From: Methanocaldococcus infernus ME
Lineage (GTDB): Archaea; AGJL01; Methanococci; Methanococcales; Methanocaldococcaceae
Assembly: GCF_000092305.1 (NCBI RefSeq)
Contig: NC_014122.1
Span: 1,165,390 to 1,229,389, forward strand
Reading direction: 5' to 3'
Length of the DNA: 64,000 bases
Shown: positions 1 through 64,000 of the stretch, piece by piece
Layout of the letters: every line of letters starts with the position of its first letter
Numbering within the stretch: position 1 is the stretch's first letter
Notes under the pieces: generated by a model
What the model was told of the DNA's origin: nothing
The model's input: only the letters and a program-made list of their open reading frames with translations
Databases searched by the model: none
Translations under genes and position numbers: made by a program

Positions 1-29
1 ACTACCCTTAAAGTTAAAAAGGTGGAAGA

Positions 30-839
30 ATGAGCTTTATTTTTTGGCTAATTATTGGAGTTTTAGTTTTGTTCATTATTATTAAGAGTATAGTTATAGT
101 TAACCAATATGAAGGAGGTTTAATATTTAGGTTGGGTAAAGTGATAGGGAAGTTGAAGCCAGGGATAAATATTATAATCCCCTTCTTAGATGTGCCTGTT
201 AAGATAGATCTGAGAACAAGAGTTGTTAATGTTCCAGTTCAAGAAATGATTACTAAGGATAATGCTGTTGTTAAGGTAGATGCTATTGTTTACTATAGAG
301 TTATAGATGTTGAGAGAGCTATCTTAGAGGTTGAAGACTATGAATATGCAATAATAAACTTAGCTCAAACTACTCTAAGGGCTATTATAGGAAGCTTAGA
401 GTTAGATGAAGTTCTGAATAAGAGAGAGTATATAAACTCTAAGCTTTTAGAGGTTTTAGATAGGGAAACTAACCAATGGGGAGTTAGAGTTGAAAAGGTT
501 GAGGTTAAAGAGATAGACCCTCCACAGGATATAAAAGAGGCAATGGCTCAGCAGATGAAGGCTGAGAGGTTAAAGAGAGCTGCTATCTTAGAGGCTGAGG
601 GAGAGAAGCAGGCAAGAATTTTAAAGGCTCAGGGGATAGCTGAGAGTTATAGAATAGAGGCTGAAGGGCAAGCTAAGGCTATACAGATAGTAGCTGAAGC
701 TGCAAGACAGTACTTTAAAGATGAGGCTCAACTGTATAAAGCCTTGGAAGTTACAAACAATGTTTTAAAAGACAACTCTAAGTATATTATAAGTGAGAAC
801 ATCTTAGACTTTGCCAAGAGGTTTATAAAGAAAGATTAG
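30..839 (+). CDS. Stomatin/prohibitin-like SPFH (band 7) membrane protein
   Basis: 269 aa. One N-terminal membrane segment (about residues 5-22) is followed by the SPFH/band 7 domain (about 25-180) and an Ala/Glu/Lys-rich coiled-coil region (about 165-225). That is the usual stomatin order and length. Proteins of this family form oligomeric rings on the membrane and often work with an NfeD-type protease partner. No nfeD is visible because the window starts here. The start has a GGTGG ribosome site seven bases upstream. The 3' end converges on and overlaps the DRG GTPase gene by four bases. The family call is firm; the cellular role is not. Confidence 0.9.
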
Positions 840-1942
840 CTTCTCTTAATCACTATTGTTAAGATGTCTTCATCCTCTAACTTATGATCTAAACCAACCC
901 TTTGCCCAGGATACTTAACAGATTTTCCCCAGACTAAGGCATATCTGAAGTTTTTAACAAAATCTCTATGAAGCTTTTCACAGACATCTTTAACTGTTGC
1001 TCCCTTCCTCATAATTAGAGGTTCATCAAAGTCAGGCTTTTTACCCTGTGGCTTTAAATAAATTTTTATAAATCCTAACTTGTTGTATATTTTCTCCTTT
1101 AGTAGATCTAAGTTAATCTCTTTGTTTCCTGAGACTAAGACATAATCTTTCCCAAACTCTTTTAACCTCTCTTCAATATACTTTAAATATTCTTCATCAG
1201 CCAAGTCTATTTTATTAACAACCACTAAAGAGGGAATATAAACTCTATTCCCAGCAACAACATCTATAAATTGCTCTACACTTATATCCTCTCTTATTAC
1301 AACATCAGCATTGTGAATTCTATACTCATTAAGTATAGCTTCAATTGTATCCTTGTCTATCTTTGTTAAGGGCACAGTAGAAGTTACATTTATCCCTCCT
1401 CTATCCTTAACCTTAATCTTCACATCTGGAGGCTTCTGATCAAGTCTAATCCCAACATTGTAAAGCTCTCTTTCAATTACAGGAAGATGCTCTAAGGTGT
1501 AGATGTCAACAGTTAATAGTATTAGGTCAGCACTTCTTACAGCTGATAAAACCTCTGTTCCTCTTCCCTTTCCTGAAGAGGCTCCAACAATAATACCAGG
1601 AGCATCTAACAATTGAATCTTAGCCCCTTTATATTCTAAAACTCCTGGAACTATAGTTAAAGTTGTGAAAGCATAGGCTCCAACTTCAGAGTTGGCATTG
1701 GTTAACTTGTTTAATAGAGTGGATTTACCAACTGAAGGAAAACCAACAAATGCAGCTGTGGCATCCCCACTCTTCTTTACAGCATACCCCTTTCCTCCTC
1801 CACCTCCAGATCTACTTTGAGCCTTCTCTCTCAGTTTGGCAAGCTTAGCCTTTAGCCTTGCTATGTGTTTCTGAGTAGCCTTATTATATGGAGTTTTCTT
1901 TAACTCCTCTTCAATTCTCCTAATTTCCTCAGCAATGTCCAT
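836..1942 (-). CDS. DRG-family (Obg-like) GTPase
   Basis: 368 aa from the preferred start. An N-terminal helical region holding the family-typical run [18 protein letters not shown] is followed by a G domain with Walker A GFPSVGKS (about residue 67), DAPG (about 113) and NKID, and by a C-terminal TGS domain. This is the archaeal form of eukaryotic DRG1/2, thought to act at the ribosome. A longer reading frame starts at 1984 and would overlap fdhD by 23 bases. I prefer ATG 1942 because it has GGTGAG eight bases upstream and begins where the family usually begins. Confidence 0.92.
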
Positions 1943-1961
1943 GTAAGACTCACCAAATTTT

Positions 1962-2594
1962 TTAATATACTGTAGCTTTTCCATCCTTAACCTTAATTAA
2001 AGCTATCCCTTCCCTCTTAGCAAGCTCTATAGCCTTATCTGTTGCTGTTGCTTTAGATATTATAACATTTATATTAGCATTTACAGCCTTCCTTACAATT
2101 TCATAGGGAATTCTTCCACTGTATCTTAAAATTAAATTATCAAAATTTTTATTATTTAGGATACAAAAGCCTATAGCTTTATCAACTGCATTATGCCTAC
2201 TTATATCCTCAAAAAAGCATATTATTTCCTCTCCCTCAAAAATAGAAGCCCAGTGAAAGCCTGAAGTTAGCTTCCAATATTTATAGTCAAGTTCTAAGCT
2301 ACCAATCTTTTTAATTAAATTGATGTCTAAGTTTAAATTTCCTTTTTTCCTCTCTTTCTTCTCATAACTTCCATAGACATAAATATTCTTTTCTTCAATT
2401 TCAATAGCCTCAATATTGGTTAGATAACCCTCAGAAACTGAAAAGCCAGCTGAAAATTCTTTAAGATTTGAGGGAGAAATAGAATGAGAGCTTAAAATTA
2501 ACCTATCATTTATATGTAAGTTATAGAACTCTTCAACTGGAACATATATATATTCTTCCTTACCATCAATCTTTACCTTCACCCTCTTGATCAT
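1962..2594 (-). CDS. fdhD: FdhD-like sulfurtransferase for formate dehydrogenase
   Basis: 210 aa. The family motifs SGFHWASIF, SRHNAVDKAIG, GRIPYEIV and AIELAKREGIALI occur in the expected order. FdhD transfers sulfur to the molybdenum/tungsten cofactor of formate dehydrogenase. The protein is shorter than bacterial FdhD, and the stretch that normally holds the sulfur-carrying Cys-x-x-Cys has no cysteine. Its first 29 bases overlap the end of the polyferredoxin gene, so it is probably translated as the tail of the eha/polyferredoxin operon. The family assignment is good; catalysis by the usual cysteine route is doubtful. Confidence 0.82.
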   Translation of the reverse strand: MIKRVKVKIDGKEEYIYVPVEEFYNLHINDRLILSSHSISPSNLKEFSAGFSVSEGYLTNIEAIEIEEKNIYVYGSYEKKERKKGNLNLDINLIKKIGSLELDYKYWKLTSGFHWASIFEGEEIICFFEDISRHNAVDKAIGFCILNNKNFDNLILRYSGRIPYEIVRKAVNANINVIISKATATDKAIELAKREGIALIKVKDGKATVY

Positions 2595-3324
2595 AGCTAA
2601 TCATCTTTATAGCCTTTGTTGGGCAAACCTCTTCACAGATCCTACAGAGGACACACTTATCATTATCTATCTCAACAACTCCCCCTATGTCATAAATACA
2701 ATCTATAGGACATTCTTCAACACAAACCATACAGCCAACACAAAGCTCTTTATCAACTTCCATATGTCCCTCTTTATAAATATTTCCTAATTCTCTCTCA
2801 ACCTTAACAGCCTTCTTAGGACACTGTTCTTCACAGGCTCCACAGCCAATACAAAGATCTAAGTTAACAGAAAAGCTTTTTTTCCTAACAACCTTTATAG
2901 CCTTTGTTGGGCAAACCATTGCACAGATTCCACACTTTCCACATTTCTCATCATTGAAAATATAATTTTTTAACCTAATTTTTCTCTTCATCACTTCTTT
3001 TTTATTGATTGAGAGAACTATCTTACTATCTTTTATATTTACATCTCCCTCTATCACAAAGATGGCATCAACTGGACAAGTTTTAGCACAGATCTCACAC
3101 TTAATACAGTTATCCTTTATCTTCACAGCTCTCTTAACCTTTGCTCTCTCTATAGCATCAACAGGACACTCTTTATAGCATAGGTTACATTTGCAACAGA
3201 TACTTTCATTAACATAAATTAACTTTCCCCTAATCTCAGAGAGATGGTTAGCTATATGCTTCAATAACTCTTCATCCTCATCCATGTCTTCAAAAATTTC
3301 TTTTAAATCTTTAACTATCTCCAT
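2566..3324 (-). CDS. Polyferredoxin with six [4Fe-4S] motifs
   Basis: 252 aa with six Cys-x2-Cys-x2-Cys-x3-Cys motifs (starting CCKCNLC, CIKCEIC, CGKCGIC, CIGCGAC, CVGCMVC and CVLCRIC), nearly all followed by Pro. It is a soluble electron carrier expected to link the hydrogenase to ferredoxin-dependent enzymes. It lies directly after the four-motif polyferredoxin and overlaps fdhD by 29 bases. Eha operons are known to end with polyferredoxin genes (EhaP, EhaQ). I do not assign one letter because the motif numbers here (8, 4, 6) do not match the described 6 and 10. Confidence 0.88.
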   Translation of the reverse strand: MEIVKDLKEIFEDMDEDEELLKHIANHLSEIRGKLIYVNESICCKCNLCYKECPVDAIERAKVKRAVKIKDNCIKCEICAKTCPVDAIFVIEGDVNIKDSKIVLSINKKEVMKRKIRLKNYIFNDEKCGKCGICAMVCPTKAIKVVRKKSFSVNLDLCIGCGACEEQCPKKAVKVERELGNIYKEGHMEVDKELCVGCMVCVEECPIDCIYDIGGVVEIDNDKCVLCRICEEVCPTKAIKMISYDQEGEGKD

Positions 3325-3837
3325 TTAGACCCCTTTTAGATATATTGCCTTTGTAGGACATATCTCTTCACATTTTCCACAAAGTTCACATTTCTTCTTA
3401 TCAATAACTATCTTATCCTTAAATTTATTTTCTTCAATGCTCATAGCTCCAAATATACAATTTTTTACACAAATTAGGCAGGAAATACATTTCCTATAGT
3501 TATAGAAGATGTCTACATATTTCTTAATTTCCCTCTCCTTAACCACTCCATCTTCTAAGTATCTAACCTTCCTTACCAACTTTATAGCCTTTGTTGGGCA
3601 AACTTTAACACATCTTCCACAGAACATACACTTCTCTTTATTAATTTCAACACTCTCCTCTCCATCAAAAATACAGTTTGCTGGACAAACCTCTTTACAG
3701 AGGTTACAGAGGACACACCTATCTTTAATAACATAGATATCTCTAACATTTACCTCTAAGATTACAAAGTTTTTTAGCAAATTCAGACATTTCTCCTTGT
3801 AAGAGATTTTCAAGTCTTTCAATGAGATCATCCTCAA
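3325..3837 (-). CDS. Polyferredoxin with four [4Fe-4S] motifs
   Basis: 170 aa with four four-cysteine motifs (CVLCNLC, CMFCGRC, CISCLIC, CELCGKC). The longest reading frame overlaps the upstream polyferredoxin gene by 95 bases, which is unusually long, so the true start may be further in. The TTG at residue 20 (about 3780) would shorten the overlap, but no strong ribosome site settles it. All cysteine motifs lie after residue 40 and are kept in either case. It sits between two other polyferredoxins in one operon and probably serves the same electron path. Confidence 0.85.
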   Translation of the reverse strand: MRMISLKDLKISYKEKCLNLLKNFVILEVNVRDIYVIKDRCVLCNLCKEVCPANCIFDGEESVEINKEKCMFCGRCVKVCPTKAIKLVRKVRYLEDGVVKEREIKKYVDIFYNYRKCISCLICVKNCIFGAMSIEENKFKDKIVIDKKKCELCGKCEEICPTKAIYLKGV

Positions 3838-4840
3838 TTGTTCTTATTTTTGCCATCTTCTTGGCTTCATCAATATTAACCAACTTTATAGTATCTACTG
3901 GACACTCCCTCTCACATAAGCCACAGACAATACACTTATCTGGTAAAATATAGGGAAGCTTAGTTTTCTTACTTATGGTAATGGCTCCAAACTTACAAAC
4001 TTTATAACAGGCTCTGCAACCTATACAATCTTCTTCCAAGACAACATAGCACTTAACCTTCTCCTTAGCTATAGGCTCTTTTCTAACCCTAATAGCTGTG
4101 GTTGGGCAAACCTCTAAGCAGTAGAAGCAGTTTAAGCAACTAATTATTTCTCCCTTCTCAATATCTATCTCACCAGGACAAACTTCAACACAGTTTAGGC
4201 AAGCTATACATAGACTTTTAACAATATGCGGCTTTTCCACTTTTTCCTCATAGGTTAGCTTATTAAACTCTTTTAATATTTTTAGTCTGAAAGCCCTATC
4301 AAATTTTTCATTCATCTCCTCTTCAGTGAAGACAACAATAGCATTTTTCAATGGGCAGACTTCTAAGCATCTCTTGCAAGTTATACATCTTTCAACATCT
4401 ATTTTATAGGCTTTCTCAGTTTTATGTATTACACCTATAGGGCAAGCTCTTTCACACTTCCCACAGTTTGCACAAACCTCTTCATCTATCTGTAGATAGT
4501 GAAACTTAGGAACTGAAAAGGGTTGTCCTTCAACACTAACTCTATGCTTATCCAACTCTAAAACTCCTGTTGGACAAACTTCAACACAGTTTAGACAAGC
4601 TATACAGGAATCTACTTCAATATTTGGAATCTTTTTCTCCCTCTCTACCATCTCTATAGCCTTTGCTGGACAACTCTCTTTACAGGCTTCACAACTTATA
4701 CACTTTTCAGGATACTTTACAATAGGAGGAACCTTTCTAAATCTTGGCTTATCTTCATAATCCTCTTTTTTTGTTTTAGCATCCAAAACTCTTTTTATCC
4801 TCTTAACAATCTCATAAATGTAGAAGATGGAAGAGGCCAT
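3743..4840 (-). CDS. Polyferredoxin with eight [4Fe-4S] motifs, Eha-linked
   Basis: 365 aa. I count eight four-cysteine ferredoxin motifs (CISCEAC, CIACLNC, CANCGKC, CITCKRC, CIACLNC, CLNCFYC, CIGCRAC, CIVCGLC). Two motifs share the same CIACLNCVEVCP wording, pointing to internal duplication. The gene follows ehaO by two bases, the position of EhaP/EhaQ in Methanothermobacter eha operons. It should carry electrons from the hydrogenase small subunit toward ferredoxin. The N-terminus is short and hydrophobic to amphipathic and could dock on the membrane complex. Function is firm as a class; the Eha letter is not assigned. Confidence 0.88.
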   Translation of the reverse strand: MASSIFYIYEIVKRIKRVLDAKTKKEDYEDKPRFRKVPPIVKYPEKCISCEACKESCPAKAIEMVEREKKIPNIEVDSCIACLNCVEVCPTGVLELDKHRVSVEGQPFSVPKFHYLQIDEEVCANCGKCERACPIGVIHKTEKAYKIDVERCITCKRCLEVCPLKNAIVVFTEEEMNEKFDRAFRLKILKEFNKLTYEEKVEKPHIVKSLCIACLNCVEVCPGEIDIEKGEIISCLNCFYCLEVCPTTAIRVRKEPIAKEKVKCYVVLEEDCIGCRACYKVCKFGAITISKKTKLPYILPDKCIVCGLCERECPVDTIKLVNIDEAKKMAKIRTIEDDLIERLENLLQGEMSEFAKKLCNLRGKC

Positions 4841-4842
4841 AG

Positions 4843-5964
4843 TTATCTCCTATACTGGTAGATTTTCCCATCCTTAACTATATAAATAGCTCTTTCAGCA
4901 CAGGCTACACAGGGGTCGGTTGTTACATAGGTAGCTACAGCGTCAGCTACAGTTGGACAGGTCTTAATCATATACTTATAGCTCTCAAAGTTCATCACTG
5001 AGGGAGTTCTAATATTGATTTTCTTAACAATTCCTCCAGAGGTTATAGCCATTTGGTAAAGTACTTCCCCTCTATGAGCTTCATTTCTAACCTCTCCCTC
5101 TCCAGCCTTAATTTCAGCTCTAACTCTATAGTCTCCAGAGCATTCTAAATAATGCTCTAAAGCCTTCTCAACCAATCTTATACTCTCAAGTATCTCCTCA
5201 AATCTAACCATGGTTCTTGCAAAGTTGTCTCCTTCCTTCCTCCACTTAACTTTAAATTTAAGCTCTTTGTAAATCTTCTTCCTTAATCTCCAATCACTCT
5301 CAGGTAAGCCAGAGGCTCTTGCTATTGGCCCAACAGCTCTGGTTTTCATAATATCTTTATATTTTAGAACTCCAATTCCCTTACTTCTCAAACCCACTAA
5401 AGGAGCCTTTTCAAAGGCATTCATAACATTTTCAACATCTTCCTTTATACTATTAATTTTGTCAATAATTTCCTCAGCCATCTCTTTAGTTATGTCCTTT
5501 CTAACCCCCCCAATAACATTAAAGGATAAGTTAATCCTATTCCCAGTAATTAGCTCAAATAAATCCATAATTGGCTCTCTAATATTCAATAGCCATAAAC
5601 CAAGAGTTTCATGCTCTATAGCTAAGCAGTATGTAGAGATGGCTAAGAGATGGCTATGTATCCTCTCTAACTCATAGATTACTACTCTTAAATATTTAGC
5701 CTTATCTGGCACTTCTATCTTAGAAATTTTTTCCACACACTGGGCAAAGGTGTGAGTGTGAACATTTGAGCAAATTCCACAGACCCTTTCAGCAAGATGG
5801 ATAGCTTTATGACAGTGCTTTCCTTCCATAATTTTCTCTATTCCTCTATGAGCATAACCCATCTCTAACTCTACATCTACAGGCCTCTCTCCTTCAAGGA
5901 CAAGTTTAATTCTCATTGGCTCTTTTAAGGCTGGATGTATTGGACCTATTGGGATTGTAGGCAT
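4843..5964 (-). CDS. ehaO: Eha energy-converting [NiFe] hydrogenase, large (catalytic) subunit
   Basis: 373 aa. The four nickel ligands are present as RVCGIC (C62, C65) and DPCVAC (C352, C355), so the NiFe centre should be functional. The protein resembles group 4 (Ech/Nuo 49 kDa-like) hydrogenase large subunits. Fifteen residues follow Arg358 of the DPCxxCxxR motif, a possible C-terminal peptide. It overlaps the small-subunit gene by 19 bases. Eha uses ion-motive force to make low-potential ferredoxin from H2, replenishing intermediates for the first step of methanogenesis. The gene order identifies Eha rather than Ehb. Confidence 0.93.
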
Positions 5965-6386
5965 TTTTTCTCCCTTTCAGCTATTAGTTTTGGAGCCACC
6001 TTTAAGATAGCTTTAATAATCTCAGCTGGCTTTGGAGGACAGCCAGGAACTTTGGCATCAACTGGCAGGATATTTAAAACCCCTTTACAAGTATGTCCTT
6101 CCTTAAAGATCCCTCCACTTAAGGCACAGGCTCCAAGGGCTATAACAATCTTAGGCTCAGGAACTTTCTCATAGAGCTCTTTAATTCTCTCCTTCCACTG
6201 TAGGGTTACTGGACCACTCACCACTAAGATATCAGCTTCCCTTGGATTGTTGTGGAAATATATCCCATACTGTTCCAAATCATACCTTGGGGCTAAGCAG
6301 GAGAGAACTTCAACATCACAGCCATTACAGCCACCAGTGTTAATTAGGCAGAGATGTAAAGACCTCTTTCTAAAGAAGGTTTTCAT
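5946..6386 (-). CDS. ehaN: Eha hydrogenase small (NuoB-like) subunit
   Basis: 146 aa. The proximal [4Fe-4S] cluster ligands typical of NuoB/small subunits are visible: C20 and C23 (GGCNGC), C87 (GACALSGG) and C116 (VPGCPPKP). It passes electrons between the NiFe site of EhaO and the polyferredoxins. ATGA overlap with ehaM upstream and a 19-base overlap with ehaO downstream show tight translational coupling. Length and motifs match group 4 hydrogenase small subunits. Confidence 0.93.
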
Positions 6387-6802
6387 TCTTTCCCCCTTAA
6401 AGCCTTTATAACCTTCTCTCTCCCCTCTTTTAAAGAGTCTTTATATGGAACTTTATAGAGGACAGTTTTCTCAACTACAAGCTTCCTTATCTTATCAGCT
6501 TCTTTCCTATCTATAAGGCTGAAGAAGTCTGAGAGCCAGCAGAGGCCAAGGTCTATATCTACTTTTCTTCCTAAGCATCCCATCTTAGCCTGTTCAGCAT
6601 AGGCATGTATCTCATAGCAGGAGCAAAAGTCATACTTCTCTAATATAATGTCAATAAGCTCTTCTAACTCAATTCCCAACTTCTTGGCCATTGGAATTAG
6701 AGCATCCTCTATTAGGTATCTGTTTAAGAAAATATTTCTTTTCTGTTTTTTTGAAAGCTCTTCATACTTTTTATCAAGCTCTTCAATCATAATAACACCC
6801 AA
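6383..6802 (-). CDS. ehaM: Eha subunit M, soluble DUF1959-type protein
   Basis: 139 aa, hydrophilic and mostly helical, with a few cysteines (CSCYEIH, GCLGRK, LCWLSDF). It lies between the membrane subunit EhaL and the small subunit EhaN, exactly the place of EhaM (DUF1959) in known eha operons. The function is unknown; it may be an assembly or structural subunit. The first ATG overlaps ehaL by 16 bases. The next in-frame ATG (about 6790) is an alternative start. Confidence 0.8.
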
Positions 6803-7065
6803 AGAGTAAAGGCTAAGGCTAAGCCTATGAGAAATTCAACTCTACCATATCCTGACCTCATCCCTAAGGGGAAGGCTAAGAGGAGAGAGCCAAGTGGTAA
6901 GTTAAAATTAACCACTATTCCCCCTAAAATTCCAAGGGCTAAGGCTAAGGGATCGACTCTTTTTATGTTGTATGGATAAGGATACTTTCTATAGCTATAT
7001 TCTAACCCTAAGAGATTCCCAATAACAAAGAGGATAAGTGAGATATCTAAAATTAAGAGATCCAT
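6787..7065 (-). CDS. ehaL: Eha membrane subunit L
   Basis: 92 aa, about three membrane segments, with a short polar loop ([19 protein letters not shown]). It is assigned by position between ehaK and ehaM in a cluster whose order matches ehaA to ehaO. It is a small integral subunit expected in the membrane arm of the ion-pumping hydrogenase. Sequence alone gives little more than its membrane nature. Confidence 0.75.
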
Positions 7066-7066
7066 A

Positions 7067-7309
7067 CTAAGACACCCTTAAGATGTATAAGGCATAGGCA
7101 AAGAGGATAAGAACTATAAGCATGAAGTAAATTTCCAACTTCTCTAACAATTTTGCATATCTCCTATTTAATGAGAAAAATGAGAGTATGGCCATAGCTA
7201 ACCCTATAAAAATTAGTGGGAAAACATTAACTTGGTAGAGGGTAACAAGGATACAGTAAATAGTTCCTATTAAACAGGAGATTGAGAAGAAATAAACATA
7301 GAGCTTCAT
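7067..7309 (-). CDS. ehaK: Eha membrane subunit K
   Basis: 80 aa, about three hydrophobic segments with a basic loop (LNRRYAKLLEKLE). It lies six bases after ehaJ and one base before ehaL. It is assigned by gene order. Small membrane subunits of this kind are specific to Eha and have no assigned biochemical role. Confidence 0.72.
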   Translation of the reverse strand: MKLYVYFFSISCLIGTIYCILVTLYQVNVFPLIFIGLAMAILSFFSLNRRYAKLLEKLEIYFMLIVLILFAYALYILRVS

Positions 7310-7315
7310 AAGTAA

Positions 7316-8173
7316 TCACCATAATATTCTATGCAATAGATCTAAGAGAACAAGTGCTGCAAGAGTCATCTGTAGCATAACTGAATGGTGAGGGGCTAAG
7401 AGAGGGGTTAGGGAGTTAATGATAGCTAATATTATTGTTATTACAACCATAACCAAGAGAGTTAGAGGATAACTTAAAGCTATTGGGCCTAAGAAGATGG
7501 CTATGAAAAGCCAAAGTAGGACATAGTAAGCTATGGAATCAGCTATCATGATCATACTGTATAATAAACCAAAATGCTCAGTTAAGTAGCCACTAACTAT
7601 ATCCTTTCCCTTAACTATACCAAATGGGCTATATGGAGACTTTGAAATTAGTAAGATGAAGAAGGCTAAGGCACAGAGAGGGAGTTTAAAGAGAAGATAT
7701 CCATGAGCTAATTGATAATTGATAATGTCTCCAATATTTAGAGAGTTTGTTAATATGTATATTGTAGCAACCACTGCAAATAGAGGAACCTCTGCAGCTG
7801 CTGAGAAGACACTTCTAACCCCTCCCATCTTTCCATATGGAGAACCTGAGGATAAACCACAACCATGCTCAACTATCTTCTGTAAAACATAGATTCCCAT
7901 GATAATTAAAAGAGAGCCTTTTAGAACTTGAGAGATAATTAAAGCTGAGAGCCAGATAGCTATGTCAAGCCAAGCTACAAAGATGTAGAGAGGTTGAGCA
8001 GCTGTTATTGGGAAAGTGACTTCTTTAAAATAAAATTTAAATGTGTGGATTAAGTGCTGTATTATTGGAGGACCAGGTCTAAGTTGAAGCTTAGCCATCA
8101 CTTTCCTATGTAAACCTAACAATAAAGAGCCTACAAGAAATGCATGTAAGGTTAGTAGAAAGAGCTCAACCAT
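7316..8173 (-). CDS. ehaJ: Eha membrane subunit J (NuoH/HycD-like)
   Basis: 285 aa, about eight membrane segments. The conserved NuoH/HycD/EchB features are present: KLQLRPGPP near the N-terminus (about residues 30-38), the Gly/Ser-rich loop SSGSPYGKMGG, and the acidic stretch around VSGYLTEHFG. This subunit joins the hydrogenase module to the membrane arm and is central to coupling electron flow with ion movement. It is the best anchor for the Eha order because NuoH-like subunits occupy position J in Eha. Confidence 0.9.
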   Translation of the reverse strand: MVELFLLTLHAFLVGSLLLGLHRKVMAKLQLRPGPPIIQHLIHTFKFYFKEVTFPITAAQPLYIFVAWLDIAIWLSALIISQVLKGSLLIIMGIYVLQKIVEHGCGLSSGSPYGKMGGVRSVFSAAAEVPLFAVVATIYILTNSLNIGDIINYQLAHGYLLFKLPLCALAFFILLISKSPYSPFGIVKGKDIVSGYLTEHFGLLYSMIMIADSIAYYVLLWLFIAIFLGPIALSYPLTLLVMVVITIILAIINSLTPLLAPHHSVMLQMTLAALVLLDLLHRILW

Positions 8174-8174
8174 G

Positions 8175-8378
8175 CTAAAACCCTCTAAATGGAATTCTTC
8201 CTATCTTACTTCTTCTAACCTTTGGAATTAGGAAAGAGCCTATCCCAAAGATTAGGGAAGGGATTGAAATGATGTAAAGAGAGTACTCTAAAAATTTATC
8301 TTCTGTGTAAAGCATCAAAATTAGTGAGAGAATGCCAACAATCAATGAGTAAAGTCCATATCTTCTAACTTCATCCAT
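8175..8378 (-). CDS. ehaI: Eha membrane subunit I
   Basis: 67 aa with two hydrophobic segments and a basic C-terminus (PKVRRSKIGRIPFRGF). It sits between ehaH and ehaJ with spacers of seven bases and one base, as expected for EhaI. It is assigned by position; small membrane subunit of the Eha complex. Confidence 0.7.
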   Translation of the reverse strand: MDEVRRYGLYSLIVGILSLILMLYTEDKFLEYSLYIISIPSLIFGIGSFLIPKVRRSKIGRIPFRGF

Positions 8379-8385
8379 ACTATCA

Positions 8386-9036
8386 CTAACTTAGGTGTAT
8401 TAGAATATCAACAGTCCTTATAATAACCAAGAGTGAGGAGAGGTGAATCATCAATATATAAGGAGACCCTGGAGCTCTAAACATCTCTGCCTTTGCAGCA
8501 TAGAATGGAGCTATTCCAACCTCTCCAGCCATTCCAATGGCAAATAATGATTTTTCAAAGATTAAGTCATAGGACTTTTTACTTAACTCCAATAAAGAAA
8601 GTGTTCCAGCCTTAGCCAATACTAAAGAATCTGAGGCAAAGAGGGGAAGAGAGGCTATGATAGCAACTAACCCATAGTTAAAGGCTGCATTTAAAACCCA
8701 ATCTCTTTTAACGGCAGAAACAATTCCAATATTTGATATTCCAATGAGAACTAAAAATAAGGTGTAGTCAAAGAGATCATAGGTTATCATAGCTCCAGCG
8801 GTGGCGAGACCACAGAAGATAGCCATCAATCTCCTTATCTTCATCTCTTCCAAGCTAACCTCTATTAACTTGTCTCCACTAAACTTATTAGCCTCTAACT
8901 GCTTCTCAGGCTTGGTTAAATAAACTATGATGGTAAAGACTAAGGCAATAACAAACCCAACAGTTGAGAATGGAGAGAAATAAAAAATTATGTCTCCAAA
9001 TGGCACTATCATCCTATTTCTCCTCCGCAAGTCCAA
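8386..9036 (-). CDS. ehaH: Eha membrane subunit H (antiporter-like fragment)
   Basis: 216 aa, about six membrane segments, with lysines inside hydrophobic surroundings ([19 protein letters not shown]) as in NuoL/M/N and Mrp antiporter-like subunits, and [15 protein letters not shown], which resembles the antiporter core. It overlaps ehaG by 23 bases. A later start (MIVPFGD, about residue 9) would remove most of the overlap. Probably part of the ion-translocating channel. Confidence 0.78.
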
Positions 9037-9634
9037 CTAAACCCATCTTTGATCCTACTTTAATAACTAACCCAATCCCAGCCATCAATAAGAAGGAGAG
9101 CCAATACTTTGGAAAGAGGAAGAAGCCAAGAAATCCTATAACCCAGCAAGCCCAAGCTATTCCTGATAAACCAGATAACCCTTCCCAGACAAACTTGTAG
9201 AGGTTGTCTAAGCTACATATATGCCTTCTTGAGAAGGCATAGAATAATAAGCCAGTAGCTATTAAGGCTCCTCCAGTAAAGCCAGTTAAGATAGAGCCAT
9301 AAACAATTAAAACTAAGGCTAAGAATTTAGGAGCTGTTCTTAAAACTTCCATATTTAGGCAGATATCTAAGCTCTTAGTTTTTTTCTTCTTTATCTGAGT
9401 TTTAACTAATAAGATTTCAGAAACTGCTAAAAGTTCAGCTAAGCCAACAACCAAACCTGGTAAGATTAGGGCTTCAGCTAAGTCGGTGCCAACAGCAGCT
9501 ATAATGACAAGCATGGCACACTCTACCAAGTCAGTTAAAATTAGTGAGTGTAGCTTATCATTTTGAAAGCTTATAGCCAACAAAGAGAGAATGCCAACAA
9601 CAAAGCCTATAAAGATTGTTAGGCTATACATCAC
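9014..9634 (-). CDS. ehaG: Eha membrane subunit G
   Basis: 206 aa, about six membrane segments interrupted by a Lys-rich cytoplasmic loop ([13 protein letters not shown]). The acidic pair in the first membrane region (TDLVECAML) recalls MrpC/NuoK-type subunits. It overlaps ehaF by 11 bases and ehaH by 23. It is assigned as EhaG by order and membrane character. Confidence 0.76.
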
Positions 9635-10094
9635 TATTCCCCTTTAAGTATAGGCTTGTGAAGATGATAAAGGACAGTAGGAGGATAGTACTTTCCAGCA
9701 CTGTATCCATTCCTCTGGTGTAGTAGAGGATTTCATCTAAGATTCCTCCAGGGGTTGAGACTATAGTGGTGCCAAAGAAGTAAGTTTTATCTTTGATAAA
9801 GCTGGCTATTGGAGTTAAGTAAGCTGTAATCTTCCCAAGATTTGGAAGATATTGGGGATATTGAGCTTTAACCTCAGCAGGCTCTTTTAATGGAACTCCT
9901 CCTCTATCATATGGAGCCAGAGGAGTTTTTAATATCTGGGAGTGAAACTCTGGCTTAGGGTAGAGTTGATCACTATTATAATAATGAGGAACCATAAGCC
10001 CAAGGATGAATATTAAGGAGAGTATGAAGGCAAAGATCTTAGGAACTATGTCAGGGTTAGACAATAGATTCCATATCTTCCCTATCTTCATCAT
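9624..10094 (-). CDS. ehaF: Eha membrane subunit F
   Basis: 156 aa with an N-terminal and a C-terminal membrane segment and a long external loop rich in Pro and Tyr ([20 protein letters not shown]). The loop resembles the extracytoplasmic part of MrpB/MbhF-type subunits. It overlaps ehaE by 38 bases; a start at the second Met changes little. It is assigned as EhaF by position. Confidence 0.75.
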
Positions 10095-10332
10095 CTTCCC
10101 TCATGGTTCTGATTAAGATGGCTCTAACAATGATAATGGTTAGTAAAGCATTGACAGCCAAGTAAGTCATTAAGGCAAGGGTTTCATCATAGGCTAAGAA
10201 AACTAAAGAGACTCCACAGCTGGCAACCTCTATATTTAAGAATCTAACCAATGGATCCTCAACATTTGGCCCAATTATTGAGCCAAGGGTTCCAACAATC
10301 AGTAAGAAAAAGCCTATATAGAGTTCTAACAT
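10057..10332 (-). CDS. ehaE: Eha membrane subunit E
   Basis: 91 aa, three hydrophobic segments, ending in an acidic tail ([13 protein letters not shown]). Assigned by order as EhaE. The acidic tail is encoded in the stretch overlapping the start of ehaF, so the two reading frames share 38 bases, which ties their translation together. Confidence 0.74.
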
Positions 10333-10345
10333 CTCAAACCCCTTT

Positions 10346-10606
10346 TTATGGAATTATAGCCTTAGGCTCAACCTTCTCCTCTTTCAGTTTTTTGTACTTC
10401 ATATATCCAATTAAGATAACTATGGTTACAATTGGCTCAGTTATTGCTGCAACTATGGCTACATCTAAGTAGTAATAGTAGGTTATGAAACCAATAATTC
10501 CAATCTCAATAAGGGTGAGCATAATTATTTTGTTTATGATGTCAGTGTGAACTATAACCCCCAAAGAGCCAACAATACAACAGAGAGCTGAAATTAGTAA
10601 TATCAA
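10346..10606 (-). CDS. ehaD: Eha membrane subunit D
   Basis: 86 aa, about three membrane segments with conserved-looking Glu and Asp inside them (TLIEIGIIGF, TEPIVTIVI), as in MrpC/MnhC/NuoK-like subunits. It is followed by a Lys/Glu-rich tail (KYKKLKEEKVEPK). Four-base overlap with ehaC. It is a membrane-arm subunit of Eha, assigned by order. Confidence 0.76.
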   Translation of the reverse strand: MILLISALCCIVGSLGVIVHTDIINKIIMLTLIEIGIIGFITYYYYLDVAIVAAITEPIVTIVILIGYMKYKKLKEEKVEPKAIIP

Positions 10607-10836
10607 AGTTTCACCTTTCCTAAGGTGTGGGCTATAGCATTTGATGAGAGAGTGGAAGAAATAAAGAAAACTATAGCCAAGATTCCACCCATTGGTGAAT
10701 CAACATATAAAGCTATCAAAGCAGAGAAGGCAAAGCTTAAACAACAGAGATATAAAAGTTTCCTCTCCCTACTCTTTGTTATGAAAATTCTAATTAACAT
10801 TAGAATAATAATAAAACTAACAACTTCAGTTATCAT
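10603..10836 (-). CDS. ehaC: Eha membrane subunit C
   Basis: 77 aa with three hydrophobic segments. Four-base overlaps with both ehaB and ehaD show translational coupling. Assigned as EhaC by position in the ordered cluster. The function within the membrane arm is unknown. Confidence 0.74.
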
Positions 10837-11312
10837 TTAACCACCTTAAAGAGCTTAGCTATCCTATAAAGGAGCCATGAAGCTCTTCTATGCTCTAAGC
10901 CCTGAATTGTAAATATTGCTAAAGCTGTGCCAGCAATAAAGTATTTTGGCTCAATTATTGGCTTTAGAATTGTTATAATAAGTGTTATAGATAAAGCTCC
11001 CAAGGTTCCAGCATAGCCAGGATCTGAACACAACCTATTCCCAATCCAAACCATTAATGAAGCTATTAAACCTCCATCAACTCCCATTAAGTAAGTCATT
11101 ATACTTCCCAATAAAGTGCCAGCTGAAGCATCTGGGGAACAGACAATATTCCCCATAAAGTAGCCTCCATGGATATTTCCTCCTATGCTCTCAATCTTTT
11201 TTCCAATAGTGTCAGCTCCACTAACCCCTGGCTTCTCTGGCAAGCCTAAGAGAGTGTCAATGATAACAAAGTTCAGCCAGCAGATAACTGTAGCCAAAAT
11301 TAGAGAAAGCAC
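10833..11312 (-). CDS. ehaB: Eha membrane subunit B
   Basis: 159 aa, about four membrane segments separated by a Gly-rich loop ([20 protein letters not shown]) and ending in a basic tail. The single-base stop/start overlap with ehaA and the four-base overlap with ehaC mark a compact operon. Length and place match EhaB. Confidence 0.77.
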
Positions 11313-11557
11313 TATGACTCACCAAATAATTTATCTGAGTATTTTGATAATAAGAATCCTAATATCCCAGCAAGTACTGAAAAAAATAAACCTGGATAAA
11401 AGAGATGTTTAAAAATTGCATAAAATCCAAGGGCTAAAATAGGAGTTGGAAAAATTACTGAAGATTCAAAGCTAAACTTATCCCTTGGCTTTAAAGGCAT
11501 CTTAAAGAGAAATGCCAATCCCATTGAAACAATAGCTGAGAGGATATAGAGAAGCAT
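11312..11557 (-). CDS. ehaA: Eha membrane subunit A
   Basis: 81 aa with two to three membrane segments and a polar central loop ([13 protein letters not shown]). It is the first hydrogenase gene of the operon and follows the helix-turn-helix regulator by four bases, so both are probably on one transcript. Assigned by position. Confidence 0.75.
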
Positions 11558-11561
11558 GAAA

Positions 11562-12209
11562 TCACCAGCAGTGAATAATTAGGCAATTATCATTAACCCC
11601 ATAAATAGGAGGAACCTCTCCCTTAGGGAAGGATTGGATTATAACCCTTAACCTATTTCTCTCATAAAACTTCTTCTCTATCCTTCTTATATCTGAGCAA
11701 TCTAAGACTATTGAAAAATCTTTATCCTCTAAATATTTCCCAAAAATCTCTAACCTACCTCTCATTATGTTAATATCAATAATATCAACAAACTTCAGCC
11801 TCTTCTTAATTTCAGTTAGAATACTATTCCTATTTAGGATGATGATACTATTATCATTAATATTTCTTATATATCTGAGATCTTCATTTTTCTTGATGTC
11901 ATATATTAACTCTATAAGAGCATCTTCAAATTTTAGAAGAGATAGAGTATCCAAAAGCCCATAAATTGGATCCTCAGGATTCCTTTGTGAGTAGCACTTA
12001 AGTAACCCATAGGTTATGGCACAGGCTATAAGCTCTGTAGCCTCTCTCTTTCCTTTTTCTAACATACTTAGATGAGACTGGCTAATTCCACTCTCTTTAG
12101 CTAACTTTGACTGAGTAATCTTTAGCTTTTCTCTAAAGGTTTGTATATACCTTGGATTTAGGAGAATGCACTTCTCTATAATTTCTAACTTGTTATACAT
12201 GGACATCAT
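11562..12209 (-). CDS. XRE-type helix-turn-helix regulator leading the eha operon
   Basis: 215 aa. An N-terminal Xre/Cro helix-turn-helix is clear (about residues 24-55: [20 protein letters not shown] then [12 protein letters not shown]). The C-terminal 140 residues are mixed alpha/beta with no motif I recognise. It begins the eha transcription unit (four bases before ehaA) and is read from the promoter next to it, which holds a repeated GGAATAATT. I infer that it controls its own operon, hence Eha levels. Three Met codons lie within the first four residues, so the exact start is open. Confidence 0.82.
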
Positions 12210-12218
12210 TATAACAGT

Positions 12219-12257
12219 GGAATAATTTTATTACATGGGAATAATTGTATATAAAGG
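12219..12257 (-). promoter_or_regulatory. eha operon promoter with tandem GGAATAATT candidate operators
   Basis: On the minus strand the TATA-like run CTTTATATACA (about 12247-12257) lies roughly 40 bases before the regulator's start. Between it and the start, GGAATAATT (plus-strand wording) occurs twice, at 12219-12227 and 12238-12246, 19 bases apart and covering the expected transcription start. This is where an archaeal repressor would block initiation. The same TATATAAA can also be read on the plus strand toward the cassette array. Confidence 0.55.
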
Positions 12258-12340
12258 TTACTAACAGAATAAGTTTTAATATTTGATATTCCAAAAATAG
12301 TTATAGTTTGGGATATGGAAATTTTATTATTGGTGAGATA

Positions 12341-12514
12341 ATGAAAAAAAATTTCATTTTTTTAACAATAAATGTTATACTCATAACTCTTCTTTTGTCA
12401 TTTGACTTTAAGAATACATACTTAAATATATTTATATTAGTTTTTACTATAATAATTGATATTATGTGGATTTGTAAATTAACTAATAAAAAGCTAAAAT
12501 TTATAAAATTATGA
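12341..12514 (+). CDS. Small two-segment membrane protein (orphan cassette partner)
   Basis: 57 aa: basic start, two hydrophobic segments, and a Lys-rich tail. It has a GGTGA ribosome site five bases before ATG 12341, so I reject the longer frame from 12308. Its stop overlaps by ATGA with a broken DUF95 start, as in intact cassettes where a small membrane protein precedes DUF95. I see no precursor peptide before it. It is probably the leftover immunity-like gene of a cassette that lost its precursor. Confidence 0.65.
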   Translation: MKKNFIFLTINVILITLLLSFDFKNTYLNIFILVFTIIIDIMWICKLTNKKLKFIKL

Positions 12515-12549
12515 AACTACTGTCTATAACTACTGCCTATAGTGGTTGA
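12511..12549 (+). pseudogene. DUF95 5' remnant
   Basis: ATG overlaps the previous stop (ATGA) and begins MKLLSI, like the DUF95 starts MKLPSILTIL elsewhere in the array. After 12 codons it runs into a stop, exactly where precursor-like sequence begins. It marks a deletion that joined a DUF95 start to a precursor gene. Confidence 0.5.
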
Positions 12550-12767
12550 GCCAGTTGCTTTGGGAGATATTGGAGCAGCTTATTATATTAACTTAATTAT
12601 ATTAAAGTCATAAATATAATGATATTATTAATGATGGAGAAAAGGATGGAATAAAAATTCTTTCAGCTGTAGCTGAAGTTGAAGGGACAGCAGAAGCGGC
12701 ATTATTGGCTGCAGCAGGCCTTACTGGAGCAGGATTAGTAGCTGTAGGTGTTACATTGGTTTGCTGA
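12530..12767 (+). pseudogene. Broken precursor peptide gene (leader truncated, core frameshifted)
   Basis: From 12548 the frame reads EPVALGDIGAAYY, which matches the end of the array leader (AEPVALGDI) and the start of a core. The first 26 leader codons are missing. The frame stops near 12610. From about 12617 another frame gives a typical Ala/Gly-rich core (about 12656 onward: ILSAVAEVEGTAEAALLAAA), stopping at 12767. A one- or two-base slip therefore separates the two halves. It is a dead copy of the same gene family and shows that cassettes are lost as well as gained. Confidence 0.72.
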
Positions 12768-12808
12768 ATATTTAATGAGTGATGGTAGTGGTAAATGGTA
12801 GTGGTAAT

Positions 12809-13192
12809 ATGAAATCTTTTATTTTTTATTTTTTTAATAATTGGCGTTTATTATTAAATTTATGGGTAATATTTATTGCTAGTTTCTTAGTTACCATGCT
12901 ATTAAAACCTAAAATAAATATTAACTTTAAAAAATCTGTAACTGTATCTATTATTTGTGTAATATATGCATTGCTAAGTATATTTGCTTATTATGTTATT
13001 GGAAATGTAGGTCTAAAAATATTGTCTAATGTGTTTATTTCAACAATATTCTTTGGGATTGGAATAATATTATACATTAAATCTGAAAAATTAAATAAAA
13101 TTACTAAATACGCTGCAATTGTGTTATTACTATTGTCTATAATGGATTTAATGAAATTATTCATAAAGATTTTAATTAAATTAATTCTGTGA
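12809..13192 (+). CDS. Cassette-specific membrane protein (immunity candidate)
   Basis: 127 aa, about four membrane segments with a basic loop (KSEKLNKITK). It follows the dead precursor and precedes DUF95 copy 1 by four bases, the middle position of every cassette. It shows no clear sequence identity to the other middle genes, as expected for a protein matched to one core peptide. An in-frame ATG at 12779 would add ten residues; the repeat-like GGTAGTGGTAAT upstream makes the start uncertain. Confidence 0.65.
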   Translation: MKSFIFYFFNNWRLLLNLWVIFIASFLVTMLLKPKININFKKSVTVSIICVIYALLSIFAYYVIGNVGLKILSNVFISTIFFGIGIILYIKSEKLNKITKYAAIVLLLLSIMDLMKLFIKILIKLIL

Positions 13193-13196
13193 AACC

Positions 13197-13733
13197 ATGA
13201 AAAAACTACCGCTAATATTAACAATATCTATTTTCATAATTGGTTTTATTTCAGGAGTTATATCAATAAATAACTTATCAAAAATTAACAATAATAGCTT
13301 ACCTAACTTTAAACCTAAAATACAATTTAATTTTATTTCAATATTAACAAACAACTTAAAAGTTATTCTTCTAATGTTAGCAGGAGCTATAACCTTCGGT
13401 TTATCCACTTTTATAAATCTACTATTCAACGGATTTAACGTAGGCGTTTTAATCGGCTCTACTTTCCTAACTAATGAACCATTAAAATTAATAACTGCCT
13501 TAATCCTTCCACACGGAATATTCGAAATCCCAGCTATGTTAATAGCAGCAATAGCGGGCTTTAAAATCCCTTATGAAATAACCCTATATTTATTAGATAA
13601 AAAAGAAAAACCAATAACAGAGGAAGATATAAAAGAATTCTTAAAATTAGCTTTAATTTCAATAATTCTAATTATTATAGCAGCTTTCGTAGAGGTTTAT
13701 ATCACACCAGAGGTAGCTAAGTTACTTATGTAA
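13197..13733 (+). CDS. SpoIIM/DUF95 membrane protein, array copy 1
   Basis: 178 aa, about five membrane segments. Hallmarks of the SpoIIM/DUF95 family are FGLSTFINLLFNGFNVG and PHGIFEIPAMLIAAIAGFKI. DUF95 proteins recur in circular bacteriocin clusters, where they take part in maturation, export or self-protection. The last 70 codons and the 3' untranslated sequence are nearly identical to the other copies, while the N-terminal half differs from copies 2 and 3 and equals copy 4. It carries haplotype I (TATATTTATTAGATAAAAAA). Starts at GAAACCATG, a wording repeated at other DUF95 starts. Confidence 0.85.
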   Translation: MKKLPLILTISIFIIGFISGVISINNLSKINNNSLPNFKPKIQFNFISILTNNLKVILLMLAGAITFGLSTFINLLFNGFNVGVLIGSTFLTNEPLKLITALILPHGIFEIPAMLIAAIAGFKIPYEITLYLLDKKEKPITEEDIKEFLKLALISIILIIIAAFVEVYITPEVAKLLM

Positions 13734-13805
13734 ATCGCTTTACCATTTTATTAATTATTAAAAATCTTAATAGGCAATACATTTCCTTTTTTATACTTTA
13801 CTATT

Positions 13806-13830
13806 CGATTTAAATCGTTATATATATATA
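13806..13830 (+). promoter_or_regulatory. Cassette promoter: palindrome CGATTTAAATCG plus TATA run
   Basis: A perfect 12-base palindrome (13806-13817) abuts T(TA)6 (13818-13830), a strong archaeal TATA box. Start of transcription is expected about 13845-13855. The palindrome sits where transcription factor B and regulators bind. It drives precursor A. Confidence 0.75.
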
Positions 13831-13891
13831 GGTTTTGCATTTATTTTGTTTATGAAAGTGTGTTAAAATACTTTAAAAAATTAAAAAATAG

Positions 13892-13926
13892 TTGGCGATG
13901 ATGCCTCAGTATAGAGGCAGAGCCAA
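13892..13926 (+). promoter_or_regulatory. Kink-turn in the 5' leader of precursor A
   Basis: C-helix UUGGC/GCCAA (13892-13896 with 13922-13926), three-base bulge GAU, tandem GA opposite GA, NC-helix UGCCUC/GAGGCA and loop AGUAUA. This is a textbook simple kink-turn, the binding site of archaeal L7Ae. Here the upstream ORF is shortened to four codons. Confidence 0.75.
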
Positions 13927-13961
13927 TAAGAGTAGTAGAACCACTATGTAAGGGTGGCAAA

Positions 13962-14225
13962 ATGAATATATCCAAAAGCAACATACTTAAAGGTTTCGCT
14001 GCTGTGGCTATGCTTTGCATGATAGGAGCTTTAGTAGCTGAGCCAGTGGCTTTGGGAGATATTGGTCAAGTATATATGACATGGAATATCGATAAAGAGT
14101 ATGGTCAGAGACTATTTAATGCTGGAACAATATTAACTACTGCTGGAGGTTTAGCAATAGGTACTGGAATTGGAGCAGAAGTGGGATTAATTATTGGGGC
14201 CACAGGAGTGATTACCATGGCGTAA
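13962..14225 (+). CDS. Precursor peptide A (leader + hydrophobic core)
   Basis: 87 aa. Residues 1-32 are the array leader (MNISKSNILKGFAAVAMLC, then MIGALVAEPVALG), which looks like a secretory signal peptide. The core of about 55 residues begins DIGQVYMTWN and ends in a Gly/Ala/Ile-rich stretch (AIGTGIGAEVGLIIGATG) and Ala. The layout resembles circular bacteriocin precursors such as enterocin AS-48: a hydrophobic leader, and a helical core of roughly 55-75 residues with no need for cysteines. The leader junction is inferred from where identity between copies ends. Confidence 0.72.
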   Translation: MNISKSNILKGFAAVAMLCMIGALVAEPVALGDIGQVYMTWNIDKEYGQRLFNAGTILTTAGGLAIGTGIGAEVGLIIGATGVITMA

Positions 14226-14295
14226 TTATATTTTAACATTTTTTATTTTATTTTTATTGCACTATTATCATTTATAGCTTCTATTGAGGGATATA

Positions 14296-14490
14296 ATGGG
14301 AACCATGTTTATATTTCCAAAAAAGCATTATTTATATTTTATAATTATATCATATATTGCTTTAGTGTCTCTAATGATGTATTCAATCTATAGTGGAAAT
14401 TTTAGCATAAAGCAACTACCTGCCTTTTTACTCACTACACTTTTTTTAATAATTATAGTACGTTATCTACAAAAAACCATGGAAAAATGA
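14296..14490 (+). CDS. Small two-segment membrane protein (partner of precursor A)
   Basis: 64 aa from ATG 14296, which has GAGGG upstream; a frame from 14284 would add four residues. Two hydrophobic segments and a basic C-terminus (RYLQKTMEK). Circular bacteriocin immunity proteins are small, basic and membrane-spanning, so this is the immunity candidate for precursor A. No identity to other middle genes is evident. Confidence 0.62.
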   Translation: MGTMFIFPKKHYLYFIIISYIALVSLMMYSIYSGNFSIKQLPAFLLTTLFLIIIVRYLQKTMEK

Positions 14491-14532
14491 ACATAATATT
14501 TATCAAGGTTAAACTAAAAATACAGTGAAACC

Positions 14533-14595
14533 ATGAAACTGCCATCAATACTAACAATCCTAATCTCTTCAATAGGTTTCATTATTAGGTATTAA
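14533..14595 (+). pseudogene. DUF95 N-terminal remnant
   Basis: After GTGAAACC the ATG opens MKLPSILTILISSIGFIIRY and then stops. The rest of DUF95 and the usual promoter palindrome are gone. Cassette A therefore has no DUF95 of its own and may depend on another copy. A short piece of promoter-like sequence (TTTTTTGCATTATTATATTATG) in two parts survives after it. Confidence 0.7.
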
Positions 14596-14650
14596 ATTTA
14601 TTTTTTGCATTATTATATTATGAAAAAAAGAAAAATTATTAAAAAATAGC

Positions 14651-14686
14651 TGGCGATGATGAATAGGTAGGAACTATTCGGAGCCA
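14651..14686 (+). promoter_or_regulatory. Divergent kink-turn in the leader of precursor B
   Basis: C-helix UGGC/GCCA, bulge GAU, GA opposite GA, and NC-helix UGAAUAG paired with CUAUUCG (14660-14666 with 14674-14680, closing U-G wobble). The stem sequence differs entirely from the other copies (UGCCUC/GAGGCA) yet pairs fully. That covariation supports a selected RNA structure. Confidence 0.8.
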
Positions 14687-14702
14687 AACCTTTGACTGTG
14701 AT

Positions 14703-14761
14703 GAACTTTTATAAGTTCTAAGCCTTCTATCTAATCTCAATCAAATCACTACAAGAAGTGA
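14703..14761 (+). promoter_or_regulatory. Two hairpins between kink-turn and start of precursor B
   Basis: GAACTT-TTAT-AAGTTC (14703-14718) and TCACT-ACAAGA-AGTGA (14746-14761). The second covers the AAGTGA ribosome site just before ATG 14766 and corresponds to the CCAC/GTGG hairpin at the same place in other cassettes. Confidence 0.6.
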
Positions 14762-14806
14762 CAGAATGAAATATTCAAAAGCAACATACTTAAAGGTTTC
14801 GCTGCT

Positions 14807-15040
14807 GTGGCTATGCTTTGCATGATAGGAGCTGTGTTTGCTGAATCTACAGTGTTAAAAGCATTTGCAGCTGGAGCGGCAGCTGGTTTGGAATTAGCTG
14901 AAGGATCTCCAATGGGCGTCTTAACAGCTGCAGAGGGTATTGGTGTTACTGGTCTTTATTGGGGATTGGCACTTTGTGTAGTGGGTACAGCATGTTTGCC
15001 AGTTACTGCAACTCTATTAGCTATAGGCGCTGCAGCTTAA
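14807..15040 (+). CDS. Precursor peptide B with frameshifted leader
   Basis: 77 aa in the core frame from GTG 14807 (or ATG 14813). The usual leader start is present at ATG 14766, but one base is missing in the fourth codon region, so that frame stops at 14825 after 19 codons. The core frame keeps only the hydrophobic end of the leader (MLCMIGAVFAES). The core is Ala/Gly-rich (FAAGAAAGLELAEG) and ends GAAA. It may be a silenced precursor, or one made from the internal start by re-initiation at the overlap. The later cassette genes are intact. Confidence 0.6.
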   Translation: MAMLCMIGAVFAESTVLKAFAAGAAAGLELAEGSPMGVLTAAEGIGVTGLYWGLALCVVGTACLPVTATLLAIGAAA

Positions 15041-15069
15041 TAAAACTATTCACTTTTTAGGTGAATGCA

Positions 15070-15492
15070 ATGGAAGCAACAAATTATATTAAAAATTTGA
15101 AAGATCAATCAATAATTACCATATTATTTTGTAGCCTAATTTATATTTTTAGTTTGGTACTTCTGTCTATTTCTTTTAATTTTATAGTTGCAGTTAATAC
15201 TTTAAACATTATATTTCTATTAGGGGTTGTACTAGGTTATTATGTGGTTAAAAATATTTTAAAATGGGACCTAAAAGAAAGAGAATTTTTAGGGTATTTG
15301 TATTTACCTATGTTATTTTTGCTTCCAATTCTCGCAGTAAGTTCCACTGAATTTTTAAAATTGATTTTTAACATTTCATTATCAAATGAAAAATCTTTAA
15401 TAGTTATGATTTGTTCAGGGATTTGTTTTATTGCAAGTTATTTTATTGGTTTTTGTCTTTATATATTAAAAAATCAAATGAGGAAATTATGA
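15070..15492 (+). CDS. Cassette-specific membrane protein (partner of precursor B)
   Basis: 140 aa with about four membrane segments. ATG 15070 has AGGTGA five bases upstream, which I prefer over GTG 15061. The stop overlaps the DUF95 start (ATGA), so both are translated together. No family recognised. By position it is the immunity or maturation partner of precursor B. Confidence 0.66.
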   Translation: MEATNYIKNLKDQSIITILFCSLIYIFSLVLLSISFNFIVAVNTLNIIFLLGVVLGYYVVKNILKWDLKEREFLGYLYLPMLFLLPILAVSSTEFLKLIFNISLSNEKSLIVMICSGICFIASYFIGFCLYILKNQMRKL

Positions 15493-16013
15493 AATTGTAT
15501 GAAGTCCTTCCCATAGTTTTATTTTTGATATTTTTTGTTTTTGGATACTTTACAAAAATCCCTACATATGATAATACTCCAAACATTGACATAAACACAA
15601 TATTTCCGAACACTTTTTTAGGAATATTATCAAATAACTTAAAAGTTATATTAACAAATTTATCTGGAAGTGTCCTATTTGGATTATCTACTTTTGTCAA
15701 TATGCTCTATAATGGATATATATTGGGTGTTCAAGCCAAGATATTTACTGTTACTTACGGAGTATATTTTGTTTTAATTACTACCATACCCCATTGCATT
15801 TTTGAAATCCCAGCTATGTTAATAGCAGCAATAGCGGGCTTTAAAATCCCTTATGAAATAACCCTCTATCTCTTAGATAGAAAAGAAAAACCAATAACGG
15901 AAGAAGATATAAAAGAATTCTTAAAATTAGCTTTAATTTCAATAATTCTAATTATTATAGCAGCTTTCGTAGAGGTTTATATCACACCAGAGGTAGCTAA
16001 GTTACTTATGTAA
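15489..16013 (+). CDS. SpoIIM/DUF95 membrane protein, array copy 2
   Basis: 174 aa from ATG 15489 (ATGA overlap, GAGG seven bases upstream). The N-terminal half is unlike other copies (TKIPTYDNTPNIDINTIFP, and IPHCIFEIPAM with Cys for Gly). From the shared EIPAMLIAAIAGFKI onward it is nearly identical. It carries haplotype II (CTCTATCTCTTAGATAG), shared with copy 4. The mosaic of a private first half and shared last third points to gene conversion. Confidence 0.84.
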   Translation: MKLYEVLPIVLFLIFFVFGYFTKIPTYDNTPNIDINTIFPNTFLGILSNNLKVILTNLSGSVLFGLSTFVNMLYNGYILGVQAKIFTVTYGVYFVLITTIPHCIFEIPAMLIAAIAGFKIPYEITLYLLDRKEKPITEEDIKEFLKLALISIILIIIAAFVEVYITPEVAKLLM

Positions 16014-16085
16014 ATCGCTTTACCATTTTATTAATTATTAAAAATCTTAATAAACAATACATTTCCTTTTTTATACTTTACTATT

Positions 16086-16110
16086 CGATTTAAATCGTTA
16101 TATATATATA
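16086..16110 (+). promoter_or_regulatory. Cassette promoter: palindrome CGATTTAAATCG plus T(TA)6
   Basis: Palindrome at 16086-16097, TATA run at 16098-16110. The first ATG downstream (16132) lies about 28 bases from the middle of the TATA run, so transcription should begin at or just before it. Confidence 0.75.
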
Positions 16111-16131
16111 GGTTTTGCATTTATTTTGTTT

Positions 16132-16215
16132 ATGAAAAATGTGGAAAACAATAGGAACATTAGAAAGTGTGTTAAAATAAAACACTTTAAAAAATTAAAA
16201 AATAGTTGGCGATGA
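16132..16215 (+). CDS. Upstream ORF of 27 codons ending inside the kink-turn
   Basis: ATG 16132 to TGA 16213-16215. The product is 27 residues, rich in Lys, Asn and Arg (MKNVENNRNIRKCV, then KIKHFKKLKNSWR). The ATG is at the predicted transcription start, so it would be read as a leaderless message. Its stop codon is part of the GAUGA bulge strand of the kink-turn. It is identical in two other cassettes. A regulatory role is inferred; a chance ORF is possible because the block is duplicated. Confidence 0.4.
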   Translation: MKNVENNRNIRKCVKIKHFKKLKNSWR

Positions 16216-16241
16216 TGCCTCAGTAATAGAGGCAGAGCCAA
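16206..16241 (+). promoter_or_regulatory. Kink-turn in the 5' leader of precursor C
   Basis: UUGGC (16206) pairs with GCCAA (16237). Bulge GAU, GA opposite GA, stem UGCCUC/GAGGCA, loop AGUAAUA. A second hairpin, CCAC (16256-16259) with GTGG (16269-16272), covers the GGTGG ribosome site of precursor C. Confidence 0.78.
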
Positions 16242-16276
16242 TAAGAGTAGTAGAACCACTATGTAAGGGTGGCAAA

Positions 16277-16573
16277 ATGAATATATTCAAAAGCAACATA
16301 CTTAAAGGTTTCGCTGCTGTGGCTATGCTTTGCATGATAGGAGCTTTAGTAGCTGAGCCAGTGGCTTTAGGGAATTGTGGAAAATATTTGGCAGAAAATG
16401 CGGATAGTGATTTGGTCAAGGCACTTGGTTATGCTTCTCAAGGTGTTGGTGTTGCATCATTAAACGCTGCATATACAGTTGCAGCAGCATCATGGGAACT
16501 TTATTTAGTATGCCCTGAAGCTGCAGTTCCAGTTTTATTAGTTGGTGGTTCAGGAGCCATTCTTTATGCATAA
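16277..16573 (+). CDS. Precursor peptide C (leader + core)
   Basis: 98 aa. The leader is the same as in D and E through AEPVALG. The core of about 66 residues starts NCGKYLAENADSDLVKALGY and ends with GGSGAILYA, and includes one Cys near each of its start and middle (NCGK, LVCPE). It has alternating Ala/Val helical stretches, as expected of a membrane-active helical bundle. The kink-turn leader and promoter precede it. Function as a bacteriocin is inferred from layout. Confidence 0.72.
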   Translation: MNIFKSNILKGFAAVAMLCMIGALVAEPVALGNCGKYLAENADSDLVKALGYASQGVGVASLNAAYTVAAASWELYLVCPEAAVPVLLVGGSGAILYA

Positions 16574-16641
16574 TACAATAACTTTTTCTTTTTAAATTAT
16601 TTTTTACAAATAATGATATATGTAGATTGAATGGTGAAAAT

Positions 16642-16968
16642 ATGAATATTATAATTACAATAATTATAATTTCATTTTCAATATTATTAAGTGTTAAGTT
16701 ATTTTATTCCCTAATGAAAAGTCTAAAAAAAGAGGAAATAAAATTAAAAAATTTTGAGGTCATATACAAATTTGTAATTCCTATTATCTTTGCACTTGTA
16801 GGGGTGGAATATAGCAATAGTATATTTATAAGTACTGGTATTAACTCAAAATCGTTTACTTTGTTTATTTTAGATACGATAGTAGTTATATTAATACTAA
16901 TGATATACCATGTAAGTTTAGCTATACTCTCAAGAATTATACAATCAAAATTAAGTTCAAGTAAGTAA
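16642..16968 (+). CDS. Cassette-specific membrane protein (partner of precursor C)
   Basis: 108 aa, about three to four membrane segments with a Lys/Glu loop (KSLKKEEIKLKNFE). ATG 16642 has GGTGA four bases upstream; a TTG frame from 16627 is less likely. It lies between precursor C and DUF95 copy 3. No family recognised; immunity candidate. Confidence 0.65.
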   Translation: MNIIITIIIISFSILLSVKLFYSLMKSLKKEEIKLKNFEVIYKFVIPIIFALVGVEYSNSIFISTGINSKSFTLFILDTIVVILILMIYHVSLAILSRIIQSKLSSSK

Positions 16969-16990
16969 CTTTTAAATTTAGGGTTAAACT

Positions 16991-17536
16991 ATGCTCAAGT
17001 ATACAAACAATATATTAATTATCTTAGCTGTAATTTTAATCTATATTATTGGGTTTATTAATGGGTATTACACAAACAATAATGAAATAAAGACACTAAA
17101 TAATAATAAATCAAAGTTAAGATTTAATTCTTCATTACCAAAACTTTTATTAAACAACTTAATAGCAGATTTTTTAATGCTGGCAGGTTCTATAACCTTC
17201 GGTTTATCCACTTTTATAAATTTAATATTCAATGGTTTTAATCTTGGGTTATTAGTTTCTAATGCTTATAACAGCGGAATGCCCACAAAATTAATTTTAG
17301 CTTTAATCCTCCCACACGGAATATTTGAAATCCCAGCTATGTTAATAGCAGCAATAGCGGGCTTTAAAATCCCTTATGAAATAACCCTATATTTATTAGA
17401 TAAAAAAGAAAAACCAATAACAGAGGAAGATATAAAAGAATTCTTAAAATTAGCTTTAATTTCAATAATTCTAATTATTATAGCAGCTTTCGTAGAGGTT
17501 TATATCACACCAGAGGTAGCTAAGTTACTTATGTAA
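16991..17536 (+). CDS. SpoIIM/DUF95 membrane protein, array copy 3
   Basis: 181 aa. Private N-terminal part (INGYYTNNNEIKTLNNNKSK), then the shared SITFGLSTFINL and PHGIFEIPAMLIAAIAGFKI. The last third and 3' spacer match copy 1 (haplotype I) rather than its neighbours 2 and 4. Twenty-two bases separate it from the upstream membrane protein. Confidence 0.85.
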   Translation: MLKYTNNILIILAVILIYIIGFINGYYTNNNEIKTLNNNKSKLRFNSSLPKLLLNNLIADFLMLAGSITFGLSTFINLIFNGFNLGLLVSNAYNSGMPTKLILALILPHGIFEIPAMLIAAIAGFKIPYEITLYLLDKKEKPITEEDIKEFLKLALISIILIIIAAFVEVYITPEVAKLLM

Positions 17537-17608
17537 ATCGCTTTACCATTTTATTAATTATTAAAAATCTTAATAGGCAATACATTTCCTTTTTTATACT
17601 TTACTATT

Positions 17609-17635
17609 CGATTTAAATCGTTATATATATATATA
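17609..17635 (+). promoter_or_regulatory. Cassette promoter: palindrome CGATTTAAATCG plus T(TA)7
   Basis: Palindrome at 17609-17620, TATA run at 17621-17635. Drives precursor D. TA repeat number differs from the other cassettes. Confidence 0.75.
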
Positions 17636-17656
17636 GGTTTTGCATTTATTTTGTTT

Positions 17657-17740
17657 ATGAAAAATGTGGAAAACAATAGGAACATTAGAAAGTGTGTTAA
17701 AATAAAACACTTTAAAAAATTAAAAAATAGTTGGCGATGA
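17657..17740 (+). CDS. Upstream ORF of 27 codons ending inside the kink-turn
   Basis: Same ORF as at 16132, ATG 17657 to TGA 17738-17740. Same position relative to TATA run and kink-turn. Regulatory meaning inferred. Confidence 0.4.
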   Translation: MKNVENNRNIRKCVKIKHFKKLKNSWR

Positions 17741-17766
17741 TGCCTCAGTAATAGAGGCAGAGCCAA
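17731..17766 (+). promoter_or_regulatory. Kink-turn in the 5' leader of precursor D
   Basis: Same fold as at 16206: UUGGC/GCCAA, GAU bulge, tandem GA/GA, UGCCUC/GAGGCA with loop AGUAAUA. The CCAC/GTGG hairpin over the ribosome site is also present. Confidence 0.78.
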
Positions 17767-17801
17767 TAAGAGTAGTAGAACCACTATGTAAGGGTGGCAA
17801 A

Positions 17802-18119
17802 ATGAATATATTCAAAAGCAACATACTTAAAGGTTTCGCTGCTGTGGCTATGCTTTGCATGATAGGAGCTTTAGTAGCTGAGCCAGTGGCTTTGGGAGAT
17901 ATATCAGCTTACTATTTGTATAAACACTCAAAAAATGGAGATTACTATAATGCTGGTCAGGATGCAGTAGTATTATATGGGGCTGGTGAAACAATAGCAA
18001 AAGGGGTAGGTTATTTAGCATTAGTTTCCGAAACTGGTGCTGAAGCAGGTTTATTGGCAGCAGGTGTAGCAACTGGTGGAGTAGCTTTAATTGCTATTGG
18101 AATTGGTGTAGCGGCTTAA
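17802..18119 (+). CDS. Precursor peptide D (leader + core)
   Basis: 105 aa. Leader of 32 residues, then a core of about 73 residues starting DISAYYLYKHSKNGDYYNAG and ending in a strongly Ala/Gly/Val-rich helix (GLLAAGVATGGVALIAIG) and Ala. The core start resembles the broken precursor at 12548 (DIGAAYY), so these two are probably relatives. No cysteine in the core. Similar in size to enterocin AS-48 (70 residues). Confidence 0.73.
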   Translation: MNIFKSNILKGFAAVAMLCMIGALVAEPVALGDISAYYLYKHSKNGDYYNAGQDAVVLYGAGETIAKGVGYLALVSETGAEAGLLAAGVATGGVALIAIGIGVAA

Positions 18120-18181
18120 TCTTACAATTTATATAAATTTTAATTTTTTAAATATATATTTTTCCTTTATTGGGGGAAACT

Positions 18182-18361
18182 ATGAACAACAATAAAAAAA
18201 CATATCGTAAATTATATTGGCATATTTGGTATATACTATTTGGAATCCTCCTTATATTAATGTTTAATTTAGAACCTCCGTATAAAACATGGATTATAGG
18301 ATTATTGGTCATCATGGCTTTATCAAGGATAATAATATTATGGATTGATATCGATAAATAA
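18182..18361 (+). CDS. Small two-segment membrane protein (partner of precursor D)
   Basis: 59 aa from ATG 18182, preceded by a GGGGG run that could act as ribosome site. Basic N-terminus (NNNKKTYRK) and two hydrophobic segments. Its last codons (WIDIDK) overlap the start of DUF95 copy 4, at what looks like a recombination joint. Immunity candidate for precursor D. Confidence 0.62.
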   Translation: MNNNKKTYRKLYWHIWYILFGILLILMFNLEPPYKTWIIGLLVIMALSRIIILWIDIDK

Positions 18362-18821
18362 CTTATCAAAAATTAACAATAATAGCTTACCTAACTTTAA
18401 ACCTAAAATACAATTTAATTTTATTTCAATATTAACAAACAACTTAAAAGTTATTCTTCTAATGTTAGCAGGAGCTATAACCTTCGGTTTATCCACTTTT
18501 ATAAATCTACTATTCAACGGATTTAACGTAGGCGTTTTAATCGGCTCTACTTTCCTAACTAATGAACCATTAAAATTAATAACTGCCTTAATCCTTCCAC
18601 ACGGAATATTCGAAATCCCAGCTATGTTAATAGCAGCAATAGCGGGCTTTAAAATCCCTTATGAAATAACCCTCTATCTCTTAGATAGAAAAGAAAAACC
18701 AATAACGGAAGAAGATATAAAAGAATTCTTAAAATTAGCTTTAATTTCAATAATATTAATCATTATAGCAGCTTTCGTAGAGGTTTATATCACACCAGAG
18801 GTAGCTAAGTTACTTATGTAA
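18345..18821 (+). CDS. SpoIIM/DUF95 membrane protein, array copy 4, N-terminally truncated
   Basis: 158 aa from TTG 18345. From SINNLSKINNNSLPNFKPK it equals copy 1 at the DNA level, but the first membrane segment (about 20 residues) is missing and the preceding gene runs into it. The last third carries haplotype II, like copy 2, so the gene is a mosaic. The family motifs remain. Whether it is translated (TTG start inside another gene, 17-base overlap) or works without the first segment is unclear. Confidence 0.75.
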   Translation: MISINNLSKINNNSLPNFKPKIQFNFISILTNNLKVILLMLAGAITFGLSTFINLLFNGFNVGVLIGSTFLTNEPLKLITALILPHGIFEIPAMLIAAIAGFKIPYEITLYLLDRKEKPITEEDIKEFLKLALISIILIIIAAFVEVYITPEVAKLLM

Positions 18822-18893
18822 ATCGCTTTACCATTTTATTAATTATTAAAAATCTTAATAAACAATACATTTCCTTTTTTATACTTTACTATT

Positions 18894-18922
18894 CGATTTA
18901 AATCGTTATATATATATATATA
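18894..18922 (+). promoter_or_regulatory. Cassette promoter: palindrome CGATTTAAATCG plus T(TA)8
   Basis: Palindrome at 18894-18905, TATA run at 18906-18922. Drives precursor E. Confidence 0.75.
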
Positions 18923-18943
18923 GGTTTTGCATTTATTTTGTTT

Positions 18944-19027
18944 ATGAAAAATGTGGAAAACAATAGGAACATTAGAAAGTGTGTTAAAATAAAACACTTT
19001 AAAAAATTAAAAAATAGTTGGCGATGA
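18944..19027 (+). CDS. Upstream ORF of 27 codons ending inside the kink-turn
   Basis: Third intact copy of the upstream ORF, ATG 18944 to TGA 19025-19027, as at 16132 and 17657. Confidence 0.4.
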   Translation: MKNVENNRNIRKCVKIKHFKKLKNSWR

Positions 19028-19053
19028 TGCCTCAGTAATAGAGGCAGAGCCAA
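19018..19053 (+). promoter_or_regulatory. Kink-turn in the 5' leader of precursor E
   Basis: Identical fold and sequence to that at 16206. The CCAC/GTGG hairpin over the ribosome site follows before ATG 19089. Confidence 0.78.
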
Positions 19054-19088
19054 TAAGAGTAGTAGAACCACTATGTAAGGGTGGCAAA

Positions 19089-19409
19089 ATGAATATATTC
19101 AAAAGCAACATACTTAAAGGTTTCGCTGCTGTGGCTATGCTTTGCATGATAGGAGCTTTAGTAGCTGAGCCAGTGGCTTTGGGAGATATTTCATGGGCAG
19201 CAACATGGGTTGTAAATAATATTATGCATAATTCTGTAAGTGGAGATGCACAATATGATACTATTGTAACTTCTACTGGAGCATTAGCAGCTTACGGATT
19301 TAAAAATGGGATTAGATTTGCAGTAAGGGGAGTAGTAATTGGAGCCTCTGCGGGTCCTGAAGGCGCTATAGCAGGTGCTGTTTTAGGATTTGCTGCTGGA
19401 GTTGCATAA
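19089..19409 (+). CDS. Precursor peptide E (leader + core)
   Basis: 106 aa. Standard 32-residue leader. The core of about 74 residues starts DISWAATWVVNNIMHNSVSG and ends GAVLGFAAGVA. It carries two Arg in the middle (GIRFAVRGVVIG), giving a cationic patch as in many circular bacteriocins. It shares only the residues next to the leader with the other cores. Inferred secreted peptide. Confidence 0.72.
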   Translation: MNIFKSNILKGFAAVAMLCMIGALVAEPVALGDISWAATWVVNNIMHNSVSGDAQYDTIVTSTGALAAYGFKNGIRFAVRGVVIGASAGPEGAIAGAVLGFAAGVA

Positions 19410-19460
19410 GTTGCATTAGATATTTTTATTTTTTATTTTTTATAATTAAAGGGTGGTTTC

Positions 19461-19841
19461 ATGTATGAAAGTAGTAATTATTCGGGAAATATTTTGTTGT
19501 GGATTTTATTTAATGGATTTATGGTAGTGACATTGTCAACATTATTTGAGTATCTAATGTTCTATGCACACGATATTTTAGTAAGATCCATATTTCAAAT
19601 TTTTGGAATATTGGTTATTTCTACATTTCTTGAGTATATATTCCAATATAAAATATTAAAAAATAAATGTCAAATATCAAAATCAAAAATTATTTACAAT
19701 TCAGTATTTATAGCACTTTTATTTTACATGATAATCATTAATACAGATTTTAGCACTTGGATTTTTATCCTGCCTGTCATTAGTATGATTGTACTTTTTA
19801 TTAGATATAACGATTATTTATCTTTTAGAAGGAGATTTTAA
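19461..19841 (+). CDS. Cassette-specific membrane protein (partner of precursor E)
   Basis: 126 aa, about four membrane segments, basic loop (QYKILKNKCQISKSK) and basic C-terminus (SFRRRF). Strong GGGTGG ribosome site before ATG 19461. It is followed by a DUF95 remnant, so this cassette relies on another DUF95. Immunity candidate. Confidence 0.65.
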   Translation: MYESSNYSGNILLWILFNGFMVVTLSTLFEYLMFYAHDILVRSIFQIFGILVISTFLEYIFQYKILKNKCQISKSKIIYNSVFIALLFYMIIINTDFSTWIFILPVISMIVLFIRYNDYLSFRRRF

Positions 19842-19860
19842 TAGATAATATAGTGAAACC

Positions 19861-19974
19861 ATGAAACTACCATCAATATTAACAATTCTAATCTTCCCAA
19901 TAATTCTAATCATCATAGCAGCATTTGTAGAGGTTTATATCACACCAAAAATAGCGAATTATTTATTAACATAA
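19861..19974 (+). pseudogene. DUF95 remnant with internal deletion (N- and C-terminal ends fused)
   Basis: Opens MKLPSILTILIFP after GTGAAACC and continues in frame as IILIIIAAFVEVYITPKIAN, the DUF95 C-terminal helix, before stopping after 37 codons. The middle, including PHGIFEIPA, is lost. It marks the downstream edge of the array. A 37-residue single-span product could still be made. Confidence 0.75.
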
Positions 19975-20042
19975 CACTTAAATATAATTAAATAAACATA
20001 ATACTAAATACTAATTAAATATCAAAAAATAAAGGGGAGAAA

Positions 20043-20699
20043 ATGAACATAAAAGAACTAATCCTAAATCCAAACAACTTCTTTAAAAATTTAGCAAATA
20101 GGGAGGTATCTCTTAAAACACCGTTCTTGATAGTTCTTACATTTTCGGTGTTTATGTCTATTTATACATATTACACAACATCAACAATGTTTAAAATATT
20201 TCCATCTGATATGCAAGGTATTATGTCAATGATGATGATAATTTCCGCAACATCTGCTTTAGTAGGTGGATTTGTATCATGGATAATAATAGCTGGGATC
20301 ATGCATATAATTTCAATGGTTTTCAAAGGAGAAGGTTCCTTTAAAAGAACTTTAGCATTTGTAGGTTATGGATTTTTACCAAATATTATAGGGCTATTGA
20401 TATCCATTCCTATTACATATTATTTTCTTTCAAATGCTCATATTCCAACTTTAACTATGGAACAACTACAAAATCCAGAGGTTTTAAAGCAGGTAATAAA
20501 ATCTATGTTTCCAAAATCAATGTTATATACTAATCTTTTAATTGGCTTAGCTGTTACTTTATGGAATCTATATATTTGGACCTATGCTATTAAGTATGCA
20601 AGAAACTTAGAGTTAAGGAAAGCTTTTATAGTGGCATTAATCCCAACATTATTATTTGGCTTGTATCAGCTCTACAAAATAATTAAGCTTATTATTTAA
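20043..20699 (+). CDS. Yip1-family multi-pass membrane protein
   Basis: 218 aa, about five membrane segments after an N-terminal NPNNFFKNLANREVSLKTP, the usual opening of prokaryotic Yip1-domain proteins. GEGSFKRTLAFVGYGFLPNI is also typical. RBS AAGGGGAG. It is the first gene of a unit with the exported CARDB-like protein and the ABC transporter, a combination common in archaea. It lies 68 bases after the array. Role unknown; probably an accessory part of the transport system. Confidence 0.82.
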   Translation: MNIKELILNPNNFFKNLANREVSLKTPFLIVLTFSVFMSIYTYYTTSTMFKIFPSDMQGIMSMMMIISATSALVGGFVSWIIIAGIMHIISMVFKGEGSFKRTLAFVGYGFLPNIIGLLISIPITYYFLSNAHIPTLTMEQLQNPEVLKQVIKSMFPKSMLYTNLLIGLAVTLWNLYIWTYAIKYARNLELRKAFIVALIPTLLFGLYQLYKIIKLII

Positions 20700-20707
20700 G
20701 GGATAAA

Positions 20708-22180
20708 ATGAAGAGAATATTTACATATTTTATTCTTTTGATATTATTAAACTTAGTCTATGCAACAATAAATTTTGTAAATTTTGACTATAAAAATGAG
20801 TACTTAGAGCCAGGAAAAACTTATGATGTTTGGGTTGTTGTTATCCCTGACAAAGATATTAATAATACTATTTTTAGTATCTCTCCTTATGGATTAAGTA
20901 AAAAATATATAGAAATAATTAAGGGAGAGGATTATGAAGGCTCTCTTGTAGAGGGTGAGAAAGGAGTAGGGCATTTTATTATTAAAGTTAAAGATGATGC
21001 TCCACCTTACAACTATAAGTTTATTGTTTATTGTAACTACACCATTAATAAAAGATACTATTCAGAAAATCAGGTCTTTGAGATTCCAGTTAGGGGAAAA
21101 CCCTTAATTTCTATTGATAGTCCTACAACATTAAAGGAAGGTTACAATGAGATTTTTTTAGAAGTTACTAACAAAGGAACAGGATCTGCTCAGAATATAA
21201 AAATAGTATTTAATGGAGAAAAGAATATTCAAATTTTGGGAGATAATACTTACATAATAGAGAACTTAAATGCTGGTATAACTAAGTTAATAAAATTAAA
21301 GTTATATGCCAATGGAGACCTTGGAACTATAAATTATAAAGTCTTGTATGAAAGTCCTTACAACCTATTAATTTTAAAGAGTAAGACAGAATCTATAGAT
21401 TCTGAGACACTAAATTATGACAATGAAAAAATATTTAGTGAAAGTGGAACTTTAACTTTTAAGATAATCCCAAGTGACTTAATTTTTATCTCATTGAAAA
21501 ATCTAACGTATCCTGTAGGAGAAATATGTAACTTAACACTAATTTTAAAAAATAACTATAAAGATTCGTATTTCACTGTTATTATTGACAAATATTATGT
21601 AGGAGATAATAAGAAAGAGTTGTTTATAAAGAGAGGAGAAGTTAAAGAAGTTCCTTTTAAGATAAAAGTGGATAAGACAGGCTTAGTAAATATCCCAATA
21701 AAAATTTATTTTGATAAAAATGAGATCAATAAGAATTTAACTATAAACATAGTTGGAAAGCCTGACTTAGTTTTATCAGGTGTTAATGTTGAAGGCTTTA
21801 AACATTTGGTCATTACTGGAGATTTATGTAACATAGGAACTGGAATAGCTAAAAGTGTTTTAATAAGCTTAGTAAAAACAGAAAATATAGAGCCAGAGAA
21901 GCCTTATGAAAACTATTTTGTAGGAACTTTAAATCCAGATGATTATGGAAGTTTTGAATTACACTGTCAAATTAATGGAACTGTAAATGAGATACCAATT
22001 AAAATAATGTATAGGGATGAGAATAATAACTTAATAACTATATATAAGTCAATAAAAATTAATAAAACCATTTCTCCAAAAAGTGAGAGTAAAGATAATT
22101 ATTTAGTCATTGGGGTTGGCATTCTCTTCTTTATAGGAGTAATCTACTTAATTTATAAAGGGATTATAAAGAAATTTTGA
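20708..22180 (+). CDS. Exported CARDB-like protein with C-terminal membrane anchor
   Basis: 490 aa. Signal peptide (residues 1-20, KRIFTYFILLILLNLVYA), several beta-rich immunoglobulin/CARDB-like repeats (for example LKEGYNEIFLEVTNKGTGSA and the later VGEICNLTLILKNNYKDS), and a C-terminal membrane helix with a Lys tail. The fold class is that of archaeal COG1361-type proteins that accompany MacB-like ABC transporters. It probably stands outside the membrane as a substrate-binding or periplasm-spanning part. Eight bases follow the Yip1 gene; ten precede the ATPase. Confidence 0.82.
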   Translation: MKRIFTYFILLILLNLVYATINFVNFDYKNEYLEPGKTYDVWVVVIPDKDINNTIFSISPYGLSKKYIEIIKGEDYEGSLVEGEKGVGHFIIKVKDDAPPYNYKFIVYCNYTINKRYYSENQVFEIPVRGKPLISIDSPTTLKEGYNEIFLEVTNKGTGSAQNIKIVFNGEKNIQILGDNTYIIENLNAGITKLIKLKLYANGDLGTINYKVLYESPYNLLILKSKTESIDSETLNYDNEKIFSESGTLTFKIIPSDLIFISLKNLTYPVGEICNLTLILKNNYKDSYFTVIIDKYYVGDNKKELFIKRGEVKEVPFKIKVDKTGLVNIPIKIYFDKNEINKNLTINIVGKPDLVLSGVNVEGFKHLVITGDLCNIGTGIAKSVLISLVKTENIEPEKPYENYFVGTLNPDDYGSFELHCQINGTVNEIPIKIMYRDENNNLITIYKSIKINKTISPKSESKDNYLVIGVGILFFIGVIYLIYKGIIKKF

Positions 22181-22190
22181 GGTTTAACTT

Positions 22191-22880
22191 ATGATTGAAC
22201 TAAAAAATGTAACCAAAGTTTATAAGATGGGTAATGAGCTAATCTATGCTTTAAAAAACATAAATTTAAAAATAAAAGAGGGTGAATTTGTTTCAATTAT
22301 GGGACCCTCAGGAAGTGGTAAGTCTACTCTATTAAATATTATTGGTTGTTTAGACAGGCCAACAGAGGGAGAGGTTTACATTGACAAAATAAAAACAAAT
22401 GATTTAGATGATGATGAATTAACAAAAATTAGAAGGGATAAGATTGGCTTTGTCTTCCAACAATTTAATTTAATCCCTCTACTAACAGCTTTAGAGAATG
22501 TTGAGCTTCCACTAATTTTTAAATATAAGAATTCTATGAGTGAAGCTGAGAGGAAAAGAAGAGCTTTAGAATGCTTAAAGATGGCTGAGTTGGATGAGAA
22601 ATTTGCTAACCACAAGCCAAATCAGTTGAGTGGAGGACAACAGCAGAGAGTGGCTATAGCAAGGGCTATAGTAAATGATCCAAAAATTATTTTAGCTGAT
22701 GAACCAACTGGAGCCTTAGATAGTAAAACAGGAAGGAAAATTATGGAATTATTAAAGAAATTAAATGGCTATGGAAAAACTATTGTGGTTGTTACTCATG
22801 ATATAAATGTATCTAAATATGGAGATAGAATAATTTATATAAAGGATGGCTCAATTGAAAGGGAAGAGAATGTATCTTGA
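22191..22880 (+). CDS. ABC transporter ATPase, MacB/LolD type (MJ0796-like)
   Basis: 229 aa. Walker A GPSGSGKST (38-46), signature LSGGQ (146-150), Walker B with catalytic E171, and switch H203. It is recognisably the same protein type as Methanocaldococcus jannaschii MJ0796, whose nucleotide-sandwich dimer is a standard structural model. It energises the permease next to it. MacB-type systems use their ATPase for mechanical work on extracytoplasmic substrates. In circular bacteriocin clusters a second transporter of this type (FGH) gives extra self-protection. Confidence 0.95.
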   Translation: MIELKNVTKVYKMGNELIYALKNINLKIKEGEFVSIMGPSGSGKSTLLNIIGCLDRPTEGEVYIDKIKTNDLDDDELTKIRRDKIGFVFQQFNLIPLLTALENVELPLIFKYKNSMSEAERKRRALECLKMAELDEKFANHKPNQLSGGQQQRVAIARAIVNDPKIILADEPTGALDSKTGRKIMELLKKLNGYGKTIVVVTHDINVSKYGDRIIYIKDGSIEREENVS

Positions 22881-23961
22881 AATGGCAAAGAGAAACTTAA
22901 TGAGGCATAAGCTAAGAACCATCTTAGCTTTATTGGGAATTATAGTAGGTGTAGCCACTATAACAACCTTAGGAATCTTAGGGGAGAGTGCTAAAGTAGG
23001 GATAGAGAAAAATTTTGGAGATGTGGCAAACTATATCTTAATCTTTCCCAACTGGATGGCTGGAGTTAAGTATTTTACAGATAAAGACTTACTGAAACTT
23101 AGAGGAATTGGTGGGAAAGTAATCCCAATAAAGGAAACTTATGACTCTATCTATATTGTTGGAAAAAATAAACATGTAGAAGTAAGAATTTTTGGAATTA
23201 AAAAAGATGAAATCAAATACTTAAATTTGGATATAAAATTATCTAACACTCAAACAGCTGTAGACTCCTTCTTTTCAGAGCTACATGAGGTTAAAAAAGG
23301 GGACACTATAAAGATAAAAAATATCTCTTTTAGGATCTCTTCTCTATACAATTCAACCTTTATAATTCCAAGGAACTCTATAATTTTGACTGAAAGATCT
23401 TTCAACAGATTTTATAAGCTTAATTACACAAGAATTGCTATTTATGTTCCTAACATGAATAAAATTAAGGAGGTTCAAAATGAGATAGATAAAAGATTAA
23501 ATAAAAAGAAAAAGAGGGCTATAGTTATCTCATTAGGTTCAATATTGAATAAGATATCTAATGCCATAAACACTATAACCTACATCTTAATGGCTATTGG
23601 AGGAATCTCTCTATTGGTTGCTGGGCTTGGAATAGGGAATGTTATGCTCATGAATGTTATAGAGAGGACTAAAGAAATTGGAATTATGAGAAGTGTAGGG
23701 GCTTCAAAGAAAGATATCATGCTTCTATTTTTATATGAAGCCTTAATCTTAGGAATTATTGGTTCAGCCATTGGCTCAGCTATAGGTTTAGGGATAAGTT
23801 ATATAATAGTTAATTTACTACATACTTCACTTCCAGCAAGTTCAATACTTTACATAATATTAGGAGTTTTGTTTGGAGTAGGCACTGCTTTAATCTCTGC
23901 CTTATATCCTGCTTATAAGGCAGCTAACTTAGATCCAATAAAGGCACTGAGGGGAGAGTAA
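22870..23961 (+). CDS. ABC transporter permease, MacB/FtsX type
   Basis: 363 aa from ATG 22870. One N-terminal membrane segment (HKLRTILALLGIIVGVATI), an extracytoplasmic domain of about 200 residues, then three membrane segments with the family wording ERTKEIGIMRSVGASKKDI and PAYKAANLDPIKALRGE. That is the four-segment MacB layout. A start at 22846 would overlap the ATPase by 35 bases, against 11 for 22870. Works with the ATPase upstream and probably with the CARDB and Yip1 proteins. Confidence 0.92.
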   Translation: MYLEMAKRNLMRHKLRTILALLGIIVGVATITTLGILGESAKVGIEKNFGDVANYILIFPNWMAGVKYFTDKDLLKLRGIGGKVIPIKETYDSIYIVGKNKHVEVRIFGIKKDEIKYLNLDIKLSNTQTAVDSFFSELHEVKKGDTIKIKNISFRISSLYNSTFIIPRNSIILTERSFNRFYKLNYTRIAIYVPNMNKIKEVQNEIDKRLNKKKKRAIVISLGSILNKISNAINTITYILMAIGGISLLVAGLGIGNVMLMNVIERTKEIGIMRSVGASKKDIMLLFLYEALILGIIGSAIGSAIGLGISYIIVNLLHTSLPASSILYIILGVLFGVGTALISALYPAYKAANLDPIKALRGE

Positions 23962-24269
23962 TGGAGAAAAATATTAAAGTGGTGTCAGCTGAGTTATTAA
24001 AAGGGGCTAAGATGTTGTCTAAACACTGTAAAAATTGTGGATTTCCATTATTTGAGAAGAATGGTGTGATATATTGCCCAATTTGCAGTAAAAATAAAGA
24101 AAAAGAGGAGAAGAAATTTACAAGTGTCCCTGAGAATGGATATAAAAAGATTATTGACAGTAAAATAAACTATTTATTTAACAAGTTAAAGAATGAAGAT
24201 GATGTCCATAACATAAGAGAGATCTGTGAAACCATCTTAATATTGATGAAGCTAAAAAGTATGAGGTGA
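23961..24269 (+). CDS. Zinc-ribbon protein, UPF0148 type
   Basis: 102 aa. An N-terminal helix AELLKGAKMLSKH precedes a zinc ribbon with CKNC and CPIC (about residues 23-41), followed by a Lys/Glu linker and a C-terminal helix. This order fits the archaeal UPF0148 family, related to eukaryotic autoantigen p27. Function unknown. Starts at the last base of the permease stop codon. Confidence 0.8.
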   Translation: MEKNIKVVSAELLKGAKMLSKHCKNCGFPLFEKNGVIYCPICSKNKEKEEKKFTSVPENGYKKIIDSKINYLFNKLKNEDDVHNIREICETILILMKLKSMR

Positions 24270-24274
24270 ATTTC

Positions 24275-24556
24275 TTGGTTAATAAGGAGAAAGTTTTAGA
24301 AGCTTTAAAAAAGGTTTCTGATCCACACATGGGGCTTAACATAGTTGATATGGGATTAGTTAAAGATTTAGAAGTTGATGAAGAAGGAAATGTTAAATTT
24401 AAAATAATCCCAACAAATCCTATGTGTATGAGTGCTTTACACATGGCTGTACAGGCAAAAGAAGAGGTTAAGAAATTAGAGGGGGTTAAAAAGGTTGATG
24501 TGAAAATAGAAGGGCATGTTATGGAAGATGAGCTAAATAAGATTTTAAATGACTAA
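24275..24556 (+). CDS. MIP18/DUF59 iron-sulfur assembly-type protein
   Basis: 93 aa. DUF59 wording: [28 protein letters not shown], and [10 protein letters not shown] with the conserved Cys. Related proteins (SufT, Cia2) help load Fe-S clusters. TTG 24275 has an excellent GAGGTGA site five bases upstream. GTG 24266 lies inside that site, so I reject it as start. It overlaps the end of purD, which converges, by 12 bases. Confidence 0.85.
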
Positions 24557-25888
24557 ACCTCTTAACTTTCTCATCTTCTCTATTCTCTTCCTTATAAGCT
24601 CTTTTTTTCCTATGTCACTTCTATGATAAACTCTTCCATTTATAAATTTAGTTGCTTCCTCAGCTATTCTTTCAGCTTCCTCTATAGTATCAGAAACCCC
24701 AACAACAGCTACAGCTCTTGAGCCTGTCATGTAAAGTTTTCCATCTCTCTCATCAACTGAAGCATAGTGAAGAATTGCTCCAACTTTCTTTATCTTCTCC
24801 TCATCAACATAGATCTCTTCTCCTCTTACTGGCTTATCTGGATATCCCATAGGGACAACATACTTACAGACAGTAGCTTTGTTCTCAAACTCTACATCAA
24901 CTTTATCTAACCTTCTATTAACAATAGCTTCACAGATGTCCAAGAAGTTGCTCTTCAAGATGGCCAAGATGTTCATAGCCTCAGGGTCTCCAAATCTTGC
25001 ATTATACTCTATTATCTTAGGCCCATCCTTGGTTAGCATAAATTGGCCATACAAAATTCCTTTATAGCCATCAACTTCTTTTTTTAAAGCTTTAACTGTC
25101 TCTTCCATAATTTCCTTAGCTTCTTTAGCATCCTCTTCAGTTAAGAAAGGCAACTTATGGTTAGGGCATGAGTAAGAGCCCATTCCTCCTGTTATACTTC
25201 CTTTATCTCCCTCTAAGGCATGTGGGTGATCTTGAACAAATGGAGTAAACTTAATATTGTCTTTATCAACAAAGCCATGTAATGTAAATTCAACCCCTTC
25301 CAACTTCTCCTCTATTAAAACCTTTCCTCCTCCTAAGCCACTTTCAAAGATTTCCTTAGCATACTTTTTAGCCTCTTCATTGTCTTTTAATTGTTCCCCA
25401 ACAACCTTAACCCCTTTCCCTCCAGTTAGTCCAACTGGCTTAACAACAGCTTTAATTCCTTTCTCTGTAAGCTCATCTATAAAGCTCTCTAACTCCTCTC
25501 CATACTCATCAAAACTTTTCCATAGAAGAGAGCCCTTAATATTATACTTTTTAAACAGATTTCTCATAAATTCTTTACTTGTTTCTATCTTAGCAGCCTC
25601 TTTACTTGGCCCAACTGTTGGAACTCCTAAAGATTCTAAGAGATCAACAGCCCCTTTTTCTAATGGAGCCTCTGGGCCAATAATGGCTAAGTCAGGATTT
25701 ATTTTTTTAGCAAAGTCTTCTATTTCATTAAGCTCTGTTTCCTTAGCTAACCTTATCTCCTCTGATAACCTTGCTATCCCAGGATTCTTATTTTTCATTA
25801 ATGTATATAGCTTGATATCACTCTTTTTTAGAGCATGGGCTATAGCACTCTCTCTTGCTCCTCCTCCTATGAGTAATACTTTCACCAT
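24545..25888 (-). CDS. purD: Phosphoribosylamine-glycine ligase
   Basis: 447 aa, full length for GARS. ATP-grasp protein: N-terminal [13 protein letters not shown], central [17 protein letters not shown], and [12 protein letters not shown] near residue 295. It joins phosphoribosylamine and glycine in purine synthesis. The GTG at codon 2 is better spaced from GGTGA than the ATG (one base), so the real start may be 25885. Monocistronic by appearance. Confidence 0.96.
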
Positions 25889-25954
25889 CTCACCAAGGCT
25901 AAATTTTTAATAAAAAATCTTAAAAAAGCTTTTAATAAATTTTTGCTTTATATC

Positions 25955-26281
25955 TTATATAATTTCCCACCTAATCTTTCTTCTTTTTAATTCCTTCTTA
26001 GCCTTCTCTGTCAGCTTAACCTTACTCCCTGTTATTAGTAGAGGCTTAGCTTTAATATTGTTAGCCTTCTTATGTAGCTTAATAATGTCAGAGGTTGTTA
26101 AAACTTGCCTTCCACTTTTAACTTCAACAGCATATTTATAGTTGCCTCTCTTAGCAATAATATCATATTCAGCTTTTTTATGCTGATTTATTCTTTTAAT
26201 TACATTTCTGCCAATTATTTTATAACCCTTCTCTTTTAGGTAGTTAGCAGCTCTTCCTTCCTTCTTCTTTCCTTTTCTCAT
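25955..26281 (-). CDS. Small restriction-endonuclease-fold protein (putative nuclease)
   Basis: 108 aa, basic. The motif order E (GRAANYLKEKGYKIIGRN), ...AEYDIIAKR..., YAVEVKSGR gives the E-D-ExK pattern of the PD-(D/E)xK nuclease fold, close to UPF0102/YraN and archaeal RecB-like domains. The C-terminal half is Lys-rich and may bind nucleic acid. No partner gene points to its substrate. Divergent from polC, sharing an 80-base intergenic region. Confidence 0.7.
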   Translation of the reverse strand: MRKGKKKEGRAANYLKEKGYKIIGRNVIKRINQHKKAEYDIIAKRGNYKYAVEVKSGRQVLTTSDIIKLHKKANNIKAKPLLITGSKVKLTEKAKKELKRRKIRWEII

Positions 26282-26361
26282 TCTATCACTTAAATATATT
26301 CAATAATTAAACAAAAATATATTTTAGCCAAACTTATCATTTATTCTTTTGGTGGTAGGAT

Positions 26362-29300
26362 ATGCATGTTGCATGCTCTGAAACAATGAGGAAATATTTT
26401 GAAAGTATTGTTAAAGAAGTTAATAAAATTTACAGAATAGCAGAAATTTGTAGACAGAAGGGTTTAGATCCAGTAGACCATGTTGAAATTTACTTAGCTA
26501 AAGACATGGCTGATAGAGTTGAGGGATTAGTTGGACCTAAAGGAGTTGCTGAGAGAATTAGGGAGTTGGTTAAAGAGCATGGGAAGGAGATAGCTGCTTT
26601 AAAGATAGCTGAGGAAATTATAGAGGGAAAATTTGGAGACTTTGATAAAGAAAAGAGAGCTGAACAGGCAGTAAGAACAGCCTTAGCAGTCTTAACAGAG
26701 GGAATTGTTGCTGCTCCTTTGGAGGGAATAGCTGATGTTAAGATAAAGAAAAACTTTGATGGCACTGAATACTTAGCTATTTACTATGCAGGACCTATAA
26801 GAAGTGCTGGAGGGACAGCTCAGGCTTTGTCTGTCTTAGTAGGAGACTTTGTTAGAAAGGCTTTAGGTTTAGATAAGTATAAGCCAACTGAAGATGAGAT
26901 AGAGAGATATGTGGAAGAAGTTGAACTCTACCAGTCTGAAGTAGGTTCTTTCCAATACTCACCAACAGCTGATGAGATTAGGAAAGCTATAAGGAATATT
27001 CCAATAGAGATAACTGGAGAAGCTACTGATGATGTTGAAGTCTCTGGGCATAGGGATTTAAAGAGAGTTGAAACCAACCAACTGAGAGGAGGAGCTCTCT
27101 TAGTTTTGGTTGAAGGAGTTCTATTAAAGGCTCCAAAGATATTAAAATATATTGATAAGTTAAAAATAGAGGGCTGGGATTGGCTAAATGACTTTGTTAA
27201 TAAAGGAAAGGAAGAGGAGAAGGAGGAAGAAGAGGAGATAGAGGAGGAAGAGTTGGAAGAGGACTTAAAATATTGGAGAGATGTAAAGATAGAAGCTAAC
27301 AAAAAGTATATTAGTGAAGTCATTGCTGGGAGGCCAGTCTTTTCCCACCCTTCCAAGGTTGGAGGATTTAGGTTAAGGTATGGTAGAAGTAGAAATACTG
27401 GCTTTGCCACTCAAGGGTTTCATCCTGCTTTAATGTACTTAGTTGATGAATTTATGGCTATTGGAACTCAGCTAAAAACTGAGAGACCTGGAAAGGCCAC
27501 TTGTGTAGTGCCTGTTGATAGCATAGAGGGACCAATAGTCAGATTAAAGAATGGAGATGTGTTAAGGGTTGAGAGTGTTGAAGAAGCTATAAAAATTAGG
27601 GATCAAGTTGATAAGATCCTCTTCTTGGGAGATGTGTTAGTTAATTATGGAGACTTCTTAGAAAATAACCATCCTCTACTTCCAAGCTGTTGGTGTGAGG
27701 AGTGGCTTGAAAGAATATTAGAGAAGGAAAATATTGAGTATAGTAAAGAGTTTATAAAGAACCCTAAGCCAGAGGAAGCTGTTGAATTTGCCATAAAAAC
27801 AAGAACTCCACTACATCCAAGGTTCACCTATAGATGGCATGACATCAGTAAAGAAGATGTTCTAAAGTTAAGAGAGTGGTTATTAAGTGGAAGTGAAATT
27901 AAAAATGAGTGGGTAGTTAATTTAAATAATGAAGGAAAAAGAATTTTAGAGTTAATAGGATGTCCTCACAAGGTTAGAGAGAAGAAAGTAATTATTGAGG
28001 AATACTATCCCCTACTCTACTCCTTAGGCTATGATGTAAAGGAGAAGAGAGATTTAGTAGAGAACTTAGAGGAGAAGGTTAAAGAGGCTAAGAATGCTTT
28101 ACACTTAATTAACCTTTTAGCTCCTTTTGAGGTTAGAAGAAACACCTATGTTTATGTTGGGGCAAGGATGGGAAGGCCTGAAAAGGCAGCTCCAAGGAAG
28201 ATGAAGCCACCAGTCTCTGGCTTATTCCCTATAGGAAATGCTGGAGGCTCTGTAAGGCTCATTAATAAAGCTGTTGAAGAAAATAAAAGTGATGATGTTG
28301 AAGTTTCCTATACAATCTGCCCAAACTGTGGGAAAATCTCTTTATATAGAACTTGTCCATTCTGTGGGACAAAGGTTGAGCTTGATAAATTTGGTAGAGT
28401 TAGAATTAACTTAAAGGATTATTGGTACTCAGCTCTAAAAAGGTTGAATGTTAGGCCAAGGGATGTTAAGTGTATTAAGGGAATGACATCAAAGAAGAAG
28501 ATAGTTGAGCCCTTAGAAAAGGCTATTTTAAGATCTATGCATGAAGTATATGTCTTCAAGGATGGGACTGCAAGGTTTGACTGCACTGATGTCCCAATAA
28601 CTCATTTTAAGCCAAGGGAGATAAATGTTAGTGTTGAGAAGTTGAGAGAATTAGGTTATGAGAAAGATATTCATGGAAATCCTTTAGTTGGTGAAGACCA
28701 AGTTATTGAGCTTAAGCCTCAAGATATTATACTACCAGAGGAGTGTGCAGAATACTTTATTAAAGTGGCAAACTTCATAGATGATCTCTTAGAAAAGTTC
28801 TATGGTGTGGAGAGATATTACAATGTCAAGAGTAAAGAGGATTTAATTGGACACTTAGTTATTGGAATGGCTCCACACACCTCTGCAGGGATGGTTGGTA
28901 GAATTATTGGCTATTGTAAAGCAAATGTAGGCTACGCTCATCCTTACTTCCATGCAGCTAAGAGGAGAAATTGCTTCACTGAAGATACTGAAGTATTAGT
29001 TAACATTAATGGAGAAGTTAAAAGAATAACCATTAAAGAGCTTTATGAGATGTTTGAAAATGAAAGATTTGAAAAGGGAGTTTGGGTTAGGGATAAGCCT
29101 AAGTTAGATATAAAGGTGTATTCCTTTGACCCTGAGAATAAGAAGGTTGTTTTAACTGACATTGTTGATGTTATTAAGGCTAACTCTCCAGAGCATTTAA
29201 TTAAGATTGAGCTTGAAGAAGGAAAGAGCTTTACAGTCACTCCTGATCACTGGGTTTTGGTGTATGATGGAGGAAATATTATTAAAAAGAGAGCCTTTGA

Positions 29301-30231
29301 AGTTAAAGAGGGAGATTTATTTATTTCACCAGACTTAAAAAGAGACTTAAAAAAGTTTGAATTACTTAAAGTTAAAAAAATTGAATATATTAAATCTTCT
29401 AAGCCATTTGTTTATTGTTTGAATGCTAAGAACTATCACAATGTAATAGTAAATGATTATATATTATTGGCTCAATGTGATGGAGATGAAGATGCTATCT
29501 TCTTGCTCTTAGACGCCTTCTTAAACTTCTCTAAGCTCTTTCTCCCAGATAAAAGAGGAGGGCAGATGGATGCCCCATTGGTTTTAACAACTATCTTAGA
29601 CCCTAAGGAGGTTGATGGAGAAGTTCATAATATGGATGTGATGTGGAAGTATCCTTTAGAGTTTTATGAGAAAACCCTTGAAATGGTTTCTCCTAAGGAA
29701 ATTAAAGATATTATGGAGATAGTTGAAGATAGGTTAGGGAAGCCAGAACAGTATGAGAATCTTGGCTACACCCATGAAACCTCTTCCATTGACCTTGGTC
29801 CTAAGGTTTGCTCCTACAAAACATTAAACACCATGTTAGATAAAACTACATCTCAGTTAAAGGTGGCTAAAAAAATAAGAGCTGTAGATGAGAGAGATGT
29901 GGCTGAGAAGGTTATACAGAGCCACTTCATCCCTGACTTGATAGGGAACTTAAGAGCCTTCTCAAGGCAGGCTGTTAGATGTAAATGTGGAGCTAAGTAT
30001 AGAAGAATTCCACTAAAAGGGGTTTGTACAAAGTGTGGCTCCAACCTGATCTTAACAGTTTCAAAAGGAGCTGTTGAGAAGTACATGGATGTAGCTGAGA
30101 AGATGGCTGAGGAATATAATGTAAGTGAATATCTAAAACAAAGGTTAAAGTTAATAAGAGAGGGAATAAACTCTTTATTTGAAAATGATAAAAGTAAGCA
30201 GGTTAAGTTAAGTGACTTCTTTAAAGTTTAA
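26362..30231 (+). CDS. polC: DNA polymerase II (family D) large subunit DP2 with mini-intein
   Basis: 1289 aa precursor, about 1121 aa after splicing. DP2 features include [16 protein letters not shown], an acidic linker ([18 protein letters not shown], about residues 287-304), the zinc ribbon CPNC/CPFC (about 653-670), the metal-binding [13 protein letters not shown] region, and a C-terminal zinc finger (CKCGAKY, CTKCGSN). It is the replicative polymerase of most archaea other than crenarchaea, working with the DP1 exonuclease subunit. An intein interrupts it between RRN and CDGDED. Confidence 0.97.
28972..29475 (+). other. Mini-intein in polC (residues 871-1038)
   Basis: 168 residues. Starts [17 protein letters not shown]; block B TPDHWVL; ends [14 protein letters not shown] followed by Cys of the extein. 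No endonuclease domain. The last residue is Gln, not Asn, as is known for the Pyrococcus PolII intein at the same site. The preceding HN lies earlier and is not at the splice joint. Confidence 0.93.
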
Positions 30232-30701
30232 ACCTCCTCAGCATCCTCTTTTATCTGAGAAACATATCTTTCTAACTCAACCTCTTCCTTAAATGCCAAT
30301 AAAATATTCTCCCCTATTAGCCCAAGATTATATTTTAAGGTGGTTAAATAATTTTTTAAGTCAACAAATTCCTTATTTAATATCTCCTCAGGAAGCTCTT
30401 CAACATTTAGTATAATAACATCTACATCTGGAGCCTTCTCTTTAACAACCTTAAAATCTATAGGGTGCCTAATCCTGGCCACAAATAATTTAGGATATAT
30501 CTTTATCTCTTTAACTACTTCAACAACTTTCTCCTCTTCTTTTTCCTCTTCTTTAACCTCCTCTATTTCCTGAGAAGGCTGAATTTCAATAGGGACATAT
30601 TCACCCTCTTCCTCAACATCAATAGGCTTAGGTAGGCTTTTATTTGACTTTATTTTCTTTATTATTTTTTTTAAATCTTTTTTAATGTCTTCTATAACCA
30701 T
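30228..30701 (-). CDS. Acidic protein, possibly SepF-like
   Basis: 157 aa. Basic N-terminal helix ([15 protein letters not shown]), a Glu-rich linker (residues about 40-62), then a compact C-terminal domain (about 70-157) with alternating strands and helices ([40 protein letters not shown]). The order amphipathic helix, linker, small alpha/beta domain is that of archaeal SepF (DUF552), the FtsZ membrane anchor. I cannot confirm it by motif. It lies between polC (convergent overlap of four bases) and glmS. Confidence 0.45.
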
Positions 30702-30710
30702 AAATATCCC

Positions 30711-33700
30711 TCACTCAACTGTGACACTCTTAGCTAATCCTCTTGGCTTGTCTACATCTCTACCAAGTTGGACAGCTTTGTAGTAAGCTAACAACTGATA
30801 GGCTGGAGCATAAACTATTGGAGAAATCTCTTCTATAACATTTGGTACTTCTATATTTATAGTATTTTTTAATGGAGTTGGAGTTATAGCTATAACTTTC
30901 CCATTTCTTGCTTTAACCTCCTCTATGTTGGAGATGATTGAAGAATAAACAGCTGACTCCTTTGGAGGAACTATGGCTATAGTATCCATATTCTCATCTA
31001 TCAGTGAGATGGTTCCATGCTTTAACATCCCTGAACTCATCCCTTCAGCATGTAAGTAAGTGATCTCTTTAAACTTTAAAGCTCCTTCTAAGGCACTCAC
31101 CAAGTTTATCCCTTTGGAGATAAAGATATAGTTACTAACTTTTAAACTATTTGCTATCTCTTTAATTTTTTCTCTCTTGTTTAGAACTTCCTCTATATAG
31201 TTTGGAAGCTTCTTTAGCTCTTCCTCATATCTCCTCATATCCTTTCCTAAGAGCTTTCCATACTCTATAAAGGCTCTATAAATTATTGTTAGCTGAGAGG
31301 TGAAGGTTTTTGTTGCACAGACAGCTATCTCTATCCCAGCTCCCATTAGGATGGTTAGATCAGCTTCTCTTGTGGCGGTTGAGCCAAGGACATTAACTAT
31401 AGACACTACCTTAGCCCCTCTTTCCTTGGCAAATCTCATAGCTTTAAGGGTGTCGTAGGTTTCTCCACTCTGAGTTATGGCTATAACTAAAGTGTCTTTA
31501 TCAACAACCCCCTTATTTAAAAACTCTGAAGCCTCTTGAGCTATAACCAACTTATTCAACTTAGCAAAGAGATATTCAGCATAGATACAGGCATGATAGG
31601 AAGTTCCCATCCCTATAAAGTAAACTTTATCATACTTTTCAATTAACTTAGAAAGTTCTTTAATTTCCTTCTCAGAAATCTTAGATGAGATTTTTAAAGT
31701 TTCCCTCTGCTCCATAATTTCTTTTAGCATGAAATGCTCATATCCTCCTTTCTCAGCCTGAGAGATGTCTAAATCTATCTTGATAATTTCTCTCTCTACC
31801 ACTTTTCCTTCATTCTCTACCCAAATTTTTCCATTTTCAATAAACACTATATCTTTATCTTTTAGTATCATAGCTCTCTTTGTATAGTCTAAGAAAGCTG
31901 TTATGTCACTTCCTAAGAAAAATTCATTCTCTCCTAAACCAACTATTAGAGGGCTTTCATTCCTTGCTCCTATTAGCAGGTTAGGGTGATCTTCATGTAT
32001 AATAGCTAAGGCATAAGTTCCCTTAACCTTTTTCAAAGCTCTTCTTACAGCCTCTTTAAAGTCCTTACAGCTCTTTAGCTCTTCCTCTATCAAGTGGGCT
32101 ATAACTTCACTGTCAGTTTCTGACTTAAACTTATGTCCCTTTTTTATAAGCTCTTCCTTTAACTCCATGTAGTTGGTAATAATTCCATTATGAACTATAG
32201 CTATCTTCCCTGAGCAGTCAGTATGTGGATGAGCATTTTCTTTACTTACTTTTCCATGGGTAGCCCATCTTGAATTATGATTAACTATTAAATTTCCAAT
32301 GAAGTTATGATACTCATCAACCTCTAAGTCATAGACATAATCAACATCTGACTCAACCTTCTCAATCTTGAACCTTGTCCAAACTATGTCTCCATCTAAG
32401 AATTTTTTTAAATAGTTTGCTTTATCATGTAAGCCTTTATTATTTAGCTCTTCTATAATCTTCTCAATTGTATAGTCAGTACAGTATTCTTCTTTATTTT
32501 TTATTGTTTTTAAGGAAACATCTAAAAACTCTATAATCTCTTTTTTTGTGAGTGGGACAGAGATATATTTAAAATTAAGACCTTTCATCTTGCTTAGTAT
32601 TTTATCTAACTTCTCCATCTTGTCTTCAGCAGTAAAGCCAATATATTTTTTAAATAGCTCAAGAGATTTTTTATCACTTATAATAAGAGTATGTGAATCT
32701 TTCCAACTTTCTTTTTTCCCTCTTGCCCTTGAGTAAGATGCCAAAATTCCAAATCTTAACAATAAAAATTGAATTTCTCTTATAAGTTGTTCTGAAGTCA
32801 TCACTATACTAATCTCTTTAGCATCAGTTCCCACACAACCCTCTGCATCAAATAGCCCTCTTAAGTATGAAGCAACTAAATCATCATCTAACTTAAATAT
32901 AAATTCTGGAGTTCTTTTACTTCCTGTTTTGTTAAATACCTCTGGGACATTTTCTCTAAACCAATCAACTAAGTATTTGCTGTTTATTTCTAATATGTAA
33001 TAGTTTCCATCTCCTTTTCTAATGTTCCCTTCTAAATTAAAAATATTTTTAAATAACTCCTTATACTTTTCAAGTACTTCCTTTCTTTCATCTTTTAATC
33101 TCAATGATCTATTTGAAGGGAAATATCCATCTCCAATAATATAGCCAATAATTTGCATCAATTCAGGAGAGGGAACTTTTGGAAATTTAATAGGGTTTTT
33201 CTCTACAATGTCTTCAAAGCTAATATTGTAAAAGGAACATAACTTCTTTAATCTCTCTTCTTCAACACTCTCTAAAATTCCATTTTCAATTTTTGTAATA
33301 TAGCTCTCTTTTAATCCTGTAATTTTCTCAACATCTTTTCTTGTCAATCTTAATTTTTCTCTAACTTTTCTTAGCTCATTTCTTACTGATTCATCTAACT
33401 TATAATGCTTTTCCACACTAACATCCTTAAACTTGACACCATTGTTAAAATTAAAGTTTAACTTTCTTACTATTCCAATTAGCTCATTTCCATTTAGATC
33501 CTTTACACACTTCTCAACAATTTTCCCATTCTCTACAACAAAGAGCCTATGCTCTCCAGTTGTAATAAGCTCAGAAAAGGTAGTTTTTATTTTGTATAAT
33601 ATCTTTGGAGCTTTATGTTTAAACTTTTTAATTTTTTTGCTATATAACTTCAAATCTTCAAAATTGGCTGATAAGACTTTATCTTCATCAAGTTCAGAAA

Positions 33701-33962
33701 TCTTCTTTATCCTTCCATCTGATAATATAATATAAGTATCTGGATGTAGGCAATGTCCTATCCCAATACTTCCCTCAAGATCTAAAAATCTCTCTTTTTT
33801 AGCCACTTCTTCAACTTTACCAACATCTTTTTTTATAACTAACTTTTCATCAATAACTCCAATCCCACAGCTGTCATAGCCTCTATACTCTAACCTTCTC
33901 AGCCCATTATAAAGAACTTTTGAAGCCTTTCCTTTTCCAATATAGCCTATAATTCCACACAT
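30711..33962 (-). CDS. glmS: Glucosamine-fructose-6-phosphate aminotransferase with large intein
   Basis: 1083 aa precursor, about 590 aa after intein removal. Cys2 is the glutaminase nucleophile (CGIIGY). Glutamine amidotransferase domain with SRWATHGKVSKENAHPH, then two SIS domains (IGMGTSYHACIYAE, TFTSQLTI) and the C-terminal KPRGLAKSVTVE. Makes glucosamine-6-phosphate for UDP-GlcNAc and cell surface sugars. M. jannaschii MJ1420 is also known to carry an intein. The next gene upstream, hypD, ends one base away. Confidence 0.97.
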   Translation of the reverse strand: MCGIIGYIGKGKASKVLYNGLRRLEYRGYDSCGIGVIDEKLVIKKDVGKVEEVAKKERFLDLEGSIGIGHCLHPDTYIILSDGRIKKISELDEDKVLSANFEDLKLYSKKIKKFKHKAPKILYKIKTTFSELITTGEHRLFVVENGKIVEKCVKDLNGNELIGIVRKLNFNFNNGVKFKDVSVEKHYKLDESVRNELRKVREKLRLTRKDVEKITGLKESYITKIENGILESVEEERLKKLCSFYNISFEDIVEKNPIKFPKVPSPELMQIIGYIIGDGYFPSNRSLRLKDERKEVLEKYKELFKNIFNLEGNIRKGDGNYYILEINSKYLVDWFRENVPEVFNKTGSKRTPEFIFKLDDDLVASYLRGLFDAEGCVGTDAKEISIVMTSEQLIREIQFLLLRFGILASYSRARGKKESWKDSHTLIISDKKSLELFKKYIGFTAEDKMEKLDKILSKMKGLNFKYISVPLTKKEIIEFLDVSLKTIKNKEEYCTDYTIEKIIEELNNKGLHDKANYLKKFLDGDIVWTRFKIEKVESDVDYVYDLEVDEYHNFIGNLIVNHNSRWATHGKVSKENAHPHTDCSGKIAIVHNGIITNYMELKEELIKKGHKFKSETDSEVIAHLIEEELKSCKDFKEAVRRALKKVKGTYALAIIHEDHPNLLIGARNESPLIVGLGENEFFLGSDITAFLDYTKRAMILKDKDIVFIENGKIWVENEGKVVEREIIKIDLDISQAEKGGYEHFMLKEIMEQRETLKISSKISEKEIKELSKLIEKYDKVYFIGMGTSYHACIYAEYLFAKLNKLVIAQEASEFLNKGVVDKDTLVIAITQSGETYDTLKAMRFAKERGAKVVSIVNVLGSTATREADLTILMGAGIEIAVCATKTFTSQLTIIYRAFIEYGKLLGKDMRRYEEELKKLPNYIEEVLNKREKIKEIANSLKVSNYIFISKGINLVSALEGALKFKEITYLHAEGMSSGMLKHGTISLIDENMDTIAIVPPKESAVYSSIISNIEEVKARNGKVIAITPTPLKNTINIEVPNVIEEISPIVYAPAYQLLAYYKAVQLGRDVDKPRGLAKSVTVE
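32274..33752 (-). other. Homing-endonuclease intein in glmS (residues 71-563)
   Basis: 493 residues. Starts CLHPDTYIILSDGR after GIGH; ends FIGNLIVNHN before Ser. Two LAGLIDADG motifs: IGYIIGDGYF and LRGLFDAEGCV. Between the splicing domain and the endonuclease lies a helix-turn-helix stretch (LRKVREKLRLTRKDVEKITG, then LKESYITKIENG) of the Xre type. Confidence 0.95.
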
Positions 33963-33963
33963 A

Positions 33964-35022
33964 TTAAACCCCTCTATAATACTTAAAGAAGATTCTACAA
34001 GTTCCTTCTTCAGAAACCATACAGCTACCTACTGGGTTTAGAGGATTACAACTCTTTCCAAACAATTTACAGTCTGTTGGTAATTTCTCTCCTCTTAAAA
34101 TTTTATCACATATACAACCCTTTGGAATCTTCTCCTTAATGTCTGGAATCTCTTCCCTCTCCAAGATGTCATATTTTTTGAACTCCTCCTTCAATTCAAA
34201 GCCTCCACCTTTTATAATAGGGAAGCCTCTCCATCTTTTATCTGAGGGAGTGAAAACTTTCTCTATAATTTTTTGAGCTACAACATTTCCCTCTTCCTTT
34301 ACAACTCTATCATATTCATTCTCAACTCTAATATTATTTTCATTAAGTTGCTTTAAGATCATGTAAATTGAAATTAAGATATCCATAGGTTCAAAGCCAG
34401 CTATTACCATTGGCACCCTATACTTCTCAACTAAGGGATAGTAAGGCTTAACCCCTATAATGGCTGAGACATGCCCAGGGCATATGAAGGCATCTATCTT
34501 ACTGTCTTCTAACAAAAACTCCATAACTGGAGGGGTTCTCCTATGACAATTAAGGATAAAGAAATTATCTATATTTAAGTTTATTAGCTCAGCCCCAGTT
34601 GTTGGAGCAGTGGTTTCAAATCCTATAGCCAAGAATAAAAAATTTTTATCTTTCTCTCTCTTAGCCATCCTTACAGCATCAGTTATACTATAAACTATTC
34701 TTACATCTTTCCCTTCAGCTCTAACATCAAATAGAGATTTTTCACTCCCTGGAACTCTGTAGAGATCTCCAAGGGTAGTTATTACATAATTCTCACTAAG
34801 GTAGATAGCCGTATCTATCTCCTTCTGAGTAGTGACACAAACAGGACAGCCAGGGCCAGGGATAAGTAGTAAATTCTCTGGGAGTAATTCCCTAAGCCCA
34901 TATTTGCAAATTGTATGCTCATGGCTTCCACAGACATGCATTATCTTTAACTCATCAAACTCTTTTGCTAATTCATTTATTTTGGAAGTAACTTTCTTAA
35001 CAAGTTCTCTCATAGAAATCAC
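33964..35022 (-). CDS. hypD: Hydrogenase maturation protein HypD
   Basis: 352 aa, normal length. Motifs CGSHEHTICKYG, PGPGCPVCVT, GFETTAPTTG and the C-terminal cysteine cluster (GCICDKILRG, CKLFGKSCNPLNPVGSC). HypD, with HypC, carries the Fe(CN)2CO group to [NiFe] hydrogenases; here Eha and the F420- and MV-reducing enzymes would be clients. Divergent from the por operon. Confidence 0.96.
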   Translation of the reverse strand: MISMRELVKKVTSKINELAKEFDELKIMHVCGSHEHTICKYGLRELLPENLLLIPGPGCPVCVTTQKEIDTAIYLSENYVITTLGDLYRVPGSEKSLFDVRAEGKDVRIVYSITDAVRMAKREKDKNFLFLAIGFETTAPTTGAELINLNIDNFFILNCHRRTPPVMEFLLEDSKIDAFICPGHVSAIIGVKPYYPLVEKYRVPMVIAGFEPMDILISIYMILKQLNENNIRVENEYDRVVKEEGNVVAQKIIEKVFTPSDKRWRGFPIIKGGGFELKEEFKKYDILEREEIPDIKEKIPKGCICDKILRGEKLPTDCKLFGKSCNPLNPVGSCMVSEEGTCRIFFKYYRGV

Positions 35023-35059
35023 CTAAGTTTATTTAGACAATTAACTAAAATTCTAAAAG

Positions 35060-35070
35060 TTTTTATAAGG
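35060..35070 (+). promoter_or_regulatory. por operon TATA box
   Basis: TTTTTATAAGG, about 50 bases before the GTG start of porC, leaves a leader of roughly 25 bases. It lies in the 85-base divergent region shared with hypD. Confidence 0.55.
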
Positions 35071-35116
35071 ATAATTGTTAATGATTGATAATGACAAATT
35101 ATAAAAGGTGTGGATA

Positions 35117-35653
35117 GTGATTGAAATTAGATTCCATGGGAGAGGAGGGCAAGGGGCTGTTACTGCAGCCCAAATTTTGGCTAAAGCTGCCTTTTATGAT
35201 GGAAAGTATTGCCAGGCATTTCCTTTTTTTGGTGTTGAGAGGAGAGGTGCACCAGTTAGAGCTTTCACAAGAATTGATGATAAAGAAATTTTGATAAGAT
35301 CTCAAATCTATGAGCCTGATTATGTTGTTGTCTTAGATCCAACTCTTTTAGATTCTGTAAATGTCTTAGAGGGGTTAAAGAAGGATGGAGCTGTAATTGT
35401 TAACACTGTTAAAGACTTAGATTTAGGATATAAAGTTTATACACTTGACGCAACAAAGATAGCCTTAGATGTTTTAGGAGTTCCTATTGTTAATACATCA
35501 ATGGTTGGAGCCTTTGCTGGAGCAACTAAGTTGGTTAGCTTAGAATCTGTAAAGAAAGCTATTTTAGAGACATTTAAAGGGAAGTTGGGAGAGAAGAATG
35601 CCTTAGCTGCTGAGAAGGCATACAATGAGATCATAGAGAAGTATGGTGAGTAA
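35117..35653 (+). CDS. porC: Pyruvate:ferredoxin oxidoreductase gamma subunit
   Basis: 178 aa from GTG 35117, giving the family's usual start [22 protein letters not shown] lies six bases before it; a GTG at 35108 overlaps that site. Catalytic gamma domain of the four-part enzyme that interconverts pyruvate and acetyl-CoA + CO2. In autotrophic methanogens it runs toward pyruvate, using reduced ferredoxin. First gene of porCDABEF. Confidence 0.95.
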
Positions 35654-35655
35654 GT

Positions 35656-35913
35656 ATGGTTAATATTGGAGCCATTATCTATGAACCAGGAAGCTCAGTT
35701 AAGAACAAAACAGGAACTTGGAGAGTATTTAAACCTATTTTGAATGTTGAGCTCTGTGTTAAATGTGAAAATTGCTATATCTTCTGCCCAGAGCCTGCTA
35801 TTTATGAGGAAGATGGAGTTTTTAAAATAAATTATGACTACTGTAAAGGCTGCTTAATCTGTGCCAATGAGTGTCCAACTGGAGCTATAACAAAGACAAG
35901 GGAAGAAAAATAA
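35656..35913 (+). CDS. porD: Pyruvate:ferredoxin oxidoreductase delta subunit
   Basis: 85 aa with two [4Fe-4S] motifs (CVKCENCYIFCP, CKGCLICANECP). Electron-transfer subunit between the thiamine diphosphate site of PorB and external ferredoxin or PorE/F. Two bases after porC. Length and motif spacing are normal for archaeal PorD. Confidence 0.95.
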   Translation: MVNIGAIIYEPGSSVKNKTGTWRVFKPILNVELCVKCENCYIFCPEPAIYEEDGVFKINYDYCKGCLICANECPTGAITKTREEK

Positions 35914-35932
35914 TTAAAAAAAGAGGGAAACA

Positions 35933-37066
35933 ATGAAAAAGGTTATAACTGGAACTTCAGCAGCTGCTGAAGCTGTTAGGTTGTGTGACGTTGACGTTGT
36001 TGCAGCTTATCCAATCACTCCACAAACAAGCTGTGTTGAAAAGATAGCTGAATTTGTGGCTAATGGAGAGTTGGATGCTGAATATATAAAGGTTGAGAGT
36101 GAGCACTCAGCAATGGCTGCCTGTATAGGAGCAAGTGCTACAGGAGCAAGAACCTTTACTGCTACAGCTTCTCAAGGATTAGCTTTAATGCATGAACTTC
36201 TCTTCATAGCTTCAGGGATGAGATTACCAATAGTTATGCTAAACACAAATAGAGCATTATCAGCTCCAATAAATATATGGTGTGATCATCAAGATTCTAT
36301 ATCCCAAAGAGACACTGGTTGGATACAACTTTATGCTGAGAACAACCAGGAAACTTTAGATTTGGTTATACAAGCTTATAAGATAGCTGAAACTGTCTTA
36401 CTTCCAGTGATGGTTAATATTGATGGGTTTATCTTAACCCATACAGTTGAGCCTGTTGAGATTCCAGAGGAAGAGAAGGTTAGAAACTTTGTTGGAGTTT
36501 ATGAGCCAAGGCATGCATACTTAGATCCAGATAGGCCAATAACCCAAGGACCTGTAGGAGTGCCAGAGTGTTACATGGAAACAAGAAAACAGATAGAGGA
36601 AGCTATGGAAGAGGCTAAGAAAGTTATTGATAAGGTTAATAAAGAGTTTGAAAAAGAGTTTGGCAGAAAGTATAGTTTAATTGAAACTTATAACTTGGAG
36701 AATGCTGACACTGTCTTAATGGCTATGGGATCAGTTTGTGGAACCATTAAACACTACATCAATAACTATGACAATAAGGTTGGTCTCATAAAGGTTAGAA
36801 CATATAGACCCTTCCCAAAAGAGGAGATAAGGAAAGTTTTAGAAGATTTTGATAAGGTTGGAATCTTAGATAAAAATATAAGCTTTGGAATGAACATGGG
36901 AGCTTTAGCTATAGATTGCTTAACTATACTTAAGGATAAAACTATCTGTAATTATATAGTTGGGCTTGGAGGAAGGGATATAACAATTCAGAATATTAAG
37001 GAGATTGTTGAAAACTTAAGAAGAGCTAAAAAAGATAAAACTGAGTGGATAGGACTAAATAAATAA
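35933..37066 (+). CDS. porA: Pyruvate:ferredoxin oxidoreductase alpha subunit
   Basis: 377 aa. AAYPITPQTSCVEKIAEF and VESEHSAMAACIGASATGAR are standard PorA motifs around the thiamine-binding interface, and the C-terminal half carries the transketolase-like domain (RTYRPFPKEEIRKVL). It forms the catalytic core with PorB. GAGGG ribosome site before the ATG. Confidence 0.96.
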   Translation: MKKVITGTSAAAEAVRLCDVDVVAAYPITPQTSCVEKIAEFVANGELDAEYIKVESEHSAMAACIGASATGARTFTATASQGLALMHELLFIASGMRLPIVMLNTNRALSAPINIWCDHQDSISQRDTGWIQLYAENNQETLDLVIQAYKIAETVLLPVMVNIDGFILTHTVEPVEIPEEEKVRNFVGVYEPRHAYLDPDRPITQGPVGVPECYMETRKQIEEAMEEAKKVIDKVNKEFEKEFGRKYSLIETYNLENADTVLMAMGSVCGTIKHYINNYDNKVGLIKVRTYRPFPKEEIRKVLEDFDKVGILDKNISFGMNMGALAIDCLTILKDKTICNYIVGLGGRDITIQNIKEIVENLRRAKKDKTEWIGLNK

Positions 37067-37081
37067 TTTTTTGGTGAGATT

Positions 37082-37969
37082 ATGCAATTTCCAAGGGAAG
37101 AGTTTTTAGCTCCTGGACATAGAGGATGTGCTGGCTGTGGAGCTTCTATAGTTGTTAGACTGGCATTAAAAGCTGCTGGAAAAGATACTATAGTTACAAC
37201 TCCAACTGGCTGTTTAGAGGTTATGACAACCCCTTACCCAGAAACAGCTTGGAAGGTTCCCTGGATCCATGTGGCCTTTGAATGTGCTGGAGCTGTGGCA
37301 AGTGGGATAAGTAGGGCTGTAAAAGCTTTAAAGAGAAAGAGAGGGAAATTTAAAGATAAAAAGATAAATGTTATAGCTATTGGGGGAGATGGAGGATCAG
37401 CAGATATAGGATTTCAATCCCTAAGTGGAGCTATGGAAAGAGGGGAAGATATTCTCTATATTATGTATGATAATGAAGCTTACATGAACACAGGAATTCA
37501 GAGAAGTTCAGAAACTCCACTATTTGCTGCAACAACAACCTCTCCAGCAGGGAAGGTTTGGAAAGGAGAGGATAAGCCAAAGAAAGACATGCCCATGATC
37601 ATGGCTGCCCATGGGGTTCCTTATGTTGCAACAGCCTGTATAAGCTATCCTGAAGACTTCATGAGAAAGGTTAAAAAAGCTCTCTCAATTGAGGGGCCTA
37701 AATTTATTCATGTGTTACAGCCATGTACCACAGGTTGGGGCTACCCACCAGATAAAACTATAGAAATTGGTAGGTTAGCTGTAGAAACTGGAGTTTTCCC
37801 ATTGTATGAAATAGAGTATGGAGAATTTAGATTAACTTACAAGCCAGCCAAGAGAAAGCCAGTTAAGGAATATATAAGAATGCAGAAGAGGTTTAGACAC
37901 TTAACAGATGAAGACATTGAAAAAATTCAGAAGTATATAGATGAGAGATGTAAGCTTTTAGGCTTGTAA
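37082..37969 (+). CDS. porB: Pyruvate:ferredoxin oxidoreductase beta subunit (thiamine diphosphate)
   Basis: 295 aa. The thiamine diphosphate/Mg motif [20 protein letters not shown] with downstream [12 protein letters not shown] is clear. The N-terminal CAGCGAS and further cysteines bind the proximal [4Fe-4S] cluster. Catalytic subunit. Fifteen bases after porA. Confidence 0.96.
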
Positions 37970-37994
37970 AGAATTTTTATTAAGGGGGGGGCTC

Positions 37995-38495
37995 ATGAAG
38001 AAGATAATGATGACTAACTACACCTGTGACAACTGTGGAGACTGTATAAAGGCTTGTATGCAGGTTAATAAAGTAGCAAGAATAGGGATATTTGAGAAGG
38101 ATGGGAAATATTTACCAATTGTTTGCCAGCACTGTAGATCAGCTCCTTGTAAAGAGGTTTGTCCAGTTGAAGCCATCTACTTTAAAGATAGCTATGTCTA
38201 TTTAGACTTAGAAAAATGTATAGGCTGTGGCCTCTGTGCCTTAGCCTGTCCATTTGGAGCTATAACAATGGAAGATAAGGCTTATAAGTGTATATTGTGT
38301 GATGGAGAGGAGCCAGCTTGTGTAAAGGCTTGTTCAAAAAGATGCTTAGAGCTTGTTGATGTTAATGAGCTAACATTTGCTAAGAGAGATAAGACATTAG
38401 AGTTATTCAGTAAGATGGGTAAGGGAGGAGGAAAAGAGGTTTTAGATAAAGTGACTACAGAGGCTAAATTAAGCAAGATGGTGGATAATCTATGA
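37995..38495 (+). CDS. porE: Ferredoxin-like subunit PorE
   Basis: 166 aa with [25 protein letters not shown] and [16 protein letters not shown] cysteine clusters, similar to HycB-type ferredoxins. In Methanococcus, PorE and PorF are encoded with the pyruvate oxidoreductase and serve as its electron donors. A strong poly-G run (GGGGGGG) forms the ribosome site. It overlaps porF by ATGA. Confidence 0.92.
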
Positions 38496-38902
38496 TCAAT
38501 CCATCTTTATGTATAAGTTGTGGGAAGTGTGAAAGGATTTGTCCAAAAAATGGAATATTTATTATTGACAATGTTCCAATAAGATGTTATCACTGTGAGG
38601 GAAACCCTTGCTTGTTAGCTTGCCCAAAGGAAGCCATTAAAAGGATAAATGGGAAAGTGGTTATTATTGAAGAAAAATGTATAGGCTGTGGCCTCTGTGC
38701 CTTAGCCTGTCCATTTGGAGCTATAAAGATGAGTAGAATAGCTATTAAGTGTGATGGCTGCTACTCCTTAGAAAAAGAGCTCTGCTCTTCAGTTTGCCCA
38801 ACTGGAGCAATAAGTAGCTTAGATGAAATAAATGAGAAGAAGGTTGAGAGTACAGTAAATAAGTTAAATATTTTAAAAAGAATTTATGGATTAAAGAGTT
38901 AA
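38492..38902 (+). CDS. porF: Ferredoxin-like subunit PorF
   Basis: 136 aa with three clear cysteine clusters ([42 protein letters not shown]) and a fourth looser one ([12 protein letters not shown]). The run [17 protein letters not shown] and its DNA are shared almost exactly with porE, so the two arose by duplication or share by conversion. Overlaps the convergent hemL by 12 bases. Confidence 0.92.
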
Positions 38903-40156
38903 AGCTTTAAACACTTCCTCTAACTTATTTATTGTTTCTTCTACAACTTCCTCATGCTTTATAGATGTGAAGCAACATTCAAACTGTGAAGGTGGAACAA
39001 AGATTCCTCTTTTTAGTAGCTCATGGAAATACTTCATATACTTTTCAGTGTCACTCTTCTTAGCTATGTCATAGTTAATAACTTCCTCCTTGTTAAAGTA
39101 GATCTGAAACATTGAAGCTATTTGATAAATTTTAGCCTCTACCTTATACCTCTCTGAAAGCTCTTTTAGGGCATTAGCTATTTCCTCTGCAAACTTGGTA
39201 GTTTTTTTATAAAAGTTTTCATCAAGTTGTTCCAATGTAGCTATCCCAGCTGTTACTGAAACAGGGTTACCATTAAAGGTTCCAGCCTGATAAACCTTTC
39301 CTGAGGGAGAGAAGTGTTCCATAATCTCCCTCTTCCCTACAATAGCACCAATTGGAAACCCTCCCCCTAAGATTTTCCCCAAGGTGGCTAAGTCAGGAAC
39401 AACATTGAAATATTCCTGAGCCCCTCCTCTTGCCAATCTGAAGCCTGTTATAACCTCATCAAAGATTAATAAGATATTATTTTCCTCAGTAATCTCTCTT
39501 AAAAACTTTAGATACCCTTCTTTTGGTAAGATACAGCCAACATTACCCATAACAGGCTCAACAATAACACAGGCTATTTCATCTCTATTCTCTTTTATAG
39601 CCTTCTCTAAAGCTTCCTCATCATTGAAAGGGACTAATATAGTGTTTTTTGTTGTTTCCTCAGGAATTCCTGGAGAGTTTGGAGTTCCATGGGTTAGAGC
39701 TCCACTACCACTTTTAACTAAGACATAGTCATGGGCTCCATGATAGGCTCCATCAAACTTAATTATCTTCTTTCTTCCTGTATATCCTCTTGCCAACCTT
39801 ATGGCTGACATTGTTGCCTCAGTTCCAGAATTTACAAATCTTACAAGTTCAGCACATGGTACCCTATCAACAACCATCTCAGCTAAGATAATCTCTTTCT
39901 CAGTTGGACAACCATAGGCTGTTCCTAAGTATAGCTGTTTTTCAACTTTTTTTATAACCTTCTCATTTGCATGCCCTAAAACCATTGGACCATAGGCTAA
40001 ACAATAATCAATATACTTATTTCCATCAACATCATATAGATAACAATCCTTAGCTCTCTCAACAAAAAAGGGATAGGGTTTGAAGTATCTAACTGGGCTA
40101 TTAACCCCACCAACTAAATATTTCTTAGCTCTCTCAAACAATTCCTTAGATTTCAT
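38891..40156 (-). CDS. hemL: Glutamate-1-semialdehyde 2,1-aminomutase
   Basis: 421 aa, normal length. Class III aminotransferase motifs [22 protein letters not shown], and the pyridoxal phosphate lysine in [12 protein letters not shown]. Makes 5-aminolevulinate for siroheme, F430, corrinoids and haem-like tetrapyrroles. This supplies F430 of methyl-CoM reductase and the siroheme of Fsr, whose gene is in this window. Single gene. Confidence 0.96.
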
Positions 40157-40261
40157 TTGATCACCTCAGAAAATTCTTTATTGGCTAAATAAAGTTTGCT
40201 TAATTATAATAGTTATGCTCAGACTATTTTTAAATTATTTAAAAAACTCTTTAACAAAGAT

Positions 40262-40269
40262 TTTTATAC
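40262..40269 (+). promoter_or_regulatory. cdhDE promoter TATA box
   Basis: TTTTATAC about 50 bases before ATG 40317, consistent with a leader of about 25 bases. Confidence 0.5.
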
Positions 40270-40316
40270 TGTTACAAAATTTTATAATGATTAATAATGA
40301 TAAATTAGGTGGGTCT

Positions 40317-41480
40317 ATGGATTTAAATGCTATAATAAAAATCTTGGAGAAGGTTGGGAAGATTGAGATTGAGAATATAGTGATAACAGCTGATGAGCTA
40401 ATTATAAATATTCCTTCAGCCCCTCCTGTTAAAATTCCTCAAACTCCAGAGATGAAAGAGAAATTAGTGGAAGAATTTAAAATTAAAGAGCCTGAGGGTA
40501 TAGATTGGGAGCCACCAGTGGAGAAGTATAAAGGAAGAATAAGGGAGGTTTCCTTTGGAAAGCCTAAGAGTGAAGGAGGAAGAGGAGTAGTTGTAAAGAT
40601 TGGAGGGCAAAGAGCTTTATATAGATTTGAAGAGCCTCAGCCAAACCCTCCAGTTGTAACCTTTGACATCTTTGACATGCCAATGCCATCATTTCCTAAA
40701 CCTATAAGGCAGTATTTTGAAGATGTCATGGAGGATCCAGTGGAATGGGCTAAGAAGTGTGTCAAGTTTGGAGCTGACATGATAACTATCCATCATATCT
40801 CAACAGACCCAAAAATTAAAGATAAGTCTCCTAAGGAAGCTGCTAAGCTAATGGAAGATCTTTTACAAGCTGTTAAGGTTCCTTTTGTTATTGGAGGTAG
40901 TGGAAACCCTGATAAAGATCCTTTAGTCCTTGAAGAGTGTGCTAAGGCTGCAGAAGGAGATAGATGCTTATTAGCTTCAGCAAACTTAGAGTTAGATTAT
41001 AAGAAAATTGTTAATGCTGCTATGAAGTATGATCACAATGTCTTAGCCTGGACAATTATGGATCCAAATATGGCTAAGGATTTAAATAGAAAGCTTATAG
41101 ATGCTGGCTTAGATCCAAACAGGATAGTTATGGACCCTACAACTTGTGCCTTAGGTTATGGGATTGAATTTTCAATAAATGCTATGGTAAGGTTAAGACT
41201 CTCTGGACTAAAGGGAGATGAGTTAGTGAATATGCCAATGTCTTCAGGAACCACAAATGCCAATGGAGCAAGAGAAGCGTGGATGACAAATAAAGAGTGG
41301 GGAGATAAGAAGTATAGATTAGCCCTATGGGAGATAACAACAGGTTTAACCATGTTACTCTGTGGAGTTGATCTATTCATGATGCTAAACCCTGTAGCTG
41401 TTAAAACCCTAAAGAAGGTTGGTGAGAAATTAACAAATAAATTTAAGATGCCTAAAAAGGTTGATTGGATCATAGCTTAG
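40317..41480 (+). CDS. cdhD: Acetyl-CoA decarbonylase/synthase delta subunit (corrinoid Fe-S protein)
   Basis: 387 aa. TIM-barrel corrinoid protein with GEVSFGKPKSEGGRGVVVKI-like wording (REVSFGKPKSEGGRG), TIHHISTDPKIKDKSPKEAA and MSSGTTNANGAREAW. I choose ATG 40317, with AGGTGG upstream, over the open frame from 40215, whose extra 34 residues would start upstream of the promoter. Carries the methyl group between tetrahydromethanopterin and the acetyl-CoA synthase. Ten bases before cdhE. Confidence 0.95.
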   Translation: MDLNAIIKILEKVGKIEIENIVITADELIINIPSAPPVKIPQTPEMKEKLVEEFKIKEPEGIDWEPPVEKYKGRIREVSFGKPKSEGGRGVVVKIGGQRALYRFEEPQPNPPVVTFDIFDMPMPSFPKPIRQYFEDVMEDPVEWAKKCVKFGADMITIHHISTDPKIKDKSPKEAAKLMEDLLQAVKVPFVIGGSGNPDKDPLVLEECAKAAEGDRCLLASANLELDYKKIVNAAMKYDHNVLAWTIMDPNMAKDLNRKLIDAGLDPNRIVMDPTTCALGYGIEFSINAMVRLRLSGLKGDELVNMPMSSGTTNANGAREAWMTNKEWGDKKYRLALWEITTGLTMLLCGVDLFMMLNPVAVKTLKKVGEKLTNKFKMPKKVDWIIA

Positions 41481-41490
41481 GTGAGCTTTC

Positions 41491-42930
41491 ATGAAAAAAG
41501 TTAATGCAATGGACATCTATAAGTTACTTCCTAAAAGGAACTGTAAGAAGTGTGGCTATACTTGTATGGCCTTTGCCACCAAGCTATTGGAGAGAGAGGA
41601 GAGCTTAGATAAATGTCCATTTCTTACAGAGGAAAATAGAAAGAAGATTTTAGAGCTTATCTCTCCACCTGTTAGAGAGGTTTCCTTTGGAGGAAAAAAG
41701 AAAGTTGTCTTAGGTGGAGAGGAAGTAATGTACAGATATCAGAAAACCTTCTTTAACCCAACAGCTATTGGAGTAGATGTAGAAGATACTTTAACTGAGG
41801 AAGAGATTAGAGAGAGGGCTAAGAAAATAGAGGACTTTGTCTTTGAGAGAACTGGAGAAAAATTAAAGTTAGACTTTATTGTTATAAGAAACAAATCTCA
41901 AGACCCTGAGAAGTTTGTTAAAGCTATAAAGATTGTTGAAGAAGCTACAGAAATGCCTATCTGCTTAGCAACAAATAACTTAGAAAGTTTAAAGAAAGCC
42001 TTAGATGTGGTTAAGCAAAAACCTTTAATTTACTCAGCAACTAAGGAGAATTTAGATGAGATACTAAAGATCATTAAAGAGAAGAATAAAGAGGTTGCCT
42101 TAGTCTTATCTTCAGGGGATGTTAAAGAGCTAAAGTATATGGCTGCTAAGTGCTTGGTGAATGGTTTAGAAGATGTTGTTTTAGAGCCTTACTTAGACCC
42201 TGAAGATGTCTTCAACACTGTTGATATGAATGTTATGATAAGAAGAAGTGCCATTGAGAGAGGAGATAAATACTTAGGATTTCCAATATTAAATTGTCCT
42301 ATAGTTTCTTACTTCTATGCCTTAAATAACCCTGTCCCACCAGATGAATTTTTCAGTAAAGAGGATAGTGCTAAAATTTATGAAGCTACAGTTTCAGCCA
42401 CTTTATTAAATAGATATGCTGATGCCTTAATTATTCACAACTTAGACATCTGGGAGTTAATGCCAATCTTAACCTTAAGACAGGCTATTTACACTGATCC
42501 AAGGAAGCCTCAAGAGGTTGAGCCTGGCTTATATCCAATTGGAAACCCAGATGAGAATAGTCCAGTTATACTAACCACTAACTTCTCCCTAACCTTCTAC
42601 ACTGTCACAGGAGACTTTGAAAAGGATAATGTAACCTGTTGGCTCTTGGTTATGGACACTGGAGGGAAGGCTGTTGACGTCTCTGTAGCTGGAGGACAGT
42701 ACAATGGAGAGAATGCTAAGAAATTAATTGAAGAGACTGGAATAGCTGAAAAGGTTAACCATAGAATTATCATTCTCCCAGCCTTAGCAGCATCAACAAG
42801 GGGAGATATAGAGGAAAAGACTGGATGGACTTGTGTAGTAGGAACAAGAGACTCTTCACAGGTTGGAGAGTTCTTAAGAAAGAACTGGGATAGGATTTTA
42901 AAAGAGTGGAGAGAGAAAAATAAAAGTTAG
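41491..42930 (+). CDS. cdhE: Acetyl-CoA decarbonylase/synthase gamma subunit (corrinoid Fe-S protein)
   Basis: 479 aa. An N-terminal [4Fe-4S] domain with C18, C21, C25 and C42 is followed by a TIM barrel and the C-terminal cobalamin-binding domain (IILPALAASTRGDIEEKTGW). Partner of CdhD in methyl transfer during CO2 fixation to acetyl-CoA. Four-base convergent overlap with the prepilin peptidase gene. Confidence 0.96.
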   Translation: MKKVNAMDIYKLLPKRNCKKCGYTCMAFATKLLEREESLDKCPFLTEENRKKILELISPPVREVSFGGKKKVVLGGEEVMYRYQKTFFNPTAIGVDVEDTLTEEEIRERAKKIEDFVFERTGEKLKLDFIVIRNKSQDPEKFVKAIKIVEEATEMPICLATNNLESLKKALDVVKQKPLIYSATKENLDEILKIIKEKNKEVALVLSSGDVKELKYMAAKCLVNGLEDVVLEPYLDPEDVFNTVDMNVMIRRSAIERGDKYLGFPILNCPIVSYFYALNNPVPPDEFFSKEDSAKIYEATVSATLLNRYADALIIHNLDIWELMPILTLRQAIYTDPRKPQEVEPGLYPIGNPDENSPVILTTNFSLTFYTVTGDFEKDNVTCWLLVMDTGGKAVDVSVAGGQYNGENAKKLIEETGIAEKVNHRIIILPALAASTRGDIEEKTGWTCVVGTRDSSQVGEFLRKNWDRILKEWREKNKS

Positions 42931-43922
42931 AGAATATTTAGCTTGGTTAGTAAGATAATGATTACATAGGAGAGTGTAACAAAGGGAACATAGGGATAGG
43001 TTTCAATCACTGTAAGCTCTTTAATCTTATCCTTATACTTTTTTAACTTCTCTATATCCTCTTCACTTAACCCCTCTCCATCACATAGAAGATAGTTCTT
43101 TTCCTTATTTTCAAGCATAAATTTAATTCTACCAAGGAGTGAGAGATTTTTAACCTCTACATCATCATTATCTTTAAAGATTATTACATCCCTTAAAATA
43201 TCTCCTTCTTTAAGCTCATCAATTTTCTTCTTTGTAGAGATCTCAGCTCCAGCAAGGGCATAGACAACCAAAGCTATAAGAATTATCTCAAATATATAAA
43301 TTATTGAGCTTAGGAGTAAGTTATTCTTTATAAAGTATTCTTTGTCCAAGAGGTAGATAAGGAGAAGATAGAGGGGGAAAAAGTAGGCTAACTTCTTAGA
43401 TATCTCCTTATATTTTTTATTCTTCTTTAGGTAAAAGATTGACACTATTATATATAAATAAATTAGAATTGTTCCATAGGGAATATTTAGCTTATAAATT
43501 ATATAGTAAAGGATTCCCATAACAGTGGCTAAATAAAAGGAAGAGTATAAGATTTCCTTATAATATCTCCTAAAAATTTTAAATAATGGATAGATGGCTA
43601 CTAAGAGCATACTTATGGCTATCATATATAAGATTGGCTTGGGTAGGAAGTAAAATAAGTCATAGGAAAAAATTGGGGCTAAGGCTGTGAAGAGCTTAAC
43701 ATCTCCTCCTCCCATCCCAATGCTTAAAATTAAACATAAGATAAAAGTGCTTATCATCCCAATAATAGCATCAAAGCCAAAAAAATAGTAACCAATAGGA
43801 AGGTTAATTAAAAACATGGCTATAACATACTTGTGAGGAATAATTTTTTCTTTTATATCTGTTATTGATGCCAAAATTAAAATAAAAAAATTTATTATAT
43901 AAGCTATGTCTAAGAGGCTCAT
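42927..43922 (-). CDS. eppA: Archaeal prepilin peptidase (class III signal peptidase)
   Basis: 331 aa, about eight to nine membrane segments. Aspartic protease residues D22 (TDIKEKIIP) and D74 in GMGGGDVKLF match TFPP/GxGD peptidases. Longer than FlaK-type preflagellin peptidases; a C-terminal soluble region (about 225-310, KKIDELKEGDILRDVIIFKD) is inserted before a last membrane segment. That length fits EppA, which cleaves type IV pilin-like precursors in methanococci. The exact substrate cannot be read from the sequence. Confidence 0.83.
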   Translation of the reverse strand: MSLLDIAYIINFFILILASITDIKEKIIPHKYVIAMFLINLPIGYYFFGFDAIIGMISTFILCLILSIGMGGGDVKLFTALAPIFSYDLFYFLPKPILYMIAISMLLVAIYPLFKIFRRYYKEILYSSFYLATVMGILYYIIYKLNIPYGTILIYLYIIVSIFYLKKNKKYKEISKKLAYFFPLYLLLIYLLDKEYFIKNNLLLSSIIYIFEIILIALVVYALAGAEISTKKKIDELKEGDILRDVIIFKDNDDVEVKNLSLLGRIKFMLENKEKNYLLCDGEGLSEEDIEKLKKYKDKIKELTVIETYPYVPFVTLSYVIIILLTKLNIL

Positions 43923-44260
43923 TTTCTCATAACCTTATCCTTTATCCCAAGCATAACCTTATGATTGTCTAAGAGCTTAATAGCTTCTTCAGTTGGTAAA
44001 TATCTTATTAGATAAGCTATTTCTTTATAAACTTCAATGGCTATATCAACACTATGGATCCAATGGCACTTTTCACAGCTCCAAACTTTTCCATGTTTCC
44101 CTTCTATATATTCCCCTAAGCTTTCATCCTCACAAGGATAGAATGGGCAAAAACACCATAGGCAAGTTTGTCCCTCAAAATGGCAGGGATAGTAAGGGCA
44201 ATCCCTATTAACTATCTTTAATAGAACTTCTTTTAAAAAGTTCTCAGCAAGCTCTATCAA
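43919..44260 (-). CDS. Small cysteine-rich protein
   Basis: 113 aa. Nine cysteines in the first 70 residues: CPYYPCH, CLWCFCPFYPC and CEKCHW. This matches the archaeal cysteine-rich small domain found beside or fused to cobalamin-pathway proteins, and suggests metal binding. The C-terminal 45 residues are helical (TEEAIKLLDNHKVMLGIKDK). Overlaps eppA by ATGA, so it is translated with it. Function unknown. Confidence 0.7.
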   Translation of the reverse strand: MIELAENFLKEVLLKIVNRDCPYYPCHFEGQTCLWCFCPFYPCEDESLGEYIEGKHGKVWSCEKCHWIHSVDIAIEVYKEIAYLIRYLPTEEAIKLLDNHKVMLGIKDKVMRK

Positions 44261-44286
44261 TTTTAATCACCAAAAAAAATTAGAAA

Positions 44287-45432
44287 TTATTTTCCTAAAA
44301 CTTCTAAAGCTCTCTCAACTCCACTCTCTTTAATCTCAAATCCAAGCTCTTTTAAAGCCAACTCAAGACATGAGATAGTGGCTAAGATCTCTTTCTCTCC
44401 ACAGACTCCCATGTGTCCAATTCTAAATATCTTTCCTGAAAGATGCTTTTGCCCACCAGCAACCACTATATTATACTTCTTATTTAGTATCTCTCTTAAC
44501 TTGTCATCAATTCCTTCAGGATACTTTATAGATGTAACTGTTATTGACCTTGCCTTCTCCTTGGCAAATAGCTCTAAGCCCATAGCCATTATAGCCTCTT
44601 GTGTAGCCCTTGCTAACCTCTCATGTCTCTTAACCCTATTCTCAATCCCTTCCTCTAAGATTAGGTCTAAAGCAACATTTAAGGCATAGATTAAATTAAC
44701 TGCAGGAGTGTAAGGGTTTTGCCTCTTCTCTTCATAGTATTTCTTGTAAGTTTTGAGATCTAAGTAAAATCCTACCTTATCATTCTTCTCAATAACTTCC
44801 CAAGCCTTCTCACTTACAGTAATCCCAGCCAACCCTGGAGGAGCAGCTAAACACTTCTGGGAGCCAGTGACACAGATGTCTATGTTGAATTTATCAACAT
44901 TAACATAGTCTCCTCCAAGAGAGGAGACAGTATCAACAATATATAAGGTATTGAAATCCTTAACCACCTTTCCTATCTCCTCTATCAAGTTCTTAGCTCC
45001 TGTTGAAGTCTCATTATGTACTACAGTAACAGCTTTAATTTCTTCATTCTCCTCTAAGAGCTCTTTAACCCTCTTAGGGTCAGCCATGTCCCCCCATTCA
45101 ACCTCATACTTTATACTCTCTCCCTTGTAAGCTTCAACAATCTTAGAAAATCTTTCTCCAAAGTTTCCAGTTATTATATTGAGAACCTTATCTCCCTTAC
45201 TTACAATATTGGAGATAGCCATATCCATAGCAGAGGTTCCAGAGCCAGTTATGATAAAGGTGTCATTTTCAGTGATAAACACCTTCTTTAACTTTTCAAC
45301 AGTGTCTTCAAAGAGTTCTGAGAACTCTTTACTCCTATGCCCTATAACTGGGAAGGACATAGCATTTAAAACCTCTGGAGGAACAATTGTAGGCCCTGGG
45401 AGCATTAAAAGTTTATTTGTATTAATTTTCAT
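44287..45432 (-). CDS. Class V aminotransferase (serine/alanine-glyoxylate type)
   Basis: 381 aa. Class V fold: MLPGPTIVPPEVLNAM, GSGTSAMDMAISN, DTVSSLGGDYVNVDKFNIDI, and the pyridoxal phosphate lysine in TGSQKCLAAPPG. Similar to M. jannaschii MJ0959-type enzymes, whose annotation varies between aspartate and serine-pyruvate aminotransferase. Substrate is not certain. One base separates its start from the transaldolase stop, so the two are co-transcribed. Confidence 0.9.
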   Translation of the reverse strand: MKINTNKLLMLPGPTIVPPEVLNAMSFPVIGHRSKEFSELFEDTVEKLKKVFITENDTFIITGSGTSAMDMAISNIVSKGDKVLNIITGNFGERFSKIVEAYKGESIKYEVEWGDMADPKRVKELLEENEEIKAVTVVHNETSTGAKNLIEEIGKVVKDFNTLYIVDTVSSLGGDYVNVDKFNIDICVTGSQKCLAAPPGLAGITVSEKAWEVIEKNDKVGFYLDLKTYKKYYEEKRQNPYTPAVNLIYALNVALDLILEEGIENRVKRHERLARATQEAIMAMGLELFAKEKARSITVTSIKYPEGIDDKLREILNKKYNIVVAGGQKHLSGKIFRIGHMGVCGEKEILATISCLELALKELGFEIKESGVERALEVLGK

Positions 45433-45433
45433 C

Positions 45434-46093
45434 TTAATCCCTCTTTCTACTTTTTAAGTACTCTTCCCAATCTTTTAAGAACCTCTCTAAGCCTATGTCT
45501 GTTAAAGGATGCTTAAACAACTTCTCCATAACTGCTGGAGGAATTGTAGCTATATCAGCTCCAATCTTAGCAGCTTCTAAGACATGTAAAGGATGTCTCA
45601 CTGAAGCCACTATAACCTCTGTCTTAATATTATAATTTTTGTAAATTTTGACTACATCTTCAACTAACTTCATCCCTACATGGCCTATATCATCTAACCT
45701 TCCAACAAATGGAGAGACATAGGTAGCTCCAGCCTTAGCAGCAAGTAGAGCCTGTAGAGGAGAGAAGACAAGAGTAACATTAGTCTTTATTCCCTCCTTA
45801 GATAAGATCTTTACAGCCTTCATTCCTTCCTTAGTCATTGGGATCTTTATCACTATGTTGTCAGCTAACTTAGCCAATTCTTTAGCCTCTTTAACCATTC
45901 CCTCAGCATCTGTTGAGATAACTTCAGCACTAACTGGCCCATCAACAATTTCACAGATCTCTTTAACTACTTCATAAAACTCTCTTCCTTCTTTAGCTAC
46001 CAATGTAGGGTTTGTTGTTACTCCATCAACTAAGCCAAGCTCAGCATACTTTTTTATCTCCTCAGTATTTGCAGTGTCTAAGAAGAATTTCAT
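45434..46093 (-). CDS. tal: Transaldolase (TalC/Fsa type)
   Basis: 219 aa. Short transaldolase: [33 protein letters not shown], and the Schiff-base lysine in [32 protein letters not shown] follows. I choose ATG 46093, six bases from GAGGG; ATG 46099 directly abuts that site. Works in the non-oxidative pentose route to make pentoses from hexose/triose phosphates. Confidence 0.94.
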
Positions 46094-46179
46094 AGCCATC
46101 CCTCAGAGAATTTTTTATTACCAAATTGTTTTTTGGTTATATAAAATTTTCAGATTATTAAAAATTCTCAAAAAATTCA

Positions 46180-46200
46180 TAAAAATTATATATTATATTG
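46180..46200 (+). promoter_or_regulatory. TATA region upstream of the V4R/fsr unit
   Basis: AAATTATATATTATATTG lies about 90-105 bases before the V4R start, in a 190-base intergenic region that is very AT-rich. The leader would be about 65 bases. I see no clear operator. Confidence 0.45.
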
Positions 46201-46285
46201 TTCAATGACCATAATAAAAATCTTTAAATTTTGGGAAGTTAATATAAAATTTAATGGGGCTTCTTAAAAAAGGTGGTTATTCTTG

Positions 46286-46726
46286 ATGAAATTTAGCATA
46301 GATGAGTTGGCAAAGAATAATAGAGGATCTTTAGGGAATGATGTTGATGTTACAGTTTTTAGACTAATTAGATTTATGGATTTAGAGAGATACTTAGGAA
46401 AAGCTGCAAACAATATTTTCTATGAGTGTGGGAAAACTTTAGGAAGAGATTTAAATATTAATAGTATTGATGAGCTTGTTAAATTCTGTAAAGTGTATAA
46501 AATTTGTAGGGCTGAAATAGTTAGTGAAGATCCTTTAAGAATTAGAATTTATGAGTGTATAACTTGCTCTGGCCTTCCTAATGTTGGAGAGCCATTATGC
46601 TATTTTGAAGGTGGATTTATAGCTGGATGTTTAGAGAACATACTTAATAAAAGAGTTAGAGCTAAAGAAACCCATTGTGCTGGATTAGGAAATGAGTTTT
46701 GTGAGTTTGAGATAAAGATATTATAG
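46286..46726 (+). CDS. V4R-domain protein preceding fsr
   Basis: 146 aa (ATG 46286; TTG 46283 also possible, GGTGG upstream). The whole protein is a V4R (4-vinyl reductase) small-molecule binding domain: CGKTLGRDLN, IYECITCSGLPNVGEPLCYFEGGFIAGCLEN, and CAGLGNEFCEFEI. Conserved cysteines suggest metal or hydrophobic ligand binding. It sits 11 bases before fsr. I infer a sensor or accessory role in sulfite metabolism, not shown by sequence. Confidence 0.85.
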   Translation: MKFSIDELAKNNRGSLGNDVDVTVFRLIRFMDLERYLGKAANNIFYECGKTLGRDLNINSIDELVKFCKVYKICRAEIVSEDPLRIRIYECITCSGLPNVGEPLCYFEGGFIAGCLENILNKRVRAKETHCAGLGNEFCEFEIKIL

Positions 46727-46737
46727 AGAGGGGAAAA

Positions 46738-48579
46738 ATGAAGTGGAAGTTAAAGGATGAGATAGTTGATACTGAAATGTGTGCTCAATGCTCAACCTGT
46801 GCAATAGTTTGCCCTAACAACTTGGTTAAGTTTGATGAAAAGCCTTACTTAGGAGAGGAATGTTTAAGAAAAGGGCATGGAATGTGCTATGAAGTTTGTC
46901 CAAGAGTTAATTCATTTAAATATCAAGTAAAAATAAGAGAAAGATTTAAGGAAGAATATTACTATGCCAAAGGAGATATAGAAGGGCAAGATGGAGGGGT
47001 TGTAACCACCTCTTTAAAGTATCTCTTGGAGAAAGGAGAGATTGATGGAGCTATAGTTGTTGGTAGAGATGAGTATTGGAAACCTGTCTCTATGGTTGTT
47101 CAGACTGCTGAAGATATTGTGAAGGGAGCAAAGTCAAAATATACAGTTTCAACACTTGAAGCTCTAAGGAAAGCTGGAGAGCTTGGATTAAAAAAAGTGG
47201 CAGTTGTTGGCTTACCATGTCAAATAAATGGGCTGAGGAAATTACAATATTTCCCTTACCACTCAAGGCATGACTTTGAAATAGGAAAAGATGGAAAGCC
47301 AGTGAAGTTACCAAAGATAGAATACTTTATAGGGTTATTCTGTACAAAGAAGTTTGAATATGACAACTTTAAAGAAGTTCTTGAGAAGTATGGAGTTAAT
47401 ATTAAAGATGTGGAGAAGTTTGATATTAAGAAAGGGAAGTTATTAGTTTATTTAAAGAATGAGGTTAAAGAAATTCCAATAAAGGAATTTAAGCCATTAT
47501 CAGGATGTAAAGTTTGTAAAGACTTTACTGCTGAGCTTTCAGATATTTCAGTTGGTTCAGTTGGTTCTCCTGAGGGTTACACAACAGTAATTATAAGAAC
47601 TAAGAAAGGAGAAAAGATAAAGGAGGCTTTAGAGTTAAAAGAAGGAGTAGATATAGAGAAAATTAAGAAATTAGCTGAGAAGAAGGTTAAGGAGTTTAAG
47701 GAAGAGATTGAGAAGAGAAGGAAGGAAGGGAAAAAGATCTCTCTATACTGGCTTGGAGATTATGGAGGGGTTAAGAAAGAGCCAACAGGAAGTTACTTTA
47801 TAAGGGTTAGAGCTAAACCTGGACAGTGGTACAGTGTGGAAGAGCTTGAAAAGCTTACTGAGATAGCTAAAAAGTATAATTTGAGGGTTAAGCTAACAAA
47901 TAGGGGAACCTTTGAATATCATGGAGCTGATGGATTTGAAGTAGAAAATATTATAAAGGAGATTAATGAAGCTGGGTTCATCACTGGCTCAGAGGGACCA
48001 TTAGTTAGAGCCATCTTAGCCTGTCCAGGAGAAGGAAACTGTGGAAGTGGTTTAATAAAAACCTATGAGTTAGCTGAACTCATTGAAGAAGAGTTTAAAG
48101 AATATCCAACACCAAATAAGTTTAAGATAGCCATCTCTGGCTGTCCAAGCTCTTGTATAAGGGCTCAGATACATGATATAGGGATTATTGGAGTTAAGTA
48201 TCCTAAGGTAAATGATAACTGTAATGGCTGTGGAAGATGTTATGAAGTTTGTAAGTTAGAGTGTATTTACATAAGAGGCTCTTACTCTTACACCAACTAT
48301 AATATTTGTATAGGCTGTGGAAAATGTATTAAAGCCTGTCCAAATGAAGCAAGGGAAGTTTTAGAAGAAGGCTATATTATGTACATAGGAGGAAGAGGAG
48401 GAAAGAAGATAGTTGAAGGATTCACCTTAAAGGTTAAAGATGTTGAAGAGATGAAAAGAATAATTAGAAAGACCATAGAGCTCTATAATAAATATGCTAT
48501 AAAGCCACAAAGAGAGAGGCTATCAGATGTTATTAAAAGAGTTGGAAAAATAAACTTTATAAGGGAGCTAATGTCCTAA
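46738..48579 (+). CDS. fsr: Coenzyme F420-dependent sulfite reductase
   Basis: 613 aa. The N-terminal half is FrhB-like: a ferredoxin region (CAQCSTCAIVCP) and F420/flavin part (GQDGGVVTTSLKYLL, VGLPCQINGLRKL). The C-terminal half is a dissimilatory-type sulfite reductase with siroheme/[4Fe-4S] ligands CPGEGNC and CPSSC and an inserted two-cluster ferredoxin (CNGCGRCYEVC, CIGCGKCIKACP). Length and order match M. jannaschii Fsr. It reduces sulfite to sulfide with F420H2, giving sulfite tolerance and a sulfur source. Confidence 0.96.
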   Translation: MKWKLKDEIVDTEMCAQCSTCAIVCPNNLVKFDEKPYLGEECLRKGHGMCYEVCPRVNSFKYQVKIRERFKEEYYYAKGDIEGQDGGVVTTSLKYLLEKGEIDGAIVVGRDEYWKPVSMVVQTAEDIVKGAKSKYTVSTLEALRKAGELGLKKVAVVGLPCQINGLRKLQYFPYHSRHDFEIGKDGKPVKLPKIEYFIGLFCTKKFEYDNFKEVLEKYGVNIKDVEKFDIKKGKLLVYLKNEVKEIPIKEFKPLSGCKVCKDFTAELSDISVGSVGSPEGYTTVIIRTKKGEKIKEALELKEGVDIEKIKKLAEKKVKEFKEEIEKRRKEGKKISLYWLGDYGGVKKEPTGSYFIRVRAKPGQWYSVEELEKLTEIAKKYNLRVKLTNRGTFEYHGADGFEVENIIKEINEAGFITGSEGPLVRAILACPGEGNCGSGLIKTYELAELIEEEFKEYPTPNKFKIAISGCPSSCIRAQIHDIGIIGVKYPKVNDNCNGCGRCYEVCKLECIYIRGSYSYTNYNICIGCGKCIKACPNEAREVLEEGYIMYIGGRGGKKIVEGFTLKVKDVEEMKRIIRKTIELYNKYAIKPQRERLSDVIKRVGKINFIRELMS

Positions 48580-49043
48580 CCTATTTTTTTATCTTCTTCT
48601 AAAACCTCATCAATTATTTTTAGTAAGTAATCTACTAAGCTTTTTAAGGTGTCTAACAACTCTGGGGAAATATTAATAATTTCATCTATTGTAATCATTC
48701 CAATAATTTTACCTTCATCAACTATAAACACTTCTTTCTTCCCTGTTTTTTTCATTAAATTTAGGACTTCTGTAATTGTCTTATCAGGAGGAACCTTTAA
48801 TATGTCCTCTGACACAATCTCCTCTACTTTAACCTTATCTAATGGAATCTTTTTGAATATCACTTTTTTAACAATATCCTCATCCTTGGCTACTCCAATC
48901 TTATCCCTATTTTTTTCATAAACCACTAAAACACATGGAACATTTTCCTTAACCATAAGCTTGGCTACATCATAGACAGAGATGTTTCCTCCAACTATAA
49001 TAGGCTCTTTCATAATCATAACTACAGGAACATCTGCTACCAT
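48576..49043 (-). CDS. CBS-domain pair protein
   Basis: 155 aa. Two CBS motifs (about residues 8-60 and 75-130), each ending in the usual KIGVAKDEDIV and KIIGMITIDEII. No catalytic domain. CBS pairs bind adenine nucleotides and sense energy state; the partner is unknown. Converges on fsr with a four-base overlap. Confidence 0.9.
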   Translation of the reverse strand: MVADVPVVMIMKEPIIVGGNISVYDVAKLMVKENVPCVLVVYEKNRDKIGVAKDEDIVKKVIFKKIPLDKVKVEEIVSEDILKVPPDKTITEVLNLMKKTGKKEVFIVDEGKIIGMITIDEIINISPELLDTLKSLVDYLLKIIDEVLEEDKKIG

Positions 49044-49091
49044 GTTTCCACATCTTCTTTAAATTTGTTTAATTTTAAACTTTAAACATTA

Positions 49092-49550
49092 TTATATTAC
49101 AACTATATTATTCTTTTTCCTAACTTCAACTTTACCATCCTTCAAATAGAACTTTACTATCCTACTACTGTTCCCTCCAACATCCTCCCCAACTATTGGG
49201 ATTCCATACTCTTTTAATAGTTTTTTAGCCATAGCCACATTTTTCTCTCCTACATTTATTCCCCTAAAGCTTTTAAACATGTTTGCCCCACCAGCTAATT
49301 TAGCTACCAACTTCTCAGGCCTTGCCCCTTCAATTGTCATCTTGGTTATTAAAGCTGGGATAGCTGTATTTACATACTTCCCTGGATCCTTAACTTCTCC
49401 CCTTGCTTCAGGTAATACAGAATGAGCCATCCCACCAATTCTTTTCCATTTGTCATAAAGCATAATAGCTACACAGGAGCCTAAGATGGTTTCTAAAATT
49501 TCTGGGCTCCTTGCAACTTCTAAACCCCCAATACCAACCTTTATAACCAT
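49092..49550 (-). CDS. cheD: Chemoreceptor glutamine deamidase CheD
   Basis: 152 aa from ATG 49550, giving MVIKVGIGGLEVARSPEILE. Catalytic C26 (GSCVAIMLYD) and H43 (GGMAHSVLP) are present. CheD deamidates receptor glutamines and tunes CheC. No other che gene lies beside it; the chemoreceptor at 54721 is the only possible client in this window. The longer frame from 49589 adds 13 non-conserved residues. Confidence 0.92.
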   Translation of the reverse strand: MVIKVGIGGLEVARSPEILETILGSCVAIMLYDKWKRIGGMAHSVLPEARGEVKDPGKYVNTAIPALITKMTIEGARPEKLVAKLAGGANMFKSFRGINVGEKNVAMAKKLLKEYGIPIVGEDVGGNSSRIVKFYLKDGKVEVRKKNNIVVI

Positions 49551-49615
49551 AACATAGCCCCCCAAAACACTTAAAAAATCAAAAAACAAAATAGTGGTTT
49601 AAGTTTTATGTTAAT

Positions 49616-49630
49616 GGATATATATAAAAT
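49616..49630 (+). promoter_or_regulatory. aksA promoter TATA region
   Basis: GGATATATATAAAAT lies about 55-65 bases before ATG 49683, leaving a leader of roughly 30 bases. Good match to an archaeal TATA box. Confidence 0.6.
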
Positions 49631-49682
49631 TAAAATATGAATTTCATCCATAGCTAAATAAGAGTATGATGAAAAGAGGTAG

Positions 49683-50879
49683 ATGTTCATGGATCTTTTA
49701 TATGAGAATACTTGGAAAGCTCCTTCTCCATACAATCCAAAATTAAAATTGAAGGACATCTATATCTATGACACTACCCTAAGGGATGGTGAGCAAACTC
49801 CAGGGGTTTGTTTTACAAAAGAGCAAAAGTTAGAGATAGCCAGAGCTTTAGATGAACTTGGAGTTTCTCAAATTGAAGCTGGCTTTCCTATAGTCTCTAA
49901 AAGGGAGGCTGAGATAGTTAAAGCTATAGCAAGTGAAAATTTAAATGCTGACATCTTGGCTTTAAGTAGAATAAGAAAGGAAGATATCAATAAGGCTATA
50001 GACTGTGATGTAGATGGGATCATAACCTTTATAGCTACTTCTCCTTTACACATAAAATGTAAATTTAAAGGGAAAAGGCTGGAAGACTTTTTTGACACTA
50101 TAGTGGAGTGTATAGAGTATGCTAAATCTCATGGCTTATTTGTAGCCTTCTCAGCTGAAGATGGAACAAGGACACCATTAGAAGACTTAATTAGGGTTCA
50201 TAAATTAGCTGAAGAGGCTGGAGCTGACAGAGTTCATGTTGCTGACACAGCTGGAACAGCCACACCTCAGGCTATGGAATTCATTTGTAAGGCTTTAACT
50301 TGCTCACTAAATAAGGCTCATGTTGGTGTTCATTGTCATAATGACTTTGGCTTAGCTGTGATAAACTCTATCTATGGCCTAATAGGAGGAGCTAAGGCTG
50401 TTTCAACAACAGTTAATGGTATAGGAGAGAGAGCTGGAAACACTTCCTTGGAAGAGCTTATCATGTCTTTAATAGTGTTGTATGATGTTGATTTAAAGTT
50501 AAATTTAGAAGTTCTTCCTAAGCTCTGTAGGATGGTTGAAGAGTATTCAGGGATAAAGAATCCTAAAAATAAGCCAATAGTTGGAGAGCTTGTCTTCTCC
50601 CATGAGAGTGGGATACATGTTGATGCTGTCATAGAGAATCCTCTAACTTATGAGCCCTTCCTTCCTGAAAAGATAGGATTAAAAAGAAATATAATACTTG
50701 GAAAACACTCAGGAAAGAGGGCAGTTAAATATAAGCTAAAGCTCTTAGGTGTAGAGGTTGAGGATAAACTCTTAGATAAGATTGTTGAGAGGGTTAAAGA
50801 ACTTAGAGAGAAGGGAGAAAAAATAGATGATGAAAAACTCTTAGAGATAGTTGAAGAAATAAAGAGAATTAAAGATTAA
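49683..50879 (+). CDS. aksA: Homocitrate synthase AksA (coenzyme B pathway)
   Basis: 398 aa. DRE-TIM family: DTTLRDGEQTPGVCFTKEQK, HCHNDFGLAVINS, NGIGERAGNTSLEE. Sequence wording follows M. jannaschii AksA closely (IYDTTLRDGEQTPGVCF, KPIVGELVF). It starts 2-oxoacid chain elongation toward 2-oxosuberate for coenzyme B. Isopropylmalate or citramalate synthase are the alternatives. GAGG precedes ATG 49683; a second ATG follows at 49689. Confidence 0.92.
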   Translation: MFMDLLYENTWKAPSPYNPKLKLKDIYIYDTTLRDGEQTPGVCFTKEQKLEIARALDELGVSQIEAGFPIVSKREAEIVKAIASENLNADILALSRIRKEDINKAIDCDVDGIITFIATSPLHIKCKFKGKRLEDFFDTIVECIEYAKSHGLFVAFSAEDGTRTPLEDLIRVHKLAEEAGADRVHVADTAGTATPQAMEFICKALTCSLNKAHVGVHCHNDFGLAVINSIYGLIGGAKAVSTTVNGIGERAGNTSLEELIMSLIVLYDVDLKLNLEVLPKLCRMVEEYSGIKNPKNKPIVGELVFSHESGIHVDAVIENPLTYEPFLPEKIGLKRNIILGKHSGKRAVKYKLKLLGVEVEDKLLDKIVERVKELREKGEKIDDEKLLEIVEEIKRIKD

Positions 50880-51116
50880 ATCAAAAATAAAAGCTAAATT
50901 TTGAGAATTTATAATTCTAACCTAAAAATTTCAATTTTAATTAAAAAATTTCAATTACTTTCAATTTTAGTTAAATAAGCTTAATTTTTTCTCTTTTTTT
51001 AAGCACCGAATAATTTATATATTAGTCTTATGCTATTTTAAACTAAATATCTCTATCAATTTTTATAAATTTTATTAAATTTTTCTTATTTTCAAAAAAT
51101 AAGGAGGGATAACAAG
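50880..51116. promoter_or_regulatory. Intergenic region with strong pdaD promoter
   Basis: 237 bases, very AT-rich. It contains repeated TTTCAATTxx-type runs (50927-50970, three imperfect copies) of no known role. CCGAATAA followed by TTTATATA (51007-51021) makes a good BRE-TATA pair on the plus strand, with a start expected near 51045 and a leader of about 70 bases. GGAGGGAT precedes pdaD. Confidence 0.6.
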
Positions 51117-51593
51117 ATGATAAACATTTTACCAATTCCTAATACAGTTTCTTTAGTAGCGGGGAGTAGTGAGGGAGAAACACCACTAAATGCCTTTGAT
51201 GGAGCTTTATTAAAGGCAGGAATTGGGAATGTCAATTTATTAAAAATTAGTAGTATTATGCCACCTAAGGCTGAACTTGTTCCTCTTCCTAAGTTGCCAA
51301 TGGGAGCTTTAGTACCTACAGCTTATGGCTGTATAATAAGTGACAACCCTGGAGAGCTTATAGCTGCTGCTGTCAGTATAGCTATTCCTAAGGATGAAGA
51401 GCTTTGTGGCTTAATTATGGAATACTCTGGGAAGTGCTCAAAGAGAGAGGCTGAAGAGAGAGTTAGGGAGATGGCTAAGATTGGCTTTGAAATGAGAGGC
51501 TGGGAGATTAAAAAAATAGAGAGTATATCTGTAGAGCATGAGGTTGAAAAAATTGGCTGTGCCTTTGCTGCTGCAGCTCTTTGGTACAAGTGA
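51117..51593 (+). CDS. pdaD: Pyruvoyl-dependent arginine decarboxylase proenzyme
   Basis: 158 aa. Self-cleavage site at Ser45-Ser46 (KISSIMPP), with [20 protein letters not shown] before it. Same length class as M. jannaschii PdaD. It makes agmatine from arginine, the first step of archaeal polyamine synthesis. The two following genes finish the route apart from agmatinase, which is not in this window. Confidence 0.95.
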
Positions 51594-51607
51594 AAGGAGG
51601 TGATGTT

Positions 51608-51985
51608 ATGTTTAAGCACTTAGGAAAACACTTAATCTTAGAATTATGGGGGTGTGATAGAAAGGCTTTAGATGATGAGGAAGGAATAAGAGACATGTTA
51701 ATTAAGAGTGTTGAAGCCTGTAATGCTACTTTAATCTGTGTTAAGACACATAAATTTTGTCCTCAGGGAGTTACTGGAGTGGCTGTCTTAGCTGAGAGCC
51801 ATATAGCTATTCACACCTATCCAGAGTATGGCTATGCAGCCCTTGACATCTTCACCTGTGGAGAACATACTGATCCATACAAGGCTTTAGATGTATTAAA
51901 AGAGTTCTTAAAACCAGAGAGTTGGCAAATTATTGACTTAAAGAGAGGGATTATGGAAAATATGGGAACCTTTGAACTAAAATAG
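51608..51985 (+). CDS. speD: S-adenosylmethionine decarboxylase proenzyme
   Basis: 125 aa from ATG 51608, four bases after a complete GGAGGTGAT ribosome site that begins just after the pdaD stop. The self-processing site is Glu63-Ser64 ([13 protein letters not shown]), giving the pyruvoyl group on Ser64; Cys (KFCPQG) is the usual catalytic acid. Provides decarboxylated S-adenosylmethionine for SpeE. Confidence 0.95.
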
Positions 51986-52000
51986 GTTTAGGTGGAGTTG

Positions 52001-52846
52001 ATGGTAAATAATGTGTGGTTCACAGAGTATCATAATAAAAATGTTGCCCTCTCTGTGAGAGTTAAAGATATTCTATATAAAGATAAGTCAGAATATCAAG
52101 AAATACTAATCCTTGACACCTATGATTTTGGTAAAGTATTGGTTTTAGACAACACTTTCCAAACCACTGAGTTTGATGAATTCATCTACCATGAGCTAAT
52201 CTCTCACATCCCTCTTTTTACCCATCCAAATCCTAAAGATATATTAGTTATAGGAGGAGGAGATGGAGGAACAGTTAGAGAGGTTGTTAAGCATAACATA
52301 AATAAAGTTGATTTTGTTGAGCTTGATAGTAAAGTTTTAGAGGCTTGTAAAAAGTATATGCCAAAGCTCAGCTGTGAGATGGAAAATGAGAAAGTAAATA
52401 TTATTATTACTGATGGAATTAAGTATGTTGCTGAAACTGAAAAAAAGTATGATGTTATTATTATAGATTGTCCTGATCCTGTTGGTCCAGCAAAGGGATT
52501 GTTTGAAAAAGAATTCTATAAAAATGTCTTTAAATGCTTAAAAGATGATGGGCTAATGGTTCAACAGTCAGAGAGTCCATTGTATAACTTAGACCTTATT
52601 AAAAATATAGCTAAATACTTAAGGGAAGCTGGCTTCTCCATCATTATGCCCTATGTTTATCCAATGCCTTCCTATCCAAGTGGCATGTGGAGCTTTATGT
52701 TAGCCTCTAAAAAGTACAATCCTATGGAAGTAGATGAAGAAACCATAAAAGAGAGGCTTAACTTTGAGACAAAATATTATGATGAGCAAGTTCATAAGGG
52801 AATATTCTTAGCAACACCAAGATTTTTAAAAGAAGCTATAAAATAA
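52001..52846 (+). CDS. speE: Spermidine synthase / polyamine aminopropyltransferase
   Basis: 281 aa. Aminopropyltransferase motifs: GKVLVLDNTFQTTEFDEFIYHE, VIGGGDGGTVREV, DCPDPVGPAKGLF. ATG 52001 follows GGTGGA by four bases; GTG 51992 lies in that site. Adds aminopropyl groups to putrescine, agmatine or spermidine; hyperthermophiles often need longer polyamines. Third gene of pdaD-speD-speE. Confidence 0.95.
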   Translation: MVNNVWFTEYHNKNVALSVRVKDILYKDKSEYQEILILDTYDFGKVLVLDNTFQTTEFDEFIYHELISHIPLFTHPNPKDILVIGGGDGGTVREVVKHNINKVDFVELDSKVLEACKKYMPKLSCEMENEKVNIIITDGIKYVAETEKKYDVIIIDCPDPVGPAKGLFEKEFYKNVFKCLKDDGLMVQQSESPLYNLDLIKNIAKYLREAGFSIIMPYVYPMPSYPSGMWSFMLASKKYNPMEVDEETIKERLNFETKYYDEQVHKGIFLATPRFLKEAIK

Positions 52847-52847
52847 A

Positions 52848-53288
52848 TTATTTTTTCTTAGACACAACTCTTATACTCTCCACTGGTAAGGTTATAGGAA
52901 TTGGGACAGTAGCATTAATTAACTCTAAGGTTATCTCTTCTTTATTCTTATCAACTCTAATAACCTTAGCCCTCTCTCCTTTGAATGGACCAGCAACAAT
53001 TTCAACAACATCTCCTTTTTCAATCTCTTCAACAATTTTCTTAGGAGATAAGAGTGGCTCAATCTCTTCTAAGGGGATGACTCCTCTCACATATCCTTTA
53101 ACCTTGGGAACTCCTTTAATTAATGTTTTAAGCTCCTCCTCATTGTCTGCTTCAACAAATATATAGCCCTTTAACTGATCAGAGGCTAAGATTGAGCTAA
53201 CATTTAAATTTTCTTTTTCAGCCTTGGCTGAGAGTAGTAAAGCTACATTCTTTTCTTGCCTTCCCATGGTTCTAACTGCAAATATCAT
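52848..53288 (-). CDS. spt5: Transcription elongation factor Spt5 (NusG-like)
   Basis: 146 aa: NGN domain (FAVRTMGRQEKNVALLL, KGYIFVEAD) and KOW domain (GDVVEIVAGPFKGERAKVIR, about residues 91-110). Binds the RNA polymerase clamp with Spt4. It lies next to secE, a pairing (secE-nusG) kept between bacteria and archaea. Confidence 0.96.
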   Translation of the reverse strand: MIFAVRTMGRQEKNVALLLSAKAEKENLNVSSILASDQLKGYIFVEADNEEELKTLIKGVPKVKGYVRGVIPLEEIEPLLSPKKIVEEIEKGDVVEIVAGPFKGERAKVIRVDKNKEEITLELINATVPIPITLPVESIRVVSKKK

Positions 53289-53312
53289 AGCTCTTCCCTT
53301 AAAAATTTAATT

Positions 53313-53513
53313 TTATGGTTTAATAACTCCCTTAATATAGGAGATTGGAACATGGATTATATAACCAATGATCCCTAATAGAGAGATCCCCAAGCCAGTA
53401 ATTTTAGCCACAGTTATAAATTCCTCTTTAGTAGGCTTCCTCAGCACTAGCCATATCCTCTTACACTCTTCAATAAACTCAAGCACTTGATCATAGAGCT
53501 TTTCTAAATTCAT
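53313..53513 (-). CDS. secE: Protein translocase subunit SecE/Sec61 gamma
   Basis: 66 aa with an amphipathic N-terminal helix (LEFIEECKRIWLVLRKPTKEEF) in two parts and one membrane segment (GLGISLLGIIGYIIHV). Standard archaeal SecE. Part of the SecYEG/Sec61 channel. Between ftsZ and spt5 on one strand. Confidence 0.94.
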   Translation of the reverse strand: MNLEKLYDQVLEFIEECKRIWLVLRKPTKEEFITVAKITGLGISLLGIIGYIIHVPISYIKGVIKP

Positions 53514-53523
53514 GCTCTCACAG

Positions 53524-54618
53524 TTAAATAATTCTTTTTATCTTTTTAAGCTCATCTTTTTTCTTTCTTTTAAGTCCATCTGGAGTTATCTCTAACCTTG
53601 ACTGAACTCCTGTAACCACTAACAAGACTTTAAGAGTGTCCTCTAAGCTATCATCTATTGTAGCTCCCCATATAATTGTAGCCTCTGGATCCAGCCTTGA
53701 AGATACTGCTGAAACCACTTCCCTTGATTCTTCAAGTGTCATATCCTCTGGCCCCATAACATGGATTAAAGCTCCTTTAGCTCCATCTATATCAACATCC
53801 AAGAGAGGAGAGTTTAAAGCCATGTTTATAGCTTCCTTAGCTCTCTTCTCTCCATCACTTTCTCCTATCCCTATCATTGCCATTCCGCCGTTGGACATAA
53901 CAGCTTTAACATCAGCAAAGTCCACATTAATTAACCCATCTTTTGTAATAAGCTCCACTAAACCTTTAACAGCATTTATTAATACTTCATCAGCCACTTT
54001 AAAAGCCATCTTAATGGGCATGTGGGGGACTATATCAAACAATTTTTCATTTGGAATAACCACTAAAGTATCAACTCTCTCCTTTAACTTTTCAAGTCCT
54101 TGCATAGCATTCCTCATTCTAACTTTCCCTTCCATTTCAAATGGAAGGGTTACAACAGCTACAGTTAAGGCTCCTAACTTCTTAGCTATCTCAGCCACAA
54201 CTGGAGCTGACCCTGTTCCTGTCCCTCCACCTAACCCACAAGTGATAAAGACCATATCAGCATCTTGAATAGCAGCTTTTATTTCTTCAGCATTCTCCTT
54301 AGCTGCCTCTTCTCCTTTTTTAGGGTCTCCTCCAGCTCCTAAACCTCTTGTTAATTTCTTTCCAATCAAGATTTTTTTATCAGCTTTAGTTCTTAAAAGC
54401 TGTTGAGCATCTGTATTAATAGCTATGGTTGTAGCCCCTTCTATTCCTTCAGTAGTTAATCTTGTAATTGTATTATTTCCAGCTCCTCCACAGCCAACTA
54501 CAACTATTCTTGCCTTAGTTTGCTGAATATACTCTAACAACTCTTTGTTATCAGGGGTCATCTCAATGTCTTCTTCTATTCCAATGTCTTCCTCTAAAAC
54601 TTTTTTAAGAAATTTCAT
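53524..54618 (-). CDS. ftsZ: Cell division GTPase FtsZ
   Basis: 364 aa. Tubulin signature [29 protein letters not shown] near residue 40, T7 loop [11 protein letters not shown]. The Methanococcales usually have two FtsZ; this one has the N-terminal extension ([17 protein letters not shown]) common for FtsZ1. Forms the division ring. First gene of ftsZ-secE-spt5, divergent from the chemoreceptor gene. Confidence 0.96.
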
Positions 54619-54720
54619 AATTTATCCCTTTTTTAGCTATAATTGTGAATATTACACAAAAAACTTATATTTAAGTTTTAAGATAAGTATAATATTGTGG
54701 GACTTGTGAGGGGGGAGAAT

Positions 54721-56391
54721 GTGAAGAAAATATTGTTAATATTTTTGGTGTCTTATTTCATTATCTTAATTAACCTTATAATATTTAAAGGTAATTTAGC
54801 AATTGCATTAGTGTCCTCACTACTCTCTTCTATATTTATCACTCTTTTAGCCATTAAAGTATTAACTGATGAGCTTGATAAGCTACTTTTAGAAGTAATT
54901 AAAAAATTAGAGAAAGGAGAAAGTTATAATTTAAAATATTTTAAATTAAAAGTTATTGAAAAAATTAAAGAAATATTAGAGAATTTAAAGAAATGCAAGA
55001 AAAAAATTAAAGAGATGAATGCTGAACTCAAAAAAACTTTTGATGAGCTTTTAGAAGCTTTTAAAGAGTTTGAAAAAGGAAATTTATCAGTAAGATTAAA
55101 TGAGAATAGGAAAAGGAACAAGTTGCAAAAAATTTTTAATAGGGCTTTAGATAAGCTGACAAATATTATAGAGAATATTAGAAAAGAGGTTTTAGAGCTA
55201 AACACTCAAATAGAGATATTAAAAGAGCAGGCTAAGAGATCTAAAGAGCTTGCTGAACAACTTTCAGATGCTGCTCAGCAAGTGGCTACAGCTGCATCTG
55301 ATCAAACTGAGAAGATACATGATATAAAAGATGAAATTGAGAAAACCCATGAGTTGGCTAAAAAGACAGAGCTTTTATCTAAGGAAGGGGAGGAAATGTC
55401 ATTAAATGTCATGCAAAAAATTGATAATGGGTTAAATAAGGTTGAGAATGCTGTCAATACTATGGAGAAGATTAATGAAGTTATTGAAAGATTAAGTAAA
55501 GCTATAGAAGAACTTGGTAACAAGTCTAAAAAAATAAATGAAATCTCAGTTTTAATTAAAGATATTGCAAAACAGACAAGTTTATTAGCTTTAAATGCCT
55601 CTATTGAAGCAGCAAGGGCTGGAGATGCTGGGAGAGGCTTTGCTGTAGTTGCAAGTGAAATTAAAAAGCTGGCTGAGGAGATTGGTAGATCAATAGAAGA
55701 TATAAATAAGACAGTTGAGGAAATACAAAATCAGATAGATAGAACTGTAGAGCTTGGAAATCTTGGGAAGAAGGAAGTTGAAAATGGAGTTTTGGCAATA
55801 GATGAAGTTAATAAAGTATTTTTAGAGATAAAGGATAGTATTCACTCAACAGCTGAGAAAATAAAGAGTATTAGAGAATCAGCTGACATAACCATAGAGA
55901 ATATGGGACAGGCTTTAAGAGACATTCAAGATCTTGCCTCAATCTCTGAGCAATTTACAGCCACAGCTGAGGAATTAACTTCAACAGTGGAAGAGGAGAA
56001 GAAGATAGTTGAAGAGCTTGAGAAAGTGATAGATAACTTAAATAAAGTTTCTAAGTCTGTTAGAGACAGTATTATGAAAATTAAGACTACAAGGGATATA
56101 AGTGTTGATGAAGCTCATAGACTCTTAGGAGATCCTGATTGGATATTTGTTAATGTAGTTCCAAGGGCTAAGTATGATGGGAAAATTCCAGGCTCTCTTT
56201 ATATCCCAATAGAGGAGTTAGAGGATAGATTAAATGAGATTCCAAAAGATAAGAAAGTTATTGTCTATTGTAAGTTAGGATTTACAAGTCCAAGAGGTTA
56301 CCAAATTCTTAAGAAGCATGGTTATGATGTCTATAACTTAGAAGGGGGATTAAAAGCTTGGAAAGAAAGAGGTTATGAGGTAGAAAGATGA
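54721..56391 (+). CDS. Chemoreceptor (MCP) fused to a C-terminal rhodanese domain
   Basis: 556 aa from GTG 54721 (AGGGGGGAG upstream). Two membrane segments near residues 4-22 and 27-48 with almost no external loop, then a long coiled coil and the MCP signalling tip (IAKQTSLLALNASIEAAR, then AGDAGRGFAVVASEIKKLAEE). The last about 95 residues are a rhodanese domain (ISVDEAHRLL, NVVPRAKYDGKIPGSLYIPI) with active-site C517 in YCKLGFTS. The rhodanese part suggests sensing of sulfur or redox state inside the cell. MCP and rhodanese are both clear; the fusion is unusual. ATGA overlap with the protease gene. Confidence 0.9.
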   Translation: MKKILLIFLVSYFIILINLIIFKGNLAIALVSSLLSSIFITLLAIKVLTDELDKLLLEVIKKLEKGESYNLKYFKLKVIEKIKEILENLKKCKKKIKEMNAELKKTFDELLEAFKEFEKGNLSVRLNENRKRNKLQKIFNRALDKLTNIIENIRKEVLELNTQIEILKEQAKRSKELAEQLSDAAQQVATAASDQTEKIHDIKDEIEKTHELAKKTELLSKEGEEMSLNVMQKIDNGLNKVENAVNTMEKINEVIERLSKAIEELGNKSKKINEISVLIKDIAKQTSLLALNASIEAARAGDAGRGFAVVASEIKKLAEEIGRSIEDINKTVEEIQNQIDRTVELGNLGKKEVENGVLAIDEVNKVFLEIKDSIHSTAEKIKSIRESADITIENMGQALRDIQDLASISEQFTATAEELTSTVEEEKKIVEELEKVIDNLNKVSKSVRDSIMKIKTTRDISVDEAHRLLGDPDWIFVNVVPRAKYDGKIPGSLYIPIEELEDRLNEIPKDKKVIVYCKLGFTSPRGYQILKKHGYDVYNLEGGLKAWKERGYEVER

Positions 56392-56876
56392 AAACCTTAA
56401 TTATTGGCTGTGGAAACCTCTTATTTGGAGATGATGGCTTTGGCTACTATGTTATAAAGAAGTTAGAATCCTTAAATTTAGGGGAAGATGTGGAAATTAT
56501 AGATGCTGGAGCTGGAGGATCTTATTATTTAATGGGGTTAGTTGATGAAAACATAAAAAAAATAATTATAGTGGATGCTATTGACTTCAACCTAAAGCCA
56601 GGGGAAATAAAGATTGTGGATATAGATGAGCTTCCAAATTTAAAAAAGTATAGCTTTGATGCTCATAATGTACAGTTAGCCCCTTATTTAAAGGAGTTGT
56701 CTAAGAAAGTTGAAATAAAGATTATAGGCTGTCAGGTTAAAGAGGTTCCAATCCCTGAGATTAAAATAGGGTTGTCTAAGGAGGTTGAAGAAGCTGTTGA
56801 TAAGGCTGTTGAACTAATCTTAAAAGAGTTGTGGGGAAAGAATGCTAAAAAATATCTTGTTGGGGAAGGCAAATAG
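56388..56876 (+). CDS. frhD: Hydrogenase maturation protease (FrhD/HycI type)
   Basis: 162 aa. Nickel-sensing residues of the HybD/HycI family: D16 in GNLLFGDDGFG, Asp in VDAIDF (about 62-63), and H93 (DAHNVQLAPYL). Cleaves the C-terminal peptide of a [NiFe] large subunit after nickel insertion. The methanogen homologue is linked with the F420-reducing hydrogenase; the true client could also be EhaO. The gene overlaps radB by 35 bases and the MCP gene by four. Confidence 0.88.
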   Translation: MKTLIIGCGNLLFGDDGFGYYVIKKLESLNLGEDVEIIDAGAGGSYYLMGLVDENIKKIIIVDAIDFNLKPGEIKIVDIDELPNLKKYSFDAHNVQLAPYLKELSKKVEIKIIGCQVKEVPIPEIKIGLSKEVEEAVDKAVELILKELWGKNAKKYLVGEGK

Positions 56877-57465
56877 GGAAATGATAACCCAAATCTATGG
56901 ATTTCCAGGAGTTGGTAAGACAAATGTTTGTATTATGAATGTTGTCAATTATGCTAAAGAGGGAAAAGTGATTTATGTAGACACTGAAGGGGGCTTATTT
57001 ATTGAAAGAATTAGGCAGATAACTGATGATGATAAAGTTATAGAGAACTTACTAATCTATAATGTCTATAGTTTTAAGGAGCAAGATGAAATTATAAGGG
57101 GAGAGCTTCCTCTTCTGTCTAATATAAGCTTAATTGTTGTTGATAACATTATTTCCCTATATAGATTAGAGGTTTCAAGTGATGCTGAGAAGAACATGAG
57201 CTTAAACAAGATGCTTGGGCAACAGTTAAAGACTCTTTTAAAAGTGGCTAAGATTAGAAAGATTCCAATAATTATTACTAACCAGGCAAGAGACACTATA
57301 GAGGGCTTTGAAGCTACAGGAGGTAGAATATTGGAATATTGGAGTAAGTGCATAGTTAGATTAGAAAAGAACTCTGAGAGATTAGCTATTTTAGAGAAAC
57401 ATCCCTATGCTCCTCAACAGTGGGTTAAATTTAAAATAACAAATAAGGGAATAGAAATTATTTAA
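56842..57465 (+). CDS. radB: DNA repair and recombination protein RadB
   Basis: 207 aa. RecA-fold core without the N-terminal domain of RadA. Walker A GFPGVGKT (20-27), Walker B LIVVDNI (about 91-97), QARDTIEGFEATGGRILEYW near the C-terminus. RadB is a euryarchaeal RadA paralogue acting as recombination mediator. The 35-base overlap with the upstream protease gene is odd but no better later start keeps the family N-terminus. Confidence 0.93.
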   Translation: MLKNILLGKANREMITQIYGFPGVGKTNVCIMNVVNYAKEGKVIYVDTEGGLFIERIRQITDDDKVIENLLIYNVYSFKEQDEIIRGELPLLSNISLIVVDNIISLYRLEVSSDAEKNMSLNKMLGQQLKTLLKVAKIRKIPIIITNQARDTIEGFEATGGRILEYWSKCIVRLEKNSERLAILEKHPYAPQQWVKFKITNKGIEII

Positions 57466-57486
57466 AAGTTTTAGAGGTGAAAAATA

Positions 57487-58632
57487 TTGAAGAAAATTTT
57501 ATTTTTGCTAATTTTATTACCTTTAGTTAATGCCTATGTAATATATGTTAATACTTCAACCCCTGACTATGAAAACTCTAAAATTTTGCTAAATGAGTTA
57601 TTTGACTCAAGAGAAATCTTTTTTAATGATACATATGTTAAGATAGTGTTTAACAATATTTACTATAAACCTTTGGTTAATTCCACAGTAAATATAGATA
57701 ATCTTACTATAAACCTTGATTCAGGAGTTTTGGAATATGTAATTCCTATAAAAGAGAATATAACTATTAATGGGAAAAGTTATAAGTTGTTGAAGAAAAA
57801 GAATAGTGAAGTTATTTACAAGGGAGAGGAAAAGGAGATAACAACAAAATATGAATTGAAATTTTTGAATAAAAGTATTAAGGTTGAGCTAATCTCTTTA
57901 GATGGAAACTCTGTAACTATTAAATTAGATAATAAGTCAGTAATACTACATAAGAAAGAGCCTAAGATTATTGATAATTTAGTGATAGAGTTCTGTAATT
58001 ATACAAAACTTTTAAATTCCTATTCTTTTACTTTTAAAGTTTCTCCAATAATTATTTTAAAGAGGGGAGAAGAGTTTCCTATGGATAAAAGATTTTTGGT
58101 TGAAGATATTAAAGATAACAAAATTATCTTAAAATTAAAAGATAAGTTTAATGGCTCTATTTCTATCAATGGAAAAAGATACTCAATAAAGAAGATTAAA
58201 AATAACATCTTAAAAATTAGAATCTTGTATAGTAAAGATTTCCCACTAAATGAAAGTGAATATATTGATAATAACTTCTTTATTTTTAACCACTCTCTCT
58301 ACTATAAGGATAAAGAAATAAAAGAAAATAAAATCATTTACTTAGGAGAAATTAACCCAGGCTTAGGGTTAGATGTTAATGATGACATTATCCTCATAGG
58401 TGGACCTGTTGTTAATCCATACACTAAGTTATTAATTAAGATGAACCTAATTTTAAATATCTCCAATACTTACCCAGGAGATGATAAAGGTTTAATAATT
58501 AAGATAAAAAACCCACAAAATCCTAACCATTACATATATATCTTAGCAGGGTCTAATAGAGTTGGTACAAAGAAAGCTATAAATTATTTTGTAAATAACT
58601 ACAATGGAGAGAATGAAGTTCTTGTTAAATAA
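57487..58632 (+). CDS. Exported S-layer-domain protein
   Basis: 381 aa from TTG 57487, six bases after GGTGA. Signal peptide (KKILFLLILLPLVNA), then a beta-rich region and a C-terminal part (about 285-381) with ILIGGPVVNPYTKLLI and YILAGSNRVGTKKAINYFVN, the wording of the methanococcal S-layer protein C-terminal domain. Much shorter than the main S-layer protein, so probably a minor cell-surface component. No anchor helix at the C-terminus. Confidence 0.78.
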   Translation: MKKILFLLILLPLVNAYVIYVNTSTPDYENSKILLNELFDSREIFFNDTYVKIVFNNIYYKPLVNSTVNIDNLTINLDSGVLEYVIPIKENITINGKSYKLLKKKNSEVIYKGEEKEITTKYELKFLNKSIKVELISLDGNSVTIKLDNKSVILHKKEPKIIDNLVIEFCNYTKLLNSYSFTFKVSPIIILKRGEEFPMDKRFLVEDIKDNKIILKLKDKFNGSISINGKRYSIKKIKNNILKIRILYSKDFPLNESEYIDNNFFIFNHSLYYKDKEIKENKIIYLGEINPGLGLDVNDDIILIGGPVVNPYTKLLIKMNLILNISNTYPGDDKGLIIKIKNPQNPNHYIYILAGSNRVGTKKAINYFVNNYNGENEVLVK

Positions 58633-58641
58633 GGTGATTGA

Positions 58642-59880
58642 ATGGTTAAAATAGCTCTCTTAACTTGTGGAGCAGAATGGAGTGGAGTTTATAAAGAAAT
58701 TGAAAAAGCTGCTAAGGAAGTTGGTGGAGAATTAGTTTTTCCAGAAGTTAGCTTAGATTATATTGATGAAGTAGAGGAAAGGTTAGGTTTTAAAGTAGCA
58801 TCAGCTAATTTAAAGTTAATGTTTGCCAGAGCCATGTCATTAATTGAGGGAAACACTGATGCTGAAGCTGCCTTTATAGCCACATGTTTCAGATGTGCTG
58901 AGGGAGCATTAGTAAGAAATGAGGTTAGGAAGTTAATCCAAGAAAATACAAAGTTGCCAGTTGTTATGTACTCTTTCACTGAAAGAACTAAGGCTTCTGA
59001 GCTTTTAACAAGGATGGAAGCTTTGGTAACAATTGTTGAGAGAAAAGCCTTATTGGCAAGGAAGAAGCAAGAGGGGATAAGCTTAGGAATAGATTCAGGA
59101 AGTACTACAACTAAGGCCGTAGTTATGATAGACAATAAAGTGGCTGGAACTGGTTGGATATATACAAAGGATGTTATTGAATCTGCTAAAGAAGCTGTTG
59201 ATCTTGCTCTAAAAGAGGCTGGGATTAGCTTTGATCAAGTTGAAACAATAGGAACTACTGGTTATGGGAGATACACTATAGGAGAGTACTTTAAAGCTGA
59301 CCTCATTCAGGAAGAGCTAACAGTTAACTCAAAAGGAGCTGCATATCTTGCTGACAAGCAAGAGGGAGAGGCTACAGTTATAGACATTGGAGGAATGGAT
59401 AATAAAGCTATCTCTCTATATGATGCTATCCCTGATGGCTTTACAATGGGAGGAATCTGTGCTGGAGCAAGTGGAAGGTTCTTTGAAATCACAGCAAGAA
59501 GGTTAGGGGTTAGCTTACAAGAACTTGGTGAGCTTGCAGCTAAGGGAGATTGGAGAAAGATTAAGATGAATAGCTACTGTATAGTCTTTGGAATTCAGGA
59601 TTTAGTTACTGCCTTAGCTGAGGGAGCTAAGGCTGAAGATGTTGCTGCAGCAGCAGCTCACTCAGTTGCTGAGCAAGTGTTTGAACAACAGTTACAAGAG
59701 GTTGATGTTAGGGATCCAGTAATCTTAGTTGGAGGAAGTAGTTTATTGAAAGGTTTAGTCTTGGCTATGGAAGAAGTTTTAGGAAGAAAGGTTATAGTTC
59801 CTCCTTACTCTCAACACATAGGAGCTGTAGGAGCTGCTTTATTATCTTCTGGATTTAGATATAAGAAGATAAAAGCTTAA
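58642..59880 (+). CDS. Methanogenesis marker protein 15 (BadF/HgdC-type ATPase)
   Basis: 412 aa. N-terminal domain ([20 protein letters not shown], with [14 protein letters not shown]) and C-terminal ASKHA ATPase domain: [43 protein letters not shown] with cysteines for a shared [4Fe-4S], and [12 protein letters not shown]. Activators of 2-hydroxyacyl-CoA dehydratase share this fold. It is kept in methanogens and thought to help activate methyl-CoM reductase. Confidence 0.94.
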
Positions 59881-59948
59881 ATCTTATTTTTCAATCTTTT
59901 ATTTTAGTCCTTAAATTTTATTAAAAACTATTTTACTGGTGGTTAATT

Positions 59949-62231
59949 ATGATAGTGAAGTGTCCAATTTGTGAGGGTACAGGGAAGAAGATAGTTAGAT
60001 ATAAAACTTGTCCTGTCTGTCAGGGGACAGGATATATAGATGAGTTCTCACCAAAACAGCACATGAAGAGAGTTTCTAAAAGGGTTACTTATGACTTAGA
60101 CTATGGAGAGATCCCTTGTCCAAAGTGTAAAGGAGAGGGAAAGATTCCTATCTATGATACTTGTGACTTCTGTGGTGGTAGTGGGAAGGTAGTTAAGTGT
60201 GACAGATGTGGAGCTATAATAGGGAAGTATCCTGACTTTAAAGATAGAACTCTCTGTGATAAGTGTTTAAAGGAAGAAGAGGAGAGGAGAAAAGGATTAA
60301 GAAATGTCTATGTCTTTGATGAGGTTGCTACATACTATGATGTTGAGCCTGGGAAGTTCTATAAAGGAGTTGTAACAAGGATAGAGAAATATGGAGCCTT
60401 CATTAACTTAAATGAGAAAATTAGAGGGCTTTTAAGGCCAAGAGATATGGTTAGTTTAAAGTTAGATGACTTAAAGGTTGGAGATGAGATAATAGTACAA
60501 GCTGTAGATGTTAGGCCTGAGAAGAGAGAGATAGACTTTAGATATATCCCACTATCTACCTATGACTTAATTCAGTTTGAAAAAGAGGTTCCTGTTAGTA
60601 AGATAAAGGACATTACTGAAAACTTGGTTGAGATGAGGGATCAAGTTGTCCATATCATAGGAGAAGTGGTTCAGATAGTTCAAACTCCTGGGCCAACAAT
60701 CTTTACAGTAACAGATGGAACTGACTTCACTTGGGTGGCAGCTTTAGAGATAGCTGGGTTAAGGGCTCATCCAGAGGTTAAGGTTGGAGATATTATAGAT
60801 GTGATTGGAAGAGTTAATATAAGAGAGGGAAGGCTACAGATAGAGAGAATTAAGCTTAAGAAGTTAGAAGGAGAGGAAGCTGAGAAGATAAAGAAAGAGA
60901 TTGAAGAGGAGATAGATAAGAGGGCTGAGCCTGCAAGAGATATTAAATTTTTAGTTGAGAGTGAAGTTTTAGAGAGGCTAAGGAGTAGAATGGCTGATGT
61001 TGCTAAGAGGATAAGAAAGGCTGTATTGGATGGAAGGCCAATAATAATAAGGCATCATGCAGATACTGATGGATACAGTGGAGGGTTGGCATTAGAGAAG
61101 GCTATACTTCCAATTATAGATAAGTTTGCTATAGATGTAGATGCCATCTGGCACTTCTTCAAGAGAAGGCCATCAAAGGCACCATTTTATGAGTTAGAGG
61201 ATGTGACTAAAGATTTAGTTTACTCTATAGAAGACTCTTTAAAGTTTGGCCAGAAGTTACCTTTAATAGTTTTAATAGATAATGGAAGTACTCATGAAGA
61301 TATCCCAGCAATATCAAAGGCTAAGGCTTATGGAATAGAGGTTATTGTTATTGACCACCACTTCCCAGGAGAAGTTAAGGATGGGAAGGTAGAGGTTGAT
61401 GACTATATTGATGCTCATGTTAACCCTTACTTAGTTGGTGGAGACAGTAACTTAACTGCTGGAGTTTTAGGAACAGAGATAGCAAGGATGATAAATCCTG
61501 AGGTTGAAGAGCAAATAAAGCATCTTCCAGGAATTGCTGTTGTGGCTGATCATGCTAAAGGTAGAGAGGTAGAGGAATATATAAAAATAGCTCTAAATAG
61601 AATAAATGAGCTAAGCCAAAAGTATGGGAAAAAGAGGAAATATGACAGAGAATACTTAGAGAAGATAAGTTTAGCTATGGATTTTGAAGCTTTCTATTTA
61701 AGATTTATGGATGGTAAGGGAATAGTTGATGACATCTTAGGAACAAACATAAAAGAGTTTGGAAGGCATGAAGAGCTTATAGATATTCTATATGAGCAAG
61801 CTATGAAGATGGTTGAGAGGCAGATGAAAGCAGTTATCCCAGCTTTAAAAACTGAGTTCTTAGAGAATGGAATTATATTGAATACTTTAGATGTTGAAAA
61901 GTATGCTCATAAATTCACCTTCCCACCACCAGGAAAAACTACAGGATTTGCTCATGACTATATAGTTAAGAAGTATGGAGAGGATAAGCCAATTATCACC
62001 CTATCCTATGGTCCAGACTTTGGAGTTGTTAGAGCCACTGATCCAGTACATGAGAAATATGACTTTAACTTAAACTTAATTGTTAAAAGACTGATGGAAG
62101 AGATTCCTGAAGCCTCTGTTGATGGAGGAGGACATGAGTGTGCTGGAAGTTTAAAGTTTGTTGAGGGTTATAGAGATAAGGTTATAGGTAGATTTATAGA
62201 GATTATTAGAGAAATGAAACCAAGAAATTAA
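59949..62231 (+). CDS. RecJ-like DHH exonuclease with DnaJ-type zinc fingers and S1 domain
   Basis: 760 aa. N-terminal CxxCxGxG repeats (CPICEGTGKKI, CPVCQGTGYI, CPKCKGEGKI, CDFCGGSGKV, residues 5-70), an S1 RNA-binding domain (FYKGVVTRIEKYGAFINLNE, about 137-195), an OB-like domain, then DHH phosphoesterase motifs (HADTDGYSGG, VIDHHFPGE) and DHHA1 (VDGGGHECAGS). This order is the known archaeal RecJ-like family. Likely a nuclease for RNA or single-stranded DNA. Single gene. Confidence 0.93.
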   Translation: MIVKCPICEGTGKKIVRYKTCPVCQGTGYIDEFSPKQHMKRVSKRVTYDLDYGEIPCPKCKGEGKIPIYDTCDFCGGSGKVVKCDRCGAIIGKYPDFKDRTLCDKCLKEEEERRKGLRNVYVFDEVATYYDVEPGKFYKGVVTRIEKYGAFINLNEKIRGLLRPRDMVSLKLDDLKVGDEIIVQAVDVRPEKREIDFRYIPLSTYDLIQFEKEVPVSKIKDITENLVEMRDQVVHIIGEVVQIVQTPGPTIFTVTDGTDFTWVAALEIAGLRAHPEVKVGDIIDVIGRVNIREGRLQIERIKLKKLEGEEAEKIKKEIEEEIDKRAEPARDIKFLVESEVLERLRSRMADVAKRIRKAVLDGRPIIIRHHADTDGYSGGLALEKAILPIIDKFAIDVDAIWHFFKRRPSKAPFYELEDVTKDLVYSIEDSLKFGQKLPLIVLIDNGSTHEDIPAISKAKAYGIEVIVIDHHFPGEVKDGKVEVDDYIDAHVNPYLVGGDSNLTAGVLGTEIARMINPEVEEQIKHLPGIAVVADHAKGREVEEYIKIALNRINELSQKYGKKRKYDREYLEKISLAMDFEAFYLRFMDGKGIVDDILGTNIKEFGRHEELIDILYEQAMKMVERQMKAVIPALKTEFLENGIILNTLDVEKYAHKFTFPPPGKTTGFAHDYIVKKYGEDKPIITLSYGPDFGVVRATDPVHEKYDFNLNLIVKRLMEEIPEASVDGGGHECAGSLKFVEGYRDKVIGRFIEIIREMKPRN

Positions 62232-62257
62232 TAATATCTGTCTTTTTTAACATAAAG

Positions 62258-62269
62258 TTTTTTATAAAT
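62258..62269 (+). promoter_or_regulatory. Histone gene TATA box
   Basis: TTTTTTATAAAT lies about 45-55 bases before ATG 62313, leaving a leader of about 25 bases with AGAGG as ribosome site. Confidence 0.6.
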
Positions 62270-62312
62270 TAAAGATAAAACATTTTATTCAAAAAAGAGA
62301 AGAGGTTTTTTA

Positions 62313-62606
62313 ATGTTACCAAAAACAACTATTAAGAGAGTAATGAAAAATTATACAGACTTAAATATCTCATCAGAAGCTGTAGATGAGCTAATTAACC
62401 TATTAGAAGAGATGATCAAGGTTACTACAGAAGTTGCAGAGAAGAATGCTAAAAGAGAGGGTAGGAAAACAATACTAAGGAGAGACATAAAGAACTGTGA
62501 TGAAGAGAGGTTAAAAAGGAAAATTTTAGAGTTAAGTGAGAGAACTGATAAGATGCCAATAATAGTTAAGGAGATCTTAGCCATTATAACCTCTGAGTTA
62601 GAGTGA
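62313..62606 (+). CDS. Archaeal histone with C-terminal extension (MJ1647-like)
   Basis: 97 aa. Histone fold in residues 1-67 (MLPKTTIKRVMKNYTDLNIS, GRKTILRRDIKNC), followed by about 30 extra residues (LKRKILELSERTDKMPIIVK). Most archaeal histones stop near 67. The M. jannaschii MJ1647 type has this tail, which pairs dimers into tetramers able to bridge two DNA duplexes. Four-base region joins it to the next gene. Confidence 0.93.
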   Translation: MLPKTTIKRVMKNYTDLNISSEAVDELINLLEEMIKVTTEVAEKNAKREGRKTILRRDIKNCDEERLKRKILELSERTDKMPIIVKEILAIITSELE

Positions 62607-62611
62607 TGGAG

Positions 62612-63127
62612 ATGAGAGCTTTCTTAGCTATAGACATTCCAAAAGATATAAAGGAAGAAATTTACAAATTCCAAAAAAATTTTAAGATAAGGGGGATTAA
62701 GTTAGTGGAAAAACAAAATTTGCATATAACTGTTAAGTTCTTGGGAGAGATTGATGAGGAAACTCTCAATAAAATTCTTAACTTAGATTTAAGAATAGAG
62801 CCAAGAACTGTTAAGTTAGAGGGCTTGGGGGTTTTTCCAAATCCTAATTATATAAGGGTTATCTGGATAGGAGTTCAGGGGTTGGTTGAGCTCTTTAAAG
62901 AGATTGATGAGAAGTTACATAGCTTAGGCTTTGAGAAGGAGAAAAGTTATGTTCCTCATTTAACAATTGGTAGAGTTAAATTTATTGACAATAAGAAAGA
63001 GCTAAGGGAGAGGATAGAGAAGTTTGAAGATATTAACTTTGGAACCTTCACAGTAGATAAAATTAAGTTATATAAATCAACACTAACACCTATGGGGCCT
63101 ATATATGAAGTCATTAGAGAATGGTAG
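62612..63127 (+). CDS. thpR: RNA 2',3'-cyclic phosphodiesterase / 2'-5' RNA ligase-like
   Basis: 171 aa from ATG 62612 (MRAFLAIDIPKDIKEEI), using GAGTGAT in the end of the histone gene as ribosome site; in-frame starts at 62603 and 62606 are possible. Two HxT motifs of the 2H phosphoesterase family: LHITVKFLGE and PHLTIGRVKF. Usually found near tRNA processing enzymes in archaea. Overlaps the next gene by 23 bases. Confidence 0.94.
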   Translation: MRAFLAIDIPKDIKEEIYKFQKNFKIRGIKLVEKQNLHITVKFLGEIDEETLNKILNLDLRIEPRTVKLEGLGVFPNPNYIRVIWIGVQGLVELFKEIDEKLHSLGFEKEKSYVPHLTIGRVKFIDNKKELRERIEKFEDINFGTFTVDKIKLYKSTLTPMGPIYEVIREW

Positions 63128-63623
63128 GTTAAGGAAGCTTTACTACACTATCCATATACTTACAGAAGGAGATAAAAGAAAATGGGTTAGGCAAGAAGTT
63201 TTAATAGCAATTCTTTACTATCTAACAAATAAAGGGATCTTTAGCTATCTCTTTTCTCCTTCTCCATATTACTGGTTAGATAGGATTAAGTTTATTAATT
63301 ATTCTTATGAAATCTTTGATGACTTGAATATTTTAGTTAATAATGAGATAGTAAATGAACTCTTAGTCTCTGTTAGAGGGCATGGAGAGTTTATAATTGG
63401 ATATAGTATAAATAAGATACTTGATGATGTCATCAATGATAAAGAATTGGAAGTTATTAAAAATCTTCTATTGGATGAGAATGGGAAGTTAAAAAAGATT
63501 AAGTTAGAAAGTGATGGCTTAATACTTGGAGATGAAAAAATTGAGATTACAAAATTAAAAAAGATTGATTATAGTACTAAACCATATAGGTTGAAGGTAT
63601 CACTATGGGTAACAAAGATTTGA
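63105..63623 (+). CDS. Conserved-looking protein of unknown function
   Basis: 172 aa. Begins with a basic stretch (SLENGRLRKLYYTIHILTEG), then mixed helix and strand with aromatic patches (GIFSYLFSPSPYYWLDRIKF). No membrane segment, no cofactor motif I recognise. Overlaps thpR by 23 bases and joins the next gene by TGATG, so it belongs to the same operon and may share an RNA-related role. The codon pattern is like its neighbours. Confidence 0.65.
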   Translation: MKSLENGRLRKLYYTIHILTEGDKRKWVRQEVLIAILYYLTNKGIFSYLFSPSPYYWLDRIKFINYSYEIFDDLNILVNNEIVNELLVSVRGHGEFIIGYSINKILDDVINDKELEVIKNLLLDENGKLKKIKLESDGLILGDEKIEITKLKKIDYSTKPYRLKVSLWVTKI

Positions 63624-64000
63624 TGTTAGAGAATCCAATTATTATATTAAATGAATGGATCCCTTTTGGTAAAAACTATATTACAGACTTTATAGATAGG
63701 ATAACTTTAAAGAGATATCAAAAGACTAAGAAGTATTTTACAGCTACAGATAGGATAGATGAGCCTATTTTTAAAATTGAGAAGTTCTACTCAAAGGTTG
63801 AAGTTCTACAATTTATTCCTGATGTCTCTATCCAATTTAGGGCAAACTATGAGAATGTAGATATGGTTATTTACACTGACTATTTGGGTAGAGTCATCTA
63901 CTCCTCAGAGATTCCTGAGAAGTTAAGTGTTAGAAAGCTTTCTTTTATTATTCCTGATCTAATTTTAAAGAGTTCTAAGCTAATCATTAACTTCATCTCT
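63623..64000 (+). CDS. Unknown protein, incomplete at window end
   Basis: Open frame from ATG 63623 (TGATG overlap with the previous stop; ATG 63605 also in frame) to the window edge, 126 codons. Text such as LENPIIILNEWIPFGKNYIT and KKYFTATDRIDEPIFKIEKF suggests a soluble alpha/beta protein. No motif recognised. Continues beyond the window. Confidence 0.6.
   Translation, partial: MLENPIIILNEWIPFGKNYITDFIDRITLKRYQKTKKYFTATDRIDEPIFKIEKFYSKVEVLQFIPDVSIQFRANYENVDMVIYTDYLGRVIYSSEIPEKLSVRKLSFIIPDLILKSSKLIINFIS

Follow-up and report, generated by a model that had tools for sequence, protein, structure and literature searches.

Few archaeal peptide antagonism systems have, to our knowledge, been characterised, most of them halocins, sulfolobicins and recent lanthipeptides, and a 2019 mBio article by Makarova et al. 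reportedly covers archaeal toxins. The closest described systems are the gene clusters for circular bacteriocins, in which SpoIIM (DUF95) is treated as class-defining (PMC13289728). These clusters (enterocin AS-48, uberolysin/circularin, Priestia plasmid p2 and an S. aureus plasmid) share with the locus described here a leader and hydrophobic core, sometimes in tandem precursors, together with SpoIIM, a YIP1 protein, a MacB-type ABC transporter with partner proteins and a small hydrophobic basic membrane protein, which in our locus occurs once per cassette and has a putative immunity role. In the Methanococcales, arCOG01996 'dark matter' islands containing DUF95, small diverged membrane proteins, Yip1 and a SalXY-type transporter have been noted and, in the parts of the accounts that deal with them, were read as "defense" or "membrane remodelling" (Makarova et al. 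2014, PMC4158269; 2015, PMC5898192). These islands are very probably the same loci as the arrays analysed here. Constant-leader precursors, core/immunity pairing, orphan immunity genes and an RNA element are not described in those parts of the 2014 and 2015 accounts. An earlier note on this DNA had stated that no characterised system is known to carry so many swapped cassettes in one locus, which is fair as regards function, but the loci themselves had already been noted by Makarova et al.

Organisation of the cassette array

In the window, the whole 64,000-nucleotide stretch of the Methanocaldococcus infernus ME genome that was analysed, positions 12308-23961 hold six cassette units followed by a Yip1/CARDB-like/MJ0796-type ATPase/MacB block, with all features on the forward strand. 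The units are tandem repeats of one order (precursor, private small membrane protein, SpoIIM) which, with PF01944 matches reaching 1e-33, bears out the layout that had been proposed. Of the five cassettes and a broken one counted earlier, the total of six units stands, while only four precursors are intact, one being broken and that of cassette 3 frameshifted in its leader. SpoIIM indeed occurs in the mixture of states described before, with three full-length copies, one N-terminally shortened and two remnants.

At the far end of the array lies an orphan, immunity-like small membrane protein whose precursor has been lost (12308-12514), with homologues in the arrays of two other species (L039:13707, 62%; L043:18353, 46%). 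The precursor of cassette 1 (12519-12770) is broken by stops in all frames, with fragments left of the VEPVALGDIG boundary and of the core C-terminus; its intact relatives (L038:11051 and L043:10430) each adjoin the same immunity type, and the private membrane protein of cassette 1 (12779-13192) shows 63% and 68% identity to the L038 and L043 counterparts. A full-length SpoIIM (13197-13733; PF01944 E 1.1e-33) completes the unit. Cassette 2 encodes a precursor of 87 aa (13962-14225; leader about 32, core about 55) with the same core as L041:8101 (z 36-38), a membrane protein related to the L041 counterpart (14284-14490; z 11.7) and a SpoIIM remnant reduced to N-terminal residues (14535-14597; repeat D13). 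In precursor 3 (14768-15040) one base is missing just after the ATG, so that the leader is out of frame and the gene probably silent; the membrane protein beside it (15061-15492) and SpoIIM (15489-16013; PF01944 106 bits) are both present, the latter at full length.

Cassette 4 consists of an intact precursor ORF of 98 aa (16277-16573), a membrane protein with orphan relatives at L039:16336 and L043:16048 (16627-16968) and the third full-length SpoIIM (16991-17536; PF01944 105 bits). The 105-aa precursor 5 (17802-18119) has a core common to L040:62 and L038:9259; its membrane protein (18170-18361) has orphan relatives in L039 (79%), L044 (80%) and L045 (59%), and its SpoIIM (18345-18821), 99% identical to the cassette 1 copy, has lost the N-terminus at a recombination joint. 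In cassette 6 the 106-aa precursor (19089-19409) carries a core related to L040:2292 (z 20.7) and is followed by a membrane protein with relatives at L042:7894 and L105:941 (19461-19841; 43-44%) and by a SpoIIM remnant in which sequence inspection reveals a large internal deletion (19862-19972).

The block that ends the array comprises a Yip1/YknW-like four-helix membrane protein in the As-48E/YknW position (20043-20699; PF04893 2e-30, NCBIfam YknW 1.2e-7, below its cut-off), an exported CARDB-like protein with a C-terminal anchor in the adaptor position (20708-22180), a MacB-type ATPase orthologous to MJ0796 (22191-22880; PDB 1F3O/1L2T, 423 bits) and a MacB/FtsX permease (22870-23961; PF02687 3e-23, PF12704 6e-11). 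The shared transporter claimed earlier was thus recovered by profile or PDB match for Yip1, ATPase and MacB, whereas CARDB scored only below threshold (Pfam E 0.021); despite this score the protein belongs to the conserved parts of the locus, with orthologues at relatives' loci. The gene order of the block resembles that of YknWXYZ and of As-48EFGH, a MacB-like four-component immunity transporter, namely a Yip1-like membrane protein, an extracytoplasmic protein, a MacB-type NBD and a MacB permease. It differs from these in closing a cassette array and in having an anchored exported CARDB-like protein in place of the membrane-fusion adaptor.

Constant and variable blocks, and pairing of cores with membrane proteins

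Cassette repeats rise far above chance. Between cassettes the leaders are 97-100%, the SpoIIM 3' halves 91-97% and the UTRs 83-100% identical, whereas core identity is 50-58%, about the shuffled level, and within the M. infernus genome the cores, like the private membrane proteins, are mutually unrelated. The array is thus divided into constant and variable blocks, and since near-identical constant blocks flank variable ones, cores could be acquired, dropped or exchanged by homologous recombination.

The private membrane proteins, one per cassette, are 57-200 aa long, mostly with 2-5 helices (median about 3 TM) and a net charge of +5; a Pfam search with five of them gave nothing convincing. 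Between species, cores and membrane proteins travel together: 12 pairs are shared, against a shuffled mean of 4.5, and none of 10,000 shuffles reached this number (P about 0.0004 when the closest genomes are left out). One pair has crossed from one family to another and sits beneath a different leader in each (L045:8944 and L038:12611; z 34-36 and 60). The pairing is not absolute, as several homologous cores have unrelated membrane partners. Among orphan membrane proteins, 25 of 30 match proteins of the same kind in other genomes. A variable effector co-inherited with a membrane partner, and orphan immunity-like genes, are general traits of bacteriocin-immunity cassettes, and both are found here; judged from sequence, such co-travel and orphans together are the signature of such cassettes.

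Two other explanations were weighed against these observations. Following Makarova et al. (2015), the islands might encode membrane-remodelling or vesicle-forming complexes in which the small proteins, rather than being toxins, serve as exchangeable components alongside SpoIIM and Yip1. All parts are indeed membrane or secreted proteins, and the SpoIIM and Yip1 families are known from membrane remodelling, but hypervariable cores bound to particular partners, orphan partners, leaders frameshifted next to intact partners and a locus missing from close relatives would not be expected from this model, which we regard as improbable. Alternatively, the cores could be pheromones used in signalling or kin recognition, the private membrane proteins their receptors and MacB an importer or clearing device for the signal. 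A signal-receptor pair would equally account for a peptide that is polymorphic and has its own membrane partner; however, the small private proteins contain no recognised signalling domain, no regulator belongs to the cassettes, and partners that occur as orphans are easier to explain as immunity proteins than as receptors, making this similarly a long shot.

Precursor peptides and the question of circularity

The ALG boundary at residue 32, earlier taken as the start of the core, did not prove universal; the feature kept in nearly all precursors is a signal-peptidase-like A|[E/T/S][P/S] site at residues 26-28. The leader is not restricted to small peptides, since some larger, secreted proteins of 241-387 aa also carry it, together with the same UTR. 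The cores (median 71 aa, mostly 55-81 aa) are Ala/Gly-rich and hydrophobic (GRAVY 0.6), also at their C-termini, with a slightly negative net charge (median -2). Pfam and NCBIfam searches with the precursors returned nothing convincing. A weak likeness of the cores to ATP synthase c in a PDB sequence search was judged a chance match.

These properties bear on whether the products are circularised head to tail, as the earlier note had suggested, and are thus true bacteriocins of the AS-48/uberolysin type, with leader cleavage, N-to-C ligation and SpoIIM acting in the maturation and export machinery. Core size and composition would suit such peptides, as would the class-defining SpoIIM and the occurrence of YIP1 and tandem precursors in bacterial circular clusters. 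In the cassette SpoIIM profile, the Priestia circular-cluster SpoIIM scored 61.6 bits, a housekeeping paralogue 38.2 and the S. aureus protein 35.8, in a control with few bacterial sequences. AlphaFold models of two core groups are likewise all-helical, at low confidence (pLDDT 51 and 60). Against circularity, none of the circular-bacteriocin profiles (PF09221, TIGR03651, PF16942 and others) matched the five precursors searched, while bacterial circular bacteriocins, as a positive control, matched TIGR03651 and PF09221, and in HMM and hhalign comparisons the cores scored against bacterial circular bacteriocins below shuffled controls. Known circular-bacteriocin ligation sites are hydrophobic, whereas the putative core begins with Asp or Asn in most precursors, and the cores are acidic as opposed to the cationic type. 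Within 12308-23961 the sole ATPase is of the MacB type, with no SpoIIM-partner transport ATPase, and the array lacks a large maturation membrane protein. Further differences from circular bacteriocin clusters are the long, constant, signal-peptide-like leader, the kink-turn UTR and the repetition of a private immunity gene, often with SpoIIM, in each cassette. Membership in a known circular-bacteriocin family is therefore not supported; head-to-tail circular products as such, a sub-case of the antagonism reading whose likelihood overlaps with it, are a tentative minority option.

A kink-turn family in the leader RNA

The precursors are preceded by one or two kink-turn hairpins that covary and are not represented in Rfam. 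Their anatomy is a C stem, a 3-nt bulge, tandem G.A pairs and an NC stem (GGC-GAU-GA-N...N-GA-GCC), and the NC stem covaries, with 51 double-change cells against 21.8 in shuffled alignments (0 of 500). In the array the hairpin of cassette 2 lies at 13890-13928 (covariance model E 1e-12; a pattern not expected by chance), that of cassette 3 at 14648-14689 (E 3.7e-10) with a weaker one in tandem behind it at 14690-14728 (E 0.011), and those of cassettes 4, 5 and 6, found with the same model, at 16204-16243, 17729-17768 and 19016-19055. Of 53 covariance-model matches, 50 lie upstream of leader genes, and an Rfam scan of 18 kb with E up to 5 gave no match near the UTRs. The kink-turn family is thus apparently new and almost exclusive to genes bearing this leader, a rare candidate for control of antagonism at the RNA level in archaea.

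L7Ae autoregulatory leaders likewise carry, close to the ribosome binding site, a 5'UTR kink-turn with tandem G:A pairs and a GAU bulge as here (PMC5539422, PMC6298567). The array kink-turns differ in preceding another gene set, often in tandem, and in having C:G at -1b:-1n and often G at 3n, which favours protein-free folding; those of the U:A class in M. infernus should need L7Ae. By analogy with PMC5539422 and from the motif, L7Ae may control the array leaders.

Distribution and proposed mechanism

Across a sample of 36 Methanococcales genomes, loci with precursor matches and the same layout occur in 16; cassette repertoires differ between species and the locus is absent from close relatives. 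High-scoring SpoIIM is confined to these loci in this sample. Five genomes have a CARDB-like orthologue and no precursor match, one of them on a 3-kb contig; the other four, on inspection, contained the transporter block alone and no recognisable cassette.

We consider it likely, at a probability of about three quarters, that the locus is an archaeal peptide-antagonism island built of cassettes of a helical peptide and a private immunity protein, with a shared transporter, recombining blocks and kink-turn leaders. The earlier claim that antagonistic peptides are secreted, have private immunity proteins and share one transporter appears well supported, at the level of sequence, by pair co-travel, orphans, differing repertoires and the correspondence of SpoIIM and the four-gene transporter to bacterial circular-bacteriocin clusters. 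Each cassette would be transcribed from its own TATA-like promoter with a 5'UTR in which one or two kink-turns, probably L7Ae-bound, and a frequent Shine-Dalgarno hairpin may set precursor translation. The product would be a secreted, membrane-seeking helical peptide whose leader, resembling a signal peptide, is removed by cleavage at A|EP or further on, at ALG|D, with the cassette SpoIIM (DUF95, as in circular-bacteriocin clusters) helping to move or mature it, and the private basic membrane protein would protect the producer. The Yip1-CARDB-like-ATPase-MacB block may act like As-48EFGH/YknWXYZ, capturing the peptide at the outer face and expelling it, so that all cassettes have a second line of immunity in common. 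As constant blocks (SpoIIM 3' half, UTR and leader) flank variable ones (core, immunity gene and SpoIIM 5' half), swapped cores would come to sit beneath a host-specific leader, and toxins would decay first, immunity genes persisting as orphans. In a bolder and, in our view, unlikely form, the loci are a library of archaeal bacteriocins, possibly circular ones, that is driven by recombination and whose core-immunity modules insert interchangeably beneath the host-specific leader and new kink-turn family, the translation-linked protein L7Ae controls a whole antagonism regulon including the larger secreted proteins, and MJ0796 is an immunity motor.

If the antagonism reading is right, hyperthermophilic methanogens possess a widespread modular system in which cassette exchange and orphan immunity can be seen and which is open to direct test in cultivated species, M. 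jannaschii among them. The same reading would also give a function to the 'dark matter' arCOG01996 loci and to MJ0796, the structure of whose nucleotide-binding domain is a reference for ABC transporters.

Relatives on plasmids and viral contigs

SpoIIM searches of plasmids reached circular-bacteriocin clusters of Priestia (YIP1, four tandem precursors) and S. aureus, and a Methanomethylovorans plasmid that combines SpoIIM and tandem 66-aa peptides with the same transporter block. The 66-aa peptides of M. hollandica look like circular bacteriocins by eye, but were set aside as such for want of a profile match. Viral contigs contained no precursor; one distant SpoIIM was observed in them (L106).

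Architecture and spread of the cassette array

In order to establish the anatomy of the array in the complete source genome (1,328,194 bases), we combined ORF calling, repeat analysis and direct reading of the DNA. The tandem array that an earlier note had described as five cassettes and a broken one is real, with corrections: it holds six units (12308-20000), with four precursors intact (starting at 13962, 16277, 17802 and 19089), one frameshifted and the first broken (12519-12770), and an orphan small membrane gene at 12308 in addition to the six. The frameshifted precursor, in cassette 3 (14768), has lost one base directly after its ATG and is probably silent. SpoIIM, which the note had placed in each cassette as intact, truncated or remnant, is full length in cassettes 1, 3 and 4; the copy in cassette 5 lacks its N-terminus, and cassettes 2 and 6 keep only remnants. 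All four proposed transporter genes follow the array (20043-23961): Yip1 (20043-20699), an exported protein for which the CARDB label is kept only as CARDB-like (20708-22180), a MacB-type ATPase orthologous to MJ0796 (22191-22880; PDB 1F3O/1L2T, 423 bits) and the MacB permease (22870-23961).

Among the cassettes of this genome, leaders are 97-100% identical (74-76% for the frameshifted copy), UTRs 83-100% and SpoIIM 3' halves 91-97%, whereas cores reach 50-58% and, like most private membrane genes, are hardly more alike than shuffled sequences. Constant blocks thus flank variable ones, and the truncated SpoIIM copies mark recombination joints. TATA-like (TA)n tracts lie upstream of cassettes 2, 4, 5 and 6 (13812-13832, 16092-16112, 17617-17639 and 18902-18926), and in alignment their lengths vary in 2-base steps; slippage there could possibly tune the cassette promoters.

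The comparison across relatives called for by the note found precursors, by profile search, in 16 of 36 Methanococcales genomes and four of five genera; three of the genomes compared (G001, G002 and G012) have no close orthologue of the precursor, the cassette SpoIIM or the CARDB-like protein. Gene order is identical at every well-preserved locus, and one relative has a single cassette adjoining its MJ0796 orthologue. In the 36 genomes, cassette-type SpoIIM is confined to these loci, ordinary SpoIIM being nearly universal. At three related loci, MJ1010-like ATPase genes (PF01637+PF21690; L038:7797-9043, L040:738-2042, L043:11030-12334 and 14711-16027) follow a SpoIIM that stops after about 49 codons, in three cases ending in NFNFPSIT, as if such a gene had more than once taken the place of the SpoIIM 3' half. 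Toxin-antitoxin-like genes, either HicA/HicB-like or ParE-like with a partner, also lie between cassettes of relatives (L033:11774-12221, L037:10824-11271 and 12536-13004, L038:10311, L051:7907-8354, L104:459-915, L105:269-737; Pfam check on three representatives).

Pairing of cores with private membrane proteins

Across 35 cassettes, 13 cross-genome pairs have homologous private membrane proteins, and in 12 of these the core is shared too; 10,000 within-genome shuffles gave 4.5 such pairs on average and never more than 10 (P ~0.0004 without the closest genomes). The reverse pairing is looser, many weakly similar cores having unrelated membrane partners. The clearest shared pair joins a cassette from the other family of the order (L045:8944) to one from the window's genus (L038:12611; core z 34-36, membrane protein z 60), each under the leader type of its own host. 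Mean leader similarity scores are 105 within genomes, 70 between genomes and 84 for shared cassettes. Furthermore, 25 of 30 orphan small membrane genes have matching relatives elsewhere, either linked to a cassette or themselves orphans, and the cassette 5 membrane protein has orphan relatives in three other genomes (59-80%). A precursor that is lost while its partner is kept is the pattern that selection in toxin-immunity systems predicts. The note's reading, in which each cassette supplies a secreted antagonistic peptide and its own immunity protein, is well supported by this comparative evidence. Three precursors (L037:11998, L050:10320 and window 14768) carry leader frameshifts or stops with core and partner intact, which would amount to a silenced peptide with immunity retained.

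A kink-turn upstream of the precursors

Upstream of the precursors lies an element of the form GGC-GAU-GAN-stem-loop-stem-NGA-GCC, by its sequence a canonical kink-turn of the Kt-7 form. The pattern occurs five times in the window, where none is expected, each time before a precursor, as single or tandem hairpins (13890-13928, 14648-14728, 16204-16243, 17729-17768 and 19016-19055); tandem pairs occur in several species. Over 30 distinct copies, both sides of the stem beyond the G.A pairs had changed in 51 cells (whole structure), compared with 21.8 expected from shuffles, none of 500 reaching 51, and 0-17 in slid controls. A covariance model found 53 strong copies among the Methanococcales searched, 50 of them no more than 200 nt before the start of a gene that carries the leader; as it was trained on copies from these same loci, recovery there is expected, and the information lies in the near lack of copies elsewhere. 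The element precedes 44 of 51 leader genes and is not in Rfam. The UTRs folded more stably than their shuffles, with z-scores of -3.2 to -4.0 in intact cassettes and only -1.3 in the frameshifted one. A hairpin covering the Shine-Dalgarno sequence (CCACC/GGUGG) is common, but not universal, and has compensated variants such as UCACU/AGUGA.

In archaea, L7Ae acts through kink-turns of this kind to repress its own mRNA (PMC5539422, PMC6298567). Published rules predict protein-free folding for the U:G class and a need for L7Ae in the U:A class of M. infernus. Larger secreted proteins (241-387 aa; L053:5520, L055:7207, L050:12338, L097:5227, L098:5537, L099:2550) with no confident Pfam match carry the same leader and kink-turn UTR, which suggests a regulon wider than the cassettes. 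Small multi-helix membrane genes adjoin several of them.

Makarova et al. 2014 (PMC4158269) noted that Methanococcales DUF95 loci adjoin a transporter of the SalXY type and suggested that these are 'novel membrane-associated defense systems'; Makarova et al. 2015 (PMC5898192) favoured membrane remodelling. Precursor peptides, pairing and the RNA element go unmentioned in the portions of the two papers covered by our comparison. The RNA element appears to be new.

Relation to circular bacteriocins

Searching 72,556 plasmids with SpoIIM (tblastn) gave few matches. Among the bacterial ones, Priestia p2 encodes a YIP1 protein, four tandem circularin/uberolysin-type precursors, SpoIIM, adaptor and ATPases; an S. 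aureus plasmid encodes an uberolysin/carnocyclin precursor, SpoIIM, adaptor, ATPases and permease. Against the cassette SpoIIM profile the Priestia protein scores 61.6 bits, above a Methanocaldococcus housekeeping paralogue (38.2), but the S. aureus protein only 35.8, so that the link to bacterial circular-bacteriocin clusters is moderate. In As-48EFGH and YknWXYZ, which act in protection against AS-48 and SDP, a MacB-type transporter is accompanied by a 4-TM partner and an adaptor, whereas the M. infernus block has the CARDB-like anchored protein in the adaptor's place. Several results count against membership: the precursors match no circular-bacteriocin model, comparison of the cores with those of bacterial circular bacteriocins gave lower scores than shuffled controls did, the cores are slightly acidic, and an ATPase partnering SpoIIM is absent; core structure prediction was uninformative. 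Cyclisation of the cores is thus still hypothetical.

A related archaeal locus outside Methanococcales lies on the Methanomethylovorans hollandica plasmid pMETHO01 (L096). It encodes two hydrophobic 66-aa peptides in tandem with an 80-aa membrane protein, a SpoIIM scoring 99.6 bits against the cassette profile, and a divergent Yip1-exported protein-ATPase-permease block.

Follow-up and report, generated by a model that had tools for sequence, protein, structure and literature searches.

Introduction

L7Ae is the universal archaeal kink-turn (k-turn) protein of the ribosome, of the C/D and H/ACA sRNPs, and of RNase P. To our knowledge, only a small number of structured cis-regulatory RNAs have been established for archaea, and L7Ae control outside the l7ae gene rests so far on single mRNAs. 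Among the closest described systems is the 5′ leader of l7ae itself, in which a k-turn or k-loop with a GAU bulge and tandem G·A pairs lies near the Shine-Dalgarno (SD) sequence (Daume et al. 2017, PMC5539422; Huang, Ashraf and Lilley 2019, PMC6298567). These leaders are thought to need protein for folding and have their SD within or beside the k-turn (PMC6298567), and the l7ae leader of M. maripaludis responds to L7Ae (PMC5539422). L7Ae also lowers expression through k-turns in the leader or coding region of some mRNAs other than l7ae; in S. acidocaldarius, k-turns of the saci_1468 and saci_2027 mRNAs allow a reporter to be lowered by L7Ae (PMC5539422).

Here we describe a family of peptide gene leaders that resembles these systems in its k-turn and differs from them in several respects. 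Compared to the l7ae leader, the peptide leaders serve secreted peptide genes and not the l7ae mRNA, their SD lies in a hairpin of its own, and the k-turns are often two. They also have a C-helix of mostly 3-9 bp with C:G at position -1, a mostly predicted protein-free folding, and family-wide covariation. A copy of the l7ae autoregulatory leader was ruled out, given that the k-turn does not contain the SD and that protein-free folding is predicted for most units. Whereas saci_1468 and saci_2027 are single unrelated genes, the peptide leaders form a conserved family. The terminal k-turn of archaeal box C/D sRNAs (sR39, RF01122; sR3, RF01133) has the same core, RUGAUGA..GA with L3=U; in contrast to these sRNAs, the peptide leaders have neither a guide nor C′/D′ boxes, close with a short loop, and lie within an mRNA. 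Archaeal SECIS elements likewise place a k-turn-like internal loop in methanogen mRNA UTRs (PMC11881835), but their motif is GAA opposite A, whereas the peptide leaders have GAU-GA/GA and precede non-selenoprotein genes. A SECIS identity was ruled out by this GAU-GA/GA internal loop and by genes A, C, D, and E, which are uninterrupted ORFs from the ATG.

With respect to gene content, the closest accounts concern the arCOG01996 (SpoIIM/DUF95)-Yip1-SalXY loci (Makarova et al. 2014/2015, PMC4158269, PMC5898192). In the available excerpts of these accounts, the same neighborhood is described with an MJ0796-type ABC transporter, the locus type is termed membrane 'dark matter' and includes a SalXY-like transporter, and neither the common leader of the precursors nor an RNA element is mentioned. 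K-turns as such, the way L7Ae recognizes them, and archaeal leader control are known already. The leader family, its regulon, and its layout did not turn up in Rfam or in the open-access full-text literature searched.

Results

Peptide genes and their leaders

The window, that is, the whole stretch of DNA analyzed, covers 64 kb (positions 1165390-1229389, forward strand) of the 1,328,194-base genome of Methanocaldococcus infernus. Between 13.1 and 24 kb of the window lie five short secreted precursor genes (copies A-E), with all their k-turns on the + strand. Their neighbors encode SpoIIM/DUF95 and small membrane proteins, followed by a Yip1 protein and an ABC exporter. The features are as follows (NC, non-canonical helix):

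13197..13733, + strand: SpoIIM/DUF95 membrane protein of the peptide cassette (PF01944)
13891..13927, + strand: k-turn of the copy A leader, GUUGGC/GCCAAU, GAU, GA/GA, NC UGCCUC/GAGGCA; 53.5 bits
13941..13957, + strand: SD-sequestering hairpin of copy A, CCACU/GGUGG; sequence identical in copy E
13962..14225, + strand: precursor peptide A, 87 aa
14651..14686, + strand: k-turn K1 of divergent copy B, UGGC/GCCA, GAU, GA/GA, NC UGAAUAG/CUAUUCG; 43.1 bits
14694..14724, + strand: tandem k-turn K2 of copy B, decayed, C-helix GAC/GCC, A and not G at 2n; 34.1 bits
14746..14761, + strand: SD hairpin of copy B, UCACU/AGUGA; arms unlike those of the other copies
14766..15040, + strand: precursor peptide B, leader peptide frameshifted (1 nt, after ATG)
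15411-16013, 16991-17536, and 18345-18821: further SpoIIM/DUF95 copies (PF01944)
16205..16242, + strand: k-turn of the copy C leader (covariance model and generic k-turn scan)
16256..16272, + strand: SD hairpin of copy C, sequence as in copy A
16277..16573, + strand: precursor peptide C, 98 aa
17730..17767, + strand: k-turn of the copy D leader (covariance model and generic k-turn scan)
17781..17797, + strand: SD hairpin of copy D
17802..18119, + strand: precursor peptide D, 105 aa
19017..19054, + strand: k-turn of the copy E leader (covariance model and generic k-turn scan)
19068..19084, + strand: SD hairpin of copy E
19089..19409, + strand: precursor peptide E, 106 aa
22191-22880: ATPase of the ABC exporter, orthologue of MJ0796 (solved structures PDB 1f3o, 1l2t)

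The precursors have a common signal-peptide cassette (...KGFAAVAMLCMIGALVAEP) and mutually dissimilar mature parts. Copies C, D, and E (window 16120-19183) share one sequence (100% identity) in at least the 150 nt preceding the ATG, remain 97.9-100% identical over the signal peptide, and fall to background identity past it. They represent a constant 5′ cassette with swapped downstream parts, probably kept uniform by gene conversion. The precursor peptides gave no convincing match in Pfam, NCBIfam, or PADLOC and fall in no curated bacteriocin family; the SpoIIM/DUF95 and ABC neighbors are the only features to suggest that they are circular bacteriocins. The MJ0796-type ABC transporter may have these precursor peptides as its substrate.

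A standard k-turn, with a C-helix, a 3-nt bulge with L3=U, tandem G·A/A·G pairs, and an NC helix, is present in each of the five leaders, as the first-pass annotation had proposed. For the divergent copy at 14651, the UGGC/GCCA pairing, the GAU bulge, the GA/GA pairs, and the wholly different NC stem UGAAUAG/CUAUUCG are all borne out by the sequence. Its C-helix is indeed kept, but with 4 bp and not 5, the outermost C14650 standing opposite the A after GCCA as a C·A. The covariation proposed among the five leaders holds insofar as the NC stem of copy B differs from the others and yet pairs. However, the window offers a single independent comparison, because four of its leaders are near-identical: copies A, C, D, and E are 98.6-100% identical across the last 72 nt before the ATG, against about 58-60%, the background level, between copy B and these four. 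A lone hairpin that fits a loose k-turn rule is unremarkable, since this rule has 7 matches on both strands of the 64-kb window versus 2.9 in shuffles; what stands out against chance is that five k-turns occupy one and the same position ahead of paralogous genes.

Two kinds of feature go beyond the earlier annotation, namely the SD hairpins and the second k-turn of copy B. The latter, K2, contains a box-C/D-like GUGAUGA and has an intact counterpart in Methanothermococcus-type leaders. The tandem architecture is common to copy B and the leaders of the second peptide family (f2). Copy B is also one base short just after the ATG, with ATGAA-ATATTC in place of ATGAATATATTC (window 14766-14810), and owing to this 1-nt loss its signal peptide is out of frame with the remaining ORF. 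Together with the decayed K2, the frameshift suggests a failing gene, or else a sequencing error.

Covariation across genomes

The pattern GGCGATGAN{9,34}GAGCC has 50 matches in 36 genomes of the order (the phylum-level search set consists of the same 36 genomes), compared to 1 for a reversed-pattern control. Two of the 50 are false, both within other coding regions. The genome of the window contains exactly 5, all at these peptide genes.

From these genomes, 44 distinct k-turn units were parsed, with the bulge GAU in 39 and UGU in 5. The core is nearly invariant: L3=U and G1b-A are found in 44/44 units and G2n-A in 43/44, the decayed K2 of copy B being the single exception. The C-helix is mostly 3-9 bp long with C:G at -1 (-1b:-1n is C:G in 42/44), and the NC helix has 4-8 bp closed by a loop of 4-8 nt. 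At least 9 unrelated NC helix sequences occur, all of them fully complementary. In an alignment of 41 distinct units, 91% of the cells are paired, and in three of the four NC pairs both partners change while the number of unpaired cells stays at 0. Covariation scores 0.427, versus 0.180 in shuffles (0/500) and at most 0.168 with slid partners; the sequences are related, so the shuffle counts are not probabilities, while the slid-partner controls retain the relatedness. The outer C-helix is less regular, with 85% of cells paired and C·A and U·U at -4/-5. The k-turn fold of the leader family is thus demonstrated by covariation.

According to the rules of PMC6298567, ions should be sufficient for the folding of the 31/44 units that have 3b=C or 3n=G. 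The 3b:3n pair is Watson-Crick in 5/44, including the four similar window copies, and U·U in 8/44; units of these two kinds are predicted not to fold in ions alone, or are not favored by the rule.

Distribution of the leader family

A search of 41 genomes for peptide homologues identified them in 16, in two families. A k-turn precedes nearly every homologue that has an intact upstream region. One clear exception is a natural loss of the element: in genome G028 (L050 5300-5340, complement) its second half is deleted and the first half of the k-turn, with GCGATGATGAAC, is fused to the coding region. In a second exception (gene L040, 4290), there is neither a k-turn nor an ATG.

A covariance model gave 56 matches at E<=5e-5 in 15 Methanocaldococcus/Methanothermococcus-type genomes of the order, and only two more outside the order among 394 archaeal genomes, at E about 1e-4. 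The k-turn shared by a peptide gene family, which the first-pass annotation had put forward together with a search for covarying homologues elsewhere, is therefore strongly supported and extends to 15 genomes with covariation. The other matches at E<=5e-4 in the 394 archaeal genomes are longer-spanned than the leaders. Among the weaker matches that were inspected, Rfam gathering scores assign three to sR39 and one to sR3; the two outside the order are C/D-like and fall under the Rfam thresholds. The model hence cross-reacts first with the best-known L7Ae ligands, the box C/D sRNAs. In the window as a whole, Rfam has no match at the gathering threshold, and at E<=5 the region has only weak, unrelated matches.

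By the peptide and pattern searches, Methanococcus-type genomes have neither the peptides nor the GGCGATGA pattern. A contig search returned only four named records, all of the same lineage (Methanocaldococcus, Methanothermococcus); viral contigs gave one weak peptide match lacking a k-turn, and plasmids gave no matches. Nearly every gene that follows a k-turn encodes either a precursor or a larger secreted protein (241-387 aa) whose signal-peptide cassette is of the same kind. These genes probably form an unrecognized group controlled at the RNA level, as proposed from the conserved k-turn, often doubled, and the SD-hiding hairpin that follows it.

A leader of another family (f2; L041 3450-3594, genome G024) shares long upstream DNA with window 18925-19089, which suggests, at the level of sequence, horizontal exchange of the cassette. 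In two genomes (L081 3424-3620; L082 4602, complement), a k-turn with NC helix GCUUCU/AGAAGC precedes a 196-aa protein, MGSFALWYFGYDYKYEKRF..., that has no signal-peptide cassette.

The Shine-Dalgarno hairpin

About 26-45 nt separate the end of the last k-turn core from the AUG. The SD is not part of the k-turn, whose end is roughly 20 nt upstream of it; instead, a separate hairpin between k-turn and AUG usually pairs the SD. The arms are CCACU/GGUGG in copies A, C, D, and E and UCACU/AGUGA in B, and elsewhere CCACC/GGUGG, CACC/GGUG, or CUCCUU/AAGGAG. A strong SD hairpin is found in 21/32 distinct leaders, compared to a mean of 8.1 (maximum 15) in 500 shuffles of the stretch that precedes the SD. 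This corresponds to 66% of leaders versus 17% of 271 control genes (p=3e-8, an optimistic value because the leaders are related). A weaker test, based on minimum-energy folds of the whole segment, counted 133 paired SD positions versus 117.5 (sd 6.9) in shuffles. The minimum free energy of the leader is significant for copy E (z -3.92) and not for copy B (z -1.25).

The SD hairpins of the window copies are calculated to be closed at 37-65 °C. At 85 °C, by extrapolation of 37 °C energy parameters, the open-chain probability is 0.6-0.86 in three examples including window copies, and 0.19-0.23 in two other leaders.

A switch in which the 5′ NC strand competes for the SD was also considered. GCCUC fits some SDs, but GAAUAG and GAACAU cannot pair in this way, and such a switch is not general.

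Discussion

Starting from the RNA structure and the regulon, which are observed, we infer a binder, a sign of effect, a signal, and a mechanism. Post-transcriptional control by L7Ae, put forward in the first-pass annotation, is the reading we favor: it is reasonably probable that these leaders are a docking site for L7Ae or a paralogue, which alters, probably lowers, the expression of the conflict regulon. L7Ae, or a paralogue such as L30e, would bind the leader k-turn(s) when free in the cell, and the resulting RNP beside the ribosome-binding site would change expression, most likely by lowering translation or, alternatively, by shielding the mRNA 5′ end. Peptide production would in this way be coupled to the balance between L7Ae and its rRNA and sRNA ligands.

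L7Ae docking is favored because the conserved core is a protein-type k-turn, with L3=U and both sheared G·A pairs near-invariant over the 44 units, because it has no ligand pocket, and because an SD hairpin adjoins it. The next-best matches of the covariance model, box C/D sRNAs, are RNAs built on L7Ae k-turns, which also supports it. Two further reasons are that L7Ae represses its own and some other mRNAs through k-turns (PMC5539422) and that related genomes carry a k-loop of the same type, CCAC-GAU-GA-UAC-GA-GUGG, before l7ae. Simple occlusion of the SD is not obvious, since the SD is some 20 nt away from the k-turn, and with 31/44 units predicted to fold in ions alone, the units need not be protein-induced switches. 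The SD hairpin of the window copies, calculated to be mostly open at 85 °C, counts against L7Ae docking, and so does the l7ae leader of M. infernus itself, in which no k-turn is seen.

A broader formulation is offered more tentatively: a Methanococcales-wide regulon in which L7Ae or L30e on one or two k-turns would set the translation of secreted antimicrobial-like peptides and proteins and link conflict to ribosome and guide-RNP assembly. The mechanism, with preformed and often tandem k-turns and a hairpin of its own for the SD, would be unlike l7ae autoregulation. If true, microbial conflict would be tied to the state of that assembly.

The main rival is a role in stability or architecture, which we judge unlikely. 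Preformed k-turn(s), with or without L7Ae, would guard the mRNA 5′ end from 5′-3′ decay or shape the leader, with nothing being sensed. Most units do bear the ion-folding signature (-1b:-1n = C:G with 3n=G or 3b=C), the long C and NC helices of several units are calculated to stay paired at 85 °C, tandem copies add stability, and the SD is not inside the k-turn. However, ordinary GC-rich hairpins would suffice for such a role, so that the invariant L3=U and G·A core would be unneeded, and some units have a Watson-Crick (5/44) or U·U (8/44) 3b:3n pair.

It is improbable that the leader is a temperature gate, with an SD hairpin that opens at growth temperature and shuts on cooling and the k-turn as its scaffold. 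The window-copy hairpins fit this idea, being calculated to stay closed from 37 to 65 °C and to open for the most part at 85 °C, but the calculation depends on parameters extrapolated from 37 °C; two other leaders stay mostly closed, and the near-invariant k-turn and its doubling would be left unexplained.

Several known riboswitches contain k-turns (PMC4316175), and a 'riboswitch-like' element had been suggested in the first-pass annotation. We find no support for a small-molecule element, conservation being confined to the k-turn core, which makes a metabolite riboswitch built on the k-turn very improbable. Neither the length nor the sequence of the loops and NC helices is constant, which leaves no candidate binding pocket, no conservation is seen beyond the k-turn core and the SD hairpin, and Rfam has no match at its gathering threshold.

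Processing of a box C/D or other guide sRNA out of the leader is scarcely plausible: K2 does contain exact matches to box C (GUGAUGA) and box D (CUGA) and the model cross-matches C/D sRNAs, but a stem of 4-8 bp, paired throughout, and a 4-8 nt loop connect the C and D strands, and guide segments, C′/D′ boxes, and an Rfam match are all lacking. A DNA-level inverted repeat (an operator or recombination site), or a chance hairpin spread by recent duplication, would agree with the near-identity of four window copies and the apparent horizontal exchange of cassettes, yet it is hardly credible and is disfavored by covariation, since unrelated stems remain paired between genomes with the unpaired GAU/GA/GA retained, at a fixed position just 5′ of the start, and the reversed-pattern control gives 1 match against 50.

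With more than 50 covarying members, a clear regulon, leaders that naturally carry one k-turn or two, and some members in partial decay, the leader family makes the question of whether L7Ae controls mRNA regulons directly testable with available proteins. It also offers a way into the MJ0796-type locus, an archaeal peptide/transporter system that has been predicted but not studied.

A separate observation concerns the l7ae leaders of Methanocaldococcus relatives (L096, about 1425-1490; L092, L103, and L115), which contain a k-loop and/or a hairpin, GGGCAAU..CCUCC..AUUGCCC. The loop of this hairpin is complementary to the SD GGAGG, and the genome of the window retains the hairpin only.

Follow-up and report, generated by a model that had tools for sequence, protein, structure and literature searches.

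A four-gene MJ0796-type ABC transporter beside peptide/SpoIIM cassettes in Methanococci, a putative peptide pump

AS-48EFGH is the accessory transporter of the AS-48 cluster. Comparable systems are described in other bacteria: Mr10EFGH is reported to have a part in enterocin self-immunity (PMC10598978), the cerecyclin cluster contains a Yip1 gene plus cycEFG (PMC8534725), and YknWXYZ of Bacillus is described as an efflux pump for SDP (PMC4887032). In the archaea, arCOG01996 cassette loci with a SalXY-type ABC transporter were published for the Methanococcales in 2014–2015, and transport of antimicrobial peptides was already proposed for these loci (PMC4158269, PMC5898192). The neighbourhood as such is not new, having been noted in print in 2014. 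The relevant parts of these papers (section 9 of PMC4158269 and section 3.3 of PMC5898192) do not refer to MJ0796 or its structures, to a comparison with YknWXYZ or AS-48, to CARDB, to transporters that survive without cassettes, or to the Methanomethylovorans plasmid. A literature search yielded no publication that identifies the ATPase with MJ0796, draws the four-part comparison, or describes the cassette-free survivors or the plasmid case.

The sequence analysed here (the window) is a stretch of 64,000 nt from Methanocaldococcus infernus ME. Four genes lie at positions 20043–23961, encoding a Yip1 protein, an ectoprotein of CARDB type, an ABC ATPase and a permease of MacB/FtsX type, and they share the strand of the upstream peptide/SpoIIM array (Table 1). 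An earlier note on this DNA had given this gene set, and its positions and strand are confirmed. The note also placed the transporter 68 bases behind the last cassette. The gap (19974 to 20043) is as described, but the cassette before it is not intact: position 19974 is the end of a SpoIIM shrunken to 37 residues, thus the last cassette is incomplete in the window.

Table 1. Features of the peptide/SpoIIM array and the adjoining transporter genes (window positions; G-numbers denote genomes)
Feature	Position	Strand	Evidence or remark
Small membrane protein preceding first SpoIIM (role by position)	12779..13192	+	similar ORFs in G005, G011, G013
SpoIIM, first complete one of array	13197..13733	+	PF01944 match at G000:1178613
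Peptide precursor 1	13962..14225	+	
Cassette 1 small membrane protein (role by position)	14284..14490	+	similar ORF in G009
Peptide precursor 2, damaged start region	14807..15040	+	
Cassette 2 small membrane protein (role by position)	15061..15492	+	
Cassette 2 SpoIIM, start re-set from 15411	15489..16013	+	family match at G000:1180902-1181378
Peptide precursor 3	16277..16573	+	
Cassette 3 small membrane protein (role by position)	16627..16968	+	
Cassette 3 SpoIIM	16991..17536	+	PF01944 3e-30
Peptide precursor 4	17802..18119	+	
Cassette 4 small membrane protein (role by position)	18170..18361	+	
Cassette 4 SpoIIM, N-terminus missing	18345..18821	+	PF01944 2e-32
Peptide precursor 5, conserved leader and variable core	19089..19409	+	
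Cassette 5 small membrane protein (role by position)	19461..19841	+	similar ORFs in G011, G008
SpoIIM remnant of last cassette, 37 residues	19861..19974	+	sequence reading; C-terminal match at G000:1185205-1185354
TATA-like box CTTAAATATAA, just past SpoIIM stop, candidate transporter promoter	19977..19987	+	core TTAAATA kept
Yip1-family membrane protein, slot of YknW/Mr10E	20043..20699	+	PF04893 2e-30, 106 bits
CARDB/Ig-like beta-sandwich ectoprotein, membrane-anchored, predicted C-terminal transmembrane helix	20708..22180	+	CARDB family and AF2 model
ABC ATPase, MJ0796 orthologue	22191..22880	+	PF00005; best PDB matches 1F3O/1L2T/3TIF (E 1e-126)
MacB/FtsX-type permease, start re-set from 22846	22870..23961	+	PF02687 FtsX 3e-23; PF12704 MacB_PCD 6e-11

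The permease probably starts at the ATG at 22870 rather than at 22846, since the open reading frames of L069, L072, L073 and L077 begin with MYFELAKRN, which aligns with MYLEMAKRN of the window. Matches to PF02687, PF12704 and PF00005 are all above cut-off and place the transporter in the MacB type (type VII). The Yip1 protein matches the NCBIfam YknW_fam with E = 1e-7 (31.5 bits, below the cut-off of 110).

The four-part layout resembles both YknWXYZ and the accessory transporters of circular bacteriocins, and the likeness to the second transporter of AS-48-type clusters suggested in the note holds at this level. YknWXYZ, as described, likewise combines a Yip1 protein, an extracytoplasmic partner, an ATPase and a MacB-type permease, and the same component list is given for Mr10EFGH, cerecyclin Yip1 with cycEFG, and bawcin BawDEFG (PMC10598978, PMC8534725, PMC10707071). 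The YknWXYZ substrate is a membrane-active peptide; a peptide substrate for the archaeal pump would be its analog. YknX, however, is a membrane fusion protein, whereas the archaeal slot holds an anchored CARDB/Ig-like ectoprotein; the window has the Yip1-family protein and no YknX/HlyD-type membrane fusion protein. In the cerecyclin cluster and on a Priestia plasmid, SpoIIM and peptide genes are also alongside. Compared with the described circular and leaderless bacteriocin clusters, the adaptor is replaced and the window precursors have a long hydrophobic leader. A SpoIIM gene near the precursor is shared with AS-48-type clusters, but the window has neither a known circular-bacteriocin precursor nor an ATPase adjoining SpoIIM.

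A CARDB match is present in 16 of the 18 ectoprotein family members at E up to 0.01 (best 5e-9); the window protein by itself is under the Pfam cut-off (15.5 vs. 22.7 bits). Its AF2 model (mean pLDDT 85) consists almost entirely of strands, flanked by one helix at the N-terminus and another at the C-terminus (positions 464–487). No HlyD match was found at E up to 1, and no membrane fusion protein is among the 50 Foldseek matches listed for the model. By sequence and predicted structure, it is a CARDB/Ig-like ectoprotein that occupies the place of the bacterial membrane fusion protein in the gene cluster.

The window ATPase is orthologous to MJ0796 (PDB 1F3O, 1L2T, 3TIF) and has the same operon position. 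MJ0796 is a long-used model ABC ATPase for which, to our knowledge, no job is known. It is found (235/235 residues identical to 1F3O) in G003, in the same locus arrangement and behind a cassette. The window ATPase is 83%–86% identical to the Methanocaldococcus copies and 84% to MJ0796, and the next-nearest ABC ATPase in the window's genome is 47% identical; closest match and gene neighbours agree in assigning it to the MJ0796 orthologue group. The M. jannaschii operon differs in having a truncated Yip1 and extra open reading frames of 170 and 137 residues flanking MJ0796. Its peptide, SpoIIM, ATPase and permease are full-length and Yip1 is missing the last third; thus Yip1 may be dispensable there, or the system may be failing.

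Thirty-six genomes of the class Methanococci were compared; a search at phylum level covered these same 36, and a named genome scan yielded 8 loci, all in Methanococci. The transporter is present in 19; same-strand cassette material is directly upstream in 14 of these, four have none anywhere, and one is cut by a contig end. In all 14 genomes with both, which belong to three genera, SpoIIM material precedes Yip1 by 48–145 bases on the same strand (12 gaps are from one survey, the window has 68, and G011 about 60, measured to a SpoIIM fragment; the survey figure of 1219 for G011 is the distance to the next longer SpoIIM frame). This rules out chance adjacency. The association of an MJ0796-type transporter with peptide cassettes is thus real and general, i.e. 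14 of 18 testable genomes, MJ0796 itself included. It is not invariable, a point that the note had proposed to check: four genomes (G025, G028, G030 and G032) retain all four transporter genes at full length without DUF95 cassettes. Three of these transporters lie behind a similar non-array gene, and that of G028 is split in two places, with roughly 230 kb between the permease and the remaining three genes.

Peptide precursors are found in 16 of the 36 genomes, the 14 above plus G008 and G033, where cassette remains have a split or missing SpoIIM and the transporter is absent or fragmentary. G008, a draft 85% complete, has complete peptide open reading frames and no transporter in the DNA after the array; the SpoIIM there is broken by a single frame change, possibly an assembly error. 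A cassette whose SpoIIM frame is unbroken but which lacks transporter genes was not found among the 36 genomes. Interrupted transporter genes occur beside cassettes in G003 (Yip1), G034 (Yip1, CARDB) and one of two loci of G023 (CARDB). At the second G023 locus CARDB and ATPase are 100% identical, and Yip1 (44%) and permease (41%) are diverged, as are SpoIIM and peptide. From these sequences, Yip1 and permease seem to change along with the peptide.

In the transporter tree (built without G021 and without some genes of G003, G010, G023 and G034), the four cassette-free transporters group as a single clade. Genome counts are thus not independent evidence, and one event may account for the asymmetry. 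A Fisher test over 35 genomes gives p = 1e-5, or 5e-4 with G008 and G033 as cassette-only, both values being inflated because the genomes share ancestry. A PurD tree of 29 of the 36 genomes (G008 had no usable frame, G011 and G031 gave no match, and G014, G016, G018 and G020 were left out) has only three independent supported pairs, with which a sign test is unable to reach significance. The Yip1 alignment (A1) was made without G003, G005, G034 and all diverged second copies, and the CARDB alignment (A2) without the broken G023 copy and G034.

All 15 aligned spacers, 14 of them cassette-linked and one from cassette-free G030, have the TTAAATA core of the spacer box unchanged; the other three cassette-free genomes (G025, G028 and G032) lack the box ahead of Yip1. 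By itself the box 8-mer is frequent (22 copies in the window vs. 17.7 expected; 15 of 100 shuffles have as many), so the promoter argument rests on the kept position in related sequences. This suggests that the transporter may have its own promoter, with expression independent of any one cassette. Co-transcription across 19974–20043, which the note proposed as a check, is made doubtful by the linked spacers and G030, though not by the other three cassette-free genomes. Read-through as the only promoter arrangement was rejected on account of the conserved box.

Gene order in the cassettes is peptide, membrane protein, SpoIIM (DUF95, PF01944), and the peptides are leader-bearing and hypervariable (alignment A3, 26 selected precursors, short or broken ones left out). 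At E up to 1, Pfam gives no match for the precursors at 16277 and 19089, and no circular-bacteriocin NCBIfam profile matches those at 13962, 14807, 16277, 17802 and 19089. Twenty comparisons with four bacterial circular bacteriocins showed no significant similarity; for the best two, 24 and 45 of 1000 shuffles score equally high, which is not significant after 20 tries. The AF2 model of the peptide (pLDDT 54) was unusable for identification by fold.

The region from 12210 to 20043 has no ABC ATPase, indeed no open reading frame of more than 200 residues, whereas in the cerecyclin and S. aureus clusters, as described, a first ATPase follows SpoIIM. If the transporter were the primary exporter of the cassette peptides, its MJ0796-type ATPase would have to energise the secretion of all of them, there being no other ATPase in the array, and SpoIIM and the small membrane protein would serve as processing or docking factors; the shared EntDD14 transporter is described as having both functions, immunity and export (PMC10598978). 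We regard this, the chief alternative, as unlikely: the transporter persists in the four cassette-free genomes (albeit one clade), it has a candidate promoter of its own, and its ATPase is closer to the second-transporter ATPase of bacteriocin clusters (52%–55% identity) than to the first (26%–29%), although 52%–55% is a usual level within the MacB class (two MacB-type ATPases of solved structure score 247 and 219 bits).

The same four families are found beside SpoIIM outside the Methanococci, on the Methanomethylovorans plasmid pMETHO01 (Methanosarcinales): Yip1 32%, CARDB-like profile E = 4e-33, ATPase 60%, permease 38% and SpoIIM 37%, with two 66-residue hydrophobic open reading frames at the locus. 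Against 18 full-length orthologous permeases the plasmid permease scores 230–272 bits; the other permeases among the matches listed reach no more than 179 bits (G023 second locus 175 and 159). Three bacterial plasmids have a SpoIIM match; the two besides that of Nonomuraea were inspected and both carry annotated circular-bacteriocin clusters. A known anti-phage system was considered and rejected: with PADLOC, ATPase and permease matched generic ATPase and LolE-like entries only, and Yip1, CARDB, SpoIIM and peptide had no match.

Retention without cassettes in four genomes, in three behind a similar non-array gene, and the breadth of the ATPase and permease families could also point to a general envelope transporter (MacB/LolCDE-like, for lipids, lipoproteins or xenobiotics), whose locus was a chance landing site of the array. 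This appears quite improbable, given that the transporter is missing from 17 of 36 genomes, that G001, G002 and G012 have neither cassettes nor transporter, that the plasmid repeats the set, and that in G023 a diverged Yip1 and permease accompany a diverged SpoIIM and peptide. A membrane-remodelling or vesicle-forming SpoIIM/Yip1 complex with the ABC transporter as an accessory, proposed in PMC5898192 by an argument from SpoIIM and yeast Yip1p, is more improbable still; the cassettes encode leader-bearing hypervariable peptides, and Yip1 with adaptor, ATPase and permease is a recurrent bacteriocin/SDP efflux layout, absent from the discussion in section 3.3 of that paper.

The reading we prefer, and consider slightly more likely than not, is that the four proteins form a pump for the cassette peptides, mainly for self-protection. 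From gene content, order, conserved adjacency, the four-part layout and occurrence beside SpoIIM in Methanococci and one Methanosarcinales plasmid, we infer complex formation, substrate, direction and immunity role. The ATPase dimer would drive the permease, which, like MacB and LolCDE, would handle its substrate on the outer side of the membrane; no transmembrane channel would be needed. The Ig-like ectoprotein would be the outer partner replacing the membrane fusion protein in a cell with an S-layer and without an outer membrane, and Yip1 may aid assembly. Such a pump would clear hydrophobic peptides from the membrane of the producer itself, perhaps releasing the producer's peptide as a by-product. 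Self-protection is favored over export because four genomes retain the transporter without cassettes, while among the 36 genomes no cassette with unbroken SpoIIM was found lacking it.

Several observations count against the self-protection pump. G008 is a possible counter-example. The cassette-free asymmetry is that of one clade, and transporter genes are interrupted beside some cassettes. The peptides lack circular-bacteriocin similarity and their activity is putative. The box is missing in three genomes, in one of which the permease is distant. arCOG01996 is also reported in Archaeoglobi and Pyrococci, with an ABC transporter mentioned for Methanococcales only (PMC4158269).

A broader proposal, offered tentatively, is that MJ0796 belongs to an archaeal four-component peptide-immunity pump, a counterpart of YknWXYZ and the circular-bacteriocin accessory transporters with an anchored Ig-like rod for the membrane fusion protein, which cassette-free genomes may keep as resistance to neighbours' peptides. 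If true, this would assign the ABC ATPase behind 1F3O, 1L2T and 3TIF a role in the cell and a class of substrates that can be tested, and MacB-type pumps of cells lacking an outer membrane would have a novel type of outer partner in the CARDB ectoprotein. Peptide warfare and immunity among archaea could then be tested directly in Methanocaldococcus, a genus in which gene knock-outs are feasible.

The ABC ATPase of the four-gene transporter is, by its sequence, an orthologue of MJ0796, and no other ABC ATPase of the same genome is more than 47% identical to it. The corresponding ATPase of Methanocaldococcus jannaschii (genome G003) is identical to PDB entry 1F3O at 235 of 235 residues. Thus MJ0796 itself is found in such a locus. 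The gene order there is one peptide gene, one complete SpoIIM, a 141-residue Yip1 open reading frame, CARDB, a 170-residue open reading frame, MJ0796, a 137-residue open reading frame and the permease. An internal deletion with a frame change has shortened this Yip1 to 141 residues, but the peptide, SpoIIM, CARDB, ATPase and permease genes all keep their full length. No published report linking MJ0796 to this locus was found in the literature searched. In the portions available of the papers examined on MJ0796 and its substrate, the protein serves as a structural model.

Coordinates of the transporter genes and of related features (positions are those of the window unless a locus, L0xx, is named)
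Feature	Position	Strand	Remarks
Yip1-family membrane protein	20043-20699	+	PF04893, 2e-30
490-residue CARDB-type protein	20708-22180	+	CARDB match in family members
ABC ATPase	22191-22880	+	MJ0796 orthologue; best PDB matches 1F3O, 1L2T, 3TIF
Permease	22870 (most likely start)-23961	+	FtsX and MacB_PCD domains
102-residue open reading frame	23961-24269		one-base overlap with permease stop; zinc-ribbon-like start (by eye)
Repeated leader, about 150-190 bases	13820-13960, 16100-16276, 18910-19088		before three peptide genes (by eye)
Similar core peptides, first pair	13962-14225 and L074:8101-8364		different leaders, different genomes (by eye)
Similar core peptides, second pair	L071:10611-10919 and L080:8944-9243		different leaders, different genomes (by eye)
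Cut Yip1 of M. jannaschii	L069:9983-10500		141 residues
CRISPR array, 30-base repeat	L085:7751-10930 (G030)		directly upstream of cassette-free transporter
Small gene pair, 70 and 81 residues	L089:10068-10515 (G008)		inside array without transporter
Gene of about 335 residues	L069:14779-15783, L072:1965-2975, L088:13181-14191		next to or inside transporter locus, several genomes

The 490-residue protein by itself is below the Pfam CARDB cut-off (15.5 versus 22.7 bits); 16 of the 18 members of its family display a CARDB match at an E-value of up to 0.01. Its AF2 model (mean pLDDT 85, pTM 0.48) shows an N-terminal helix, strands with one four-residue helix, and a C-terminal helix at positions 464–487. 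The top Foldseek rows are ciliary central-apparatus, complement and alpha-2-macroglobulin proteins and PrgB Ig-like domains, all with TM-scores below 0.3 on the query, and a membrane fusion protein was not found among the 50 matches listed. The 102-residue open reading frame that follows the permease may be on the same transcript.

Genomes of the class Methanococci (36, of which 14 are of the genus) were searched. Yip1 orthologues are present in 20 genomes, the CARDB protein in 19 (at least 48% identity) and the permease in 18 (at least 51% identity), with a partial one in G010. Array-type SpoIIM is found in 15 (with a cut of about 80 bits, set by us) and peptide precursors in 16. Transporter and cassette material occur together in 14 genomes, and in all 14 SpoIIM or a remnant of it lies 48–145 bases before Yip1 on the same strand. 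Twelve of them have one or more SpoIIM frames longer than 170 residues; SpoIIM is interrupted in the other two, drafts G011 and G034. Interrupted transporter genes in this set are Yip1 in G003, Yip1 and CARDB in G034, and CARDB in one of the two loci of G023. The earlier note had placed the MJ0796-type transporter directly after the cassettes. This arrangement is borne out in the 14 genomes, but it is not universal: G025, G028, G030 and G032 have the transporter with no peptide or array SpoIIM matches. G010 was counted neither with nor without cassettes, since its contig breaks off 44 bases before Yip1. G021 has a diverged Yip1 and a CARDB fragment with no such ATPase or permease, and G033 carries a peptide along with pieces of the permease that contain stops.

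Only a few pieces of cassettes lie elsewhere (G035 near 1120277–1121257, G034 contig 49, and G023 near 441203). G008, an 85% complete draft, lacks the transporter; its peptide open reading frames are complete, and a single frame change breaks its SpoIIM. This genome may be a true counter-example; a sequence error or a missing piece in the draft is also possible. The small gene pair in its array is HicB/HicA-like by eye only.

When the four proteins are concatenated, the resulting tree groups the cassette-free transporters of the four genomes as a single clade (100/100). Thus the genome counts amount to about one contrast, not many. A PurD tree covering 29 genomes places G001, G002 and G012, all three with neither transporter nor cassettes, among genomes with both. 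There are three supported independent pairs (five on all branches) and none in the opposite direction; with so few, significance is out of reach. The CRISPR repeat beside the G030 transporter is present in 38 copies. The transporters of G025, G028 and G032 stand behind a similar non-array gene (by eye), and the G028 permease is about 230 kb away from its locus. That the transporter is a general envelope pump is improbable.

G023 has a second complete locus. Between its two loci CARDB and the ATPase are 100% identical, and Yip1, the permease, SpoIIM and the peptide core differ, which suggests that the specific parts of the transporter are Yip1 and the permease. A 2.3-kb stretch over CARDB and the ATPase (L080 and L081) has 99.4% DNA identity and resembles the outcome of gene conversion or of a patch duplicated recently.

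Several loci carry additional genes. An open reading frame of 134–309 residues, probably membrane-spanning, lies between ATPase and permease in L069, L072, L073, L077, L079, L084, L087 and L088 and is absent from the window. Three copies scanned (L069, L079, L088) have no Pfam match. The products of this extra open reading frame could possibly be cognate immunity proteins. A second, diverged Yip1 (24%–28% identical) is found in L076, L077, L079, L087 and L088, located either ahead of the first copy or between CARDB and the ATPase. In L069, whose copy was the one scanned, the gene of about 335 residues encodes a TPR-repeat protein. Since similar cores are found behind different leaders, it seems that cores move between cassettes and genera and that the leader remains local. 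The repeated leader contains a TATATATA stretch and a hairpin-like segment, and by eye the cassettes look separately promoted.

The spacer before the transporter was aligned in 15 sequences (14 with a cassette, and G030), several of them near copies. Directly after the SpoIIM stop, 13 of the 15 display TTTAAATA and two CTTAAATA, with an invariant TTAAATA core in all. The 8-mer alone is unremarkable in the AT-rich window (22 found, 17.7 expected), so the promoter argument rests on its kept position. G030 keeps the box without a cassette, G021 has one farther upstream, and none is present in the 160 bases read in G025, G028 and G032. The box, at 19977–19987 in the window, seems to be a candidate TATA box, which would give the transporter a promoter of its own. 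If the box is so read, dependence on read-through from the last cassette is unlikely.

Among 72,556 plasmid records Yip1 gave two matches at an E-value of up to 1. One, pMETHO01 of Methanomethylovorans hollandica, has Yip1 (32% identity), an IS1 transposase, a CARDB-like protein (35% over 155 residues; profile E-value 4e-33), ATPase (60%) and permease (38%). Divergently upstream are SpoIIM (37%) and a pair of hydrophobic open reading frames, each of 66 residues and almost identical to one another. Its permease gives 230–272 bits to the 18 full-length orthologous permeases and at most 179 bits to the other permeases listed, including 175 and 159 for the G023 second locus. The other match, in Haloarcula, has no such context. 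SpoIIM gave nine matches, one in the bacterium Nonomuraea. Among the four places examined, both Bacillota matches are inside annotated circular-bacteriocin clusters: Priestia megaterium (Yip1, four peptides, SpoIIM, ATPase, adaptor) and Staphylococcus aureus (peptide, SpoIIM, ATPase, adaptor, ATPase, permease). The Halomicrococcus match is not in such an annotated cluster.

YknWXYZ, described as an efflux pump for the SDP toxin, consists of Yip1, a membrane fusion protein, an ATPase and a MacB-type permease (PMC4887032). Bawcin has an HlyD-type adaptor, ATPase, permease and Yip1 (PMC10707071), and cerecyclin a Yip1 protein and cycEFG (PMC8534725). Yip1 is said to be common in clusters of head-to-tail cyclised bacteriocins, particularly with three accessory transporter genes (PMC8659200). 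The archaeal set shares three of its parts with these four-part efflux sets; the CARDB protein is the one that differs. The likeness to the second transporter of AS-48-type clusters, drawn in the earlier note, extends to three parts, but CARDB replaces the adaptor. By the tests made the locus falls outside the circular-bacteriocin kind, as its peptides have no profile match and there is no first ATPase. Mr10EFGH takes part in self-immunity to enterocin, and reports on EntDD14 describe immunity as well as export (PMC10598978). That the archaeal transporter is a dedicated exporter is rather unlikely. PMC5898192 adds Yip1 to the neighbourhood and proposes membrane remodelling, and a remodelling complex is very unlikely here.

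A role in self-protection is weakened by the single survivor clade, by G008 and by the truncated M. jannaschii Yip1, and peptide activity is putative. It is nevertheless favoured, at about even odds, over an exporter, a general envelope pump and a remodelling complex, because the transporter has survived the cassettes in one clade, none of the cassettes whose SpoIIM is unbroken was found to lack it in the 36 genomes, and it has an apparent promoter of its own. As a self-protection pump, the transporter would draw the hydrophobic peptides out of the membrane.
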